64,000 bases of DNA, from assembly GCA_963580285.1 (NCBI GenBank), contig OY757010.1, forward strand, positions 220,677,234 to 220,741,233. Direction: 5' to 3'. This document shows positions 1-64,000 of this stretch, in pieces (within the stretch, counting starts at the first letter, position 1; each line of letters opens with the position of its first letter). The notes below the pieces were generated by a model. It ran no database searches. It worked only from the letters and a program-made list of their open reading frames with translations, and was not told where the DNA came from. This stretch comes from Lucinisca nassula. Its lineage: Eukaryota > Mollusca > Bivalvia > Lucinida > Lucinidae. The position numbers were made by a program, and so were the translations under genes.

Positions 1-311
1 CGCTACCCCATGTACAATTTATGTCACCGTGCTACGCCACTGGAGCATAAATATACTTCTACTCAACGATGGCATAAACACACATGATAGTCAATTGACA
101 TGGCATACCCGATATTTGATTTTATCAGTCACCCCCTATGTAAATTGCATTGTAGCACAATGACCTGATAAACATATGCTATCTCAGGACAAGTGAGCTT
201 TATCAGGTCAGCGTGACATTGCACTTCTTAGAACTGGACTGCTGAAAACAATTGGCAAATATGTAAGTGTATAATGGGATAACTGATAAATAGAATACTA
301 GATTCGTGTCA
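1..311. other. AT-rich non-coding stretch with a short inverted repeat
   Basis: No gene is seen. The only structure is a 12-bp inverted pair, TGACCTGATAAA at 161-172 and its complement at 199-210. It uses the same CTGATAAA word that ends the large hairpin that follows. Confidence 0.5.
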
Positions 312-423
312 TTTGATATCAAGTTTATCAGGCTCGGCTTCGAGAACGCATGTAGAATCGCTCGGTAAAAATCACGATTCTACAAGCGTTCTCGAAGCCT
401 TGCCTGATAAACTTGATATCAAA
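312..423. repeat. long near-perfect hairpin (about 48-bp arms)
   Basis: The left arm begins TTTGATATCAAGTTTATCAGG and the right arm ends with its complement. The arms include GCTTCGAGAACGC and TGTAGAATCG with their complements. Only a few bases mismatch, and the loop is about 14 bases around 361-374. An RNA from either strand would fold into a long rod, and it is open as a short frame on both strands only because of that symmetry. It is probably a foldback MITE or part of one. I see no flanking target duplication. Confidence 0.75.
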
Positions 424-950
424 AGACACCTGGGATTCTCTTTATTCCTAATGTTTAGGCTAATGGGCTCGAAAGAACCCGAATATCCCCTACTTTTTAT
501 GAACAGTATATTTGAATAAGCGTGCTTTCGTAATAAACTGTTTTGTCTGCTACTTGTACTAGGCAGCTTGTAGCTTGTGTTATGCACAGACTCAGAGGCT
601 CTCAGACTTGAAAATATTTCTTGTTACAGACATTATATTCATTCTGTCAGTGTTCTCCTTATCTTACGTATATCATGTGAACGATCAGTTTGTGAGAGAT
701 TAATTCTCAGAACTCCCTGTCAAGAATCAATAAGATTCAGATGTTAGTTTCCAAATAGGGTTTATTATTAAGACAGCTAATAACCCCCAACATAGTACAA
801 AATGACACGTTGAAATATGAGTACCGCCACGAGAAATCAGGCATTTTTTCGTTTTTGCTACAGATTTGCCAACGGTAAATGTTTAGATCAGACTGCGTGG
901 GTCAGCTTTATGTTCGCTTCTTGGATTTTACAATACTTTCAGTTACTATA
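424..950. other. non-coding stretch, no recognised feature
   Basis: Both strands carry only very short open frames with no recognisable motif. No RNA gene or clear repeat is visible before the TA-flanked MITE that starts at 951. Confidence 0.4.
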
Positions 951-1188
951 AGAGCCCCGCCAAGCGAATTTGTGTCTTCGAGCATTCCTTCATGACAAAT
1001 TTTAACTGCGCATGCCCAGCCATTCAGAGGGGCCAGGGATATGGCTTTCTGTCTGAAGGTTCCTCTTGATTCAATGCTTGTATGAGCGAGCAGCGAAGGT
1101 TCTGGCGAGACTGCGCGGATGCGCAGGCTCGCCTGAACCTTCGCTGCTCGCATAGGCGATAAGTACCAAAATCGCTTGACGGGGCCCA
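951..1188 (-). mobile_element. TA-flanked MITE with internal hairpin, copy 1
   Basis: A 238-bp element with imperfect terminal inverted repeats of about 24 bp (GGGCCCCGTCAAGCGATTTTGG at one end, GAGCCCCGCCAAGCGAATTTG at the other). A TA dinucleotide flanks it on each side (949-950 and 1189-1190), as for Tc1/mariner-type insertions. Inside is a second hairpin, GCGAGCAGCGAAGGTTC followed by GGCGAG and its complement, around 1085-1150. Two other full copies lie at 5821-6062 and 43565-43806. It has no coding capacity and must be mobilised in trans. Confidence 0.8.
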
Positions 1189-1530
1189 TACCATAACTTT
1201 AGAGACACGGTTTAGTCTGTGTAGCTGAGCAAACCATTTGTATCTTACCTGTGAAATCGAAAACAGGTTTTCTCTTGCCAGTGATCCAATCGTTTATTTT
1301 GTTTATAGTGTAAGAACTTCTTTTGTCTATACTGACAGAGGGGCCGGCCGATAAATAGACACAGAGACAACAGAAAAGAAGAAAAATAGGCACGCACGCT
1401 CATATACGCACACGAACGCGCACTCGCGCAGGCAGACGGACATATTAGCGTTGACGACACATAATAAAGACGACTTGTTGGCTTATTATCCGATCAAGTA
1501 GTTAAGCAATTTAACTATTATAACTGTTTT
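1189..1530. other. non-coding stretch, no recognised feature
   Basis: Contains a GCGC/CACA-rich patch around 1390-1440 and a T15 run near 1527. No gene-like signal is seen. Confidence 0.4.
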
Positions 1531-1554
1531 TTTTTTTTTTTTTAAATTTAGGCG

Positions 1555-1890
1555 GCTCGTATGGACAGACCTAAGACTTCTGGAGTAAAGTCTTAAAGTT
1601 ACGTTTCCATAACTTACTTGGTTTATTCTAAATTTTACTGAACAAAGGGAGCGTATATTCTAGACGACGTCTGCGATTTTAGGGACTATCAAACTGCTAT
1701 GGGAGTAGATGCGTTCTGTTTGGACATTGATTTCAGCCACGCGCCCCTTTCCCAAGCCTTGATAGTCAAAGTCCTTTTACCGTTTAATGTATACATGTAT
1801 ATTTGTGAATATGTTTTAAATTCGGTTTGTGTCATTAGGTGCGGAAAGTTTATCAACACTGCATCCATGCTCTTATAATTGTTTCAATGA
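1555..1890 (+). repeat. dispersed repeat, copy 1 (second copy at 18530-18870)
   Basis: About 335 bp that aligns in the same orientation with 18530-18870. Shared blocks include GCGTATATTCTAGAC, GCGTTCTGTTT, CCACGC.CCCCT, AGCCTTGATAG and TTCGGTTTGTGTCATTAG, in the same order and with similar spacing. No open frame is conserved between the copies, so it looks like a non-coding transposable element or a 3' LINE piece of unknown family. Confidence 0.65.
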
Positions 1891-2269
1891 GGACCATGTG
1901 TTAGACTGGCACACGTGCCAAATATGTTATCCTCTTGAAAGTTATAAATAGTTATTATCATTAGTATTATTATTATTATCATCATCATTTGGCATGTTCA
2001 TTATTTACTAAAACTTATTGATACATGCATTATAACATCTAAATTTTTTTATGATAACTGAGCCTGATAAAGACGTAGAATCGAAGCGATGACAGTACTG
2101 TGAGGGGGGGCGAGTATCTCTGAGTGTATGCTGGAAAGACTTAGAGTTTTAACCCTTTTTGTACCAAATGGAATCTTCCTCCTTATATACAGCCGAGTCC
2201 ATTTCGAAATTTAGGGGTGCCAAGTTGTGTTTTCATCAAAATTTATTTGGCCAATGACTTAACTTTTAG
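1891..2269. other. AT-rich non-coding stretch
   Basis: Short ATT/ATC microsatellite-like run at about 1950-1985. Nothing else is recognised. Confidence 0.4.
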
Positions 2270-2345
2270 CAAACGGTGGTGGCCCTGATCATACGCCGCG
2301 TTCTGTGGCGTCTGATCTGGGCCTGCACTGTTTGCCAGGGTACAT
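2270..2345 (+). repeat. short palindromic repeat (ATCTGGGCCTGCACTGTTTG family), copy 1
   Basis: The words GATCTGGGCCTGCACTGTTTG and CTGATCA..CGC recur in the opposite orientation at 59870-59940. Looser relatives with GATCAG around a GC-rich centre occur near 12130, 12305, 12570 and 16565. Half-sites face each other around a GCGTTCTGTGGCG core. Confidence 0.55.
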
Positions 2346-2599
2346 GTTTGGGGGTTTCTGGTACCAAATGGGTTAATCTTTATATTCCTGTATTTCAATC
2401 AAATAGTGTTTTTATCAGTCACTGCATAACAAACCCCGCTTGCCAACGTACTAGCATATGAGCCCAGTCTAGATTATACCTGTAAAGATAACCCGGCACT
2501 GGCATCACAGGGACAATAATTGTGAGATAACTAGTGTCTGGATTTCCTGCAACGCATTGTATGGCTGAGCAGTTTTACAATCTGCGCTGAGCACCTACA

Positions 2600-2900
2600 G
2601 AAAAACATCATGTTTACAAGTCCGTGCAATGAACACCCCTCTTAACTCCACCCTTTATACAGAAAACTTGGATTTCTGACGGAAACATTATTTGTCTTAT
2701 TTCTGCTCCAAGACATAGATTGTGGTATTCGTAAGAACCACCTCTATGAGTCGGTTCTTACGTATTGAGGCGGGTCTAACGAACACCCAGAACCTATGTT
2801 TTGTGTATAGATATGTGCAATATGACAAAATTTCCTCAAAAAAATGACCGTTGTCGGAATGTGAAACTCGTAGAATCGTAGTGAAACAAGTCATGTTACA
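2600..2900 (+). mobile_element. GGCGGTTCTAACG foldback MITE, diverged copy
   Basis: Begins ACAAGTCCGTGCAATGAACACC, the same end as the subtype at 21377-21575. It has the usual order of blocks: TTATTTCTGCTC, ATAGATTGTGG, then a central hairpin here altered to GTAAGAACCACCTC...GAGGCGGGTCTAACG, then AACCTATGTTTTG. More decayed than the copy at 51810. Confidence 0.65.
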
Positions 2901-3480
2901 AGCATAAGAGAATCGTTCATTATTTAACTGGCCTCACCCAGCTACAGACCCGTGGCAAATGGTAAAATAATATGGCAGGGGTCAGTGTTGCCGAATTTTC
3001 TTCTCAAGTTTAGTATACAGCAATGATCAGATACCTGTTTTTGAAAGAGAAGCCGAACCAGGAAATTTACGAAGAATTGTGTTAAGTTTACGGATTGATT
3101 GCTTCTTAATATTCAACTGTTAAAATTGAGTGGCTGATTTTTAAACGTGGTCGCTACTGATGATGTCAGTGGAAATCTAATGAATCTATTAAAGCGGGAC
3201 AGGTGAATGAAATATTCAGTGAGGGCTAGAAAATTGGACATTCCTGAGGGTAGCGTATTTACCGTTTTACATAAACGACAGGGCATGAGGAAGCTTTCAG
3301 CGCATGAGGTGTCAAAATGCCTTATGAATGTCAATTGTGCATGATGCTCTGTCTCTGTTCGGGCCCATCGGAGTCTAACTGTTGGTTCTCTTTTGCTCCA
3401 GCATTTCAGTGGTGTCTTGCTGTCGAGTCCTCATCGTTGTTTCATCTCTGTGGTTGTTTGCTTTTTATGTTCTCGTAGAT
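2901..3480. other. non-coding stretch, no firm feature
   Basis: No supported gene. A segment at about 3360-3470 (AACTGTTGGTTCTCTTTTGCTCC) resembles 57100-57150 and may be part of a short retroposon, but the match is weak. Confidence 0.35.
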
Positions 3481-3890
3481 GTTGCACTGATGAGTTAGGA
3501 GGCCTTCTTGCGGACTGAACAAATTATTTGTCTAAATCGCGACGGAAGTAACGGCGAGGATTGCGACCGCGTAAAATCGATTTAAGCGCCCCCCCCCCCC
3601 CCTCCCCCAGTGGAATTCGTTTCACTGACATTCCAAGGTGGTTCTTCGGTCGTGGGTTATTTTTGTTACGGTTTGTTTTTGAGGAATGCGTTAATCACTA
3701 TGAATATGTTTTTATTGTTTTGGATAGCCAATTGGCCATTTTGTGGGAAAGTGACTGTCCTTCTGGCATTCCGCTATTGGTGTTGCCGTCGGGATCTAGT
3801 TATTTCATGTTTGTATTTCCTTCCTTTTGGTATATCTGAAGGGAGGTGTGGGTTAATTGTATCGATTCCTGGTCATTGCCTTCTCTTCTA
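3480..3890 (+). mobile_element. poly-C-containing mariner-associated repeat, copy 1
   Basis: One of a family found on both strands at 50695-50900, 52130-52375, 52500-52690, 52745-53170, 55152-55610 and 55762-55985. Order of blocks: GATGTTGCACTGATGAGTT, GGACTGAACAAATTA, ATCGCGAC, a poly-C run (about 3589-3607), GGAATTCGTTTCACTGAC, GCCAATTGGCCATTTTGTGG, then TTAATTGTATCGATTCCTGG. A mariner transposase remnant follows directly, and at 54.5-55.15 kb another lies directly beside a family member. This suggests the repeat is the non-coding part of a mariner-like transposon or a derivative. Confidence 0.65.
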
Positions 3891-4240
3891 GTTAGTAAAA
3901 AACAACGTGCTGTCCGAGTGCCTACGTCTGTGTCACTTTTGGAAAGATATAATTCTGATCCGGAAGACTTCCTTGAAAGAATTGTTACCGGGGACGAACT
4001 TGGATCCATCCCTATAATCCTTAGACTAAATAGCAGAGCAAACAATGGACTGGTCACGGCTCATTGCATCCAAAGATATTGAAGACTCAGTCCTCAGTTG
4101 GCAAGGTCATGACAACTGTGGTTTGGGATAGCCAGGGGGTTCTTTTGGTGGACTATTTTGCTCATGGCCAGACTATTAATGGGGTCTATGATACTATTAT
4201 TTTGGTATCGCTTCTTCATACCACCATGGCAGCGTTTGTC
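3891..4240 (+). pseudogene. mariner-family transposase, broken internal fragment
   Basis: Two overlapping frames, 3846-4082 and 4064-4249, together cover the centre of a mariner (DD34D) transposase. The first has SLLERYNSDPEDFLERIVTG followed by the first catalytic aspartate in GDE, then loses the usual TWIHHY through a frameshift. The second resumes with GKVMTTVVWDSQGVLLVDYF and GQTINGVY, a standard mariner block just before the second aspartate. The N-terminal helix-turn-helix region and the PPYSPDL end are not recognisable. With a frameshift and both ends missing it cannot encode an active transposase. The family call is firm; the subfamily is not assigned. Confidence 0.8.
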
Positions 4241-4659
4241 AATTTCTAGTTCTCCATACGTTCCTCGTGCATCCTGGTAATATGGTTTTCAATCCTTACT
4301 GCGCCAGTTTTAGAAGAGAATGTATCCTCTGCATCCCTGCCCTATCCAGGACTTATACGTGTAGAATCCTGATTTGTCACTTATTATTTTTAAAGTTTTC
4401 TAAGACAGATTATGTATGGAAATGGTTCAGAGCTTTGGTGGGCCATTATAAACTGTTCACGGTTCGCATGCATATGATATTATTGGTTGCACCTTGGCTC
4501 TGTAGACGTTGTGTCGAGCCTGATTCCACTTTGAACCCAAACAATACCGCGTCGTTGGCCCAATGCTGCACTAACTTTTGTAATCATGGCGGACGACTGA
4601 CTATGGGCAATTTGATTACCCTCTATAAAAATAGAATTTACTTACCGTACCTTCTTACT
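4241..4659. other. probable decayed transposon 3' part
   Basis: A 171-residue open frame (4267-4782) crosses this stretch but runs into a CTTA microsatellite and shows no family motif. It may be degenerate continuation of the mariner remnant upstream. Confidence 0.35.
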
Positions 4660-4695
4660 TTCCTTCTTACTTACTTATTTACTTGCTTACGAACG

Positions 4696-4743
<48 letters not shown>

Positions 4744-4744
4744 T
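4660..4744. repeat. (CTTA)n microsatellite
   Basis: Repeated TTAC/CTTA units, interrupted around 4685-4697 and nearly pure from about 4698 to 4744. Confidence 0.9.
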
Positions 4745-5818
4745 CACCGTGCAAGACCCTTGACAATGAACTTCCAAGATAAGTGAACTTGTCTACCACT
4801 TGCAGTATTTGACCTTTCACTATTAATCTTCGTATGTTGAAAGATTTCCCATTATCCATTATCATCATCGTGAAAAGCATCTGCTAGCATGGCAGAGGAC
4901 AGCACTGTCAATCAAGAAGCGCACATTCCATTCGGTATTGTCAAATGTTTCACCTTTAACACCTTCTTTCTTGCTCGATCGATAATTGGGATCCCCGCTG
5001 AGCGCTGTTAACCAGCAAGGGGTTTTAAAGCAAGCAATTGTTTAGGGCACCTTTTTTCTTGTCCCCTCTCATGCTAAGGCGGGCAACATTGCGATACTAT
5101 AAAGAGCTGCTCAGTCACTCTTTTTGGCTGCCGAAATCCCCATACTACTTTGTTCTTAATGAAAGCGACCATTTAGAACTAAGCCGTCTGTGTGCAGCTC
5201 CGCGACTACAGCTTCCAGTGATTCCTAGCCTGCTGCTTCGCCACGCGCCAATTACCACAGGGCTTTTTGTGTGGCTTGCTTTCTGTGACACTGTATATAT
5301 GATTAAGTTTACATGCGCTCTGAATTGGATTTTATTGAGTGAGGATTTCGCAGAGTAAACCTCAATCTCTCGTTCTGACCTTCCTAGTGCCAGAGGCAAT
5401 ACAGTGTCAAGACATTTGGAGCTAAGCCCGGATGCGGTGGATGACCATGACTTCTTTAGTGCATTGTAATGCTCTCAATGTACCACAACATGCCTCCGCA
5501 TCGCCGTTTATACCTTTGAATCAGAGGAATGATTTTTTCCGCCCCAGCTTCCTTAGCAGATCTTAGAGAAATCCAGATATGCATGTTCATATTTGGAGTT
5601 GCCTTTTCCTGGATGGATTTCGCACCAGTGTTGAGGGCTCCATTTACCCTGGATATTGCTACACAGATTCAGTTAACAGCCATGCACAAGCAGTAACTCA
5701 AGTGTCTTATGCAGTGTCTTATTTTTTTGTTTATTTATTTATTTTAGAAATGAATAATATATCATGTGAGATCATTTATTTTATTACAGGAATTATTATT
5801 ATTATTATTATTATGCAT
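4745..5818. other. non-coding stretch, no recognised feature
   Basis: The open frame 5038-5358 (106 codons) and its antisense partner 5145-5399 show no recognisable domain. An (ATT)n run at about 5793-5812 precedes the next MITE. No splice-like gene structure can be supported. Confidence 0.4.
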
Positions 5819-5820
5819 TA

Positions 5821-6062
5821 ATTGGGCCCCGTCAAGCGATTTTGGTACTTATCGCCTATGCGAGCAGCGAAGGTTCAGGCGAGCCTGTGCATCCGCGCAG
5901 TCTCGCCAGAACCTTCGCTGCTCGCTCATACAAGCAGTGAATCAAGAGGAACCTTCAGACAGAAAGCCATATCCCTGGCCCCTCTGAATGGCTGGGCATA
6001 CGCAGTTAAAATTTGTCATGACGGAATGCTCGAAGACACAAATTCGCTTGGCGGGGCTCAAT
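5821..6062 (+). mobile_element. TA-flanked MITE with internal hairpin, copy 2
   Basis: A 242-bp element from ATTGGGCCCCGTCAAGCG to CGCTTGGCGGGGCTCAAT, with TA at 5819-5820 and 6063-6064. The internal hairpin (about 5861-5926) pairs GCGAGCAGCGAAGGTTC with its complement and continues through GGCGAG/CTCGCC around a GC-rich loop. Nearly identical in sequence and length to 43565-43806. The open frame across it is incidental. Confidence 0.85.
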
Positions 6063-6308
6063 TAATAAATTAAGCGGAATGGATACACCTTGCAGATTTT
6101 TCCCGCCATTTTTCAAAAGGAGACAAGTTTTAAGACTTCCAGTTCGCGTTTTATAAACACTGTTCCATTGAAACAGTGGTCTACTTTAAGCAAAAATTCT
6201 TTCCTTTAAGAGTTAACCCCTATTGACAGTGGAAACAAAAATACTTTTGCAAGAGGTGATTCCAATCCCCTTAATGACATTTCTATTATCTTGAGTTTTA
6301 TGACGGTG

Positions 6309-6362
6309 GTATTGATGATGATGATGGTGATGATGATCATCATGATGATGACGATGATGATG
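6309..6362. repeat. (GAT)n microsatellite
   Basis: GATGATGATGGTGATGATG-type units with a few interruptions. The complement gives a spurious poly-histidine frame. Confidence 0.85.
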
Positions 6363-6417
6363 ATATGTAATTATGGTATCCCTGAACAGTTTCCTATTCT
6401 CATACGTTAACGTGTGT

Positions 6418-6714
6418 TTCATCACGAAAACACGCCTATTTAATTTTGACCCCCTTGAACCCCACTTTTAAATAGTAAAACTGGGGTTTACAGGGGTAAA
6501 CCTTATTTTTCTTGTTTCTGCTTAAAAGTATAGATTGTGGCTACCCGTTAGAACCGCCTCAATGAGGCGGTTCTAACGGGTACCAACAATATATATTTTG
6601 AGCAGAAAAAAAGAAAAATATCACAATTTTTCATCTTAAAATTTTCAGGTTTTTTTTTTTTCGACGATAAAGGTTACAATGTATTTGTATAGGCGTGTAT
6701 TCGTAATGTGATTA
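6418..6714 (+). mobile_element. GGCGGTTCTAACG foldback MITE
   Basis: A full copy of about 300 bp. The left end TCACGAAAACACGCCTATTT is mirrored by ATAGGCGTGTATTCG at the right. Inside come CCCCCTTGAACCCCACTTTT, GGGGTTTACAGGGGTAAACC, and a central hairpin made of GTTAGAACCGCCTC, ATGA and the complement GGCGGTTCTAACG, flanked by ATAGATTGTGG and its mirror. Non-coding. Confidence 0.85.
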
Positions 6715-7162
6715 CCCCTATAATCTGGATAGGATAAGAATTCACTGAAATTGTAAAATAAAAGTATACGAAACAGTACTTCCTGGGACACTAATCAACT
6801 AAATCCCGCATTGTAATCAATCTTTGACCTCATTATTGGAAACCATATTTATCTGCCTGAGAAAAGATAAAGGCTCGTGCCAATTTGTCCGTAAACCATT
6901 TTAGAATCTACTGAAAGAGTTAATAAAAATATTTTAACAAGTGCACGATAGACTTCCAATCAATGATTATAACCACCTTTTTGACAGTTCAAAAGTATGA
7001 ACAGTCCTACGACAGGTCAATGGTTGTAGAAAACACAAAGATGAAGAACCAAAACACTTAAAGTTGTTCGATTACCTGATCATAATCATTTTAACAGAAA
7101 GTCACAGTACATGATAAGACATGACACGACGGATTGATTTTGATATAACATTGTGCTTCATA
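6715..7162. other. AT-rich non-coding stretch
   Basis: No open frame above background and no repeat recognised before the SINE beginning at 7163. Confidence 0.4.
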
Positions 7163-7326
7163 GTGAGTGAGTGTTTGAGTTTTACGTCCCACCAACAGCT
7201 AAGGTCATACTGAGACGGGACCTCGGCCAGTTTAAAGACATCCGAAAGTCTGGAGAAGCCCGGGATCGTTCGTGCGATCCCTGGTTTACAAGGCGAGTAG
7301 CGTAACCACTACACCACGGAGGCTTC
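7163..7326 (-). mobile_element. SINE family A, full copy with 11-bp target duplication
   Basis: On the minus strand it reads GAAGCCTCCGTGGTGTAGTG GTTACGCTACTCGCCTTGTA, a pol III box A-like tRNA-derived head, then CGATCCCGGGCTTCTCC (box B region), GGTCCCGTCTC, AGCTGTTGGTGGGACGTAAAA and a CACTCACTCAC tail. The duplication TGTGCTTCATA is at 7152-7162 and 7327-7337. The coding-looking frame here is spurious. Confidence 0.88.
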
Positions 7327-7337
7327 TGTGCTTCATA

Positions 7338-7789
7338 AATGAAGCTCTTGTGGTATTGTCTAAAAAGCATTGATTTGAGGTCGATTAAACTTTTAATACC
7401 GACATTCTGTAACGACAAAAACTGTTATAACGACAATTTCAATTAGACGAAACAAGAAGAACCAATAAAAATATTCAAAAATATTGTCATTATTTAATAC
7501 TCCAAGAAATAAATGTTTTGGGTATCTGTTTGAATCACCTCGCCCAGGGCGATTCTATCAAATGTCCACAACATTTTTTCTTGGAGTAAATATTGTAAAC
7601 AAAAGTCTTTTATTACCTATTATTAATTGACATCCTGTATTGATCGGAGGTCATCCGTACCAGGTCAACCAATATTAACTGAGGTCAAGTGGGGTAAAAA
7701 AAATCAACAATCATGTTATTTTAATTATATCAATTAATAAAATTTTCATTAATCTGGTAATTTCGTATTGAACCAGTTACAGGTCCTCG
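7338..7789. other. AT-rich non-coding stretch with a short hairpin
   Basis: TTGAATCACCTCGCCCAGGGCGATTC near 7531-7556 is a small hairpin resembling the MITE central hairpin. Nothing else is seen. Confidence 0.35.
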
Positions 7790-7791
7790 GT

Positions 7792-7960
7792 AGAAGCCTC
7801 CGTGGTGCAGTGGTTACGCTACTCGCCTTGTAAACCAGGGATCGCAGGATCGATCCCGGGCTTCTCCAGACTTTCGGATGAGTCTTTAAACCGAGGTCCC
7901 GTCTCCGTATGACCTTAGCTGTTGGTGGGACGTAAAACTAAAACTCACTCACTCACTCAC
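7792..7960 (+). mobile_element. SINE family A, full copy
   Basis: GAAGCCTCCGTGGTGCAGTG, GCTACTCGCCTTGTAAACCA, GATCGATCCCGGGCTTCTCC, then GTTGGTGGGACGTAAAAC and a CTCACTCACTCACTCAC tail. The short flanking repeat TCCTCGGT (about 7784-7791 and 7965-7972) fits a target-site duplication. Confidence 0.87.
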
Positions 7961-7972
7961 AGCTCCTCGGTC

Positions 7973-8254
7973 AGCTGCATTGGCCCGAGGCCTCAGACCT
8001 GTATCTGGTCCAATACGAAATGACTTTATTAATAACATCATACTATAATACACCTTATTTGGGATTATTCTCTATACATGTACATAGTGGTATATTGCTA
8101 ATACTGTCTTTATAGCACGAGTACTCAGTACTTGTGTGGAGTCGCCAAACTGAGGCGGTTATAAACAACTCTATAAGCAAGCTTGAGAGCAGCGAAGAAA
8201 GAAAATGTGAATAAATTTTAAACTCTACATTTCGATTTACAAGGCGCTTACGCA
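7973..8254. other. non-coding stretch, no recognised feature
   Basis: Only background short frames. No gene or repeat is assigned. Confidence 0.35.
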
Positions 8255-8475
8255 CCCGTCTATCGGGGCTTGGAGAAATATATTGGGTTACATGATGCTT
8301 CCACGCAGAGCTAAAACCAACCGCACATGAGTGCTTGTAAACCGCTTAGGGTGTCTAAGCCTGCCCAGGTAAAGTAGCGCGAGTTGGCCCGTCCATGCAT
8401 ATAAACCTTATTGGTTTCATTGGGCGGCAGGGATTGAGATGTCATTTCATATCAATGTCAGGTAAAAGTCCCACG
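8255..8475 (+). mobile_element. SINE-like family D, 3'-shortened copy
   Basis: Starts CACCCGTCTATCGGGGCTTGG and has CTTCCACGCAGAGCT, CGCACATGAGT, AAGCCTGCCCAGG, GGTTTCATTGGGCG, CATTTCATATCAATGTC and GGTAAAAGTCCCAC. It then jumps to an AACAAACAAAC tail and lacks the GACGGGGACGTTAAAC block present at 23966-24272. Confidence 0.75.
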
Positions 8476-8521
8476 AAACCAAACTAACAAACAAACAATG
8501 GGTTCACCACAAAGACTGGTT

Positions 8522-8522
<1 letters not shown>

Positions 8523-8594
<72 letters not shown>
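8523..8594. repeat. (GT)n microsatellite, about 36 units
   Basis: Uninterrupted GT repeat. It sits exactly at the 3' end of the minus-strand SINE that follows, so it is probably that element's expanded tail. Confidence 0.97.
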
Positions 8595-8597
<3 letters not shown>

Positions 8598-8913
8598 TCG
8601 GGTTTAACGTCGCTTTCAACAATTTTTCAGTCATATCACGACGGTGTCGGGTTGCGACAGGGAGCTCAATGCTCACCTTTATAGTGCTGCCTCACTGAAG
8701 TATCATGTCCCAGACACATTACACGATACCACACCCAGTCACATTATCCTGACACTGGGACGACCAGTCCTAGCTCTACCCCGTAAATCTAAGTGCCAAG
8801 CGAGGAGCAGCTAGTACCATTTTTAACGACTTTGGTATGTCGCGGCCCGGGATCGAACCCGTGACCTCCCGTTCCCCGGAGCGGACACTCTACCAACTGA
8901 GCTATCGGGCCGT
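8595..8913 (-). mobile_element. SINE family E, tRNA-derived
   Basis: On the minus strand the head GGCCCGATAGCTCAGTTGGT AGAGTG is a clear tRNA 5' half with box A, and GGTTCGATCCCGGGCC gives box B. About 230 bp of non-tRNA body follows, ending TTGTTGAAAGCGACGTTAAACCC next to an (AC)n tail. The T-stem and acceptor do not pair well, so this is a tRNA-derived retroposon and not a working tRNA gene. Confidence 0.82.
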
Positions 8914-9021
8914 TTTTTCCAAGTTGAGGATTCACCCTGTACACATAAATATTTTCTACGACCAGTGCAAAAATCTTTAAGCCACAACAAAACATGTGCT
9001 CTGATTCCGTATGCTGAGACA

Positions 9022-9105
9022 TATAAGGTTTATCCCTGTAAACCCCAGTTCTGCTGTACAAAAGTGGGATTCAAGGGAGTCAGTATTGTATAGCTATGTT
9101 TTCGC
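9022..9105 (+). mobile_element. GGCGGTTCTAACG foldback MITE, right-end fragment
   Basis: CCCTGTAAACCCCAGTT, AAAGTGGGATTCAAGGGAGTC and TATAGCTATGTTTTCGCGATGG match the right third of the family. The central hairpin is missing. Confidence 0.6.
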
Positions 9106-9184
9106 GATGGTTCTTTTCTTATCTATACGCCAAACATAGGCGGTCCTACCGCAACCTATTTCTTTGAGCAGATATTGTTCGTTT

Positions 9185-9260
9185 GTCTGTGGTGTCTTTG
9201 ATGGGCGGAGTAAGTAAATTGTATCGGTTCCTGGTCTTTGTTTTAATTCTACTTTACTCC
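9185..9260 (+). mobile_element. mariner-associated repeat, end fragment
   Basis: TGGTGTCTTTGATGGGCGGAG and TAAATTGTATCGGTTCCTGG match one end of the repeat family whose fuller copies are at 3480-3890 and 52500-52690. Confidence 0.6.
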
Positions 9261-9455
9261 ACCATCAACACGGTTTAGGTCATTTTAGACGTTGCTTCCG
9301 ATTTTGTGGGACTATTACCCGAAATTAAGATGAAATTACATCTCAAACCCTACAGTACAAAGAAAGCACAAGGGTTTAAGTAATGAATATATTTTTCACC
9401 CCATATACAGAGCTGGATTGGCTATTGGATTTACACCGGTCTACATTATTTTCAG

Positions 9456-9755
9456 TTACGAAAACACACCCGTGTGGGCTAAAGCATGCTTTCATTTATC
9501 CAAAATGGCTACTTTTTTTTTCATTTTCCGAAGAAAATTTGTATTTGTTTTCCTTATTTATACTCCGAATATAGGTTATGTGTGTTCGTTAATACCGCCT
9601 CAATGAGGCGGTTCTAACGAGTACACCACCTATGTCTTGGATCAGAAATATGTAAAATAATGTATATCCCTGTAAACGTTTCCTGAGTGACCATTTGTTT
9701 CTAGTTCTGTATACAAAGTGGGGTTTTGAGGGGAATTCACTTCACGGATAAGTTA
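9456..9755 (+). mobile_element. GGCGGTTCTAACG foldback MITE
   Basis: Left part AAAACACACCCGTGTG with CCAAAATGGCTACTTTTTT, centre ACCGCCTCAATGAGGCGGTT plus CTAACGAGTAC, right part CCCTGTAAACG and AGTGGGGTTTTGAGGGG. This subtype carries the ATGGCTAC block instead of the CCCCTTGAACCCC left arm. Confidence 0.75.
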
Positions 9756-9789
9756 ACTTGTTGCATTTCCTTTCCAATGGAAATTTCCG

Positions 9790-9965
9790 ACCCACACCCT
9801 GCGAGTCAGACCGTCCAGTACATAAAGCCTTTTGGCTTCATTGGGCGACAGGTCTACAGATGTCATTTCACCTCAATGTCGGGTAAAAGTCCCACAAAAC
9901 TGGAAGCAACGTCTCCAAAATGATATCAATAGTATTGACTGGGACGTTAAACTTCAATCAAACAT
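9790..9965 (+). mobile_element. SINE-like family D, 5'-truncated
   Basis: CCAGTACATAAAGCC, TTTGGCTTCATTGGGCGACA, CATTTCACCTCAATGTCGGG, GTCTCCAAAATGA and TTGACTGGGACGTTAAAC followed by a CAATCAAACA tail. The 5' half is absent, as is usual for 5' truncation by target-primed reverse transcription. Confidence 0.8.
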
Positions 9966-10017
9966 CTGATAGTTTTGGTACTTGCAGATCTCATCTACCA
10001 CCTGGCTTGCTGTTATG

Positions 10018-10270
10018 TTTCCTTCACAAAAACACGACTATATTATTTTTACCCCCTTGAATCCCAATTTTATATAGTAAAACAGGGGTTTACAGGTGTA
10101 AACCTTATTTTTCTGATTTCTTCTCTAAAATATAGATTAGGTGTGCACGTTAGAAACGACAGGATGAGGCGGTTCTAACGAGTACCTACAATCTATATTT
10201 CGAGCAGAAATAAGAAAAATATCACAATTTTTTCATCTTAAACATTTCTCTTTTTATCCTCGACGTAAAG
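10018..10270 (+). mobile_element. GGCGGTTCTAACG foldback MITE, right end lost
   Basis: CAAAAACACGACTATATTAT, CCCCCTTGAATCCC, GGGGTTTACAGGTGTAAACC and a central hairpin with one degraded arm (TTAGAAACGACAGG). GAGCAGAAATAAGAAAAAT follows, then a GT/GC-rich simple repeat in place of the right end. Confidence 0.78.
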
Positions 10271-10274
10271 ACAA

Positions 10275-10340
10275 ATGCGTGTGTGTGTTTGTGTGTGTGT
10301 GCGTGCGTGCGCGCGTGTGTGTGCGTGCGTGCGTGTGTTT
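10275..10340. repeat. (GT/GC)n simple repeat
   Basis: Mixed TGTGTGTGTGCGTGCGTGCG units. Confidence 0.85.
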
Positions 10341-10712
10341 CATAACATAAACAATTATTGCGATGGGAATGGAATTGGTATTCGCCATGCAGAGCCCTAA
10401 CCGTTAACTGTCTAGTTCTTTAAGCAAACTAAGACCGCCATCCATTAACAAACGTCTAAAACAAATGATAGCAAAATTACTGTGCAATAAATATTTATTA
10501 TCTCATTTAGACCGTAGTCTTTAACATTGACCGTCTTATCAATATACAAGTGGATCTATTTCTTCATTTCGTGTTTAAGAGCCATCTATTTCTTTTCTCT
10601 GCAGGTCAGCATACGAGCAGGAAGTATCTTAACCAATACATGCCTAGGATCTCAACATTACAATGACACATCCGTGCGACAGCGTATTTTTGGTGTGTTT
10701 TTTTTTTTCGGA
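10341..10712. other. AT-rich non-coding stretch
   Basis: A 76-codon frame at 10527-10757 has no recognisable motif and runs into the repeat array. Nothing else is seen. Confidence 0.35.
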
Positions 10713-10920
10713 GTTGCAAATAGCCCAAAAAATATTGAAATGGCTATTTGCAAATAGCCATAAAACGTTAAAATGGCTATTTACAGTCAACTGCAAATAG
10801 CCAGAAAACGTTAAAATGGCTATTTGCAGTCAACTGCAGATAGCCAAAAAAAGTTAAAATGGCTATTTGCAGTCAACTGCAAATAGCCAGAAAACGTTAA
10901 AATGGCTATTTGCAGTCATT
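10713..10920 (+). repeat. 43-bp palindromic tandem array
   Basis: About four and a half units. Each contains the 28-base inverted repeat GGCTATTTGCAGT-CA-ACTGCAAATAGCC, separated by AAAACGTTAAAAT. The period is 43 bp. An array of the same unit in the opposite orientation is at 16154-16340. Every unit can form a cruciform or hairpin. Confidence 0.9.
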
Positions 10921-10973
10921 CTATTAGCGTTAGAAAGGCCACCTGGAGATGTTCAAACTATTTTAAAGTGGAA

Positions 10974-11045
10974 TGGGCCTCTGCGGCCTAGTAGTTAATT
11001 AGAGCTCTGACTCTTAATCATTAAGACTCTCACCGTTATGGCTAT
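10974..11045 (+). mobile_element. SINE family B, head fragment
   Basis: GGGCCTCTGCGGCCTAGTAG, AGAGCTCTGACTCTTAATCA and CTCTCACCG match the tRNA-like head seen complete at 47076. The body is missing. Confidence 0.65.
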
Positions 11046-11744
11046 GTTTGTTTGATTTGATGTTTTACGTGCTCTACAACACTATTTAGGACATTTTAGA
11101 GACGTTACTTCCATTTTTGTTCGACATTTTCCACAGATTGAGACGTAAAGACATCTTAAGCCTATGACACCTATAGGGCCTAGGACGCACCGACTCGCAC
11201 CACTTGGCCTTAGCAGGCTTAGTTCTTCTAAACGGTTTACCAGTACTCATGTGCAGGCAGTTTCTGCTCTGGATGGAAGCATCATGCCGCCAATCTATTT
11301 CTCCAAGCCGCGATGGCCGGGGACTATAAAATGGCTATATATAGTCTATATTTTGTGTGAACATATGGCACCTATAGTTTTAAATCACATATTGTTTCCA
11401 TTTTTGTTTCACTGTTTAGCAATGTTATCTGCTTTATCTAATTTGTAAAGCCCATGAGAGGTTGGTGGGGAGTGGGGGGGGCGGGCGGGGTGGGGGTGGC
11501 GGTGGCGTGAGGCAAAGGTGACGTGTATCTTGCGTCACTTGGGCGTCCATCTGATATTGGCTTACAGTTGGTTAAGATAATGGTAGAGAGGGGATGATGT
11601 TATTTCTTCTGATGATGTTATTTCTTCTGTTTCTACACTTCCATTCGTTTTCCTCTTACTCCTCCGTCTCTCATTTTCATCTCTGCTATCTCTTCTATCT
11701 CTTTCCCCCCTTTCTTAGGGACAGGACACAAACTTACTCACTGA
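11046..11744. other. non-coding stretch with a G-rich run
   Basis: A G-rich segment at 11464-11505 (GGGGGGGGCGGGCGGGG type) and pyrimidine-rich sequence at about 11640-11720. The frame 11164-11448 has no recognisable domain. Confidence 0.4.
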
Positions 11745-11960
11745 ATGAGACCGTCCAATGCATATAAGCCTTTTGGTTTCATTGGTCGACAGGACTTGAG
11801 TTGTCATTTCATCTCAATGTCGCCGAGTAAAAGTCCCACAAAAGTGGAAGCAACGCCTCCAAAATGACCTAAATGGTATTGACGGGGACGTTAAACCTCA
11901 ATTCAAACAAACAAATGATCCACCCCCGCCCATCGGGGCTTGGAGAATTAGAATGCGCTG
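11745..11960 (+). mobile_element. SINE-like family D, two adjoining fragments
   Basis: 11745-11915 is a 5'-truncated copy (GCATATAAGCCTTTTGGTTTC, CATTTCATCTCAATGTCG, ACGGGGACGTTAAACCTC, AAACAAACAAA tail). At 11921-11960 the head of another copy begins (CCCCCGCCCATCGGGGCTTG) and breaks off. Confidence 0.75.
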
Positions 11961-12054
11961 CATGGTGTACACCAGGCACTCAATGTGCCGGTAATGTCTA
12001 AGTAACGTCGATGCAACGTAGTGGCAAACACTCACTATAAAATGAACGGGCGTG

Positions 12055-12355
12055 GTCTGGTATTTAACCATTATCATGCTGGACAAATCAACCCTACCTT
12101 TGCAAACAATATATATTCAGATAAGGAAGCCATCTGATCAGGATCTACAGTGTTTGTCATGAAGAAGTGAACTGAATAAATACAGCAAATGGAGTAATGT
12201 CATTCGTAAAATAAGTGTAATTGTTGTGGTATTTAACACTTATAATGCTTTTTAAGACAAACGCTTCCTTTGCAAACAATGTCGATTCAGGTCAGGAAGT
12301 CATCTGATCAGGATCTGCAGTGTTTGTTATGAATTTGTGAAAAGAATGCAGAAAA
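12055..12355 (+). repeat. two-copy direct repeat, period about 170 bp
   Basis: GGTATTTAACCATTATCATGC, TTTGCAAACAATAT, ATTCAG and CATCTGATCAGGATCTACAG plus TGTTTGTCATGAA at 12057-12165 recur with changes at 12230-12335. The GATCAGGATC motif links it to the short palindromic repeat at 2270. Confidence 0.65.
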
Positions 12356-12524
12356 CCATTTTTTTTTAAATAATGTATGGGCTGCATATACTGAGTGATA
12401 TCAATTTTCACTGAAAATTTAAAGCCTTTGATTTAATTTGTAGGGGCAATATTCACTCGTTGTGTCATATTTTTCTCGACTGTTTTAAGCCCTTAAGATG
12501 CCAATCACAACAATTATCACCTCA

Positions 12525-12630
12525 GTTGCTGTGTGCTGATTACATTAAAAAGTCATTGTTGAAAACAGTGTGGATCCAGATCAACTGCTTGGAACAATCT
12601 GATCGGGGTCCACACTGTTTGCTTTTATGC
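12525..12630 (+). repeat. foldback with GGATCC/GATC arms
   Basis: AAAACAGTGTGGATCCAGATC at 12560-12580 is mirrored by GATCGGGGTCCACACTGTTT at 12600-12620. It is an imperfect palindrome of about 60 bp in the GATCAG family. Confidence 0.6.
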
Positions 12631-13084
12631 CTAAACATTCTTTTAGACTGCAAAAATGTGAAATAGATGAGATACGCAGACGACATTTTCAGATGCAGTT
12701 TTTCTTAGCACCTCAAGGGTTGAATTAATAAATGTCATCAATAGGATTATACTATCTTTCAATAGGATTACAATAGATATGCGGTCAACATTACAGCCCC
12801 CGGGGCTCTCCACACGCCTTTATACAAACACAATTGTATAATGAACCACACCATGAGAAAAACTGTCTTTGCGAAGATCTGCTCAAATACCATGTACTGA
12901 TCATGCAAAAAGAGTTTCCTATTTTCCCATGTGACCCATATTAAAGAAAGATTTATCATTACAACATTGACTGGCTCATATTTACACAATTTGAATTTTG
13001 ACATGAACGTTTATATCACACATATAGTGAAACTTTTACCACCAAAAAGTGGAAGTTTTCATATACTAGTTTTTGATATCTTTC
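12631..13084. other. AT-rich non-coding stretch
   Basis: Only weak short frames on both strands. No repeat is assigned with confidence. Confidence 0.35.
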
Positions 13085-13205
13085 ATACTCCTGCTCAAAA
13101 CATAAAAATGTAGGAACTCGTTAGAACCGCCTCGGCGAGGCGGCTCTAATAAGGACCCACAATATATGTTTTGACTAGAAGTAAGAAAAATAATGTATCA
13201 ATACA
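13085..13205 (+). mobile_element. GGCGGTTCTAACG foldback MITE, core only
   Basis: CTGCTCAAAACATAAAAATG, then the hairpin TTAGAACCGCCTCGGCGAGG CGGCTCTAA, then ACCCACAATATATGTTTTGA and GAAGTAAGAAAAAT. Both ends are missing or unrecognisable. Confidence 0.75.
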
Positions 13206-13239
13206 AATTGGAAGAAAAAGAAACAAATTACACTTAAAG

Positions 13240-13708
13240 AAAATATATTCTGCTACTGTATAGGGGCTTGTACGATAGCGAAATGATACAGTGTTGCCAG
13301 TGCCCCTTTGGGTCAAAATTGGCTACGCCCATGTGCCTAATAGCTATCATAGAATGGAAAACACTATAATTTGAACAATCTTGGAAGGGGTCCACTAGAT
13401 GGAGCTTCATACCAAATATCAAAGACCTGGGCCTTGCGGTTTCAGAGAAGAAGATTTTTTAAGTTTTCGGTGAGAAAAGTCTGATTTTGGCACCTGTGAC
13501 CTATATGTGCAACGGACTGGAACCATTTGAACAACTTTGAAAGGGGACCACCTAAGTTACATTCCTGTGAAGTTTGGTCAAAATCTGATTAGTGGTTTAG
13601 GAGGAGATGTCGTTTGAAGAAATTGTTTACGCACGCACGCACGCACGGACGCACGACGGACAAAAAGTGATCCCAAAAGCTCACCTCGTCACTACGTGAC
13701 GGTGAGCT
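13240..13708 (+). repeat. AGCT-ended repeat with terminal hairpin
   Basis: GTGCCCCTTTGGGTCAAAATTG, CTTTGAAAGGGGACCACCTA and GGTCAAAATCTGATTAGTGG lead to a run of ACGCACGC units, a CGGACGCACGACGGACA block and the terminal hairpin at 13678-13708 (AGCTCACC...GGTGAGCT around a CGTCAC/GTGACG stem). Three other such hairpins lie at 14092, 35615 and 37087. Confidence 0.65.
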
Positions 13709-13724
13709 AAAAAAATCAAAAATC

Positions 13725-14091
13725 TTCTTCCCTGAAACCATAAGGCCCAGAGCTTAGGTAGTTTGCATGTAGCAACGTCGAGTAGTCGTCTACATGAATC
13801 CTGCCAATCATGTCCCTAGGATTCAAATTGTCCAAATCCTGTGGCCCCTATAGTCCAATAAACTTATAATGGAAAAAAAGCTTCAAAATCTTCTCTGAAA
13901 CCATGAAGTACAGACCTTAGATATCGAGTATATAGCAACATAAAATGGTCGCCGACATAAATTCTGCCAAACATGCCCTTTGGGACACAATTGGCCACGC
14001 CCCAGGGCTCATTAGCACCTATTGACTTATACTGGAAAAAAGTTCAAACACCTTCTTCTCGGAAACCATAAGGCCGAGAGCTTAGATTTTT
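13725..14091 (-). repeat. direct repeat of about 155 bp, two and a half copies
   Basis: ATCTTCTTCCCTGAAACCATAA with GGCCCAGAGCTTAG recurs at about 13723, 13888 and 14051. Each copy is followed by GTAGCAAC and CATG.CC. It is the reverse of the TTTCGGTTTCAGAGAAGAAG block upstream, so it is an inverted, locally multiplied part of the same element. Confidence 0.6.
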
Positions 14092-14121
14092 AGCTCACCT
14101 GACCGAAGGTCATGGTGAGCT
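14092..14121 (+). repeat. AGCT-terminal hairpin
   Basis: AGCTCACCTGACC-GAA-GGTCATGGTGAGCT, one end of the repeat-bearing element that runs to about 15250. It is followed by GTGACTGTGAGATGTC and the CGTCGTGCGTCGTCCG block typical of this family. Confidence 0.7.
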
Positions 14122-15250
14122 TTTGTGACTGTGAGATGTCCCGGCGTCGTCGTGCGTCGTCCGTAAACTTTTCTTGTTAACACTCTAGAGGCCACCGGTT
14201 TAGTCCAATCGTGATCTGAATGATTATCATGACAACATCTCGGTAGGGTTTGAATATGGGTCATGTCGGGTCAAAAAGTAGGTCAAAACGTCAAAAAAAC
14301 AGAAAAACCCTGTTAACACTCTATAGGCCACAATTTGAGTCCAATCCTCATCATACGTGCTCAGAATGAGCATCTCGACAAAACCTACGTCAAGTTCAAA
14401 AATGGGTTATGTCAGGCTTAAAAGTAGGTTAGTAAGTCAAATCATAGAAAAACCTTTTTCACACTCTAGAGGTCACACTTTTGGTCCAATCATCATCAGT
14501 CTTGCTCAGAATGATCATCATAATAATATCTAGGTTAGGTTCGAATATGGGTCCTGTTGGTCAAAAAGTAGGTCAGTAGATCAAATCATAGAAAAACTTT
14601 GTAAACACTCTAGAGGCCACAGTTTTGGTCCAAATACCATTCGACTTTCCCAGAATGATCATCATAATAATATCTAGGTCAAGTTCGAATATGGGTCATG
14701 TCGGGTCAAAAAGTAGGTCAGTAGGTAAAATCGTAGAAAAAAATCTTGTTAACACTCTAGAGGCCACAGTTTTGGTCCAATCATCATCAACTTGCTCAGA
14801 ATGATCATCGTATCAATATCTAGGTTAGGTTCGAATATGGGTCATGTTGGGTCAAAAAGTAGGTCAGTAGATCAAATCATAGAAACGCTTTGTTAACACA
14901 GTAGAGGCCACAGTTTTGGTCCAATAATCATTCGAATTGCCCAGAGAGATCATCATAATAATATCAAGGTTAGGTTCGAATATGGGTCATGTCTGGTCAA
15001 AAAGTAGGTCAGTAGGTCAAATCATAGAAAAAAAAACATTGTTAACACTCTAGAGGCCGCAATTTTATTCTAATCATCATCAACCTTGCTCAGAATGATC
15101 ATCTTGACAATATCTAGGTAAATTTCGAATATGGGTCATGTGGGTCAAAAAGTAGGTCAGTAGGTAAAATCATAGAAAAACCTTGTTAGCACTCTAGGGA
15201 CCACAGTTTTTGATCCAATCAGCATCAAACTTGCTCAGAATTGTAATACC
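14122..15250 (+). repeat. tandem array, unit about 145 bp, eight copies
   Basis: The word CACTCTAGAGGCCACA appears with small changes near 14185, 14322, 14462, 14607, 14753, 14895, 15045 and 15190. Each unit also carries TGGTCCAATCATCATC, TTGCTCAGAATGATCATC, TTCGAATATGGGTCATGT and AAAAAGTAGGTCAGTAGGTC. No frame stays open across units. A non-coding minisatellite inside a transposable element. Confidence 0.85.
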
Positions 15251-15289
15251 TTGGTCAGGAGGGGTATTTTATGAATAGAGTGGTACCTT

Positions 15290-15575
15290 TTACAAAGGGC
15301 CACCCCTTGTCAACATTGTTAGTTAGACTGAGTCTGTTCATCTCCGTCTGGTGCACTAGGACCTGTCCCTCAATGTCCACAAGGTGCCCAGATAGTGACA
15401 TACAAGTCAGCTCTGTATTGTCAAATGGATGGATACCGCACCCCCCCCCCCCCCCCACCCGCCCCCTTGTCACCATGAGTTATTATTAGTTAGTTAGAAT
15501 GAGCCCGTTCATTTCCGTCTGGTGCACTAAGTCCTGACAGGTGCCCAGATAGTGACATACAAGTCAGCGATGACT
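15290..15575 (+). repeat. two-copy direct repeat split by a poly-C run
   Basis: CACCCCTTGTCA, GTTAGTTAGACTGAG, GTTCATCTCCGTCTGGTGCACTA, GGTGCCCAGATAGTGACATA and CAAGTCAGC at about 15300-15415 recur at about 15468-15570. Between them is a C18 tract (about 15441-15459). Confidence 0.7.
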
Positions 15576-15844
15576 TCTTCCTAAAAAAAGAAAACCATTT
15601 TGAAGGAATGTTCTATGACTGCCACTCTGACAATTTTCCAATCCAGAAAAAAATATATAACCCTTAAAATGACTTAAGTTCCTAAATAGCTAGATTGATT
15701 TTGAAATAATGTCACAGAAATGTTCCTTGGGCCACTGTCAGCCAAAAACTGCTCAAACCGTCCACTCCACCTTATATTACCTGCCATAAGGATCAGCTGA
15801 GCGATCCAGGGTCTTCATGGCCCTCTTATTATATTATATTATAA

Positions 15845-16060
15845 TAAAGATGGTGTATATTATCCTTATTTCTAGTCTAAACATAGATTGCATGTGCTCG
15901 TTAGAACAGACTCAATGAGGCGGTTCTAACGTGTACCCACAATCTATGTGTTTGCACCAAAATAAGGAATGGTGATAATTACCCCTTAAACCCCGCTTTT
16001 GTCTATATAAAGTGGGGTTTACAGGAACCATAATTTCATGGACTTGTTAACCCGATGCGA
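15845..16060 (+). mobile_element. GGCGGTTCTAACG foldback MITE
   Basis: TTATTTCTAGTCTAAACATAG, a hairpin with a damaged left arm (TTAGAACAGACTCAATGAGG), CGGTTCTAACGTGTACCCAC, CCCCTTAAACCCCGC and TAAAGTGGGGTTTACAGG. The outer ends are worn. Confidence 0.75.
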
Positions 16061-16153
16061 AGAGCACACAACGAAGACTATGAATAGAAAGCGCGGATGC
16101 GCAGACTGATCTGAATTTTGATGGGCGCACGTGTAAATGGCAGGAATATAAAA

Positions 16154-16340
16154 TGACTGCAAATAGCCATTTTAACGTTTTTTGGCTATTTGCAGTTGAC
16201 TGCAAATAGCCATTTTAACGTTTTTTGGCTATCTGCAGTTGACTGCAAATAGCCATTTTAACGTTTTCTGGCTATTTGCAGTTGACTGCAAATAGCCATT
16301 TTAACGTTTTTTGGCTATTTGCAGTTGACTGCAAATAGAC
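16154..16340 (-). repeat. 43-bp palindromic tandem array, inverted relative to 10713-10920
   Basis: Four units of TGACTGCAAATAGCCATTTT, AACGTTTTTT, GGCTATTTGCAGT (43 bp). It is the reverse complement of the array at 10713. A T-run and the ATATCTCCAAAATGGATAC block of the adjoining MITE follow directly. Confidence 0.9.
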
Positions 16341-16354
16341 TCTTCCTTTTTTTT

Positions 16355-16530
16355 TTCATATCTCCAAAATGGATACTTTTTGATGAAAATCGGTTAAATC
16401 GGTTTAAACGCGCACCATCAACCTATGTCTTGGAGCAGAAATAAGAAAAATAATGCATTCCTCCTTAAACCCCAGTTTTCTCTATATGGAGTGGGGTTTA
16501 AAGTTGTTCTATTTTCGGACTTGTTCGCGT
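16355..16530 (+). mobile_element. GGCGGTTCTAACG foldback MITE, half copy
   Basis: ATATCTCCAAAATGGATAC, CATCAACCTATGTCTTGGAG, CAGAAATAAGAAAAATAATG and AGTGGGGTTTAAAG. It lacks the central hairpin. The end TCGGACTTGTTCGCGTGATG matches 59690-59718. Confidence 0.65.
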
Positions 16531-16644
16531 GATGAAGCGGGGCGCTAGCAACCATTGAAGACCATTATATAACGCGCATCTGATCAGGGTCTTCCTTACT
16601 TGTATCATGTACGCGGATGCTTGCAAAATAAATAGCAAAATCCG

Positions 16645-16925
16645 TCAACAACACGAAAACACACCTATATAATTCTGACACCCTTTAACCAAACGTTTGT
16701 ATAGTAAAAGTTGGGTTTACAGGGGTAAACCTTATTTTTCTGTACTAAAATATCGATTGTGAGTACACGTTAGAACCCCTCGCCGAGACGGTTCTAACGT
16801 GTACCCGCAATCTATATTCGGAGCAGCAATAAGAAAAATATTAGGCTTTTTCATCTGATAATTTTCTTTCTTTTTTTTTCGCCGGTATAATTTACAATGT
16901 ATTTGAATAGGCGTGTTCGCATTGG
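16645..16925 (+). mobile_element. GGCGGTTCTAACG foldback MITE
   Basis: AACACACCTATATAATTCTGAC, GGGTTTACAGGGGTAAACC, the hairpin GTTAGAACCCCTCGCCGAGA CGGTTCTAACGTG, CAATCTATATTCGGAGCAG, and the right end TTTGAATAGGCGTGTTCGC. Confidence 0.8.
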
Positions 16926-17061
16926 AAAGGAACTGGATCTGCGTAAAGCGATTCTACTTGTCATCTATCTAACTAGATAAGTAAGATTCGACAAAAGTAT
17001 GTGCGGGCAGGGGATTCTCGGGTCAACATGCATATTCGGGAAGCTTTACCACACTAGAGAA

Positions 17062-17226
17062 GCCTCCGTGGTCGAGTGGTTACGCTACTCGCCTTGTAAA
17101 CCAGGGGTCGCAGGTTCGATCCCGGGCTTCTCCAGACTTTCGGATGAGTCTTAAAAGCGAGGTCCCGTCTCCGTATGACCTTAGCTGTTGGTGGGACGTA
17201 AAACTGAAACACTCACTCACTCACTC
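17062..17226 (+). mobile_element. SINE family A, full copy with 9-bp duplication
   Basis: AAGCCTCCGTGGTCGAGTGG, TACTCGCCTTGTAAACCAGG, GGTTCGATCCCGGGCTTCTC (a good box B), TTAGCTGTTGGTGGGACGTA and a CACTCACTCACTC tail. CACACTAGA flanks it at 17051-17059 and about 17229-17237. Confidence 0.88.
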
Positions 17227-17237
17227 TTTCACACTAG

Positions 17238-17454
17238 ATTTTCTGTGTATGGTTGCGAATCGTTACAGATTATTCTGCGCGTGACTTGTCATATCAGTCT
17301 TGGTGTAGAAAAGAAGAAAACAATTGTCTGCATTATAATGATGCCGTATATGTTAATGGTATTTTATATGTTTTACTTCTTAACAGTCTTCATGTTGTTG
17401 GTAGCCGCAACCAAAACGTCAATCGTAAACTGACATTAGAATTCCTCAAATTAT
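17238..17454. other. AT-rich non-coding stretch
   Basis: Short frames on the plus strand (up to 81 codons) show no motif. It lies between a SINE and a LINE fragment and may be decayed LINE sequence. Confidence 0.35.
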
Positions 17455-18145
17455 AATTCTTATATTCTTCCATTTTTTTTTTTTGTATAATATATAATAT
17501 GGGGTCATACCACAGCTTTTTTTCGTGTTCTTTTTATGGCGCTTTCAAGATTATTTCACTCATATCGAGCCGATCGTTAATCATAGGTGGGCGAAAACCG
17601 GAGTACCCGGAGAAAAAAAACCCCTGACCTTCCGTTGCAAAACTTGGCGTCTCACATGTGACCAGAGCCAGGCTCAAACCACAGCGGTGAGAGACCTAAT
17701 GGTTAAGAGTCAGCGCATTTACCCACTAGGCCACGGAGGCCCGTCATACCACATCTACAAACCAGCTAAGACTTGTCAAACTACAAAAGCGTGCTGCACG
17801 ACTCATATTAAAGACTGACATCTTAGCACCATCCGATCAAATGTTTAAGCAACTAAGTTGGCTATCTACAATATCGCACATGTCTCATGGTACAGAAAGG
17901 TATAAATGGACAGTCCCCGGATTACGTTTCATCTTTGCTAACACTTGTCACAGCACACTATGACGACCACAAACGATTAACTGAACGTTCCTAGATCGCA
18001 TAGCACGTATTACGACAAAGCCTTTTCCACCACAAGTCCCCGGCTATGGAACAGTTTACCAAATGATATTAAAAATAAAACCATGTTTAAATTCAAGAAA
18101 GCACTCAAGCACTACCAACACCATGGGGATTAAACTACTAAATTT
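17455..18145 (+). pseudogene. LINE reverse transcriptase C-terminal fragment, split by a SINE
   Basis: After the SINE the plus strand reads KLQKRAARLILK (about 17770-17812) and MFKQLSWLSTI, followed by a degenerate region and a KFKKAL-like end. This is the conserved C-terminal domain after the RT palm in jockey/CR1/L2-type LINEs. The residues just before it (NIWGHTTSTNQL) are cut by SINE family B at 17515-17742, so the LINE was there first. Stops and frameshifts are present, and no palm motif remains. Function is lost. Confidence 0.75.
17515..17742 (-). mobile_element. SINE family B inserted in a LINE, 11-bp duplication
   Basis: On the minus strand: GGGCCTCCGTGGCCTAGTGG, GACTCTTAACC, CTCTCACCGCTGTGG, AAGTTTTGCAACGGAAGGTC, CGGGTACTCCGGTTTTCGCC, CGATCGGCTCGATATGAGTG and CTTGAAAGCGCC. 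The target duplication GTCATACCACA is at 17504-17514 and 17743-17753. Confidence 0.9.
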
Positions 18146-18525
18146 GGAATAACACCCAAGATGGAATGTTTATTGTGACCAACAATAGATTGCTTGTATC
18201 CTCGGACGGTTTGCGGACTGGTTGGCTGGGGCTATGTTTGGACGCTAGACTCGATCGACCTCAGCTGGCTGGTCTGCGGCCTCCGACGGTTTTCTATAAA
18301 TTAGGATCTAAAGCTGTCCAATGTTTTACTCTCTGTTCGTTCGGGGACGTGAGAGGACATGCTGACTTGCGCCCCCCCCCCCCACACACACACACTCAAC
18401 CACCTTGACTTGTGCATATTTGCGGGTACCGCCTCATTCTTTCACGTCCACTCTTTCGACATTTTTCGATGCCTTGGTACGTATGAGCCTACGACCCTAC
18501 TCCCACGCCTCGTAGCTTTTAGCTT
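18146..18525. other. non-coding stretch with a C/CA run
   Basis: A C12(AC)n tract at about 18371-18394. Nothing else is recognised. Confidence 0.4.
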
Positions 18526-18529
18526 TAGG

Positions 18530-18870
18530 TAACTCAAATGGACAAGCTTGCGACTTGTGAAGTAAAGTGCTAACGCTACATTTTAAAGTTAAAATATCCA
18601 TAATTTTTGCTAAACAAAGATAGCGTATATGTATATTCTAGACTACGTGTGCAATTATAGGGCTTATAAAACTAGTATGGGCGAAGGGGCGTTCTGTTTT
18701 GACATTGGATTCCGCCACGCACCCCTCGCCCCAGCCTTGATAGGCAATGTCTTTTAAACGTTTCATGTATATATTTGTGCATATGTATTAACTTCGGTTT
18801 GTATCATTAGATGCGGAAAATTTTATCAACAATGCACACATGCTCATATAGGACAATATGTTATAAGCAT
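18530..18870 (+). repeat. dispersed repeat, copy 2 (see 1555-1890)
   Basis: Contains ATATTCTAGACTACGTGTGC, GCGTTCTGTTTTGACATTGG, CCAGCCTTGATAGGCAATGT and TTCGGTTTGTATCATTAG in the same order as the copy near the window start. Divergence is spread throughout, with no preserved frame. Confidence 0.65.
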
Positions 18871-19685
18871 TTATATACCCGTGTCATATTTTGGCATCGG
18901 CATTGGCTAAATGAATTTATGTGATCATGCAAATACCTTTAACATAGACTGTTGATTCTCTTTGTGATCACATTGGTGAGATCCTCCAATATAGTACCAT
19001 CAATTTTCTAAACAGTAGGGCATCAGAGTGGCCAGCGTAGGTAGATTTAAAAACAAAATTCTCGTGCGTCGATTCGATGGGACTTCTTCCGATTTTGATG
19101 CTCCCATTCGACTAACTATTTTCACATCAAATTACGTGATTGTCGTTTATTTTTTAGCCTTGACAAAGATAAAAGCGATATATATGAATATTGCTGTATT
19201 CAATATAAAGACTAAAACCTGAATTAGCATTTTGGTGTGGGCAGACCAAGGGTTTGAAAGTGGCGAATTTTCAACCATGTCGGTACCATCGGGGAAAACA
19301 AAAATAAACTATTATAATATTCCTCGCGATTATTCTCACCTATATCATCAATTCAGGCATATATTAATCTGTTCACCTTGAAATTTGTGCCGAAATCGGC
19401 GAGGGAGCATTTTTTTGTGCCATTTTTTTCTACCCACTTCCGGTCGAAACGTGTGTACAAAACCATTTTTTTTCTTTCCAAAATGGCAGGTTTGGCTAAA
19501 AGTTTTAAGTGAAACTCACAGAATTCCCTTGTATTTGATAACAACGAATGAAAAGCGAGTTGAATACAAGTCTTGTGGTACCAAACTCATCTTCTTCACT
19601 GAACAATCCACCTTTCAACCATGTTTGTTTATAATTTACATCAATAATTTTGTCAATACACTGAATGTATGGCTACTGTATATTT
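18871..19685. other. AT-rich non-coding stretch
   Basis: Open frames up to 108 codons (19385-19711) have no recognisable domain. GGGAGCATTTTTTTGTGCCAT at about 19402-19422 recurs at 20921-20941, with CTTCCCA/CTACCCAC and GTGTGTA after it, so a short repeat is shared between the two places. Confidence 0.4.
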
Positions 19686-19760
19686 ACACAAGCATGAATA
19701 GAATAGAATAGAATACAATAAAGTTTATTTCCAATCATGGGCCACCATGTGGCAGCATAT
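19686..19760 (-). mobile_element. LINE 3' end with ATTCT-type tail
   Basis: On the minus strand: GATTGGAAATAAACTTTATTG followed by (TATTC)n. A polyadenylation-like AATAAA close to a short microsatellite tail is typical of CR1/L2/jockey-like 3' ends. How far the element extends to the right is unclear. Confidence 0.55.
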
Positions 19761-20257
19761 TAATCACAATTTATAATAATAAAGCAACAACTCAAAATAA
19801 ACTCTGTAAATACTGTAAAACAACTAAAGCTTGATTCTGATTAGTAAAAAAAAAAAAAAAAAACAATTAAATAAGGCACAAGTTAAGTACAGCATCCCAC
19901 CATCGGGATGCGGTCAGGCAAACAATGATAACCACGACCAGTAATAACACAATGTGACAACTAATCAGGGCCATCACTGTTCGCCTGACACGCAAATCTA
20001 CTGCCACAGGTGTCAGTCACGCCCCCTAGACCCCACATACATTCCTCCAGTCTCCAACATACATCTTCCCTCGATTCAAGTTGTTGGAAGGGAAGGGAAG
20101 GAAAAAAAACAACAAAAAAACACCTCCACTTCTACCCCAACCATTCCCGGACAAATTCCACCCCCAACACCAGCAAGGCACCACAAGGATGACACAGCTG
20201 TGTAGACAGTTTGGTGTGACGAAATCATATTGAATTACGTCATATTAAATGACGTCA

Positions 20258-20265
20258 GTCTCTCT

Positions 20266-20337
<72 letters not shown>
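20258..20337. repeat. (CT)n tract 1
   Basis: About 80 bp of CT with one break. Confidence 0.97.
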
Positions 20338-20340
<3 letters not shown>

Positions 20341-20395
20341 GTCATTTCTTTCGGTTCATGGTGCATTCCTTACGCGTGTCTGTAAACTTTAATTT

Positions 20396-20399
<4 letters not shown>

Positions 20400-20472
<73 letters not shown>
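20400..20472. repeat. (CT)n tract 2
   Basis: Pure CT repeat. It gives spurious Ser-Leu and Arg-Glu repeat frames on the two strands. Confidence 0.97.
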
Positions 20473-20668
<196 letters not shown>

Positions 20669-21374
20669 CCCAAGTATGGTTAGATTACCAAAATAATTCA
20701 ACTCATCAGACTGCACAGCATATTAAATAATGTCCCCCATAATTCTGAAACATGCGAGAAAAGAATGACTTGACAAAATATCGAAACGCGCATGCGCACT
20801 CTTCGTAACTCCAAGCAGAATTGGCTCTCATTTGAACAAGGATTTTCTTAATGTACCACGCTCGCGACAACTCCCACTCAGTCCTTGACGAATGTGCGAA
20901 AAATAATCTTAATCTGTAGGGGAGCATTTTTTTGTGCCATTTCTTCCCAACGTGTGTATCAAAGTACTTTGACGTCAATAAATTGAGGGGCCATTTTTTC
21001 GCGGCGTCTGCTAAGTCGGTTTAAGCCTTCACACTCTCTACCCTTTTCTATAGACCTCAGAAAAGATCATTCTCATTAATTGTCCTTCATTTTTCTCCAA
21101 TCTACATCTCGTAACAAAATGTAATGGCCTATAAGTTACCGGAAGTTCTTGTGATTTTCTTTCTTATTTTTTTTTTACAAAATATAGTCCCAACCGGCGG
21201 AAGCAGATTGCGAATAGAATCATAGCAACGGCCTTAGATGCCGCCCTACTGTAATGCCCTTCATGCTCTGATACTAACTTGTGTTTATAAAGGAGTTGAT
21301 ATTTATTGCCTTTCTGGTCACTTATTTTTCATTCGGATGCCTGCGAGATCTGTACGTTGCCTTACATCACGATA
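20669..21374. other. non-coding stretch, no firm feature
   Basis: Contains CGCGCATGCGCACTCTTCG (20787-20805) and the GGAGCATTTTTTTGTGCCAT word shared with 19402. No gene is supported. Confidence 0.4.
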
Positions 21375-21376
21375 AC

Positions 21377-21575
21377 AAGTCCGTGTAATGAACACCCTTT
21401 TTAAACCCTCTCTTATATAAAGAAAACTGTGGTTTGCGGGGGATATAATATTTTTCTTAGTTCTGCTGCAATACGTAAGTTGTGGGTACTCGTTAGAACA
21501 GCGCTTCAACGAGGCGGTTCTAACGACCACCCACAACCTATAATTGAAGTATAAAAAAGAAAAACAACACATCAC
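21377..21575 (+). mobile_element. GGCGGTTCTAACG foldback MITE, ACAAGTCCG-ended subtype
   Basis: ACAAGTCCGTGTAATGAACACC start, TTCTTAGTTCTGCTGCAATAC, the hairpin CTCGTTAGAACAGCGCTTCA ACGAGGCGGTTCTAACG, and CACAACCTATAATTG. The right end is short. Confidence 0.75.
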
Positions 21576-21589
21576 AAGGAAACCACATC

Positions 21590-21865
21590 ACGGTAACACG
21601 CCCATATAATTTTGACCCCCTTGAACCCCACTTTTATATAGTAAAACTGGCTGGGGTATATCTTAGTTTTCTTATTTCTGCTCTATAATATAGATTATGG
21701 GTACTCGTTAGAACCGCCTCGATGAGGCGGTTCTAACGAGTGCCCACAATCTATATTTTGAGCAGAAATAAGAAAAATATCACAATTTTTCATCATAAAA
21801 TTTTCATTTTTTTTCAGCGATAAAGGTGGTAATGTATTTGTATAGGCGTGTTTTCGTAATGATTT
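21590..21865 (+). mobile_element. GGCGGTTCTAACG foldback MITE, well preserved
   Basis: ACGGTAACACGCCCATATAA, CCCCCTTGAACCCCAC, and central arms of about 31 bp (ATAGATTATGGGTACTCG then TTAGAACCGCCTC, and the complement) with an ATGA centre. TTTTGAGCAGAAATAAGAAA and the right end ATAGGCGTGTTTTCGTAATG follow. Confidence 0.87.
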
Positions 21866-22229
21866 TGGAGATATGAAAGAATGCACTATGTCACATGGGA
21901 GAGTTATCGTATTGACAACACATTATGATAACACATCGGTTTGCGGCATAATTGTAGAATTAGCATTTTCAGGTGAAAATTTAGTTATCCATTCCTTATT
22001 ACTGCTACCACACATAGCATGGGTGTTCGTTGGGCCGCCGCATTGAGCGGTTTATCAGAGTATGTCTTGCAGGGTTGTGATAAGGTAATGGTTTATTAAA
22101 AATTTTGTTTACGCAATATTATATATTTTCAACTCTTACATGTATTTGAGCCATCTGAAAAGAAAAAAGTCACACCCGCAAATGCATCCAGTAAAGCTTC
22201 ATGCAAGCCTGAACTGCTCGCCGATATTT
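21866..22229. other. decayed MITE-like sequence
   Basis: GATTTTGGAGATATGAAAG continues the ATATCTCCAAAAT block of the MITE family. CATGGGTGTTCGTTGGGCCG with CCGCATTGAGCGG at 22018-22052 looks like a heavily mutated central hairpin. A T21 run lies at about 22228-22249. Confidence 0.4.
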
Positions 22230-22476
22230 TTTTTTTTTTTTTTTTTTTTGGTTTTAGGTTTTACGGCCCTTTCAGGTTTATTTCACTTAGTTCGAATTTC
22301 GAGATGATCGTTAAACAGAGGTGTGCGAAAACCGGAGTAGCAGGAGAAAAAAACACCTGACCTTCTGTTGCAGAATTTGGCGCCTCACTTGTATCCCGAG
22401 CGGGGCTCGAACCACAGCGCTGAGAGACCTTATGATACAGTGCCAGCGCTCTCACCCATCGGGCCACGGAGGCCCA
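22230..22476 (-). mobile_element. SINE family B
   Basis: On the minus strand: GGGCCTCCGTGGCCCGATGG, CTCTCAGCGCTGTGGTTCGA, CAACAGAAGGTCAGGTG, CCTGCTACTCCGGTTTTCG, CGATCATCTC and CTGAAAGGGCCGTAAAACC, then a long A tail (T-run on the plus strand). Confidence 0.85.
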
Positions 22477-22784
22477 TTCCATCGCCAACATGTATTGGAG
22501 AGTAGTCATGTATCTAGACTCATTAGTTGCCTGCGCAATCTTGCCGAAGACAACCCTTTATCATGAATTGGCTCATTAGTAATACATATCATGTTTCAAA
22601 TAGGTTGTTGGTAGTACTAAAGACGGTCGTTAGAATAATACAAAATATTTCCGAGGTCGATTCAGATGTTTGATAAATGCTTTTAACCTGGTAGCTCATG
22701 ACGGAAACACGCCCATATACTTTTGACCCCCTTGAACCTCAGTTTTCTATAGAAGCTGGGGTTTACAGAACCTTGGGTAAAGTA

Positions 22785-22920
22785 GAAGTAAAACAAAGAT
22801 CAGGAATTGATACAATTAACTTACTCCATCCATAAAAGACACCAAAGGGAAAGAAATACAAACATTAAGCGACCAGACCATAATGGAAACCTAAACAAAG
22901 GAAGGCCATATGGACAGTAA
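22785..22920 (-). mobile_element. mariner-associated repeat fragment inside a MITE
   Basis: AAGATCAGGAATTGATACAA, AAAGACACCAAAGGGAAAGA and AGACCATAATGGAAACC match 52745-52860 on the same strand. Confidence 0.7.
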
Positions 22921-22995
22921 CCCTTATTGTTCTTATTTCTGCTCTAAAATGTAGTAGATTGTGGGTTCTCGTTAGAAATACCTCAATAGGCGGTT

Positions 22996-23245
22996 GGATA
23001 CCAGTCAGGGTCGGCAACATTGTTTCGTAGAGATTGATCATGAAATCTTTTCTACGGTCATTCTATCCCTTCCGCTGATTCAGGAAGGGCATTTGTCAGT
23101 TTTTGGCGAAAAATGTGCACTCTACTGGTTTATCGCTTGCGTATAAGCCTGCCCAGGAAAAGCGTGGATAGGTAAACTGACCGGCTGAAAAATGACGTAA
23201 ATAGTGTTGACTGGGCCGTTAAACTCCAATAAAAACAAAGGAAAT
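22996..23245 (+). mobile_element. SINE family C, inserted in the MITE hairpin
   Basis: GTCAGGGTCGGCAACATTGT, GATCATGAAATCTTTTCTAC, TCCCTTCCGCTGATTCAGGA, AAGCCTGCCCAGGAAAAGCG, and the 3' end GTGTTGACTGGGCCGTTAAAC. The host sequence CAAT(G)AGGCGGTT is duplicated on both sides (22984-22995 and 23246-23258), so the SINE entered the hairpin loop. The tRNA-like head is shortened compared with 48342-48646. Confidence 0.87.
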
Positions 23246-23375
23246 CAATGAGGCGGTTCTAACGTGTACCCACAATCTATATTTTGAGCAGAAATAAGAA
23301 AAATATCACAATCTTTTATCTTAAATTTTCGTTTTTAGGCGATGAAATTTACAATGTATTTGTAAAGGCGTGTTC

Positions 23376-23965
23376 CCGATTTGTGTTCTCAAACCTGCTA
23401 CTACAAAGTTTAACATAAGTTTTTTTCTGTTTTTTTACGTAGGTTCGATTTTCCGCCAGTCCAAACAACCTACTATCGTTGTGATGCTTATAAATAGAGA
23501 ATGAAGTTTTAGAACATCGCCGCCCATATATATATGCCTAAGTAGCTACGAGTTTGTTATGTGTTTAAAAACAGATAAATTACCCTATTACCCTGTTCTA
23601 AGTCTTGTCGGTACGTGCAATATACTGGAGATGTCAACTAACGCTGTACTTTTTCCCAGCTAGTGTAATGGTGAAATGGTATTTATACAGCATACTTACA
23701 GTTGGAGTTTCGTCTTACTGCAATAGACCTTTCCGAGCTGTCAATCAAGAGCGCTGTTTCATCCAATCGAAAAAATCGATTTTATTTAGTGCCGCTGTGT
23801 TGGTCACTAACGGCCATTTTCTCCCACAAACAAAGAAACGCGGTAGTGGGGAATGGCATTTCAGGGTAAGGGGGTTGTGTGGGAAGTTTATTATTAGGAC
23901 TGTCAAACAATTGTCATGTTGTAGTACGGCAACATTGAGATAAATATGTACATGTATATATGATG
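23376..23965. other. non-coding stretch, no recognised feature
   Basis: A 112-codon plus-strand frame (23605-23943) and a 90-codon minus frame show no motif. Confidence 0.35.
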
Positions 23966-24272
23966 GCCCCCGCTCATCGGGGCTTGAAGAAATAGATGGG
24001 TTGCATGGTGATTCCACGCAGAGCTGAAACCGACCCGCACACGACTACTGGTGAACCGCTTAGTGGATCTCAGCCTGCCCAGGAAAAGCGATGCGAGGCG
24101 GACCGTCAATGCTAATTAACCCTATTGGTTTCATTGGGCAACAGAGCTTGAGATGTCATTTCATCTCAAGGTCGGGTAAAGGTCCCACAAAATTGGAAAC
24201 GTCTCCAAAATGACCTTTACAGTGTTGACGGGGACGTTAAACCCCAAATCAAACAAACAAACAAACAAACAT
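23966..24272 (+). mobile_element. SINE-like family D, full copy
   Basis: CCCCGCTCATCGGGGCTTGA, TGATTCCACGCAGAGCTGAA, CTCAGCCTGCCCAGGAAAAG, CCTATTGGTTTCATTGGGCA, CATTTCATCTCAAGGTCGGG, GTGTTGACGGGGACGTTAAA, then an (AAAC)n tail. The head is not clearly a tRNA. Other copies are at 49549 and 50927. Confidence 0.85.
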
Positions 24273-24295
24273 GTATATGTGTATATACATATAGA

Positions 24296-24480
24296 GTGCA
24301 TAAGTAACCGGTCTAACTGCTCCGGGCCTTTAGGCCTGGTCGTTGTGTCACTCGCTTTGTAACCCCAGGTCGTGGGTTCAGTCCCCGGTCGGAGCTCGAC
24401 TGGATTTTTCTTAACAGATTTTTTCCTCCTCCTGCTACAATGGTGCCTGGTGCCACGATGACCGTTTGAGCCCAGGGGTG
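24296..24480 (+). mobile_element. SINE-like family F, copy 1
   Basis: TAGAGTGCATAAGTAACCGG, GCCTGGTCGTTGTGTCACTC, GTCGTGGGTTCAGTCCCCGG (box B-like) and CTCGACTGGATTTTTCTTAA. A close relative starts with the same TAGAGTGCATAA at about 24612. Confidence 0.65.
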
Positions 24481-24607
24481 GGGCAGATGCGACCGAGTCA
24501 AAAGAAGTTGGAAATGTGATATTATTACATTAGTATCTCCTAAACATTTGAAACAAATATCTCTCTGTAGTATGGAAGAATGTTGTAGTACGACCATAAT
24601 AAATATC

Positions 24608-24745
24608 CATATAGAGTGCATAACTGACTGGTCTGGTTGGTCCGGGCCTGGTGGTTGTGTCGCGCGCTTTGTAACCCGAGTTTCGTGGGTTCAATCCCCG
24701 GTCGGGGCACTCGACTGGAGTTTTATTTTTATTTACAGACTAGTT
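24608..24745 (+). mobile_element. SINE-like family F, copy 2
   Basis: TAGAGTGCATAACTGACTGG, GGCCTGGTGGTTGTGTCGCG, TCGTGGGTTCAATCCCCGGT and GGCACTCGACTGGAGTTTTA. The two copies are about 317 bp apart and share their left flank, which fits a local duplication. Confidence 0.65.
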
Positions 24746-25260
24746 TTTTTCCTCAGACTGCAGTAAAGTCACAAATATTGTATGGTTGGTGTGCTGCGGG
24801 GCCAGCGTTGGGGCTTATAATTGTGGGCAACAGGGACTGGGATCAGCCTGCGCATTTGCGCAGTCTGACTGGGACCCTCGCGGATTGCAACTGCCCTTCT
24901 ATATTTATAGTCTGCTGACTATTCAAAGAGAGATACGCGTAATCTCGTTTCTTAGTGAATAATTAAGCAGGCTGATGCGGTGGGTGTGTTGGCTCATGTA
25001 GTATATGCTCATCTCTGGTCTAGAGGTTGATGAGTGGGCTGAGTTAATGCGGATTGCATGAGAGGGTTAGGGTATATGATTGGCACCACTCTCGGTTGCA
25101 TTATATTGTACCCTCGGTGTGAAATTAATATTTAATGAAATGAGGAGCATATACTTTATAATAAAGTTTTGTTTGATTGATTGATTTGGCGTTTATCATC
25201 CCCGTCAACACTGTAAAAAGGTCATTTTGGGAGTAGGGTATATTTGCAACACACAACATG
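24746..25260. other. non-coding stretch with SINE D fragment
   Basis: GATCAGCCTGCGCATTTGCG at 24841-24860 is an imperfect GC palindrome. At 25187-25235 the minus-strand end of SINE D is visible (ATCCCCGTCAACACTGTAA). No gene is seen. Confidence 0.4.
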
Positions 25261-25264
25261 ATGT

Positions 25265-25322
25265 CGCTCGTGGGAACAGTCGTTCGCCGGAACAAAGTGT
25301 CCGTGGTGGGAACACTGGAAAT
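25265..25322 (-). repeat. monomer-like sequence outside the left foldback arm
   Basis: CGTGGGAACAGTCGTTCGCC and AAGTGTCCGTGGTGGGAACA resemble the 42-bp monomer of the foldback array (GTGTCC..GGTGGGAACAGTC). They also mirror the segment just outside the right arm at 42886-42940. Confidence 0.55.
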
Positions 25323-25483
25323 TAGCAGTTGTAGATACAGAAAACCATAAAATTTGGGTTATCTTTGCATATTAATTTAAATGTATCGTGTTCTATTCTC
25401 TTCATTTGGGTCAAGCGAATAACAGTCGTCGTTTATTAAAAGTTATTTATTTTTATGACTGTTATGAAATTTGATAACGCCTC

Positions 25484-25777
25484 GCATTTTTGTTGAATAG
25501 TTGGCGTGTCATACTAAGTTATTTATAAGACTTTCAAGGGGCGTAACAAATCAAAACAAACCAAAAAAATCAACACTCTGCATATTTTGCAATAGTTTGG
25601 TTAATCACTTTAATTTTGATTAAAGGATTTCAATTAAAAAATACATAAAAATATGCCTAACATAAAGTTTTATGAATCTATTTCAGTTTGTATTGGTGAC
25701 AAAATATTTGCTGGTAATGAACCTTTTCATAGTTGAAATTATTTTGATACTAATAGTAAGTTGCGGTCCTCCGCGAA
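25484..25777 (+). repeat. foldback left arm, outer segment
   Basis: About 290 bp mirrored at 42596-42887 with few differences. It includes AATATGCCTAACATAAAG, TTTGCTGGTAATGAACC and TTTTGATACTAATAGTAAG. It ends at CCGCGAA (25771-25777), the site where insertions have split this arm. Confidence 0.88.
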
Positions 25778-25993
25778 CGGCTTAGGACAAACGCTGTTCC
25801 TTGGGTGCGATTTGTGCCTTCCTACGATTAAGAGTTCGGTATTTTCCCTTTGGTCAGCTGACACCTGTCGAATTGGCAAGTGCCAGCACATTGGAGGCCC
25901 TGGGAAGAGCAGTTCATAAACTAATCCCATTTAGCGAGATGGGGTGCTTCTAGCGCCCGGTTACCTTACAAAATCTATCAAGTCAAGTCAAGT
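25778..25993 (+). mobile_element. short retroposon-like insert with (AGTCA)n tail
   Basis: Flanked by TCCGCGAACGG on both sides (25770-25780 and 25993-26003). It ends in TCAAGTCAAGTCAAGT. Its body (TCAGCTGACACCTGTC, GGCAAGTGCCAGCACATTGG AGGCCCTGGGAAGAG, GCGCCCGGTTACCTTA) is a diverged copy of a module that is also a fixed part of both foldback arms (29262-29402 and 42450-42575). Confidence 0.7.
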
Positions 25994-26339
25994 CCGCGAA
26001 CGGCCCCGCAAGGAGGGAACTAAAACTGACAGCACTAGGATACCAAGGGGAGATAAACGCGATTTCTTTGCTCAGTCTAATGTCACAGGAAATGAGGGAC
26101 GCGGTTTGCAATTTCTTTGAGAAAACAAACTACCTGGACAAAATATAGGGGAAAGCTAAGGGCGCAGACTAAATTTATTGCACTGTTACGAGAGACACAC
26201 CCCGTACGAGGTTACACACAAGCATGCCTGAAACCAAAACCGTTACAGACCCGATTTCAGTAACAATAAATGATTTAACCGCACCTTAGACGCTACCAAC
26301 CAAAAAGGAGCGTAGTGATCAAAGGGCGGCCGTCTCACG

Positions 26340-26870
26340 GCAAAAAGGGGAACAAAGTCAACGGTAGGCACTGTGGTTTGCGGCCTCGGCTTTGCACTTA
26401 GGAGTGCCTAACGGTGACAGCGATCCCTGGATCACTGTGAGAAGACCATAACAGAACGGGGCATGGACCCACCACAAGGAAAATCCATAGCCCCGACCCA
26501 CCCTCCAAAGGGGTGTGGCAAGCGAGAGGTTAAGACGAGGTGTAGCGTTGTGGTTGCGGCCCACTGGCTTTGCACTTATGAGCGCTGCACCAAAATCCTA
26601 GCTGATCGGGAGCCACACTGCCCGAAATAGGATCACACGAGAACACGCCGGAACTGGGCATGGATCCATCACAAGGAAAATCCATCGCCCGGCCTCTCCG
26701 GAGGGGGGAAGGCAAACGGGAAATCAGGACGAGATGTAACGCTGGGGTTTGCGGTCTTAGGACTTTGGCACTGAGCAGCGTTGCGTCAAAATCCTGGCTG
26801 ATCGAGAGCCACACAACCCAAAGGAGAACGGCACACCAACACACTAGCAAACAAAAGGCTCTCCTTCAGG
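26340..26870 (-). repeat. three-copy tandem repeat, about 180-190 bp
   Basis: CGAGGTGTAGCG..GTGGTTGCGG, GGCTTTGCACTTA, TCCTAGCTGATCGGGAGCCA and CATGGATCCATCACAAGGAA AATCCAT recur near 26366, 26537 and 26729 with moderate divergence. Confidence 0.8.
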
Positions 26871-27044
26871 AATGCACATAGATTAGTGGGACAGAAATAA
26901 GAAACAATAGGCCTTATCACATCTCTTTGTTTTTCTTTTTTTTTTTCGCTTTCGAATAAAGGATGTACATTATAAGGTTACCCAAACGGAATGATCTGGG
27001 GGCCACAAAAGGACCCTTTTATAAACACCTGACTAGCATAAAAA

Positions 27045-27357
27045 TCACAGGAAGGCTCTCTCTAAGCACACATGGTATTGCTTCTGTCCCTCTCTTGACA
27101 AATGAATACGGTCCCTATAATAGTGCCTGTGGAGGCGGCCATCGCTGTCCCAACTTTGCCTTCGGAAAATATGAAACGCTGTCCCACAAGTCAACATCAT
27201 AGCTCGCCACGCGCATACCACCATGGCCGAAAAACCGAACCTCGCCTGGTACATCAAACAGCCCTCGGTACTGCCCTTGTCGTTTAACATAAGAATCACC
27301 AAAAAAACAGCAAATCGCGCCATGATCGTAATTAAAACGGACGGTCAAGACGACCAT
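27045..27357 (-). pseudogene. SGNH/GDSL-hydrolase remnant of a retroelement
   Basis: Two overlapping minus-strand frames divide one protein. Frame 27115-27357 has the block I motif FFGDSYVKRQGQYRG, then VRFFGHGGMRV, the usual continuation in transposon-borne SGNH hydrolases. Frame 27045-27323 ends with YRDRIHLSREGQKQY, the block V D-x-x-H catalytic pair (Asp and His). The GxND block III between them is missing, so there is both a frameshift and an internal deletion. In CR1-like ORF1 and Ngaro elements such esterases are thought to help element particles or membrane interaction, but the role is unproven. This copy cannot be active. Confidence 0.7.
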
Positions 27358-29241
27358 ATATTTATACAGATAAGGGAAATAAACTAACTAACTAGGGCAT
27401 GACTTAGCGGGACCCTGAAGGAGGACATCAACACACAACCACCCACGCAAAACTAAAACAACATACATCCACCCACGCAATGCTCAATTAGGTAGATAAA
27501 GCGATAGTTGTAGAATAGTTGTAGAGTAGGAATCCCGTAGAGAGGATAGTATAGGAAAAGAGAGATAAAAAATCTGGAGATAGAAGAAGAAGAAGAAGAG
27601 TTTAGTTCCCAAAAAGCGATTTCAAACATTGTTAACTGTAAATATGACACATAAAAACAAGATCGCATAGGAGTGCTCGACTGCGCACATGCGCAGGCGG
27701 ACGCTTGTAAGCGACCTATGAATTTGTACTAACTGCATTGCTAACGAGATCGGCACACGATATCTCGGGCCCTCAAACGACTAGGTAGGAATACAAATCC
27801 TCCTATGGTGCCTTCCATCAAGTAGGATTTGATAATGACATGTAAACATGGCGACTCAGAATGACCCACTTACGGTCCCACAGAATATGACATCCTACGT
27901 GGAGGAGGGCACCACATTTTCCTAACTTTAACAAAAAAATGCAGAAAAGGAGATTGACCTACTTCCACATCCTCCGCGATAGAGGTCACCCACAAACTAA
28001 AATAAACACGAACTTGGGCCCGAGACGGCGGAGGCCGTCACACTATACTATATGTTGTATGTACAGAATAAACAAAAATCACAAAATATAATCTACAAGA
28101 ACAACCTTGCAGGTACAAAAACTGTCCTACCCAGCATAAGAGAGCGGGTGGGCTTGCCCCAAAACGGACAACACCATCTTTAAAGCACAAGAAAAACAAA
28201 CACGACAGGTCCGTGGCGGGGCGAGCACATCCGCCTGCATATATACTCAATAAGCTGGGGGCACAGATCAAATAATGTAAAAATGTACATACGTTACAAC
28301 AATATGCAAAAATCAAACAAAAAAAATAAAAAACAAAAATACCAATATCAAAATTGATACAAAAAGCGTAGACGACATCCATAGACATGGTGCTGGCGTG
28401 AGGGTGTAGATGCGGCTGAAGCTACAAGCTAGAAGAAAGAAATGGATGGACTCTACAATTTTGTGGTGCAAATAAGCACCACAAAATGGCTAAAAAACTT
28501 TGTCTCGAATCCCCTGATTGAATATAAGGTGCATAACACGTAACATGGAAACGTGTATAGCAATCTTTAGAAAGGTCTTCCAAATCGCAATGAAACTTTC
28601 AAACAAAATTAACTGCTAAACGATCCCCTTAATGATAAGTTCAAACTCGGAGCCTACCCTGTTACACAAAACAACCCACACCCCTTTGCGGCAAACCGCA
28701 AAAACCCAAGGCACAGCACTGCTATAACTTAAACGCAGTGCAATCACGCAGCCAAACCTTTAGAATGGAGTTCCAAATTACTACAACTAAACTATGTTGC
28801 ACAAAAACAAAGGCTCACATTGGAACTGTGCAACATATCCACAGCCCTTGAAATATGAAGCACACCTAGCCCAGAAACTCCTACATTTAAAGATGCCCTT
28901 TAGCGACAGGACACATGTACTCCTGAAGCAGACGGGAAGACAAAATATAAGCCCCACCGAGACCTGGAAAGGTCACGGCACCGTTTCACAAACCTCTCAG
29001 GACGGAGCTCGGCGATTGGCTACAGGGCAAGGGGATGCCCGTGGGCTCGGAGACACCTGAGACGTGAGACGACAAACATGGACGGACGGGACTGGAGCCG
29101 AGCGATGGTCTCCCTGTTCACCGGCAACGGGGAATAGGGGTACCACCGAACGGCTACGGTGTAGTGCCAGCATGGATTCGTTCCCTAGGACCCCACCAGC
29201 TGACGACCCGCGACACGTGGAAACTGGAAAACAACAACAAT
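27358..29241. other. rest of the 3.2-kb insertion, non-coding
   Basis: A 116-codon minus-strand frame at 28038-28388 is Cys/Phe-rich with no recognised domain. A GC-richer part follows at 28990-29240. The plus-strand DNA is A-rich with many CACAA words. No other element gene is seen. Confidence 0.4.
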
Positions 29242-30050
29242 CCGCGAATGAAGTCACCTAACTCCCAATCGGCTAGCTGATAACTGTCAAGCAGACAGGA
29301 GTCAGCATATTGGCAGCCTAGGGAAAAGAGCAGTACCTCCAACTAATCCCAGCTGGCGAACTGGGGGTAGCCCCTATGTGCCCTTGGCGCCCGGTTACCT
29401 TAAAAACATCCGTCAGTCATCTATTTATTTTGCATCAGGACAAAGAAGAAAAACAACGTTGAATTCGAAGGGATGTTTTTTATTGTATCGTGATCCCAAA
29501 TGAATATCAAAGGAGTCATTAAAATGTCCATTTAAAGAAGCATTTAACCCAGCTAATTAAAAATCAATTAGTCCTTACAAAAGAAACATTCTGACTAAAA
29601 GACAAAAATTATTCTATTGTGGAAGCAGGCTACAAACCGCATACAAATCCATGCACTTTCCACTTGTCTGGAGCAAAATAATCCGTAAACAAAATTTGCC
29701 GCATGACGTTAAATTAAACTGGAAATTTCTTCTGACGTAACGTCAACTTTCAACGTCCTTTTCCACGTTTTACGCTGATACTCGTAACCGCTGATACTCG
29801 TTTTCAGCATTTCTTTTAGGGCTACTGATGAGGCCTTGATGGCCGAAACAAGCTTGTCTGGCCCAAACAACAAATGGATTCTGCTATTTTCGTTTTTGAA
29901 TGCGTTCATGGTTCATGGTTCTCAAAGGGCATCCCTTTTAGCCTTATTTAATACACATGATTTAAAGCAAACTAGACATTTGAACAATTTCCTGCAATTG
30001 TTTTTAGCGATTGGTGGATTCCATACATGGACTCCTTTAATAGATTGTTC
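29242..30050 (+). repeat. foldback left arm, inner segment
   Basis: Mirrored at about 41855-42602. From the outside it holds a conserved module with AACTGTCAAGCAGACAGGAG and GGCGCCCGGTTACCTTA. An AT-rich part follows with AATTCGAAGGGATGTTTTTT, then a hammerhead ribozyme. Last comes CTCAAAGGGCATCCCTTTTA GCC, which parallels CTCAAAGGATAACCCTTTTA in the dispersed hammerhead modules. Confidence 0.85.
29819..29864 (+). ncRNA. hammerhead ribozyme motif, left foldback arm
   Basis: Stem I strand GGGCTA, core CTGATGA, stem II GGCC-TTGAT-GGCC, core GAAA, stem III CAAGCTTG (a palindrome giving three pairs and a two-base loop), cleavage triplet GTC (29856-29858), and stem I partner TGGCCC. All conserved core bases are present, and stem I pairs over six positions with one G-U. 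Cleavage would fall after 29858. Such a short palindromic stem III is typical of Penelope-like elements and retrozymes, where two ribozymes act as a dimer. The array starts about 190 bp downstream. Confidence 0.87.
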
Positions 30051-33000
30051 CCAGCAAGGACAATTTATATAGGTATGTTAAATAGACTGTTCCCACCAAG
30101 GACACTTTCTGTAGGTATGTTTTATAGACTGTTCCAAGCACAGACACTTCTGTAGGTATGTTTATAGACTGTTCCCAGCCCGGACAATTATATAGGTATG
30201 TTAAATAGACTGTTCCCACCAAGGACACTTTTCGTAGTTATGTTTAGTAGACATTTTCCAGCACGGACACTTTCTAAAGCTATCATTAAAAGACTGGTCC
30301 TAGCATGGACACTTTCTGTAGGTATATTTAAAAGACTGTTCCCACCACGGACACTTTCTGTAGTACGCTTCATAGTCTGTTCCCAGCAAGGAAACTTTCT
30401 GTAGCTATGTTTAATAGACTGTTCCCATCAAGGACACTTTCTGTAGGTATGTTTAATATATTGTTCCCAGCACGGATACTTCTGTTGGTATGTTTAATAG
30501 ACTGTTTCCAACAAGGACACTTTTATACGTATGTTTAATAAGAAGTTCCCACCAAGCACACTTTCTGTAGCTATGTTTAATAGACTGTTCCCAGCATGGA
30601 CACTTTTTGTAGCTATGTTTAATAGGCTGTTTCCAGCACGGACACTTCTGTATATATGTTTAATAGACTGTTTCCAACAAGGTCTCTTTCTATACGTATG
30701 TTTAATAAACTGTTCCCACCAAGGACACTTTCTGTAGTTATGTTTAATAGAATGTTCCCACCAAGGACACTTTCTGTAGCCATTTTTAACAGACTGTTCC
30801 CACTAAGGACACTTTTTGTAGCTATGTTTAATAGGCTGTTTCCAGCACGGACACTTCTGTATATATGTTTAATAGACTGTTTCCAACAAGGACTCTTTCT
30901 ATACGTATGTTTAATAAACTGTTCCCAACAAGGACACTTTCTGTAGCTATGTTTAATAGAATGTCCGCACCAAGGACACTTTCTGTAGCCGTTTTTAACA
31001 GACTGTTCCCACCAAGGACACTTCATGTAGCTATGTTTAATAGACTGTTCCCAGCATGGACACTTTTTGTAGTTATGTTTAATAGAATGTTCCCACCAAG
31101 GACACTTTCTGTAGACATTTTTAACAGACTGTTCCCACCAAGGACACTTCATGTAGCTATGTTTAATAGACTGTTCCCAGCATGGACACTTCATGTAGCT
31201 ATGTTTAATAGACTGTTCCCAGCATGGACACTTTTTGTAGCTATGTTTAATAGAATGTTCCCACCAAGGACACTTTCTGTAGCCGTTTTTAACAGACTGT
31301 TCCCACCAAGGACACTTCATGTAGCTATGTTTAATAGACTGTTCCCAGCATGGACATTTTTTGTAGCTATGTTTAATAGAATGTTCCCACCAAGGACACT
31401 TTCTGTAGCCATTTTTAACAGACTGTTCCCACCAAGGACACTTCATGTAGCTATGTTTAATAGACTGTTCCCAGCATGGACACTTTTTGTAGCTATGTTT
31501 AATAGGCTGTTTCCAGCACGGACACTTCTGTATATATGTTTAATAGACTGTTTCCAACAAGGACTCTTTCTATACGTATGTATAATAAACTGTTCCCAAC
31601 AAGGACACTTTCTGTAGCTATGTTTTAATAGAATGTCCCCACCAAGGACACTTTCTGTAGCCGTTTTTAACAGACTGTTCCCACCAAGGACACTTCATGT
31701 AGCTATGTTTAATAGACTGTTCCCAGCATGGACACTTTTTGTAGTTATGTTTAAGAGAATGTTCCCACCAAGGACACTTTCTGTAGACATTTTTAACAGA
31801 CTGTTCCCACCAAGGACACTTCATGTAGCTATGTTTAATAGACTGTTCCCAGCATGGACACTTCATGTAGCTATGTTTAATAGACTGTTCCAAGCATGGA
31901 CACTTTTTGTAGCTATGTTTAATAGAATGTTCCCACCAAGGACACTTTCTGTAGCCGTTTTTAACAGACTGTTCCCACCAAGGACACTTCATGTAGCTAT
32001 GTTTAATAAACTGTTCCCAGCATGGACACTTTTTGTAGCTATGTTTAATAGAATGTTCCCACCAAGGACACTTTCTGTAGCCATTTTTAACAGACTGTTC
32101 CCACCAAGGACACTTCATGTAGCTATGTTAAATAGACTGTTCCCAGCATGGACACTTTTTGTAGCTATGTTTAATAGGCTGTTTCCAGCACGGACACTTC
32201 TGTATATATGTTTAATAGACTGTTTCCAACAAGGACTCTTTCTATACGTATGTTTAATAAACTGTTCCCACCAAGGACACTTTCTGTAGCTATGTTTAAT
32301 AGAATGTGCCCACCAAGGACACTTTCTGTAGCCATTTTAACAGACTGTTCCCACCAAGGACACTTCATGTAGCTATGTTTAATAGACTGTTCCCAGCATG
32401 GACACTTTTTGTAGCTATGTTTAATAGGCTGTTTCCAGCACGGACACTTCTGTATATATGTTTAATAGACTGTTTCCAACCAAGATTCTTTCTATACGTA
32501 TGTTTAATAAACTGTTCCCACCAAGGACACTTTCTGTAGCTATGTTTAATAGAATGTCCCCACCAAGTACACTTTCTGTAGCCGTTTTTAACAGACTGTT
32601 CCCACCAAGGACACTTCATGTAGCTATGTTTAATAGAATGTTCCCAGCATGGACACTTTTTGTAGCTATGTTTAATAGGCTGTTTCCAGCACGGACACTT
32701 CTGTATATATGTTTAATAGACTGTTTGCAACAAGGACTCTTTCTATACATATGTTTAATAAACTGTTCCCACCAAGGACACTTTCTGTAGCTATGTTTAA
32801 TAGAATGTCCCCACCAAGGACACTATCTGTAGCCATGTTTAATAGACTGTTGGCACCAAGGACACTTTCTGTAATTATGTTTAATAGACTGTTCCCGACA
32901 AGGATACTTTCTGTAGCTATGAATATTAGTCTCTTCGCAGCACGGACACTTCTGAAGGTATGTTCAATAGACGGGCGGACACTCCTGTAGGTATGTTTAA

Positions 33001-33190
33001 TAGACTGTTCCCACCAAGGACACTGTCTGAACCTATGTCAGGTAGACTGTTCCCATCACGGAAACTCACTGGAGCTATGATTTATAGACTGTTCCCATCA
33101 CGTACACTTCTGTAGGTATGTTTAATAGACTGTTCCCAGCACGGACGGTTTCTGAAGCTATGTTCAATACACTGTTCCCACCAAAGACAC
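30051..33190 (+). repeat. 42-bp tandem array, left (plus orientation)
   Basis: About 75 monomers of TGTTCCCACCAAGGACACTT, TCTGTAGCTATGTTTAATA, GAC (42 bp). Variant monomers recur in a fixed order, for example TTTCCAACAAGGACTCTTTC and TTCCAGCACGGACACTTCTG (a 41-bp type), so the array is built of multi-monomer blocks. Blocks repeat near 30881, 31550, 32222, 32466 and 32717. Because 42 is 14 codons, frames such as MFNRLFPPRTLSVA stay open for up to 250 residues. The same DNA is open on the other strand, so I treat this as non-coding. Confidence 0.95.
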
Positions 33191-33797
33191 TTGTTTCATA
33201 TGTCGGGGGCTGGCAAAACGTATATGTGACGGGACAACACGAGGGAACCTCGAATCTATGTCCACTTGTGGGGCACTAACGCAAAGGAAATTCTAAGATA
33301 CTTAGAATCCTTTACAATATTTATATGGAATAAGTCTAATATTTATAAACAGCACTGGTTACATAATTTTACAAAGACAAACTTAAAGGGACAGTTGACT
33401 CGCAATCTATTCCACTTAGGTTAAGACAGAATGAAAATTAGTCTGGGCCCAATTAAATTTCTGTCTTAATACAAGTGGAATACACTTGAATCACACTTGA
33501 ATTACACATGAAGTACACACACTCATTCACACCCTCACATACTTAACATAGTGTTCTTTCTCCCTTCCTGTTGATGATAAGGACCTGATGAGTGTTTATG
33601 GCACCATAATGTTTTATATAAACTTTATATTAACCAGTATATTCACAGTAATGACTGTTTCACCAACCAGTTTTTGCCTCTGTGTTATACCGTGGCGATT
33701 ACATCTATAGCTGCTCACCGCCGAATAAAATGTAGTAACAGGGGTGGGGGACACATAAACCCCTTTACATCATTCTATGCTCATCATCCATATCATC
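33191..33797. other. foldback loop, first unique part
   Basis: Contains ACTTAAAGGGACAGTTGACT (33384) and a weak inverted pair, ATTCCACTTAGGTTAAGACAG with CTGTCTTAATACAAGTGGAAT (33409 and 33460). A run of TACACTTGAATCACACTTGA words follows. No gene is recognised. Confidence 0.5.
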
Positions 33798-33893
33798 ACT
33801 GCCTCATATCACTGATGCCTCGTATCACCGTTGTCTTATATCAACGATGCCTCATATTAACGATGCCTTATATCAACAATGCCTCATATCAAT
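33798..33893 (+). repeat. 17-bp tandem repeat (ATGCCTCATATCAACG)
   Basis: Six imperfect units of about 16-17 bp. Confidence 0.85.
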
Positions 33894-33949
33894 GATTGAC
33901 GTCAGGTGAGCGATTCAGGCTGCAATGTTGATATTCTATAAGTGTAACT

Positions 33950-34038
33950 GCAATGTCTCCAACACGGACAGTGGGCGCCCACGAAGGACTGTTCCGGACA
34001 AGGTCATAGTGTTGCGTGTTGCAATTATATACTGTAGC
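33950..34038 (+). repeat. 89-bp direct repeat, loop copy
   Basis: GCAATGTCTCCAACACGGAC, ACGAAGGACTGTTCCGGACA, AGGTCATAGTGTTGCGTGTT and TATATACTGTAGC match 42886-42974 with only a few differences. The other copy abuts the right end of the foldback. Confidence 0.88.
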
Positions 34039-34224
34039 CTGTATTACGTGCTATTCGACGTTTAACATTGACAGAGTGCAAATGCCATTTGTAGTTTTGC
34101 TTTTTTGTGCTTCATGTTAGCACGTATGGACATGAAGTTGTAAAACAATAAAACAACGGGCTAAATCCCGCCCACAATATCGCAACATTTTCTGACTCCG
34201 AGAGAACGCATTGTTTGAAGAAAG

Positions 34225-34615
34225 GATAGGCATGCCCTCTGCCAGGCTGATCAGGCTCGGAAGAGCCCAGGGGGACCTAAGGTCCGTGTCAATGAATGCG
34301 TCTTAAGGAACAGGAGAATATATGATTTAAGGTTGAGGATCCGAACGGTTTCTTATATAAGGACTTTCATGATAAGAGGGGTGGGTATGCCCCAGGGGAC
34401 CCCGGTGTATCCAAGGTCAATGTCGTTAAATGCATCTTACCATAAGAAACAAGAATACATTGTTTATGGGTGGGGATCATAAGCAGTTTCCGAGTTATTG
34501 CACATTTTATGAAATGAAGGGGTAGGACATGCCCACGGGTGACCCATTGGGAACCAAGATCTATGTCAGTATATGTGGTTTATCATAAGGAACAAGAATA
34601 TAATATAGTCTATAG
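34225..34615 (+). repeat. direct repeat of about 165 bp, two and a half copies
   Basis: GGGGGACCTAAGGTCCGTGT, GGGACCCCGGTGTATCCAAG GTCAATGTC and GGGTGACCCATTGGGAACCA AGATCTATGTC mark the copies. Each is followed by AAGGAACA.GAATA. Confidence 0.7.
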
Positions 34616-34681
34616 AGTGTTCCATTAATTCTGTCACTGTTTCGTGACCATACTGCACTAAAAGAGTAAGGGGTGCAATAA

Positions 34682-34745
34682 AAAACAACAAGAGGACCAT
34701 TATGGTCCTGTATCGCTAACCTGAGTATAAGTCTGTTCAACACTT
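34682..34745 (+). repeat. AGGACCAT-type repeat fragment in the loop
   Basis: AGAGGACCATTATGGTCCTG TATCGCTAACCT matches ACAGGACCATTGGTCCTGAA TCGCTCACCT at 36963-37000. Each contains a small palindrome. Confidence 0.65.
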
Positions 34746-34779
34746 CCTCAGAATAAACTATTTGAAGTTTTCCACAATT

Positions 34780-35600
34780 GGCCATTATGACCTACATAGT
34801 GGAACCAGGTGAACGAATCTGAACAAGGTCGATGTCAGGATGTATCTGACCGAGTGTGATCAAAATCCATGAGAAAAATCCGTTTGAAAATTTCCACCAT
34901 GTCAGCCATAATATGACCTGCTTATGAACTTGAGCAGAAACATTTGAACAAATCTGAGAAAGATCAATGTCAGGATGCTAATGACCAAGTTTGATCAAAT
35001 TCCAATCAAAGGTTCATGAGAAGTTGTTTGAAGTTTTTTATGATGTCAGCCATTTTGACCTACTTATGCACTGGATAAATTTGCATAAATTTGAGACTGG
35101 TCCATAATTATATGGATGCTTCTGACCCAGTTTCATCAAATTCTGTTTATCTGTTCATGAGAAAAAGCCATTTTATTTTTTTCAAGATGACAGCCATTTT
35201 GACCTACTTATGCAGTAAAGTGAACCATTTGCATAAATTTGAGACTGGTCCAAATAAGGATGCTTCTGACCAAGTTTGATCTGTTCATGAGAAAAAGCCA
35301 TGTAAAGTTATTCCAAGATGGCGGCCATAATGACCTACTTATTCATTGGAGAGGGCTCATTTGAATAAAACTGAGAAAGGTTGATGCCAGGATGCTTCAG
35401 GTCAAGTTTGGACATTAGTTTTTGAAGAGCTGTTCTTTGAACAAAATACACTTCGTAAATACAAACTATGTCACTGTGACCTAATTTCACTACAGATTTG
35501 GATGATATGAATAATCTTGAGAACCAAGGTCCCAACGATGTCTCATACCAATTTTGAGTCAACTATACCAAGCTTTTTCGGATACTAAGTCAATTTACTT
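34780..35600 (+). repeat. tandem repeat of about 140 bp, loop left half
   Basis: Units marked by ATGTCAGCCAT(A/T)(A/T)TGACCTACTT near 34906, 35046, 35190 and 35325. Each is followed by AAATTTGAGA..GGTC, GGATGCTTCTGACCAAGTTT and GATC. The same unit occurs in reverse at 35940-36465. Confidence 0.8.
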
Positions 35601-35614
35601 GTTTTGCTATTTTT

Positions 35615-35644
35615 AGCTCACTGAGACGAAGTCTCAGTGTAGCT
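35615..35644 (+). repeat. AGCT-terminal hairpin at the palindrome tip
   Basis: AGCTCACTGAGAC-GAA-GTCTCAGTGTAGCT, followed by ATTGTGATCAC and a CCGTCCGTCCGTCGTCCG run. It is the same kind of end as at 14092. Confidence 0.75.
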
Positions 35645-36465
35645 ATTGTGATCACTTTTAGTCTGTCCGGCCGTCCGTCCGTCGTCCGTAAACACTTGTT
35701 CAAACGACTTCTTCTCCGAAACCACTGCACCTACGACTCTCAAAATTTATATGCAGCATGATCAGACTCGAGACTTACAAGTTTGCGAAAATTATCCGAG
35801 TCGACAATCCAAGATGGCCGCCGTTACTAAAAATAGCAAAAACAACTAAATCGACTTTTCTCTAGAACCGCATGGTATAATTGGCTGATTTTTGGTATTG
35901 AGGTTCGATGGGCACTAGGTTCTCAAATTTATATACAAAAACTCTGTAGTGGAATTAGGTCACGATGACCTACTTTATATTTACGACATATATTTTGTTC
36001 AAATGGCATCTCCTCGAAAACCAATGCTCAGATTTTGACCAAACTTGATCTGAAGCATTCTGATATCAGCATTTCTCAGATTTGTTCAAATGGTTCCGCC
36101 TCGATGCATAAGTAGGTCATAATGGAAAAACTTCAAACTGCTAATTCTCGTGAACTGGTGAAAGGGATTTGATCAGACATGGTCAGAAGCATCCATGCAT
36201 CAACCAGTATTAGATATATTCAAATGGTTCCACTCCGATGCATAAGTAGGTCAAAATGGTCGATATCGGGAAAACTTCAAACCGCTGATTCTCGTGAATG
36301 GATGAACAGAATTTGATTAAACATGGTCAGCAGCATCCTTACATCAACCTGTATCAGATTTATTCAAATGGTTCCACTCCAATGCATAACTAGGTGATAA
36401 TGGCCGACATCATAAAAAATTTTAAACTGCTGATTCTCTTTAATGGATGAACAGAATTGGATCAA
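35645..36465 (-). repeat. loop right half, inverted copies of the 140-bp unit
   Basis: CATAAGTAGGTCATAATGG near 36108, CATAAGTAGGTCAAAATGG near 36240 and CATAACTAGGTGATAATGG near 36384 are the reverse of the units at 34780-35600. The loop is therefore a smaller palindrome centred near 35.7-35.9 kb, inside the large one. The unit GGATCAAACTTGGAACC joins directly to the right array. Confidence 0.75.
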
Positions 36466-36469
36466 ACTT

Positions 36470-39400
36470 GGAACCGTCTATTAAACATACCTACAGCAGT
36501 GTCCGTCGTAGGAAGAGAAAGTGTCCTTGTCGGGAACAGTCTATTAAGCATAACTACAGAAAGTGCCCTTGGTGGGAACAGTCTATTAAACAGACCTAAA
36601 GAAGTGTCCGTGCTGGGAACAGTCTATAAAGCATACCTAAAGAAGTGTCCTTGGTGGGAACAGTCCATTAAAATACCTAAAGAAGTGTCCGTGTTGGGAA
36701 CAGTCTATTAAACATAACTACAGAAAGTGTCCTTGGTGGGAACAGTCTATTAAACATACCTAAAGAAGTGTCCGTGCTGGGAGCAGTCTATTAAACATAA
36801 CTACAGAAAGTGTCCTTGGTAGGAACAGTCTATTAAACATACCTAAAGAAGTGTCTATGGTTGGAACAGTCTATTAAACATACCTAAATAAGTGTCCGTG
36901 CTTGGAACAGTCTATTAAACATACTTTAAGAAGTGTCCGTGCTGGGAATAGTCTATTAAACACCACAGGACCATTGGTCCTGAATCGCTCACCTAACGTC
37001 AGTCAGCCCAGCGGTTCCAGAGGAGAAGACATTTAAAAATATGTTGACACACAGACACACGACAGACAAACTCTGACCACCCTATAAGCTCACCAATGAG
37101 CCTTCGGCTCAGGTGAGCTAATAACTACAAAAAGTGTCCTTGGTGGCAACAGTCTATTAAACATGGCTACAGAAAGTGTCCTTGGTGGGAACATTCTATT
37201 AAACATAGCTACAGAAAGTGTCCTTGGTGGGAACAGTTTATTAAACATACGTATAGAAAGAGTCCTTGTTTGAAACAGTCTATTAAACATATATACAGAA
37301 GTGTCCGTGCTGGAAACAGCCTATTAAACATAGCTACAAAAAGTGTCTATGCTGGGAACAGTCTATTAAACATAGCTACATGAAGTGTCCTTGGTGGGAA
37401 CAGTCTGTTAAAAATGGCTACAGAAAGGTTCCTTGGTGGGAACATTCTATTAAACATAGCTACAAAAAGTATCCATGCTGGGAACAGTCTATTAAACATA
37501 GCTATATGAAGTGTCCTTGGTGGGAACAGTCTGTTAAAAACGGCTACAGAAAGTGTCCTTTGTGGGGCATTCTATTAAACATAGCTACAGAAAGTGTCCT
37601 TGGTGGGAACAGTTTATTAAACATACGTATAGAAAGAATCCTTGTTGGAAACAGTCTATTAAACATATATACAGAAGTGTCCGTGCTGGAAACAGCCTAT
37701 TAAACATAGCTACAAAAAGTGTCCATGCTGGGAACAGTCTATTAAACATAGCTACATGAAGTGTCCTTGGTGGGAACAGTCTGTTAAAAACGGCTACAGA
37801 AAGTGTCCTTGGTGGGGACATTCTATTCAACATAGCTACAGAGAGTGTCCTTGGTGGCTAACAGTTTATTAAACATACGTATAGAAAGAGTCCTTGTTGG
37901 AAACAGTCTATTAAACATATATACAGAAGTGTCCGTACTGGAAACAGCCTATTAAACATAGCTACAAAAAGTGACCATGCTGGGAACAGTCTATTAAACA
38001 TAGCTACATGAAGTGTCCTTGGTGGGAACAGTCTGTTAAAAATGGCTACAGAGAGTGTCCTTGGTGGGAACATTCTATTAAATATAGCTACAAAAGGTGT
38101 CCATGCTGGGAACATTCTATAAAACATAGCTACATGAAGTGTCCTTGGTGGGAACAGTATGTTAAAAACGGCTACATAAAGTGTCCTTGGTGGGGACATT
38201 CTATTAAACATAGCTACAGAAAGTGTCCTTGGTGGGAACAGTTTATTAAACATACGTATAGAAAGAGTCCTTGTTGGAAACAGTCTATTAAACATATAAA
38301 CAGACGTGTCCGTGCTGGAAACAGCCTATTAAACATAGCTACAAAAAGTGTCCATGCTGGGAACAGTCTATTAAACATAGCTACATGAAGTGTCCTTGGT
38401 GGGAACAGTCTGTTAAAAATGGCTACAGAAAGTGTCCTTGGTGGGAACATTCTATTAAATATAGCTACAAAAGGTGTCCATGCTGGGAACATTCTATTAA
38501 ACATAGCTACATGAAGTGTCCTTGGTGGGAACAGTATGTTAAAAACGACTACAGAAAGTGTCCTTGGTGGGGACATTCTATTAAACATAGCTACAGAAAG
38601 TGTCCTTGGTGGGAACAGTTTATTAAACATACGTATAGAAAGAGTCCTTGTTGGAAACAGTCTATTAAACATATATACAGAAGTGTCCGTGCTGGAAACA
38701 ACCTATTAAACATAGCTACAAAAAGTGTCCATGCTGGGAACAATCTATTAAACATAGCTACATGAAGTGTCCTTGGTGGGAACAGTCTGTTAAAAATGGC
38801 TACAGAAAGTGTCCTTGGTGGGAAAATTCTATTTAACATAGCTACAAAAAGTGTCCATGCTGGGAACATTCTATTAAACATAGCTACATGAAGTGTCCTT
38901 GGTGGGAACAGTCTGTTAAAAACGGCTACAGAAAGTGTCCTTGGTGGGGACATTCTATTAAGCATAGCTACAAAAAGTGTCCTTGGTGGGAACAGTTTAT
39001 TAAACATACGTATAGAAAAAGTCCTTGTTAGAAACAGTCTATTAAACAATATACAGAAGTGTCCTTGGTGGAAACAGCCTATTAAACATAGCTACAAAAA
39101 GTGTCCATGCTGGGAACAGTCTATTAAACATAGCTACATGAAGTGTCCTTTGTGGGAACAGTCTGTTAAAAACGGCTACAGAAAGTGTCCTTGGTGGGGA
39201 CATTCTATTAAGCATAGCTACAAAAAGTGTCCTTGGTGGGAACAGTTTATTAAACATACGTATAGAAAGAGTCCTTGTTGGAAACAGTCTATTAAACATA
39301 TATACAGAAGTGTCCGTGCTGGAAACAGCCTATTAAACATAGCTACAAAAAGTGTCCATGCTGGGAACAGTCTATTAAACATAGCTACATGCAGTGTCCT

Positions 39401-41850
39401 TGGTGGGAACAGTCTGTTAAAAACGGCTAAAAAAAGTGTCCATGGTGGGGACATTCTATTTAACATAGCTACAGAGAGTGTCCTTGGTGGGAACAGTTTA
39501 TTAAACATATGTATAGAAAGAGTCCTTGTTGGAAACAGTCTATTAAACATATATACAGAAGTGTCTGTGCTGGAAACAGCCTATTAAACATAGCTTCAAA
39601 AAGTGTCCATGCTGGGAACAGTCTATTAAACATAGCTACATGAAGTGTCCTTGGTGGAACAGTCTGTTAAAAATGGCTACAGAAAGTGTCCTTGGTGGGA
39701 ACATTCTATTAAACATAGCTACAAAAAGTGTCCATGCTTGGAACATTCTATTAAACATAGCTACATGATGTGTCCTTGGTGGGAACAGTCTGTTAAAAAC
39801 GGCTACAGAAAGTGTCGTTGGTGGGGACTTTCTATTAAGCATAGCTACAGAAAGTGTCCTTGGTGGGAACAGTTTACTAAACATACGTATAGAAAAAGTC
39901 CTTGTTAGAAACAGTCTATTAAACAATATACAGAAGTGTCCTTGCTGGAAACAGCCTATTAAACATAGCTACAAAAAGTGTCCATGCTGGGAACAGTCTA
40001 TTAAACATAGCTACATGAAGTGTCCTTTGTGGGAACAGTCTGTTAAAAACGGCTACAGAAAGTGTCCTTGGTGGGGACATTCTATTAAACATAGCTACAG
40101 AAAGTGTCCTTGGTGGGAGCAGTTTATTAAACATACGTATAGAAAGAGTCCTTGTTGGAAACAGTCTATTAAACATATATACAGAAGTGTCCGTGCTGGA
40201 AACAGACTATTAAACATAGCTACAAAAAGTGTCCATGCTGGGAACAGTCTATTAAACATAGCTACATGCAGTGTCCTTGGTGGGAACAGTCTGTTAAAAA
40301 CGGCTACAGAAAGTGTCCATGGTGGGGACATTCTATTAAACATAGCTACAGAGAGTGTCCTTGGTGGGAACAGTTTATTAAACATATGTATAGAAAGTGT
40401 CCTTGTTGGAAACAGTCTATTTAACATATATACAGAAGTGTCCGTGCTGGAAACAGCCTATTAAACATAGCTACAAAAAGTGTCCATGCTGGGAACAGTC
40501 TATTAAACATAGCTACAGAAAGTGTCCTTGGTGGGAACAGTCTGTTAAAAACGGCTACAGAAAGTGTCCTTGGTGGGAACATTCTATTAAACATAGCTAC
40601 AAAAAGTGTCCATGCTTGGAACAGTCTATTAAACATAGCTACATGAAGTGTCCATGCTGGGAACAGTCTATTAAACATAGCTACATGAAGTGTCCTTGGT
40701 GGGAACAGTCTGTTAAAAATGTCTACAGAAAGTGTCCTTGGTGGGAACATTCTATTAAACATAACTACAAAAAGTGTCCATGCTGGGAACAGTCTATTAA
40801 ACATAGCTACATGAAGTGTCCTTGGTGGGAACAGTCTGTTAAAAACGGCTACAGAAAGTGTCCTTGGTGGGGACATTCTATTAAACATAGCTACAGAAAG
40901 TGTCCTTGGTGGGAACAGTTTATTAAACATACGTATAGAAAGAGTCCTTGTTGGAAACAGTCTATTAAACATATATACAGAAGTGTCTGTGCTAGAAACA
41001 GCCTATTAAACATAGCTGCAAAAAGTATCCATGCTGGGAACAGTCTATTAAACATAGCTACATGAAGTGTCCTTGGTGGGAACAATCTGTTATAAATGGC
41101 TACAGAAAGTGTCCTTGGTGGGAACATTCTATAAAACATAGCTACAGAAAGTGTCCTTGGTGAGAAAAGTCTATTAAACATAGCAACAGTAAGTGTCCAT
41201 GCTTGGAACAGTCTATTAAACATAGCTACAGAAAGTGTGCTTGGTGGGAACTTCTTATTAAACATACGTATAGACAGTGTCCTTGTTGGAAACAGTCTAT
41301 TAAACATACCAACAGAAGTATCCGTGCTGCAAACAATCTATTAAAATACCTTCAGAAAGTGTCCTTGGTGTGAACAGTCTATTAACCATATCTACAGAAA
41401 TGTCCGTGCTGGGAACAATCTATCAAACATACCTACAGAAAGTGTCCTTGATGGGAACAGTCTATTAAACATAGCTTCAGAAAGTGTCCGTGCTGGGAAC
41501 AGACTATGAAGCGTACTACAGAAAGTGTCCGTGGTGGGAACAGTCTTTTAAATATACCTACAGAAAGTGTCCATGCTGGGACCAGTCTTTTAATGAAAGC
41601 TTTAGAAAGTGTCCGTGCTGGATAATGTCTACTACCCATAACTACGAAAAGTGTCCTTGGTGGGAACAGTCTATTTAACATACCTATATAATTGTCCGGG
41701 CTGGGAACAGTCTATAAACATACCTACAGAAGTGTCTGTGCTTGGAACAGTCTATAAAACATACCTACAGAAAGTGTCCTTGGTGGGAACAGTCTATTAA
41801 ACATACCTATATAAATTGTCCTTGCTGGGAACAATCTATTAAAGGAGTCC
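36470..41850 (-). repeat. 42-bp tandem array, right (minus orientation) with higher-order repeats
   Basis: About 125 monomers, the reverse complement of the left array. The marker monomer GAAAGAGTCCTTGTTGGAAA recurs near 37261, 37638, 37888, 38265, 38643, 39019, 39270, 39521, 39897, 40147, 40398, 40943 and 41277. The steps are about 377, 251, 545 and 335 bp, which equal 9, 6, 13 and 8 monomers less one base (one 41-bp monomer per block). Two adjacent 377-bp blocks at 38.0-38.7 kb are nearly identical. The open repeat frame KCPWWEQSIKHSYR is a by-product of the 14-codon period. Confidence 0.95.
36963..37121 (-). mobile_element. AGCT-ended repeat fragment inside the right array
   Basis: Breaks the monomer series. 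Starts CAGGACCATTGGTCCTGAAT, has CACACAGACACACGACAGAC, and ends with the hairpin AGCTCACCAATGAGCC-TTCG-GCTCAGGTGAGCT at 37087-37119. Confidence 0.8.
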
Positions 41851-42602
41851 ATGTATAGAATGCACCAATCGCTTAAAACAATTGCAGGAAATTGTTCAAA
41901 TGTCTAGTTTGCTTTAAATCATGTGTATTAAATAAGGCTAAAAGGGATGCCCTTTGAGAACCATGAACGCATTCAAAAACGAAAATAGCAGAATCCATTT
42001 GTTGTTTGGGCCAGACAAGCTTGTTTCGGCCATCAAGGCCTCATCAGTAGCCCTAAAGAAATGCTGAAAATGAGTATCAGCGGTTACGAGTATCAGCGTA
42101 AAACGTGGAAAATGACGTCAATTTTCAGTTTAATTTAACGTCATGCGGCAAATTTTGATTACGGATTATTTTGCTCCAGACAAGTGGAAAGTGTATGGAT
42201 TTGTATGCGGTTTGAAGCCTGCTTCCACAATAGAATAATTTTTGTCTTTTAGTCAGAATGTTTCTTCTTTTGTAAGGACTAATTGATTCTTAATTAGCTG
42301 GGTTAAATGCTTCTTTAAATGGACATTTTACTGACTCCTTTGATATTCATTTGGGATCACGATACAATAAAAACATCCCTTCGAATTCAACGTTGTTCTT
42401 CTTCTTTGTCCTGATGCAAAATAAATAGATGACTTGACGGTTGTTTTAAGGTAACCGGGCGCCAAGGGCACATAGGGGCTACCCCCAGTTCGCCAGCTGG
42501 GATTAGTTGTAGGTCTTTTCCCTAGGCTGCCAATATGCTGACTCCTGTATGCCTGACAGTTATCAGCTAGCCGATTGGGAGTTGGGTGACTTCTTTCGCG
42601 GT
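41851..42602 (-). repeat. foldback right arm, inner segment
   Basis: Mirror of 29242-30050, without any insertion. It keeps the uninterrupted sequence around CCGCGAA (42596-42602 on the minus strand) that was the target of the left-arm insertions. Confidence 0.88.
42008..42053 (-). ncRNA. hammerhead ribozyme motif, right foldback arm
   Basis: On the minus strand: GGGCTA, CTGATGA, GGCC-TTGAT-GGCC, GAAA, CAAGCTTG, GTC, TGGCCC. It is identical in sequence to the left-arm ribozyme. Cleavage would fall between 42014 and 42013. The two ribozymes point toward each other across about 12 kb, each followed by its array. Confidence 0.87.
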
Positions 42603-42887
42603 GGACCGCAACTTACTATTAGTATCAAAATAATTTAAACTATGAAAAGGTTTATTACCAGCAAATATTTTGTCACCAATACAAACTGGAATAGATTCAT
42701 AAAACTTTATGTTAGGCATATTTTTATGTATTTTTTTATTGAAATCCTTTAATCAAAATTAAAGTGATTAACCAAACTATTGCAAAAATATGCAGAGTGT
42801 TGATTTTTTGTTTGTTTTGATTTGTTACGCCCCTTGAAAGTCTTATAAATAACTTAGTATGACACGCCAACTATTCAACAGAAATGC
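42596..42887 (-). repeat. foldback right arm, outer segment
   Basis: Inverted copy of 25484-25777. It ends CTATTCAACAGAAATGC, after which similarity to the immediate left flank stops. Confidence 0.87.
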
Positions 42888-42974
42888 AATGTCCCCAACA
42901 CGGACAGTGTGTGCCCACGAAGGACTGTTCCGGACAAGGTCATAGTGTTGCGTGTTGCAATTATATACTGTAGC
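42886..42974 (+). repeat. 89-bp direct repeat, outside copy
   Basis: Begins at the right edge of the foldback and matches 33950-34038 in the loop. It carries monomer-like words (CACGGACAGT, GGACTGTTCCGGACAAGG). Confidence 0.85.
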
Positions 42975-43077
42975 ATTTTGGAGACGTTGCTTTAAATTTT
43001 TGTGGGACTTTTACCCGACATTGAGATGAAATGACTTCTCAAGCCCTGCCGCCTAATGAAACCAATAGGGTTTATAA

Positions 43078-43082
<5 letters not shown>
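42975..43082 (-). mobile_element. SINE-like family D, internal fragment
   Basis: ATTTTGGAGACGTTGC, TTTTGTGGGACTTTTACCCG ACATTGAGATGAAATGA and CCAATAGGGTTTATAAGCA are the reverse of the family D body. A GT microsatellite replaces the rest. Confidence 0.8.

Positions 43083-43154
<72 letters not shown>
43083..43154. repeat. (GT)n microsatellite
   Basis: About 35 uninterrupted GT units. Confidence 0.97.
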
Positions 43155-43155
<1 letters not shown>

Positions 43156-43564
43156 TTTCGTTTTCCGCACCAAACGCTAACACTTCGCTGTAACTTGGAG
43201 ATAGTTTTCCAGGCTGAATATTTTGAAATTATGCACACAATTATTTTATAATTCCTCAGCCCTTTGGTTGGGCTGTTTTTATTTTTATTTATTTATTTAT
43301 TTTTTTTTTTTTTTGTCAAAGTTTTATGTCCCGGTAAGTAAGAAACGCCAATATTGTCCGGAATACTAGATAAATCTCCTCCGAGATCTACACATACTTT
43401 CTTTGTTTCCGCCATATTGGCTGCAAAGCTTGTGGGACGTAGCAACAGTAACCAAGTAGGCGGAGCATAAGATTAGATTCTCGGAAACGTCTATTGATAT
43501 TTTTTCTGATTGATTGTACGTCTTACCTGACTTGATGCTTCAGACGCTGGTTTATTCGGTATCA
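43155..43564. other. non-coding stretch
   Basis: A T-rich run (TTTATTTATTTATT then T15) at about 43277-43315. No gene is seen. Confidence 0.4.
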
Positions 43565-43806
43565 ATTGAGCCCCGTCAAGCGATTTTGGTACTTATCGCC
43601 TATGCGAGCAGCGAAGGTTCAGGCGAGCCTGCGCATCCGCGCAGTCTCGCCAGAACCTTTGCTGCTCGCTCATACAAGCAGTGAATCAAGAGGAACCTTC
43701 AGACAGAAAGCCATATCCCTGGCCCCTCTGAATGGCGGGGCATGCGCAGTTAAATTTGGTCATGACGGAATGCTCGAAGACACAAATTCGCTTGGCGGGG
43801 CTCAAT
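43565..43806 (+). mobile_element. TA-type MITE with internal hairpin, copy 3
   Basis: 242 bp from ATTGAGCCCCGTCAAGCG to CGCTTGGCGGGGCTCAAT, with the same internal GCGAGCAGCGAAGGTTC hairpin. The right flank is TA and the left flank is CA, so one side of the target duplication has changed. Confidence 0.85.
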
Positions 43807-44184
43807 TATATCGTCGATCGGTTTGGACTTTAATGTTACACTTGTATTCTTTCAGTTTAGGAATCTCGTTTACAGATCTATGTAACACGCTCGTGTAACT
43901 TAAGAATTATTCTGCCTGTGATTTGAAATGTCTTTGTTGGTTTGGTCGCCATGAGGCGGGCAAACCGGGTATAATGACCAGATTGTAGCTGTTCCATGGA
44001 GGGGCACGTGACGCGATCAACCAATCAGCTTTAACGATGATGCAATACTATACTGCAATTACAGGAAACAGCCTGTCTGAATAGCGAAACAGACCGAAAA
44101 GCAAGCGTTTCAACTCCAACAATAAAAATATCTTAAGGGAAATGGATACACCTGGCAGGTGTGGCAGTTAGTCTACCAGTTTTA
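43807..44184. other. non-coding stretch
   Basis: No recognised feature. GAATAGCGAAACAGACCG and flanking sequence show no motif. Confidence 0.35.
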
Positions 44185-44430
44185 CCGTATTTCGAAACAC
44201 ACCTATTCAAATACATTGTCATTTTTTGGCCAAAGAAAAAGAAATTTTAAAAAGAAAAATTGGAATATTTGCCTTTTTTGCTCAAAACATAAATTGCGGG
44301 GAATCGACAGAAACGCCTCGACGAGGCGATTCTATCGAGTACCCACAATCCAGTGTCTCGGAGCATGAATACGGAAATTAATGTATACCCCTGCAAACCC
44401 GAGCTTTACTATATAAAAGTGTAGATTGTA
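44185..44430 (+). mobile_element. GGCGGTTCTAACG foldback MITE, diverged centre
   Basis: GAAACACACCTATTCAAATA, CATAAATTGCGG, the hairpin ACAGAAACGCCTCGACGAGG CGATTCTATCG, ACCCACAATCCA and TACCCCTGCAAACC. The right part is replaced by a hammerhead module. Confidence 0.75.
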
Positions 44431-44612
44431 TTTTCTTGTCCTTTGGGATCATTGATTCCATTATGGAATTTTGACAATATCTGAGGCTAACTGATGAGGC
44501 CTTATGGCCGAAACTAGCTAGTCTGGCCCAGAAAACATGTACACTCCATATTTTTCAGTTCTGTGGTGTATTCCTTGCTTCCAAAGGATAACCCTTTAAT
44601 AGAACATACTGT
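44418..44612 (+). mobile_element. hammerhead-bearing Penelope/retrozyme-like module, 5'-truncated
   Basis: AGTGTAGATTGTATTTTCTT GTCCTTTGGGATCATTGATT, then the ribozyme, then ACATGTACACTCCATATTTT TCAG and CAAAGGATAACCCTTT. It is collinear with 47041-47486 and the reverse of 58238-58615. It lacks the GTGTGGCGGC..GTAAAACG 5' block of those copies. Confidence 0.75.
44485..44529 (+). ncRNA. hammerhead ribozyme motif, stem I damaged
   Basis: CTGATGA (44491-44497), GGCC-TTAT-GGCC, GAAA, CTAGCTAG, GTC (44521-44523), TGGCCC. The core is intact. The 5' stem I strand reads GGCTAA instead of GGGTCA, so stem I pairs poorly without a bulge. Confidence 0.75.
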
Positions 44613-45240
44613 AAATGACCAATTAATTCGAACAGTAAAAAAATAAATACTGATCCGGGTGTTGGAATTATTAGAAAATATCAGATTGGAAATTTATCAG
44701 TGTTAGAACTGTTTGATCTGAAAGAATTCCATACATTGGATCCTCGGGGATTGGATCAGGCTGTGTTCAATATTTTATACAACTACGTTTTTTTCCCGTG
44801 GCCCTGTCAATCCGCACGTGACTAGAAGTTATAAATATCACTTATGCAGTGCAGAAAAGTTTGATCTATAAATAAGTCAGTGTGTGCAGGGGGTCTTTGA
44901 ATGTGATACACATTGTCATTAATGACATTTACACCTATTGAACTATCACTATTCCCTTTAAAATGGGCGAGTCAATTTGTGATCTCAAGAATAACAGAAA
45001 TTGATTTGTTTGGAGCAAATTCTTTTCTTAAGAGTAGCCCATATCTAGGCAAAAGAGGATTTTTCAAAGAATTTCCTTATAGTCTGTAATATTGTTTTTT
45101 GTTCCGGCTACACCGCAGCAGACAAAGTCCAGCTACATGTATATATGGGATGGGATGTTGAAACCCGCAGGTGCAGCTACCCAGTGGAGCTAGGCGCATA
45201 GATACTTCACACACCCCACCCCCACCTATATTGTTTAAGC
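44613..45240. other. non-coding stretch, possibly element-derived
   Basis: GAATTCCATACATTGGATCC at 44725-44744 resembles GATTCCATACATGGACTCCT at 30016-30035 in the foldback arm. Both lie downstream of a hammerhead, so part of this may be further Penelope-type sequence. No frame is conserved. Confidence 0.4.
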
Positions 45241-46640
45241 GCATAGTGAAGCCTCAGGCAAGACTGCGCAGCCTTGTTTGAGTGTTCTCTGTTTACTAAT
45301 AACGGTCTCAAATCAGCGTGAGCCGGGGGCATGTAGCAATTCAATGCCCATCGAAGTAGTCCGGTGAAGACTGGTTAGACTGTGCGGATGCAAAACCATC
45401 ATGTTATTTAGATAGGCAAGTAACAAGAAAAAGAAAATGCGGACATCACACACAAATTTGATCTTCACTTTATGCGCGATGAAACATTTCAAACCTCTTG
45501 AACATTGAAGACACAATCCCGATTGCACAACTGTGCAGACTTATCAGTCTTTTCTGTACGCACATGCGCAATAAGTATTTTACTTGAGATAGGAGATCTG
45601 AACAGACTGATCCTTGCACTTGGTAGCTTAGGATGTGTTTGTAACGTCGCAAGCAGATTGGGCCGTCAAATGTACACGCCGTCGTTTTAAGCCGGCGCAG
45701 GGCGAAAAAAAAAAAGGTTTCAAACGAATGACCAGATTAGCCTGCGCATCTAGCCAATGTGGCCATAGTTTTCACCTGTTGTTCTTTGATTAGCACAGAG
45801 GCCATGGTAGGCACATACGAACAACGAAGACTATTCAGACTGCATGAATGTGCAGGCTGACCTGAGTCTTCCCCCCCACACCGAATATGACTTATTTTCT
45901 TAATCATGTTCCCCGAAATTACTTCCAATAAAATCTTGTCACCGTGAAATAAATGGGCATCTTCACTTGCTCCTCAGAAAACCAGGGTAGCCCAACCAGG
46001 TAACCTGAATTAAACTACCTTTTTGCATGCAACAACCATGAATTTCACTCGCACGTGCTAAAAGACTTTCAGTGGAAAAAGGCGGGAAACTCTCAATTAA
46101 TATTAAAGGGGCGCTTCTGCTATCAAAGAGGCATTGAATCAATGCCACAGCACATGGAAAAAGGGTAACACTGTCACACAAATAATAATGAAAGCTGAAG
46201 CTACGCTCCAAAGAGTCTGAGAGCAAAGCGAAAACACTTGCATATGCATGGTGATCCAAGCCTTTGTAGGCCACAATGCTACATCACCGCCTAGGATCAG
46301 CCCGAACATCGATGCAATGTGATCAGTCTTTACTGAACCCTTAAATCCTACGAAGTCACAAGGCTAAGTGAAACCCCTTGCCTTGCATACCGGTAGTGGG
46401 TGCGCATGTTCAGTGTTTGCAGGTCGTTAAGAAACCAGCGAAGACACATCTTAGTGTATTCATTCATGCAATCCGATTAGAGTCTTCGCTGATAGCATGA
46501 GCCTGATGCAGACGATGGGATTTTCACAACATAAATAAGCGAAACTCCTGTGGCTCATCAAGGTTGATCTAAGCACTTGCAGCCTGCGTTTCTCGCAGTC
46601 TGATCAGTATTCGGTGAGGGTATGAACCTTCCACTACCAC
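45241..46640. repeat. cluster of short GCGCAG/GATCAG palindromic fragments
   Basis: Repeated short words of one family occur on both strands: AGGCAAGACTGCGCAGCC (45252), ACTGTGCGGATGCA (45378), GACTATTCAGACTGC (45828), GTGCAGGCTGACCTGAGTC (45850), AGTCTTCGCTGATAGCATGA GCCTGATGCAGACG (46481) and CTCGCAGTCTGATCAG (46592). The frames here (up to 103 codons at 45963-46274, minus) show no recognisable domain. No host exon can be supported. Confidence 0.45.
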
Positions 46641-46977
46641 AGGGCTAGCCAAAGTGAGAGAAGCGAAAACCATTTGCCTTACAGAGTGCATGTTAATCCG
46701 AGTCTTTGGAAGTCGCACACATTTCATGCTAAGTTTTCTTTTTTTTCGAGCGCTAGCTCATATGCGACCAGTACGATGTTGTAATGATAAACCCGGGAAC
46801 GGTCCGAAATGCTTGTTCTGGGTGCATTTTTCGGCATTTTTTTTTTGTGTTCGAAGTATTAAAAATTCTGATTTCTGAAAAATTTGGGAGTTCGAATTAA
46901 ATGAGAAAGTTTTCAGCCACAAATTCGAAATAATTTTGGGTGTTCGAACTGCTAGGGTGTTCCAATTAATTAATCAC
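46641..46977. other. non-coding stretch
   Basis: ATTCGAA words around 46890-46960 (TTCGAATTAAATGAG, AATTCGAAATAATTTTGGG). No gene is seen. Confidence 0.4.
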
Positions 46978-47075
46978 CTCACTACAACTGGTGTGTGGGA
47001 ATGTGTGGCGGCGGTAAAACGTCTCCCTGCCCTACATCATAGTGTAGATTATATTTTCTTGTCCTTTGGGATCAT

Positions 47076-47311
47076 ACGGGCCTCCGTGGCCTAGTGGATA
47101 AGAGCGCTGACTCTTAGTCATTAGGTCTCTCACCGCCGTAGGTTCGAGCCTCGCTCGGGCCACGTGTGAGACGCCAAGTTCTGCAACGGAAGGTCAGGTG
47201 GTTTTTCTCCGGGTACTCCGGTTTTCGCCCACCTCTGATTAACGATCGGCTCGATATGAGTGAAATGATCTTGAAAGGGCCGTAAAACCCAAACCAAAAA
47301 AAAAAAAAAAA
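47076..47311 (+). mobile_element. SINE family B, full copy with 13-bp duplication
   Basis: ACGGGCCTCCGTGGCCTAGT GGATAAGAGCGCTGACTCTT, GTAGGTTCGAGCCTCGC (box B), GTTCTGCAACGGAAGGTCAG, GGTACTCCGGTTTTCGCCCA, GAAATGATCTTGAAAGGGCC GTAAAACC, then poly-A. CCTTTGGGATCAT is at 47063-47075 and 47312-47324. Confidence 0.92.
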
Positions 47312-47356
47312 CCTTTGGGATCATTGATTCCATTTTGGAATTTGGAAAATATCTTA

Positions 47357-47402
47357 GGGTCACTGATGAGGCCTAATTGGCCGAAACTAGCTAGTCTGGC
47401 TC
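47357..47402 (+). ncRNA. hammerhead ribozyme motif
   Basis: GGGTCA, CTGATGA, GGCC-TAATT-GGCC, GAAA, CTAGCTAG, GTC (47394-47396), TGGCTC. Stem I pairs over six positions with two G-U pairs, stem II is four pairs, and the core is complete. Confidence 0.83.
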
Positions 47403-47536
47403 AGAAAACACGTGCACACCATATTTTTCAGTTCTGTGGTGTATTCTTTGCTTCCAAAGGATAACCCTTTTATAGAACATATTAAAGGGGATCACAATTC
47501 TATAGGCATGATTTCGTAATGAAAATACAATTTTAA

Positions 47537-48044
47537 AGGTGCATTATTTAGCTATCTGGAAAAAATTCTTCCAAAAATAAAATACATATAACCGGTATTT
47601 TTCTTTAAAACAATACAAATGAATGCATTTTATGCAAAAATGCGAACAATTATGATCACAGGTAAACGAGTTTGAGAGGGATTCCCTAACTAGGTTTCGA
47701 ACACTAGTTAGATCTATTTTTAGTTCGTGACAAAAATAGAATCCCCATATATGACGTTATGCGACGTTCATTTTTGGCCTTGTTTGCTTAGGCCATGCCC
47801 GAATCGGAAAAAAAATATGACGCTGAATACCATGCCATAAGTAACGACACTCAGAGACGATACTGTCGCCATGTATGTGTAAAGTGACAGATGTTCAGAG
47901 CGAAGGGTAAACATGAATGAAAACGACCATTTTCACAAAGTTCTGAAGCTGTATTTGGCTCCAAAAGTGTACACATGACAAAGGAGTATGCATTCAAGAT
48001 AAAAACCAGAAAAAAATGAGACCCGGTAGCTCAATAATGCACCT
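47537..48044. mobile_element. TTAA-flanked MITE (piggyBac-type), 508 bp
   Basis: AGGTGCATTATTTAGCTA at the left is mirrored by TAGCTCAATAATGCACCT at the right. TTAA lies directly outside each end (47533-47536 and 48045-48048), the target duplication of piggyBac-like transposons. No transposase frame is present. GGGTAGCTCAATAAT at 51390 looks like a relic of another copy's end. Confidence 0.75.
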
Positions 48045-48094
48045 TTAAGGACCTTATGGTTGCTACTCTGTTGGCTCTGTCCAACTGAAAAAGG

Positions 48095-48200
48095 GGTCTA
48101 CTCTAAAAGGGGAAGAATTTGCTTCTCAAGGGGTCTACTCTAAAAGGGGAGAATTTGCTCCCCAGGAGCAAATTCTTTCCTTTAAGAGTATACCCCTTAG
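48095..48200. repeat. palindromic repeat (GGAGCAAATTCT)
   Basis: TACTCTAAAAGGGGAGAATT TGCTCC is followed by CAGGAGCAAATTCTTTCCTT TAAGAGTATACCCC. Both arms match over about 35 bp with a short centre. Part of one arm recurs directly upstream at 48100-48130, and fragments occur at 6190 and 45011. Confidence 0.75.
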
Positions 48201-48341
48201 ACATATCCAAAGAGAAACTACTTTTGCAGGAGTAGCAGTCATTTTCGCAAATTTTACGTCTTGCAATGCCATTATGGAGTAAGTCCATGGGGCCATGGAA
48301 ACGAAAAACAACAGAACATAACAACTACTACTCACAAAGTG

Positions 48342-48646
48342 TGGCTGGCTGTGGAAGCTCAGTCGGATGCAGTCTGACTGGCGATAAGGAAGACTCGGGT
48401 TCGATACCTACCGGGGTCGGCAACATTCTTTCGTGGAGATTATGAAATCTTTTCTATGGTCATTCTCTCCCTTCCGCTGATTCAGGAAGGGCAGGGGTCA
48501 GTTTTTGGCGACAGAATGTGCACTGAACTGGTAAACCGCTTACGGATAAGCCTGCTCAGGAAAAGCGTGGATAGGTACACTGACATGCTCAAAAAGACCC
48601 AAATCAGTGTTGACTGGGCCGTTAAATACAAATAAACAAAACTTGC
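48342..48646 (+). mobile_element. SINE family C, full copy
   Basis: GTGGAAGCTCAGTCGGATGC (box A-like), ACTCGGGTTCGATACCTACC (box B), GGGGTCGGCAACATTCTTTC, CCTTCCGCTGATTCAGGAAG, AGCCTGCTCAGGAAAAGCGT, GTGTTGACTGGGCCGTTAAA and an ATAAACAAA tail. The head looks tRNA-derived. Confidence 0.87.
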
Positions 48647-48781
48647 AAAGTTTACTTCACACAGATAGGAATAGATTTATATATTCTGAACATCTTTCGG
48701 TACGCTCTAATAATAAGTATATGTTAATGTTGGAAAGACAGAGAACGTTATTTTTCCTCATTTATAAAGATCGCTGGGTGT

Positions 48782-49001
48782 AACGGGCCTCCGTGGCCTA
48801 GTGGATAAGAGTGCTGACTCTTAATCATTAGGTCTCTCAACGGTGTATGTTTGAGCATGGCTCAGGTCACATATTGAGAAGTTCTGCAACGGAAGGTCAG
48901 GAGGTTTTTCATCGGGTACTCTAGTTTTCACTCACCTCCGATTAACGATCGGCTTGATGTGATTGAAATAATCTTGAAAGGATCGTAAAACCAAACATAA
49001 A
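48782..49001 (+). mobile_element. SINE family B, full copy with 16-bp duplication
   Basis: ACGGGCCTCCGTGGCCTAGT, GTGCTGACTCTTAATCATTA, TTCTGCAACGGAAGGTCAGG, CGATCGGCTTGATGTGATTG and CTTGAAAGGATCGTAAAACC. AAAGATCGCTGGGTGT flanks it at 48766-48781 and 49002-49017. Confidence 0.9.
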
Positions 49002-49017
49002 AAAGATCGCTGGGTGT

Positions 49018-49548
49018 GTAAAAACATTTTCATGTCTTTGCTACTAGAATTAACGTCAGTGCCAAGGTCGAAGGTTCTAACTCTTCCAAATATATAAAAT
49101 ATTTAGGGAGCGAAACAAAGTCATAACGTTGATGGGTCGCTGTTTATTGTTCTTGAGCCCAGCACATATAGCAATAGTTTCTTTTCAAAAACTTCATGAC
49201 TACTAAGTGACCTGCCACCAGTTACAGACTGAGTTGTTAAAAGACTTTTTGGCGCATTCGATGGGAGCTATTGTATCTGATAAGCCGAGAATGGTGTTCT
49301 TTATTCCCACTCAATACTTGACGTTTTACTAATCAGTTTCTTTTACAATTAAATTGTGATCCAGAAAGATATACAAAAGGATAGCAAATTTCAGGTTTTT
49401 GCGGAGGTACCGTTCAATGTTTAAGATACAGTCTGATTCGCAGCACTTTGTCTGGGCAGGCTTAGATCTTCCTAGGCGGTTCAGTAATACTTCAAAGTTC
49501 GGTCGGTTTCAGCTCATGCAGTCCAATATATTGCCCCAAAGTCTGATC
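49018..49548. other. non-coding stretch
   Basis: Only short frames. Nothing is recognised before SINE D. Confidence 0.35.
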
Positions 49549-49860
49549 GGCCCCCGTCTATCGAGGATTGAAGAAATAGATTGGGCTGCATGATGCTTCC
49601 ACGCAGAGCTGATACCGGCCGCACATGAGTAGTGTTAAATCGCCTAGAAAGTCTAAGCCTGCCCAGCCTGCCCAGGAAAAGTGGCTCGAGTCGGACCGTT
49701 CATGCATTTCAACCATTTAGTTTCATTTGGTGACAGGGCTTAAGAAGGAGTTTTATCTGCCCGTTTTATCTCAGTACTGAGTAAAAGTCCCACAACATTG
49801 GAAGCAATGTCTCAAAAAGACTCATACAGTGTTTACAGGTACGTTAACAACAAATGAAAT
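49549..49860 (+). mobile_element. SINE-like family D, diverged full copy
   Basis: CCCCGTCTATCGAGGATTGA AGAAATAGATTGGGCTGCAT GATGCTTCCACGCAGAGCTG, CAGGAAAAGTGGC, TTTCATTTGGTGACAGGGC and GTTTACAGGTACGTTAAC. It carries a short internal duplication, CCTGCCCAG. Confidence 0.8.
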
Positions 49861-49934
49861 AGATAACCAAGGCCCTACAGAAGGCCTGATGACTTAGGAA
49901 AAATCTTTTCATATGCCCGTTTGAAAAACAACAA

Positions 49935-50400
49935 TAACAAAAAAAAAAAAAAAAAAAACGGTCGTATTAAGTTACGGGGTTGGTGTCCGTCCGTCCGTTC
50001 GTAAACTTTTTTTTTCGTTTCCGTATAAATCCTACTATACAGTTTTCATCCGATCAAGCCTAAAATGTGTATGTAGTAAGGCTAAGATGTGAAGATATGC
50101 CACCAAATATTAACAGAGTTATGACCCTTTGAAAAATTCGGTTTACATTTTCGTTTGGTTAAGTTTTGTGCTATACATGTGCAAACCATATGTAAGTTAC
50201 ATTTAGTTTATACTTGTCATGGCGTTAAACAATTTACCACAGAATACTCATCACTACCTACCCTTCCTGATACCAAGGTCACAGACTTCGAAATTTTATA
50301 TACACGTTTTGTATTAAAGTTTATTTTTTGTATTAAAAAAAATGCACTAAGTGGGATAATGATATCAGCTGGCTCAAATCAGAATGTAGACTGACAAGAC
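49935..50400 (+). repeat. CCGTCCGT-containing repeat fragment
   Basis: After an A19 run: GTATTAAGTTACGGGGTTGG, TGTCCGTCCGTCCGTTCGTA AACTTTT, then TCCGATCAAGCCTAAAATG and GTTATGACCCTTTGAA. The CGTCCGT block followed by AAACTTTT is the same signature as at 14150 and 35670, so this is probably a related element that has lost its AGCT hairpin. No coding function is supported. Confidence 0.55.
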
Positions 50401-50694
50401 CAAACCTATTGGATGCTTTTTGAAAGCAGCCAACTTGTTTTTTATGCAGCTAAAATGACAACTGTTTAAAGCGCAGAAAAAATCATACTTACACAGATTC
50501 ACGAATATACCAAAATGCGCTTGCATATCTTCAGACTATGTCTTAAACTCATGCAAATGATTGGACCACTACTGTACGAGGTGTTGCAAAATGTAATCGC
50601 TAGCTATAAACACACTGCCAATTTAGCTGAAACAAAACTAAGTTCAACCGCGAACAGTGTCAATAATTTCATGAATATACCAAACAGTAGTGAA

Positions 50695-50900
50695 GACAAT
50701 GACCAGGAATCGATGTAATTAACCCACAGCTCCAATCAGAGACACCAAAGGGAACAAAACACGAACTACCTAGACCCCAATGGAAACATCAACAGTTTTA
50801 GTCCAAAAGGACAGTTACTTTCCCTCCAAATGGCCAATTGGCAGTCAAAAACAACAATATATAAGCGATACACACACTCGAAGACACATCTTAATGTCAA
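50695..50900 (-). mobile_element. mariner-associated repeat, partial copy
   Basis: AATGACCAGGAATCGATGTA ATTAACCCACAGCTCC, AGAGACACCAAAGGGAA, AAATGGCCAATTGGCAGTC and GCGATACACACACTCGAAGA match 52745-52945 on the same strand. Confidence 0.75.
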
Positions 50901-50926
50901 GTACAGTTTACTATAAGAAGCGAAGC

Positions 50927-51225
50927 CCCCGCCCATAGGGGCTTGAAGAAATATATGGGCTGCATGATGCTTCCACGCAGAGCTGAATCCGGCCCGCACA
51001 CTAGTACTGGTAAACCGCTTAGAGGATCTAAGCCTGTCCAGGAACCGCGGTGCGAGGCGGACCGTCCATGCTAATAAACCCTATTGGTTTCATTGGGCGA
51101 CAGGGCTTGAGATGTCATTTCATCTCAATGTCGGATAAAAGTACCACAAAATTGGAAGCAACGTCCCCAAAATGACCTTTACAGTGTTGACGGGGACGTT
51201 AAACCTCAAATCAAACAAAACAAAT
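50927..51225 (+). mobile_element. SINE-like family D, full copy
   Basis: CCCCCGCCCATAGGGGCTTG AAGAAATATATGGGCTGCAT, CACTAGTACTGGTAAACCGC, GCGAGGCGGACCGTCCATGC TAATAAACCC, CATTTCATCTCAATGTCGG and TTTACAGTGTTGACGGGGAC GTTAAACC, with an ATCAAACAAAA tail. CTATAAGAAGCGAAGCC occurs on both sides (about 50911-50927 and 51228-51244), a good target duplication. Confidence 0.9.
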
Positions 51226-51244
51226 ACTATAAGAAGCGAAGCCA

Positions 51245-51809
51245 AATGAAGACAGAAACTACCAAATACGGAATCACGATTATTACGGAAATTCGAATCA
51301 CTGACAGCTATGTCCCCTCGCTCTTCTTCGAATTACTATAATTATTGACACTGAAAGAGAATTCTAAATTTACTTATTAAGTATACCAATGGGTAGCTCA
51401 ATAATCTACTTCAATGATTGTTGATAATCAGCTTTTTAGGTCTATTATTTATCGAAATGCCCAAAAGTGAATAATATTGCAGCAGCATCAACATTTTTGT
51501 ACTCATAATTATCACTGAAGAATAAATTGAGTCGAGCCCAGCATATTTTAAATGTTTTATATACTCTTTAATAGGTATAGCGAAACGGAAAGGAAGTATG
51601 AACAAACAGGAAGAATTACTGACCTGGGTCCCTCTCCCCTGTCGATTGCGGAGCTGATGTAAGATAAAATATACTCCAGAATAGATATGCAGGCACTGAC
51701 CAGAAAGCAATAACATTTCCCCACACCTCCCATCCAATACACCAAAGTTAATGAAACATAAAACATCTTGACCGTCAAGAAAACGTCACAAGCGGAAAGC
51801 CAAACGGAC
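51245..51809. other. AT-rich non-coding stretch
   Basis: A 108-codon minus-strand frame (51411-51737) has no recognisable motif. GGGTAGCTCAATAAT at 51390 resembles a TTAA-MITE end. Confidence 0.35.
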
Positions 51810-52100
51810 GATTAAATTACGCAAACACGCCTATACAAATACATTGCCACTTTTATCGCCGAAAAAAATGAAAATTTTAAGATGAAAAATTGTGATATTT
51901 TTCTTATTTCTGTTCAAAATATAGATTGTGGGCACTCGTTAGAACCGCCTCATCGAAGCGGTTCTAACGAGTACCCACAATCTTTATTTTAGAGCAGAAA
52001 TCAGAAAAATAAGGTATACCCCCTTAAACCCCAGTTTTACAATATAAAAGTGGGGTTCAAGGGGGTCAAAATTATATAGGCGTGTTTTCGTGATGGTTTC
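51810..52100 (-). mobile_element. GGCGGTTCTAACG foldback MITE, well preserved
   Basis: CGCAAACACGCCTATACAAA TACATTGCCAC, GAAAATTTTAAGATGAAAAA, a central hairpin with about 31-bp arms around CTCATCGA (one substitution), CCCCAGTTTTAC, AAAGTGGGGTTCAAGGGGGT and TATAGGCGTGTTTTCGTGAT. Confidence 0.87.
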
Positions 52101-52129
52101 CCGAAACATCTCCAAAAGGTTATCCAAAA

Positions 52130-52375
52130 TAAAAAGATATAAGCAATACATACATGCAAGACAAGCTACAACAACAACAGAACCGCCCTGGAACGGCCAG
52201 TAAAACGTATTTACTTGTGTGTGTGTGTGTGGTGGGGGGGGGGGTGGGCTAATCGATTATACGTGGCCAAAATACAAGCCCTTCGTTATGTCGTTCTGTC
52301 ATGGTTAAAACGCATAATTTGTTTAGTATGTGTAAAGGATTTCTACCTTATCAGTACAACATCTCGAATACAGAA
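52130..52375 (-). mobile_element. poly-C/G-containing mariner-associated repeat, diverged copy
   Basis: AACAGAACCGCCCTGGAACG GCCAGTAAAACG, a GT run, a G10 tract (about 52232-52242) and GGGCTAATCGATTATACGTG. The order matches 52975-53110. The outer parts are worn. Confidence 0.65.
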
Positions 52376-52499
52376 ATGAAACAACGATCAGGATTCAACA
52401 ACATGAACAAATTTTAATGCTGCACAGCTAACGAAAAACAAAAGTTGGACTCCGGTGGACCCAACCAGAGACAGAGCATTAAAAATTAAGAAAGTCTTA

Positions 52500-52690
52500 A
52501 GGTCGAAGGCTCCGAAGCCATATGGCCATTTTGTGGGAAAGTAACTGTCCTTATGGCCTTCCTTTGTTTAGGTTTCCATTATGATCTGGTCGCTTAATGT
52601 TTGTATTTCTTTCCCTTTGGTGTCTTTGGTGGGTGGAGTAAGTTAATTGTATCGATTCCTGATCTTTGTTTTACTTTTACTTTTCATAAA
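52500..52690 (+). mobile_element. mariner-associated repeat, one end
   Basis: ATATGGCCATTTTGTGGGAA AGTAACTGTCC, TGTATTTCTTTCCCTTTGGT GTCTTTGG and GTTAATTGTATCGATTCCTG. It faces the next copy on the opposite strand at 52745, giving an inverted pair around a 55-bp spacer. Confidence 0.75.
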
Positions 52691-52744
52691 TGCTGAGCCC
52701 AGATTTTCACAGGTGTGCAATTAAAGAGGGAAGCAATGTTATCA

Positions 52745-53170
52745 AAATAGAAGTAAGGGAATGATCAGGAATCGATACAATTAACCCACAGCTGCCATCA
52801 AAGACACCAAAGGGAAAGAAACACAAACATGAAATAACTAGATACTAATGGAAACACCAATTACGGAAAGCCAAAAGGACCGTCACTTACCCACAAAATG
52901 GCCAATTGGCTATCTAAAACAAAAAAAAATAAATGCGATACACACACTCAAAGACAAACCAAAACGAACATAACCCGCGACAGAAGAACCGCCTTGGAAC
53001 GGTCAGTGAAACGATTCCACCTGTGTGTGTGTGGGGGGGGGGGGGGGGGGGGGGCTTGAATCAATTTAACGCGACCACAATCCTCGCCGTTACGACAGGC
53101 GCGATTTAGACAAAGTAATTTGTTCAGTCCGCACGAAGGCCTCCAAACTCATCAATGCAACATCTCCGTT
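52745..53170 (-). mobile_element. poly-G/C-containing mariner-associated repeat, fullest copy
   Basis: ATCAGGAATCGATACAATTA ACCCACAGCTGCC, ACACCAAAGGGAAAGAAACA, AAATGGCCAATTGGCTATC, GAACCGCCTTGGAACGGTCA GTGAAACGATTCCACC, a (GT)5G27 tract (about 53018-53054), CGCGATTTAGACAAAGTAAT TTGTTCAGTCC and CATCAATGCAACATC. It corresponds block by block with 3480-3890 in reverse. Confidence 0.8.
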
Positions 53171-53510
53171 ATCGACCCTGATTGAGTTAACTACCAAGAA
53201 TGCAGTCTGTCGTATAAACTGTTGGAACTAAACACGGGGTGGTTGCGTGAGGCTAAGATGGTGTGTATCTTGCATCACTGGGGCGACCAACCGATACTGG
53301 CTTACAGTTGGACAAGGCATGCTGTCCTTTCAGCAGGTAAAGGTAGAGGGGAATATTTCTTCTGTTTCTACACTTCCATTCATTTCCCCCTTTCTCCCCT
53401 GACACACACGTCCATCTCCACTAATACCTTTTCTGTATATTTTGAAAAGCGAAAAAAACAAACTAAAGATGCGCCCACAGGTCACGGATGGCTCCGCATG
53501 AAAATTATTG
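53171..53510. other. non-coding stretch
   Basis: The 102-codon frame 53222-53530 shows no recognisable domain. GGCTAAGATGGTGTGTATCT TGCATCACT resembles GGCAAAGGTGACGTGTATCT TGCGTCACT at 11512, so a shared repeat is possible. Confidence 0.4.
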
Positions 53511-54480
53511 ATGTCACATTTGACCTTTGACAGCTAAGTATGACCTTGACCTTACAGGTACGGACCTGGATCGTGTCTGCGACAAATTGTCTCATGATGG
53601 CTAATATTTCTGCCATGTAATTTCCAAATCCATCCAGGAACCACAAAGATATTGAGCGGACACAAGAAAAACATACATTTCTTTACCTCAATTTCAAAAT
53701 TCATCCAGAAATTAGAAAGTTATTTAACGTGTTAATGTTTCGGACCCTTTATTTGACTTTTGCCGTCTAAGTACGACCTTGGCCTTGGAGGTCCGGACCT
53801 GGGTTTGCGCCAGACAGATCATCTGATGATAGTTAACATTCCTGCCAAGTAATTTCAAAATCCATTCAGAAATAAGAAAGTGATTGACTGTGTTTTAGTT
53901 TCTTTAAGCCTTGACCTCTAAGTACCACATTTACGTAGAGGTATGGGCTAGGTTTTGCATGAAACATTGTCTTATTATAGTTAACATGTCTGCAAAGTTA
54001 TTTTAAAATCCACCCAGAAATAAGAAAAGTATTGACTTAGTTAAGTTTCGGGAGGACGAAAACAAATCCATCATATGGTTGGAAAATATAAGCTCTTAAA
54101 ATGTTGACATAAATCAGTTACCTTGAGGTCATGGGCATGGGCAGGGGTATTGCTGATAAAACTTTGGTATAATTCTTCCGTCGTATTAAATATTAACGAA
54201 ACCCATCATAATTAATTTTTGGAACATATGAAATCTTAGAATTTGACAAATTTTCGAAGTCTCTAACCTTGACGTTGAGGTCATAGAGATGTGCTTGTAT
54301 TGCTGAATAAAGCTATGGACCCATATCTATCACCATACCAAATATGAAGAAAATATATTGTGTGATTGGGAAAATCACCATATCAAATGTGAACAAAATC
54401 CATCATTTGGTTTGGAAAAATGAGCTAAGCTTGGAGAAATATGAGCTCTTAAAAAGCTTAAAATACAGTTTTCTAAATTG
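53511..54480 (+). repeat. diverged GACCTTGACCTT-type repeat, about 195-bp period
   Basis: TATGACCTTGACCTTACAGG TACGGACCTGGAT (53540), TACGACCTTGGCCTTGGAGG TCCGGACCTGGGT (53772) and TACCACATTTACGTAGAGGT ATGGGCTAGG (53930) mark three copies. Each is followed by GCCA(T/A)GTAATTTC.AAATCCA. The later part (GACCTTGAGGTCAT) is more decayed. Non-coding. Confidence 0.65.
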
Positions 54481-54589
54481 TGAGAACGGCAAATGAAGAA
54501 GATGCGCGGTACATTGTGGAAGAGATGGGGGATTTATATAGCATGTATTCGTCGGCCGTATTATATATATTGTAAGAAGTGCTAAATAA

Positions 54590-55140
54590 GGTTTGTATCG
54601 GGTGGACCCCCATCTTCAGACACATGAACAAAAGCGGGTAAGTGTAGAAAAAGCCTCAGAATATATGGATGCGGATCCCAGGAGACTTGGACAAATATTA
54701 ACTGGAGATGAAGCGTGGCTATATTTTCTGAATCCGATTGCAAAGCATACAGTACGGTTTGGGCAGCTGAATATGGCAAAATACCTCAAATCGCGCGGAG
54801 AAATAAGACTTCGAGACGTGTCATGTACGCTTTATTTTTGACTGCGATGGTATTGTGGCCCGAGCACCAGTACCTGAGAACAAGTGTGTCACAGGATTAT
54901 TTTACAAAGGAAAACATCTTTCTGCTGTGGTGCAACACTATGTTGCAAAGTGGACACGTGCAGGGTACGTTGTCATATTCTTCAGGATAAGGTGCCCTTG
55001 CACACAGATCAGCCGTGGTGATAAAATACTTGGATGAGTCAAACATGAAAGCTTTACCACATCCTCCATACAGTCCAGACCTTTCTCCCTGTGCTTTCTG
55101 GCTCAACCCATATGTTAAAACATGTCTGCAAGTGTGTCCT
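54590..55140 (+). pseudogene. mariner-like (DD34D) transposase, broken
   Basis: Successive frames cover most of the catalytic domain. KASEYMDADPRRLGQILTGD with EAWLYF holds the first aspartate. SRRVMYALFF, then VARAPVPENKCVTGLFYKGK with HLSAVVQHYV, and finally LPHPPYSPDLSPCAFWL near 55055-55105, the region just before the third catalytic acid. Stops and at least two frameshifts break it, and the DNAPAHT segment with the second aspartate survives only out of frame. The N-terminal DNA-binding part is not seen. It differs in sequence from the mariner at 3891, so two lineages are present. Confidence 0.82.
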
Positions 55141-55151
55141 TTTGAAAAATA

Positions 55152-55610
55152 GGCATTTTGAAGGCAATGATCAGGAATCGATACAATTAACACAGAGCTC
55201 CCATCAGAAACACCAAGGGAACGAAACACAAACATGAAACAACTAGACCCTAATTGAAACATCACTAGCGGAAAGCCAAAAGGACAGCTACTTTCCCACA
55301 AAATGGCCAATTGACTATCCAAAGCAAAATAATATAAGCGATACACACACTCAAAGACAAGCCATATATAAAAAACACGACAGAAGAACCGCCTTTGAAC
55401 GGTTAGTGAAACGAATTCCACTGGGAGGGGGGGGGGGCTTAAATCGAGTTTACGTGCCCACGACCCTCGCCCTTACTTCTATCTATCTATCTTCTATCTT
55501 CATATACTGAGTCGGTCATACTTGGCCATTACCTCAGTCGCGATTTAGATAAATAATTTGTTCAGTCCACATGAAGGCCTCATAACTCATCAGTGCGAAG
55601 CCGTCATGCC
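55152..55610 (-). mobile_element. poly-G/C-containing mariner-associated repeat
   Basis: GGCAATGATCAGGAATCGAT ACAATTAACACAGAGC, AAATGGCCAATTGACTATCC, GAACCGCCTTTGAACGGTTA GTGAAACGAATTCCACTGGG, G10 (about 55427-55437), TCGCGATTTAGATAAATAAT TTGTTCAGTCC and CTCATCAGTGC. An ATCT microsatellite lies within at 55480-55497. The 174-codon minus frame over it is not conserved between copies. Confidence 0.78.
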
Positions 55611-55761
55611 TTGGGCAGTGCTTTGTTCCAGTGTTGAAACAGTATTCCCCAAAAACATTTCAAAAATGCGTTTTCTGTGTGGATAAAAACACCGGAAAGT
55701 GCGAATATGTCAAGGGAATATACTTTGAGGGCATCCACTAGTGAGATTTTATCAGGTAAAA

Positions 55762-55985
55762 TAGAAGTGAAGGCAGTGATCAGGAATCGATACAATTAAC
55801 CCACAGTTCTCATCAGAGACACCAAAGGGAAAGCAAAACAACATGAAACAACCAAATGGAACATCAATAGCAGAAAGCCAAAGGACAGTTACATTCCCAC
55901 AAAATGGCCATTTGCTATCCAAAACAAAATGCTATATGCGACACAAACACCCAAATACAGAAGCCTTATATTTACAAGCCGCACC
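55762..55985 (-). mobile_element. mariner-associated repeat, partial copy
   Basis: AGAAGTGAAGGCAGTGATCA GGAATCGATACAATTAACCC ACAG, CAGAGACACCAAAGGGAAAG, AAATGGCCATTTGCTATCC and GCGACACAAACACCCAAATA. Confidence 0.75.
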
Positions 55986-57000
55986 AACTATTAATACGCT
56001 CCAAACGTCCCTCGTAAAAAGGGCTAGTGCACTGTTATTTATATAGGGTCCCTTGTTTAGGTATCGTTGGGCATTCTCAAGCTCGTGTCTCTGTTATCCT
56101 GACTCTGAACAAAAGTCATCAATATCTGTGCAAAACCATTATACTATCACGGATTGCTTCATATTTTGTGAAAATCTGATAGCTTCGAGAATCCAATACT
56201 CTCAGTGCAGATAGTTTTGTATAACAATTATCGGAAAACATTTACTATTGGCAGATAAAGGTAATACGCCTTGGCAATGTATCTATAATACTATCAATAT
56301 CAATTATTTCTTTCGACTCTGTACCACGGCATTTTCACAATACATTTTACATGTGCTTTTGACGCTTAGAGGGTTGACGCATCATTACACAAGAAATCAT
56401 CATTATTAATTTAACCCGCGTTAAACATGATCATATCTCAATTTTGCTTTTACTAAAATTTACATTTGTTCCTATGTAATCAACACTTGCATTTTTTTAT
56501 TCTTATAACATTTGTTTTTATTTTTTATATGCATTCTATCCCTCATAATTTGATGAATTATGATATACATGTATGTCCTAACGATCGTTTTTATTTGAAA
56601 CCACAAACAACGTACAACGGTGAATACATAGTAACAAAATCGAATGTAGGAAAGACATAATACAACAAAAGCCACGGAAGGAAATCACATTTAACACGTT
56701 TGGTATCTTTTACTGCGCAAAACGTTTTTACAAAAAAAATATCGTCGACATTACGACATTATTTTAAATGGAGACAATTCTGCATAAGGACTGTCGGAAC
56801 CCGAGTTTTATGGGGATTTCGTTTACAAATTCAGAAGAATACTAGGTAGTGATAATGTTTCTGGTAAGTTCAGAAAAACAGTTGCTAAATACAAGAAAAG
56901 TAGTTATAGCATGGATGTTGTGCGACAGACCCCTTGTTTGTTTGTCGACCATTTTACAATAGAAAACTTTGCTTCGTTCACTGGTTGCACGGCGGTGGGC
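55986..57000. other. AT-rich non-coding stretch
   Basis: About 1 kb with only short frames and no recognised repeat. This is the longest stretch in the window with no assignable element. Confidence 0.4.
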
Positions 57001-57180
57001 CGGACTCCGAACTCTTTGATGACGGTCCCACCCTAAATCCTTTGAATTCGGGAAAGGTGTAGCCGGATATTTCCTGGGTTCGACCCTCCGTGATCTAACT
57101 GGTGGTTTTCTTTTGCTGTGACGTCGGATTGGTGTTGCATCCTCACCCCTGATTCATGATAATGTTAATCTTTACATAAC
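57001..57180 (+). mobile_element. possible SINE-like retroposon
   Basis: ATTTCCTGGGTTCGACCCTC CG contains a box B-like TGGGTTCGACCC. It is followed by GATCTAACTGGTGGTTTTCT TTTGCTG and GGATTGGTGTTGCATCCTCA. Part of this recurs weakly at 3370-3440. No clear box A and no tail. Confidence 0.4.
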
Positions 57181-58235
57181 CATTTTATCACGTATTTTAT
57201 CATGACTTACTGTTGAGCTAGAAAGCCTCCATGTAAATCAATTTGTTTTTATTATTTTGTTTGATACCGTACCGGAACTGAGGGCGAGAGTTGAAATTTC
57301 ATAAACTCCGGAGTTAAAACCCCCCAGTAGGTTAACTACTGACCTCCCAAGGCGGTCGTTCTTTTGCAGTGTCTTATTTGGCTTTGTGCCGTTGGTTCAT
57401 GTTTCGTCTGTTTTTGTGTGTGCCACCGTGTCACTTTCTATAGATGACTTGAGACGGATGCGTTTGTAGATTGTGGCCTTTCCTGAGTGACCGTTTCTTA
57501 CTAGTTATTTTGTTGTCACCATATATATAATATAATGCTATTTTCCGATTCAGGAACTAGGATCTTGCGCCGCTTCTGCATCGGACGAACATACACACAG
57601 AGAAATTAATGCATTGAAAATAGAATAAATGGCATTGAAATGCAACATTATATTTTGCTAATGCTCAATCTATGTATGTGGCGTTGTTTCCTTTGACTTT
57701 TTTTCTGTGACTTTATTTGGGTGACTTTTTTCCCTGTTACTTATTTCGTGCACCGCAAAATCATTATCCATCTTTTGCCCGATGTATTCAATAAAATATC
57801 GTTTGCTGGTGCATGCATGGTAGTAAACCCAATTACGAGGGATGCTTCCCTTTTTAATTGCACGCCGGCGGGTCGGCTCCAGCCTAACACTTACCTCGGA
57901 CCCATCAATACCCGGACTTGATACTACAGTGCTGATACCTATTGAGTCGATATGATGATGTCGTGGCTCCGATTTTACCTGTATGGGCGGATCCAGCTTT
58001 TCCAACCCACAGAACGATATCGATTTTTTCCGTTTATCGGAAGTTCACCTGTGGCGGATCTAGCTGCGGCAAATTTTTGGTAGCCCGATTTTAAGGTCAT
58101 GGTTATGATGGTTATTCAAAATAACTACAATTTCCATTACGGAGAAAAAATTCGGAATATGAAATCCCTGTTTTGTTGTGCATGTAAGCGTAGAATACCT
58201 CTTTGATTTACCAGGTTTGTGATTAGTTAATATGT
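57181..58235. other. non-coding stretch
   Basis: The 111-codon minus-strand frame 57670-58005 has no recognised domain. CCTCGGACCCATCAATACCC at 57894 recurs exactly at 58952, a 20-bp repeat with no clear boundary. Confidence 0.4.
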
Positions 58236-58308
58236 TCTATAAAAGGGTTATACTTTGAGAGCAAAAATACACCACAGAACGAAAAAATATGGAGTGTACA
58301 TGATTTCT

Positions 58309-58354
58309 GGGCCAGACTAGCTAGTTTCGGCTAATTTGGCCTCATCAGTGACCC
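58309..58354 (-). ncRNA. hammerhead ribozyme motif, intact core
   Basis: On the minus strand: GGGTCA, CTGATGA, stem II GGC-CAAATTA-GCC, GAAA, CTAGCTAG, GTC, TGGCCC. Six stem I pairs (one G-U), with all core bases conserved. Stem II is shortened to three pairs by one substitution. Confidence 0.82.
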
Positions 58355-58568
58355 TCAAATATTTTCGAAATTCCACAATGGAATCAATGATCCCAAAGGA
58401 CACGAAAATATAAACTACACTATGATGTAGGGCAGGGAGACGTTTTACGGCCGCCACACATTCCCAGACACCAGCTGTAGTGACGTTACATATGTTCTAT
58501 AAAAGGGTTATCCTTTGAGAGCAAAAAATACACCACAAAACGAAAAATATGGAGTGTACATGTTTTCT

Positions 58569-58614
58569 GGGCCAGACTAGCTAGTTTCGGCCAATTAGGC
58601 CTTATCAGTGACAC
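58569..58614 (-). ncRNA. hammerhead ribozyme motif, mutated core
   Basis: Same layout as the copy 260 bp away, but the core reads CTGATAA instead of CTGATGA and the stem I strand is TGTCA-type. The changed guanine is one of the conserved catalytic-core bases, so cleavage should be lost or very weak. Confidence 0.75.
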
Positions 58615-58615
58615 T

Positions 58616-58968
58616 GGCGGATCAAAGATGCAAAAATAATAAAAAAAATGTAATTGGTCATTAACAGTTTTGTTAATCGCTTAACTGGTAAATTAAATGT
58701 ATTAATCATGATATTAAGTATCTTCCCAAATAATAATCATAATAATAATAAAATGAATCAATGCGCCTTGAAACGCACAACTGAGTGCCGTGACAATTAC
58801 AGGCTTTAATAAAAGATCATAGCACTCGAAAGATTGCAGAATATATGCCTTTGATTTTTAAGACAATTTCGATAATCGAATTTAATGTGCTAGCTAGACG
58901 TTGTTTGCGTTGCATAAAATATTTTTTGTATTTGTGTTCGCATCACTATGGCCTCGGACCCATCAATA
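58616..58968. other. AT-rich non-coding stretch
   Basis: An (AAT)n-like run at about 58735-58750. No gene is seen. Confidence 0.4.
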
Positions 58969-59112
58969 CCCCCAGCAGGCACATGGCGTAATTGTGTCGT
59001 CACACCAACGTCGGTACGTCATTTTGTTTATGCCACGTCGCATCTACGTCGGTGCGAAGTCATGGCGTTGCACTGATGTTGATTTGACGTTGCCCTAACG
59101 ACGTGTGCCTGG
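58969..59112 (+). repeat. GTCG/ACGT-rich palindromic repeat
   Basis: CAGCAGGCACATGGCG at the left and CGTGTGCCTGGTG at the right give short inverted ends. Between them are CACACCAACGTCGGTACGTC, CATCTACGTCGGTGCGAAGT and GATTTGACGTTGCCCTAACG. Probably a small MITE. Confidence 0.5.
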
Positions 59113-59255
59113 TGAATCTGTCTGTTTCCGTTAATTTTCATGTCACAGGTGCTGACTTCCTGTATCAATATGGAGTAGCTGAAAATCAGTCGAGTAGAAA
59201 GCGATAATCATCCGCGATAAACAACCACATTATGAGTCATCTATGACCATGACAA

Positions 59256-59411
59256 CTGGCTTGGGTCACATGTGAGACGCCAAGTTCTGCAACGGAAGGT
59301 GAGATGGATTTTCCCCGGGTACACTGGTTTTCACCCACCTCTGATTAATGATCGGCTCAATATGAGTGAAATAATCTTGAAAGGGCCGTAAAACCAAAAA
59401 AAAAAAAAAAA
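59256..59411 (+). mobile_element. SINE family B, 5'-truncated
   Basis: GGGTCACATGTGAGACGCCA AGTTCTGCAACGGAAGGTGA, CCCGGGTACACTGGTTTTCA, GATCGGCTCAATATGAGTGA and CTTGAAAGGGCCGTAAAACC, with an A15 tail. The tRNA-like head is missing. Confidence 0.85.
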
Positions 59412-59477
59412 ATACCAAGACAAGCGATTATCCTGCAAATGCCTGAAAAATATGAAGCCTATACGGAGCGTTAACTA

Positions 59478-59718
59478 CATTACGATAACACACCCGTGCA
59501 ACATAGTGCATTTTTCACATCTCTAAAATGGCTACCTTTCTGATGAAAATTTGTGATATTCTTATTTTTTCTCTTTGAGGCGGTTCTAACGAGTACCCAC
59601 AACCTATGTCTTGGAGCAGAAATACGGAAAATACTGTATACCTCCGTAAACCCCAGTTTTCTCTATATAGAGTGGGGTTAAGGGGGGTGTTCATTTAACG
59701 GACTTGTTCGCGTGATGA
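59478..59718 (+). mobile_element. GGCGGTTCTAACG foldback MITE, left hairpin arm lost
   Basis: CGATAACACACCCGTGCAAC, CATCTCTAAAATGGCTACC, then directly GAGGCGGTTCTAACGAGTAC CCACAACCTATGTCTTGGAG, CCGTAAACCCCAGTTTTCTC, AGAGTGGGGTTAAGGGGG and ACGGACTTGTTCGCGTGATG. Confidence 0.77.
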
Positions 59719-59869
59719 GGAGCCCTTAGTGCATACGACCAAATGTCATGGAAGCGTTTTAGACACGTTAGTTATAAATGCTAGCCGTAAATATGTGAAT
59801 GTCTGCTGGCTTTCGTCTTGACATCCCGGAGTGTGCCCTTACCCAAGTATTCCTTTAAAGGGGGCGTTG

Positions 59870-60047
<178 letters not shown>

Positions 60048-60566
60048 CTATTTGCAACCCTTTTATGTTTCAGCATCCACAATACAGACACTGATCAGCT
60101 TGGACAGCATGAGAAAGCAGAGAATAAAGAGTTGAACATTTCTTTTTTCCATCACTAATGATCTGAAAATGAAGTCTAAATTTAGCCGAATTCGGTCCAT
60201 ATAAAACACTATTTATTGTAAATAACCCAGTTAAAACCATTATAAAGCAATAATATCATCTTGGGTCCTTTATTTTTTAATAACGTTTGAGTCATCGGAC
60301 TCCTTATAACATAGATAATCGTCAAATTTTCCAGATACCCCCTAACGAAAAAGTCACCATTTGTGGGTCAAGTTCGAAATAATCGGCATTTTCAACAGAC
60401 AATATTTCATTTTTCTTATTTGAGGTTAGAATCACTGTGTTCATAAACCACTAAACAAAACCAGTTAATTCTGAATAAGTTGGGTTATGAGATAATGCAA
60501 CAGAAGGTTCTACAAATGAGACTACTGTTCAGAAATCGTCGCCATTTTCCTTCCACGACCTGTTAG
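60048..60566. other. AT-rich non-coding stretch
   Basis: No recognised feature before the LINE 3' end. Confidence 0.4.
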
Positions 60567-60680
60567 ATTCACAGAATCAGAATCAGAATTGTTACTGGTG
60601 ACCCGTCAAATGACATTCATACACCAGGACCTGTGATGTGGGAAGTTAGTCCCTAGCTCTAACCAAAGAGGTAAATTTAG

Positions 60681-61295
60681 CTACACAATCATCAGCACCT
60701 TCAGCTGTCGAAATATCGGATCGGGAAGGGCTTTCCAATCTCTAATGGTTCTGGGGAAGAACGACTCTTTATAAATGTCAGTTTTTGCAGTAAGGGTCTG
60801 AAACGCCAACGAATGGTGATTTCTACAGTGTATAGCTGGGGGAACAAGATCATCTGTTGGAATGCTGGCAGCACCCTCTAGACCTTTGTATAAAAGGATT
60901 AGCCTACTGTCTTTTCTCCTTTTCTTGAGAGACTCCCATTTTAATTTTCCAAGTATTCCAGTCATGCTCCCAGTTGCAAAGCAGTAATTGCCTGTTACAA
61001 ATCTAGCAGCTCTATTCTGAACTTTCTCGATTTCATGGTTAAGGACCACTCCACTGGGGTCCAAGGTACAACTACCATATTCCAAGATTGGGCGAACAAG
61101 ACCTTTATATGCTGCCTCTTTTACACCCTGAGGGCACTGATGAAGATTTCGCCTCAGGAAACCAAGCGTTCTATTTGCTTTAGTACACATGTTGCTAATA
61201 TGAGTATTCCATCTCAAGTTGCGTGAGATTGTCACTCCAAGGTATTTAATGGAGTCCACATTCTCGAGGACCGTTCCCTCTAAGGTGTAAGAAAC
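60681..61295 (-). pseudogene. LINE reverse transcriptase, C-terminal (thumb/post-RT) part
   Basis: One frame of 192 residues from the first Met. It starts near KYLGVTISRNLRWNTHI, the block that follows the RT palm in this group, and has FLRRNLHQCPQGVKEAAYKG, LEYGSC..DP, KVQNRAARFVTGNY and SFFPRTIRDWKALP, the usual post-RT sequence. It is in the same reading frame as the palm (61296-61778) and separated from it by a single stop at 61296. It normally contributes to template binding and target-primed reverse transcription. Confidence 0.87.
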
Positions 61296-62415
61296 CTAAA
61301 CTTTATTAGATCTCTTCCTAGTTATCTGCATAATATTGCATTTAACTGGCTGAAATCTCATGCCCCATTTACGCGCCCAACATCCTAATCTATCTATGTC
61401 AGCCTGAAGTTTCAATGAGTCATCTGTAACTCTAATTTCCCGGTAACAAACACAGTCATCTGCGAACAGTCTTATTTCTGAGTCAATGTCAGTGGAAATA
61501 TCATTGATGTACAGGGAGAACAAAGGTGGACCAAGAACGGTCCCTTGCGGGACTCCAGACAAAAACTGGAGCCCACTACGAAGATTCACCATTAACAACA
61601 ACCCGCTGTTTTCTGTAGCAAAGAAAGGAATATATCCATTTGAGGATTTTTCCCCCAATTCCATAACCAAATAACTTAGATTTAAGTTGTTCACGAGGAG
61701 GGGTGTCAAACGCCTTCTCGAAGTCCAGAATAAATGTGTCCACCAGTCACCATTTGTCCAAGATTTTTGCCCAGTCATTAATAACTGTGCTTAGCTGAGT
61801 TTCACAACTGTGCGTTTTCCTAAATGCATGTTGTCTGTCTGACAAAAGTTTATGTTCGTCCAAGTGGGCCATGATGTTTGAGCAGACTATATGTTCCAGC
61901 AATTTACACAGAACACAAGTAAGAGACACAGGGCGATAATTACGGGCAAGAGCCCTATCTCCTTTTTTGAAGAGTAGACAGATGTTTGCTAAGAGCCATT
62001 CTTTGGGGATTTCACCCGTATCAAGAGACTGTTGAAACAAGTGTGCAAAAACTGGACCCAACTCATTTGCTAGTTCCTTCAGGACTCTAGGATGAAACTC
62101 ATCAGGTCCTAAGGCCTTACTGGGGTTTAAGCCTTGAAGTAACTTGATCACTCCTGCAGCTGTCACAACAATATTATTCATGAATGGGGCCAATCTTCCA
62201 GTCAATTGAACCTCCGTGAACTCAGTTTTATTAAACGCATCATTGAATTGACCAACAAGTTCCTCTGCCCATTCAGAGTCTGATTCAGCAACCCCGTTCC
62301 CTCCTGTTTTATTAAGGGGCGGGATACCTTGCCTGTCTTTCTTCTGGCTATTGATATATCTGTAGAAGTCTCTGGGATATGCCTTTACATCACCTACCAA
62401 GTTATTCACATACAA
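61296..62415 (-). pseudogene. LINE reverse transcriptase, fingers and palm
   Basis: Frame 61747-62415 carries the fingers: GLNPSKALGPDEFHPRVLKE, FQQSLDTGEIPKEW, ICLLFKKGDRALARNYRPVS and LLSDRQHAFRKTHSCETQL. Frame 61296-61778 has the palm: SGVPQGTVLGPPLFSLYIND followed by RLFADDCVCYR, so the catalytic FADD aspartates are intact, then WARKWGMRFQPVKC. The two frames are offset by a frameshift near 61750-61780, and a LINE would have a single ORF here. Domain identity is certain; activity is excluded. Confidence 0.93.
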
Positions 62416-62640
62416 ATTATGCTGATTTTTATATCAGTCTTGATTTCACGTCTCAAGTTTTCAAATTTTGTCCGGAGTTTACCGCTTCCCGTCTTTTTTG
62501 CCTTTGCATGAATCTTATTCCTTCTGCGAATTTTCCTTCTTATCTCTGGAGTGATCCAGGGAATAGAAGATACCGACCTACTAGTTTTTGAGGGGATATG
62601 ATTTTCGGCCGAAGTATGAATGAAAGAAGTTATCAAATCA
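62406..62640 (-). pseudogene. LINE endonuclease-RT linker
   Basis: A 76-residue frame with SSIPWITPEIRRKIRRRNKI HAKAKKTGS, the basic IPW(I/M)T...K(R)RR.L/I segment that connects endonuclease and RT in CR1/L2-like elements. It is out of frame with both neighbours, so frameshifts lie near 62640 and 62410. Confidence 0.82.
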
Positions 62641-63472
62641 GAATTCTCCTGTACAGACCGATATCTGAATGACCATTAAAGTATTTCTCCTTTGCAAATC
62701 TGAGTGCATCTTTCCTCATAGTTTCATAGTCACCTTTCTGATATGAGTACACCTTCCTCCGAGGTTTCTTTATTGGTGGGATGTGAATTTTTAAATATCC
62801 GGAGACAACATCGTGGTCACTTAGTTTATCTGGGGAATGAATGTCTTCGAATTGTCCTGGCAAAGTCGTAAGGATCAGATCCAATGTGTTCTTATCACGA
62901 GTTGGGAAGTTAACAATTTGTTCAAGGCCAGGATCGTTCATAATGTCAATTAATATTTGTCCTTCCGACTGACTCAGCATTGTGCCTTGTTTGCTGAGCC
63001 TCTCGGGCCAAGCAATGTCCCTGAAGTTGAGGTTACCTAGAAAATGTACAGCCGGGAGTTTTTTTACCTTATGCTGCGATTTAATGCATTCCAATTGGTC
63101 TCTAAACAACTGGAAGTTTTCGATCGTACCATTTGGTGGTCGATACCAACTTGCTACGAAGTGGGAAGTTTTATTTGCAAAAACCTTAACCCAGACCGAT
63201 TCGGTGTCATTTTCAAGTTACATGAAAGGCATGTGTGGGATGTCTCTATGAATGAGCAACATCACCCCACCGCCATGAGAGTTCCTATCTTTTCTGTACA
63301 CACAGTACTGACAAGTTTCAGGAAAAAGCTCAGAAGTAGTAATTGAACTGTCAATCTTTGTTTCCCGAATAGCAACAATATGAGGTTGAGATGTATCGAG
63401 GAAAGCTAAAAGTTCAAGAATTTTTCCTCTAATTCCATTTATGTTTATACTGCAAAGTTTCAAACCTTTCAC
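62633..63472 (-). pseudogene. LINE apurinic/apyrimidinic-like endonuclease
   Basis: The N-terminal part (63218-63472) has LCSININGIRGKILELLAFL, IVAIRETKID (metal-binding Glu) and HGGGVMLLI. An in-frame TAA at about 63218-63220 interrupts it. The same frame continues with VWVKVF, SWYRPPNG and HFLGNLNFRDIAWP (the family usually has GDFN/D here, so an Asp may be lost). LDLILTT and LSDHDVV follow, the latter holding the catalytic His near the C-terminus. The enzyme would nick target DNA to prime reverse transcription. It ends at a frameshift near 62640. Confidence 0.9.
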
Positions 63473-63474
63473 AA

Positions 63475-63920
63475 AATTTGACTTAGTTTCATCAGCAGTC
63501 GAAGATTTGCCTCTCTTATCCTCTGACAGAGGTTCAAACCTGTTTGGCTTACTCAGTTCTACATATTCGTCAAAGAAGGAGTCTGAAAAGTTACAGACCT
63601 CACATTTTGGACATATCTAGTGGCAGTTTGAATTTACCAAAGTGGCATATTCTGCATCTGAAATGAAGGAACATTCAGTGTGTATCCACATTTCACATTG
63701 ATCACACTGCACGGCTTTGTGGCCATTAAGGACAGCACCACTGCAAAGACCACAGTCAGCTTTGCATTCTTTTCAATACCAAGTTCCAGCTCTAGATTCA
63801 ATTTCTTACAATTGACTGTTATCCAAATCAGAACATGAGGAGTGAAAGCGCTTGTTACAGTCCTCACATTTTATCAATTTCTCGGAACCTTTGCAATATT
63901 TTTTGCACAGTCCGCAGCGA
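63475..63920 (-). pseudogene. LINE ORF N-terminal region with two PHD-type zinc fingers
   Basis: First finger at about 63795-63917: CGLC, CK, CEDC, H..C spacing (RCGLCKKYCKG, KCEDCNKRFHSSC). Second finger at about 63600-63770: CGLCSGAV, QCDQCEMWIHTEC and ICPKCEVC, with a stop replacing the residue before ICPKC (63617-63619). The two fingers are out of frame with each other, and a stop follows the first. PHD domains are described in CR1-like LINE ORF1 proteins. Here the finger frame runs straight into the endonuclease, suggesting one long ORF or a very short junction. Confidence 0.8.
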
Positions 63921-64000
63921 AACCTTGGGCCGGGGTTAGTTTCAATGTCTCCGCCCAAGGTTAGAAGTAAAGCCAAGTTTGTACCGCGCGAAAGAGTGTT

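What the first reader, a model, noticed from the sequence alone, without database searches (positions are those of the whole stretch)
25484..42887. A 17.4-kb foldback element with ribozymes and arrays in its inverted arms
Outer arms, inner arms and tandem arrays are all mirrored around a loop at about 33.2-36.5 kb. The order in each arm is the same: outer unique DNA, a GCGCCCGGTTACC module, a hammerhead, then the 42-bp array. FB and TU elements have tandem repeats in long inverted ends, but I know of no described foldback that also carries paired hammerhead ribozymes. No transposase is visible, so how it moves, or whether it arose by inverted duplication, is open.
Basis: partly seen in the sequence, partly recalled or inferred. 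Interest (0 to 1): 0.88.

Follow-up and report, generated by a model that had tools for sequence, protein, structure and literature searches.

The report
Giant foldback transposon carrying paired ribozymes
A very large jumping DNA element, folded like a hairpin and present in many very similar copies in one animal genome, usually carries a self-cutting RNA motif in each of its two mirrored arms, a combination I did not find described.

Summary
The mirrored structure is real, and it is a mobile element, not an artefact or a local duplication. Eight of eight elements whose two flanks I read (window included) have a perfect 8-bp target duplication, all different. Paired ends give elements of 17.7-24.4 kb. 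Nineteen left ends, taken from the best hits, differ by 0.8% on average. The left arm's 160-bp and 3.2-kb excess belongs to the element; one retroposon piece in it is a later insert. The hammerhead is present in 11 of 14 arms read across its place; the core is intact in 10. It resembles retrozymes, common in this genome, and shows no significant constraint: most likely a captured passenger. Left arms of the window and C5 elements differ by 0.9%, the window's two arms by 3.2%, so the two-armed form is older than the spread of these copies. The core lies in opposite orientations in different copies. No transposase was found in the frames tested; superfamily open. New variant of a known kind.

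The parts
25223..25230 (.). left target-site duplication CATTTTGG
   Evidence: identical 8 bp flush with both ends
25231..25323 (+). left terminal module, begins GAGTAGGGTATATTTGCAACAC; contains a diverged array motif
   Evidence: 19 of 20 fetched loci (window copy included) carry it at 98-100%; flanks differ upstream of it
25324..25483 (+). left-only 160-bp segment
   Evidence: 19 of 20 fetched loci, window copy included
25484..25777 (+). outer arm, left
   Evidence: 97% to 42887-42595 rc; 40 of 40 scored genome hits 98-100%
25782..25994 (+). retroposon (SINE-like) insert with 10-bp duplication CCGCGAACGG (25772-25781 / 25995-26004) and (TCAAG)n tail
   Evidence: sequence; of 18 loci with this junction 14 lack it, 4 have a copy of some length
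26005..29241 (+). left-only A-rich segment of 3.2 kb, no recognisable coding in the frames tested
   Evidence: its start or more in 18 of 20 fetched loci; whole in L042; Pfam 0 hits for 7 frames
29242..29407 (+). SINE-like repeat of the left arm, ends in GCGCCCGGTTACCTTA
   Evidence: aligns with 42601-42440 rc and with 25782-25994
29408..30030 (+). hammerhead-bearing arm segment, left
   Evidence: 99.0% in L042, 96.0% in L029
29818..29870 (+). type I hammerhead motif, left; core 29825-29858, predicted cleavage after C29858
30036..33192 (+). 42-bp tandem array, left
33203..33943 (+). core segment loopA; 44 matches at 95-100% in the genome
33944..34038 (-). internal copy of the right terminal module (95-96%)
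34039..36470 (+). rest of core: diverged palindromic 144-bp repeats and other dispersed repeats
   Evidence: parts present in L053 and L055
36516..41843 (-). 42-bp tandem array, right, with a short dispersed repeat inserted at about 36963-37118
41849..42439 (-). hammerhead-bearing arm segment, right
42014..42047 (-). type I hammerhead core, right
42440..42601 (-). SINE-like repeat of the right arm
42595..42887 (-). outer arm, right
42882..42973 (-). right terminal module, begins CTACAGTATATAATTGCAACAC
   Evidence: 40 of 40 scored genome hits 98-100% over outer arm plus module
42974..42981 (.). right target-site duplication CATTTTGG

Best explanation
This is one full copy of a dispersed, apparently non-autonomous foldback-type DNA transposon of about 18-24 kb. 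Shown: exact ends, 8-bp target duplications, mirrored arms of terminal module - outer arm - SINE-like repeat - hammerhead segment - 42-bp array, and a core that occurs in both orientations. Inferred: an unidentified transposase, supplied by another element, recognises the roughly 93-bp terminal modules and moves the whole; because the 42-bp array shares a motif with those modules, the arrays are probably rows of extra transposase sites, as found for Galileo. The hammerhead came from a retrozyme-like element that landed in an arm; an inverted duplication then gave both arms one, and transposition copied the pair. The ribozyme is most likely a passenger. Recombination between the inverted arms turned the core around in the lineage of the window copy.
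For: Dispersed copies: 40 of 40 scored hits at 98-100% for the outer arm (523 first-look candidates) and for the right end (860 candidates). Left and right ends on one contig pair up within 40 kb in 9 pairings (8 distinct full-size elements, window included) against 0.01 expected by chance. Target duplications 8 of 8, each different: CATTTTGG, CATTTAAC, GCAAGGAC, ATATAAAG, CGTAAATC, ACGTTTTT, GACTAGGC, TACAAAAG; the last is of a 1.28-kb deletion copy with both ends, L033. L042 repeats window 25993-33195 at 96% over 7.2 kb, hammerhead and array included. Hammerhead in 11 of 14 arms read across its place, both arms in 4 of 4 full-size elements where both were read. Differences outside the motif: 17 of 535 between the window's arms, 5 of 569 between window and C5 left arms; against the window left arm, 3 of 501 in four other left arms and 16 of 685 in six right arms (summed). 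Core orientation: of 11 core places with an end within 25 kb, 2 as in the window, 9 opposite, plus two more opposite by reading (L053; L056, edge only). Module profile 27.4 bits in the arrays; 0 of 60 column-shuffled profiles reach that.
Against: No Pfam domain in 10 frames tested (the 7 longest of 25231-29241 and the 3 longest of 33203-36470); array frames were not searched; no autonomous partner identified. The two terminal modules are only 68% alike and the tips (GAGTAG / CTACAG) are not a perfect inverted repeat. Only 8 full-size elements were paired, since each search scored about 40 hits, the best ones, so identities are biased high. Binding sites and passenger status are inference. The 9 opposite cores include a duplicated pair; the 2 same-as-window cases are sisters sharing an insert. 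L029's right-type arm is about equally far from both window arms.
Confidence: 0.88

Rival explanations
1. The ribozyme pair has a job in the element: both point inwards, so a transcript entering from either flank is cut between the outer arm and the array, which would free host read-through RNA from the hairpin or release element RNA for circularisation.
For: Both arms have it in 4 of 4 full-size elements where both were read (window, C16, C298, C7); 8 of the 11 motifs are identical over 53 nt.
Against: Differences from the window left arm are 4 of 530 bases in the motif and 19 of 1186 in its flanks, Fisher p = 0.18: no significant constraint. One arm has a broken core (C9 right), one a stem I mismatch (C5 left), and three arms lack it: the right-type arm of L040 and both arms of the deletion copy L033. 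No expression data. Lowered from 0.12.
Confidence: 0.1
2. A local inverted duplication made by template switching, not a mobile element. I leaned to this before genome copies were available, because the 93-bp module inside the loop and the right end are 95% alike while the left end is 68% alike.
Against: Same layout at other loci with their own 8-bp duplications.
Confidence: 0.01
3. Assembly artefact: two haplotypes joined head to head.
For: Arm divergence of 2-3% would fit allelic difference.
Against: Arms end sharply on both sides, other loci repeat the layout, and the left arms of the window and C5 elements are closer to each other than the window's two arms are.
Confidence: 0.01
4. A giant retroelement (Penelope/Terminon kind) or a Helitron that happens to carry hammerheads.
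For: Such retroelements are known to carry hammerheads (PMC6431247, passages read).
Against: Constant 8-bp target duplications and exact, related termini; no domain in the 10 frames tested.
Confidence: 0.02

Closest known systems
Foldback elements such as Tetris of Drosophila virilis (PMC4079207; abstract and section 10 read)
   Same: Long inverted ends with an outer domain and inner tandem repeats, variable non-coding middle, no conserved open reading frames, target duplications of 8-10 bp, a shorter relative (DAIBAM) sharing the ends.
   Different: Tetris inverted ends reach 1.7 kb with 220-bp repeats; here the right arm spans 6.5 kb and the left 8.0 kb (about 3.6 kb of it without a mirror), repeats are 42 bp, elements 17.7-24.4 kb, and arms carry a hammerhead.
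Galileo, P superfamily (PMC3688188; passages including the abstract read)
   Same: Foldback-like long ends; [quoted passage not shown]
   Different: No THAP transposase seen in the frames tested; binding not tested; target duplication 8 bp (7 bp for Galileo, recalled).
Metazoan non-LTR retrozymes (PMC7229834; abstract and sections 13, 14, 17 read)
   Same: Type I hammerhead with short stem III; related units of about 170-260 bp lie elsewhere in this window and genome.
   Different: In the arms the motif is single, not in tandem units, and it moves with a DNA transposon.
Terminons / Penelope-like elements (PMC6431247; passages read)
   Same: Giant mobile elements with hammerheads.
   Different: Those encode reverse transcriptase; none seen here in the frames tested.

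Membership tests
Foldback-type DNA transposon | long inverted ends | tested here: met
Foldback-type DNA transposon | tandem repeats inside the inverted ends | tested here: met
Foldback-type DNA transposon | mobile, with target-site duplication of 8-10 bp | tested here: met
   8 bp in 8 of 8
Foldback-type DNA transposon | related transposase (superfamily) | tested here: inconclusive
   no domain in the 10 frames tested; no search for an autonomous partner was made
P superfamily (Galileo) | P-type transposase with THAP domain | tested here: inconclusive
   none in the 10 frames tested of this copy; a non-autonomous copy need not have one
Non-LTR retrozyme (for the hammerhead segment) | type I hammerhead core and three helices | tested here: met
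   but Rfam makes no call
Non-LTR retrozyme (for the hammerhead segment) | tandem units of 150-450 bp with a hammerhead each | tested here: not met
   one hammerhead per arm by the descriptor; segment 29410-30030 matches only its mirror and other hammerheads in the window
Non-LTR retrozyme (for the hammerhead segment) | sequence kinship outside the ribozyme | tested here: inconclusive
   downstream-only alignment to four units reached by 1 to 6 of 570 control stretches
Non-LTR retrozyme (for the hammerhead segment) | self-cleavage and circular RNA | not testable with these tools
   needs RNA
Penelope-like element / Terminon | reverse transcriptase | tested here: not met
   none in the 10 frames tested of this copy; frames in L042 and L053 are listed only, not searched

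The most novel reading that the evidence does not exclude
A class II DNA transposon has taken a hammerhead ribozyme into each arm and uses the inward-facing pair to cut transcripts that enter it from either side, an RNA-level guard that keeps the long hairpin from being read through as double-stranded RNA and so from being silenced.
Probability: 0.08. Interest if true: 0.92.

Novelty: new variant of a known kind. Interest (0 to 1): 0.72.

Why it matters
It shows that hammerheads can travel in DNA transposons, not only in retroelements, and gives a natural experiment: many similar copies, most arms read with a ribozyme in mirrored position, in a genome rich in retrozymes. At 18-24 kb it is also far larger than the foldbacks I compared it with, and its arrays make the idea of tandem repeats as rows of transposase sites directly testable. 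The two core orientations are a readable record of rearrangement between the arms.

Tried and rejected
Local inverted duplication by template switching: favoured for a while on the module divergences, dropped. Reading the 3.2-kb left part as a later retroposon insert with an 8-bp duplication: dropped, 18 of 20 loci have its start or more. The 14-residue repeats that the arrays would encode: all frames tend to be open because 42 is a multiple of 3; not pursued. Rfam for the hammerhead: no call. RNA folding of five hammerheads: the minimum-energy fold is not the hammerhead and z-scores are -0.74 to -1.99: no support. Covariation: one pair with a change on both sides, reached by 310 of 500 shuffles; weak. 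Viral and prokaryote collections: 0 matches for 3 patterns in viral contigs and 1 in genome contigs. Superfamily from tips and 8-bp duplications: left open; Zisupton and usually hAT also make 8 bp (PMC12730594, passages read). Paper searches bearing on whether a foldback or other DNA transposon with a hammerhead is in print: 20 of 34 papers listed; 25 of 101; 4 of 4; 20 of 40; 12 of 1,022; titles and starts of abstracts seen, passages of PMC6431247 read; none seen reports one, in this open-licence library only.
Full report
WHAT WAS CLAIMED AND WHAT IS THERE. The window comes from a 2.93-Gb unnamed assembly (C1:220677234-220741233), by its repeats an animal (recalled resemblance to mollusc repeats, not tested); I did not identify the species. 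The 41 array matches on the left are all on +, the 85 on the right all on -. The arms differ evenly by 2-3% from the outer arm into the first 427 bp of array, and array units keep the same order in both arms near the arm edge.

EXACT ENDS. Outside the stated ends lie two related modules of about 93 bp, at 25231-25323 and 42882-42973. In the genome they are the true termini: 19 of 20 fetched loci (window copy included) have the left module, and upstream of it the sequences differ from locus to locus except in one pair duplicated 102 kb apart. The tip is GAGTAG in 16 of these 19; L027 has CTACAG, L037 ATCTAG, and in L040 a right end abuts a left end directly. The right tip is CTACAG in the eight elements.

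IT MOVES. The outer arm gave 523 first-look candidates, of which 40 were scored, all 98-100%; the right end gave 860 candidates, 40 scored, all 98-100%. The scored ones are the best candidates, so these are neither copy numbers nor an unbiased age. Pairing left and right ends on opposite strands within 40 kb gives 9 pairings, 0.01 expected by chance; one uses a second, nested left end, leaving 8 full-size elements of 17.7 to 24.4 kb, two of them a duplicated pair whose length includes that nested piece. I read both flanks of 8 elements (seven full-size and the 1.28-kb copy L033): 8 of 8 have a perfect 8-bp duplication and all eight are different. The window's CATTTTGG taken alone, with free placement, was a 19-in-2000 event. 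Nineteen left ends of the best hits differ by 0.8% on average and 2.2% at most, so these copies spread recently.

WHAT BELONGS TO IT. I first took the 3.4-kb excess of the left arm for inserts. In fact the 160-bp piece is in 19 of 20 loci and the start of the 3.2-kb A-rich piece in 18 of 20; they are the normal left side. At the junction between outer arm and 3.2-kb piece, 14 of 18 loci have nothing inserted; 4 have a retroposon of one family at the same CCGCGAA site: the window copy and L030 with the same 213-bp piece, L023 with a longer one (91% alike over the shared part), L037 with about 55 bp. The SINE-like repeat of both arms (29242-29407, 42440-42601) is of that family and sits at the same motif. 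C16 (L030) also shares the window's core orientation and is a sister copy. The left 10 kb of the C5 element (L042) matches window 25993-33195 at 96% over 7.2 kb, with hammerhead and a longer array. The right arm of the C5 element has terminal module, outer arm and SINE-like repeat, the last split by another insert; I did not read as far as its hammerhead place.

THE CORE TURNS. Core segment 33203-33943 has 44 matches at 95-100% (359 candidates). Eleven of these places lie within 25 kb inside a known end: 2 are oriented as in the window (window and its sister C16), 9 the other way, two of the 9 being a duplicated pair. Reading the middle of the C5 element and one core edge of the C298 element gives two more of the other kind. 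Inversion by recombination between the inverted arms explains this; that is inference, and the window's orientation is the minority. Four further places have two core segments in opposite orientation with 94-97 bp between, a more palindromic variant that I could not read.

THE HAMMERHEADS. Both have the type I core, six pairs in stem I, four in stem II and a short stem III. The four relatives in the window outside the element, two of them degenerate, share a U-A where the arms have A-U in stem III; with six sequences the covariation statistics are weak. Rfam does not call them and energy folding does not favour the hammerhead. In the genome I read across the hammerhead place in 14 arms. Eleven have it: window left and right, C16 left and right, C298 left and right, C7 left and right, C5 left, C22 right (L029), C9 right. 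Three do not: the right-type arm of L040, where outer arm and array are joined by another repeat, and both arms of the 1.28-kb deletion copy L033. Two stretches (L060, L065) fell short of the place and say nothing. The core is intact in 10 of 11; C9 right has a changed core base, C5 left a mismatch in stem I, C22 right a changed stem III loop. Against the window left arm the motif has 4 differences in 530 bases and the flanks 19 in 1186 (p = 0.18): no proof of constraint. Outside the element, retrozyme-like repeats are common: matches in 10 of 21 sampled 10-kb stretches, all of contig C1, and 7 intact motifs by the descriptor in those 210 kb. The arm motif aligns with the window's units beyond the ribozyme only weakly. 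Hence: a captured retrozyme-like piece, duplicated with the arm.

ORDER OF EVENTS. Outside the motif, the left arms of the window and C5 elements differ by 5 of 569 bases, the two arms of the window element by 17 of 535. Over the shorter stretches, four other left arms together differ from the window left arm by 3 of 501, six right arms by 16 of 685. So the two-armed, two-ribozyme structure existed before these copies spread, and arms are not being evened out within each copy. L029 does not fit neatly: its right-type arm is about equally far (14 and 16 differences) from both window arms, so there is more than one sublineage.

HOW IT WORKS. With no domain found in the 10 frames tested (array frames not searched), it is probably moved in trans. 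The 42-bp arrays carry a motif shared with the terminal modules (27.4 bits; 0 of 60 shuffled profiles reach it). [quoted passage not shown] By analogy the arrays would be rows of transposase sites; this is inference, and the array units run opposite to the module within each arm.

WHAT IS KNOWN. Foldback elements with tandem repeats in the arms and 8-10 bp duplications are known, Tetris being close in layout (PMC4079207). Hammerheads are known from retrozymes (PMC7229834), Penelope-like elements and Terminons (PMC6431247, passages). My searches for a foldback or other DNA transposon with a hammerhead (partly capped listings) show no such report; they cover only an open-licence library. Verdict: a real, giant foldback transposon family, a new variant of a known kind; function of the ribozyme pair open.

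Noticed in passing
44440-44608, 47312-47485, 58210-58615: Retrozyme-like hammerhead units outside the element, the last one a dimer with about 260-bp period; the 47-kb one is split by a SINE (about 47076-47311). A second hammerhead type (CTACGTAGTA in stem III) occurs in the sampled stretches.
   Followed up: partly
25772-26004; L023, L037, L040: A retroposon family (ending GCGCCCGGTTACCTTA, tail TCAAG) sits at the same CCGCGAA site of the element in pieces of different length, 213, about 455 and about 55 bp, as if it were site-specific and 5'-truncating.
   Followed up: partly
10749-10918 and 16154-16338: A second mirrored pair of tandem arrays (43-bp units, 97% inverted identity, about 5.2 kb apart), perhaps another, smaller foldback element.
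   Followed up: no
28447-28567 (-): Sub-threshold Rfam match to a tRNA-like-structure pseudoknot family (TLS-PK4, 27.4 bits, E = 0.02, gathering score 80) in the left-only segment.
   Followed up: no
L040 about 1256/1257: A right terminus and a left terminus of the family abut directly, as if two elements were fused end to end or a circle junction had been inserted.
   Followed up: partly
genome C13:46.584M, C2:37.095M, C6:61.671M, C5:123.802M: Core segments in opposite orientation 94-97 bp apart: a palindromic core variant of the family.
   Followed up: no
60681-63616 (-): Broken LINE with endonuclease and reverse transcriptase pieces (Pfam Exo_endo_phos_2, RVT_1).
   Followed up: partly
L038 and L039: Two element copies 102 kb apart on C9 with the same left flank, each with a further left end nested 1.66 kb inside.
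   Followed up: partly
14218-15241: Tandem array of 145-bp units, 7 copies.
   Followed up: no
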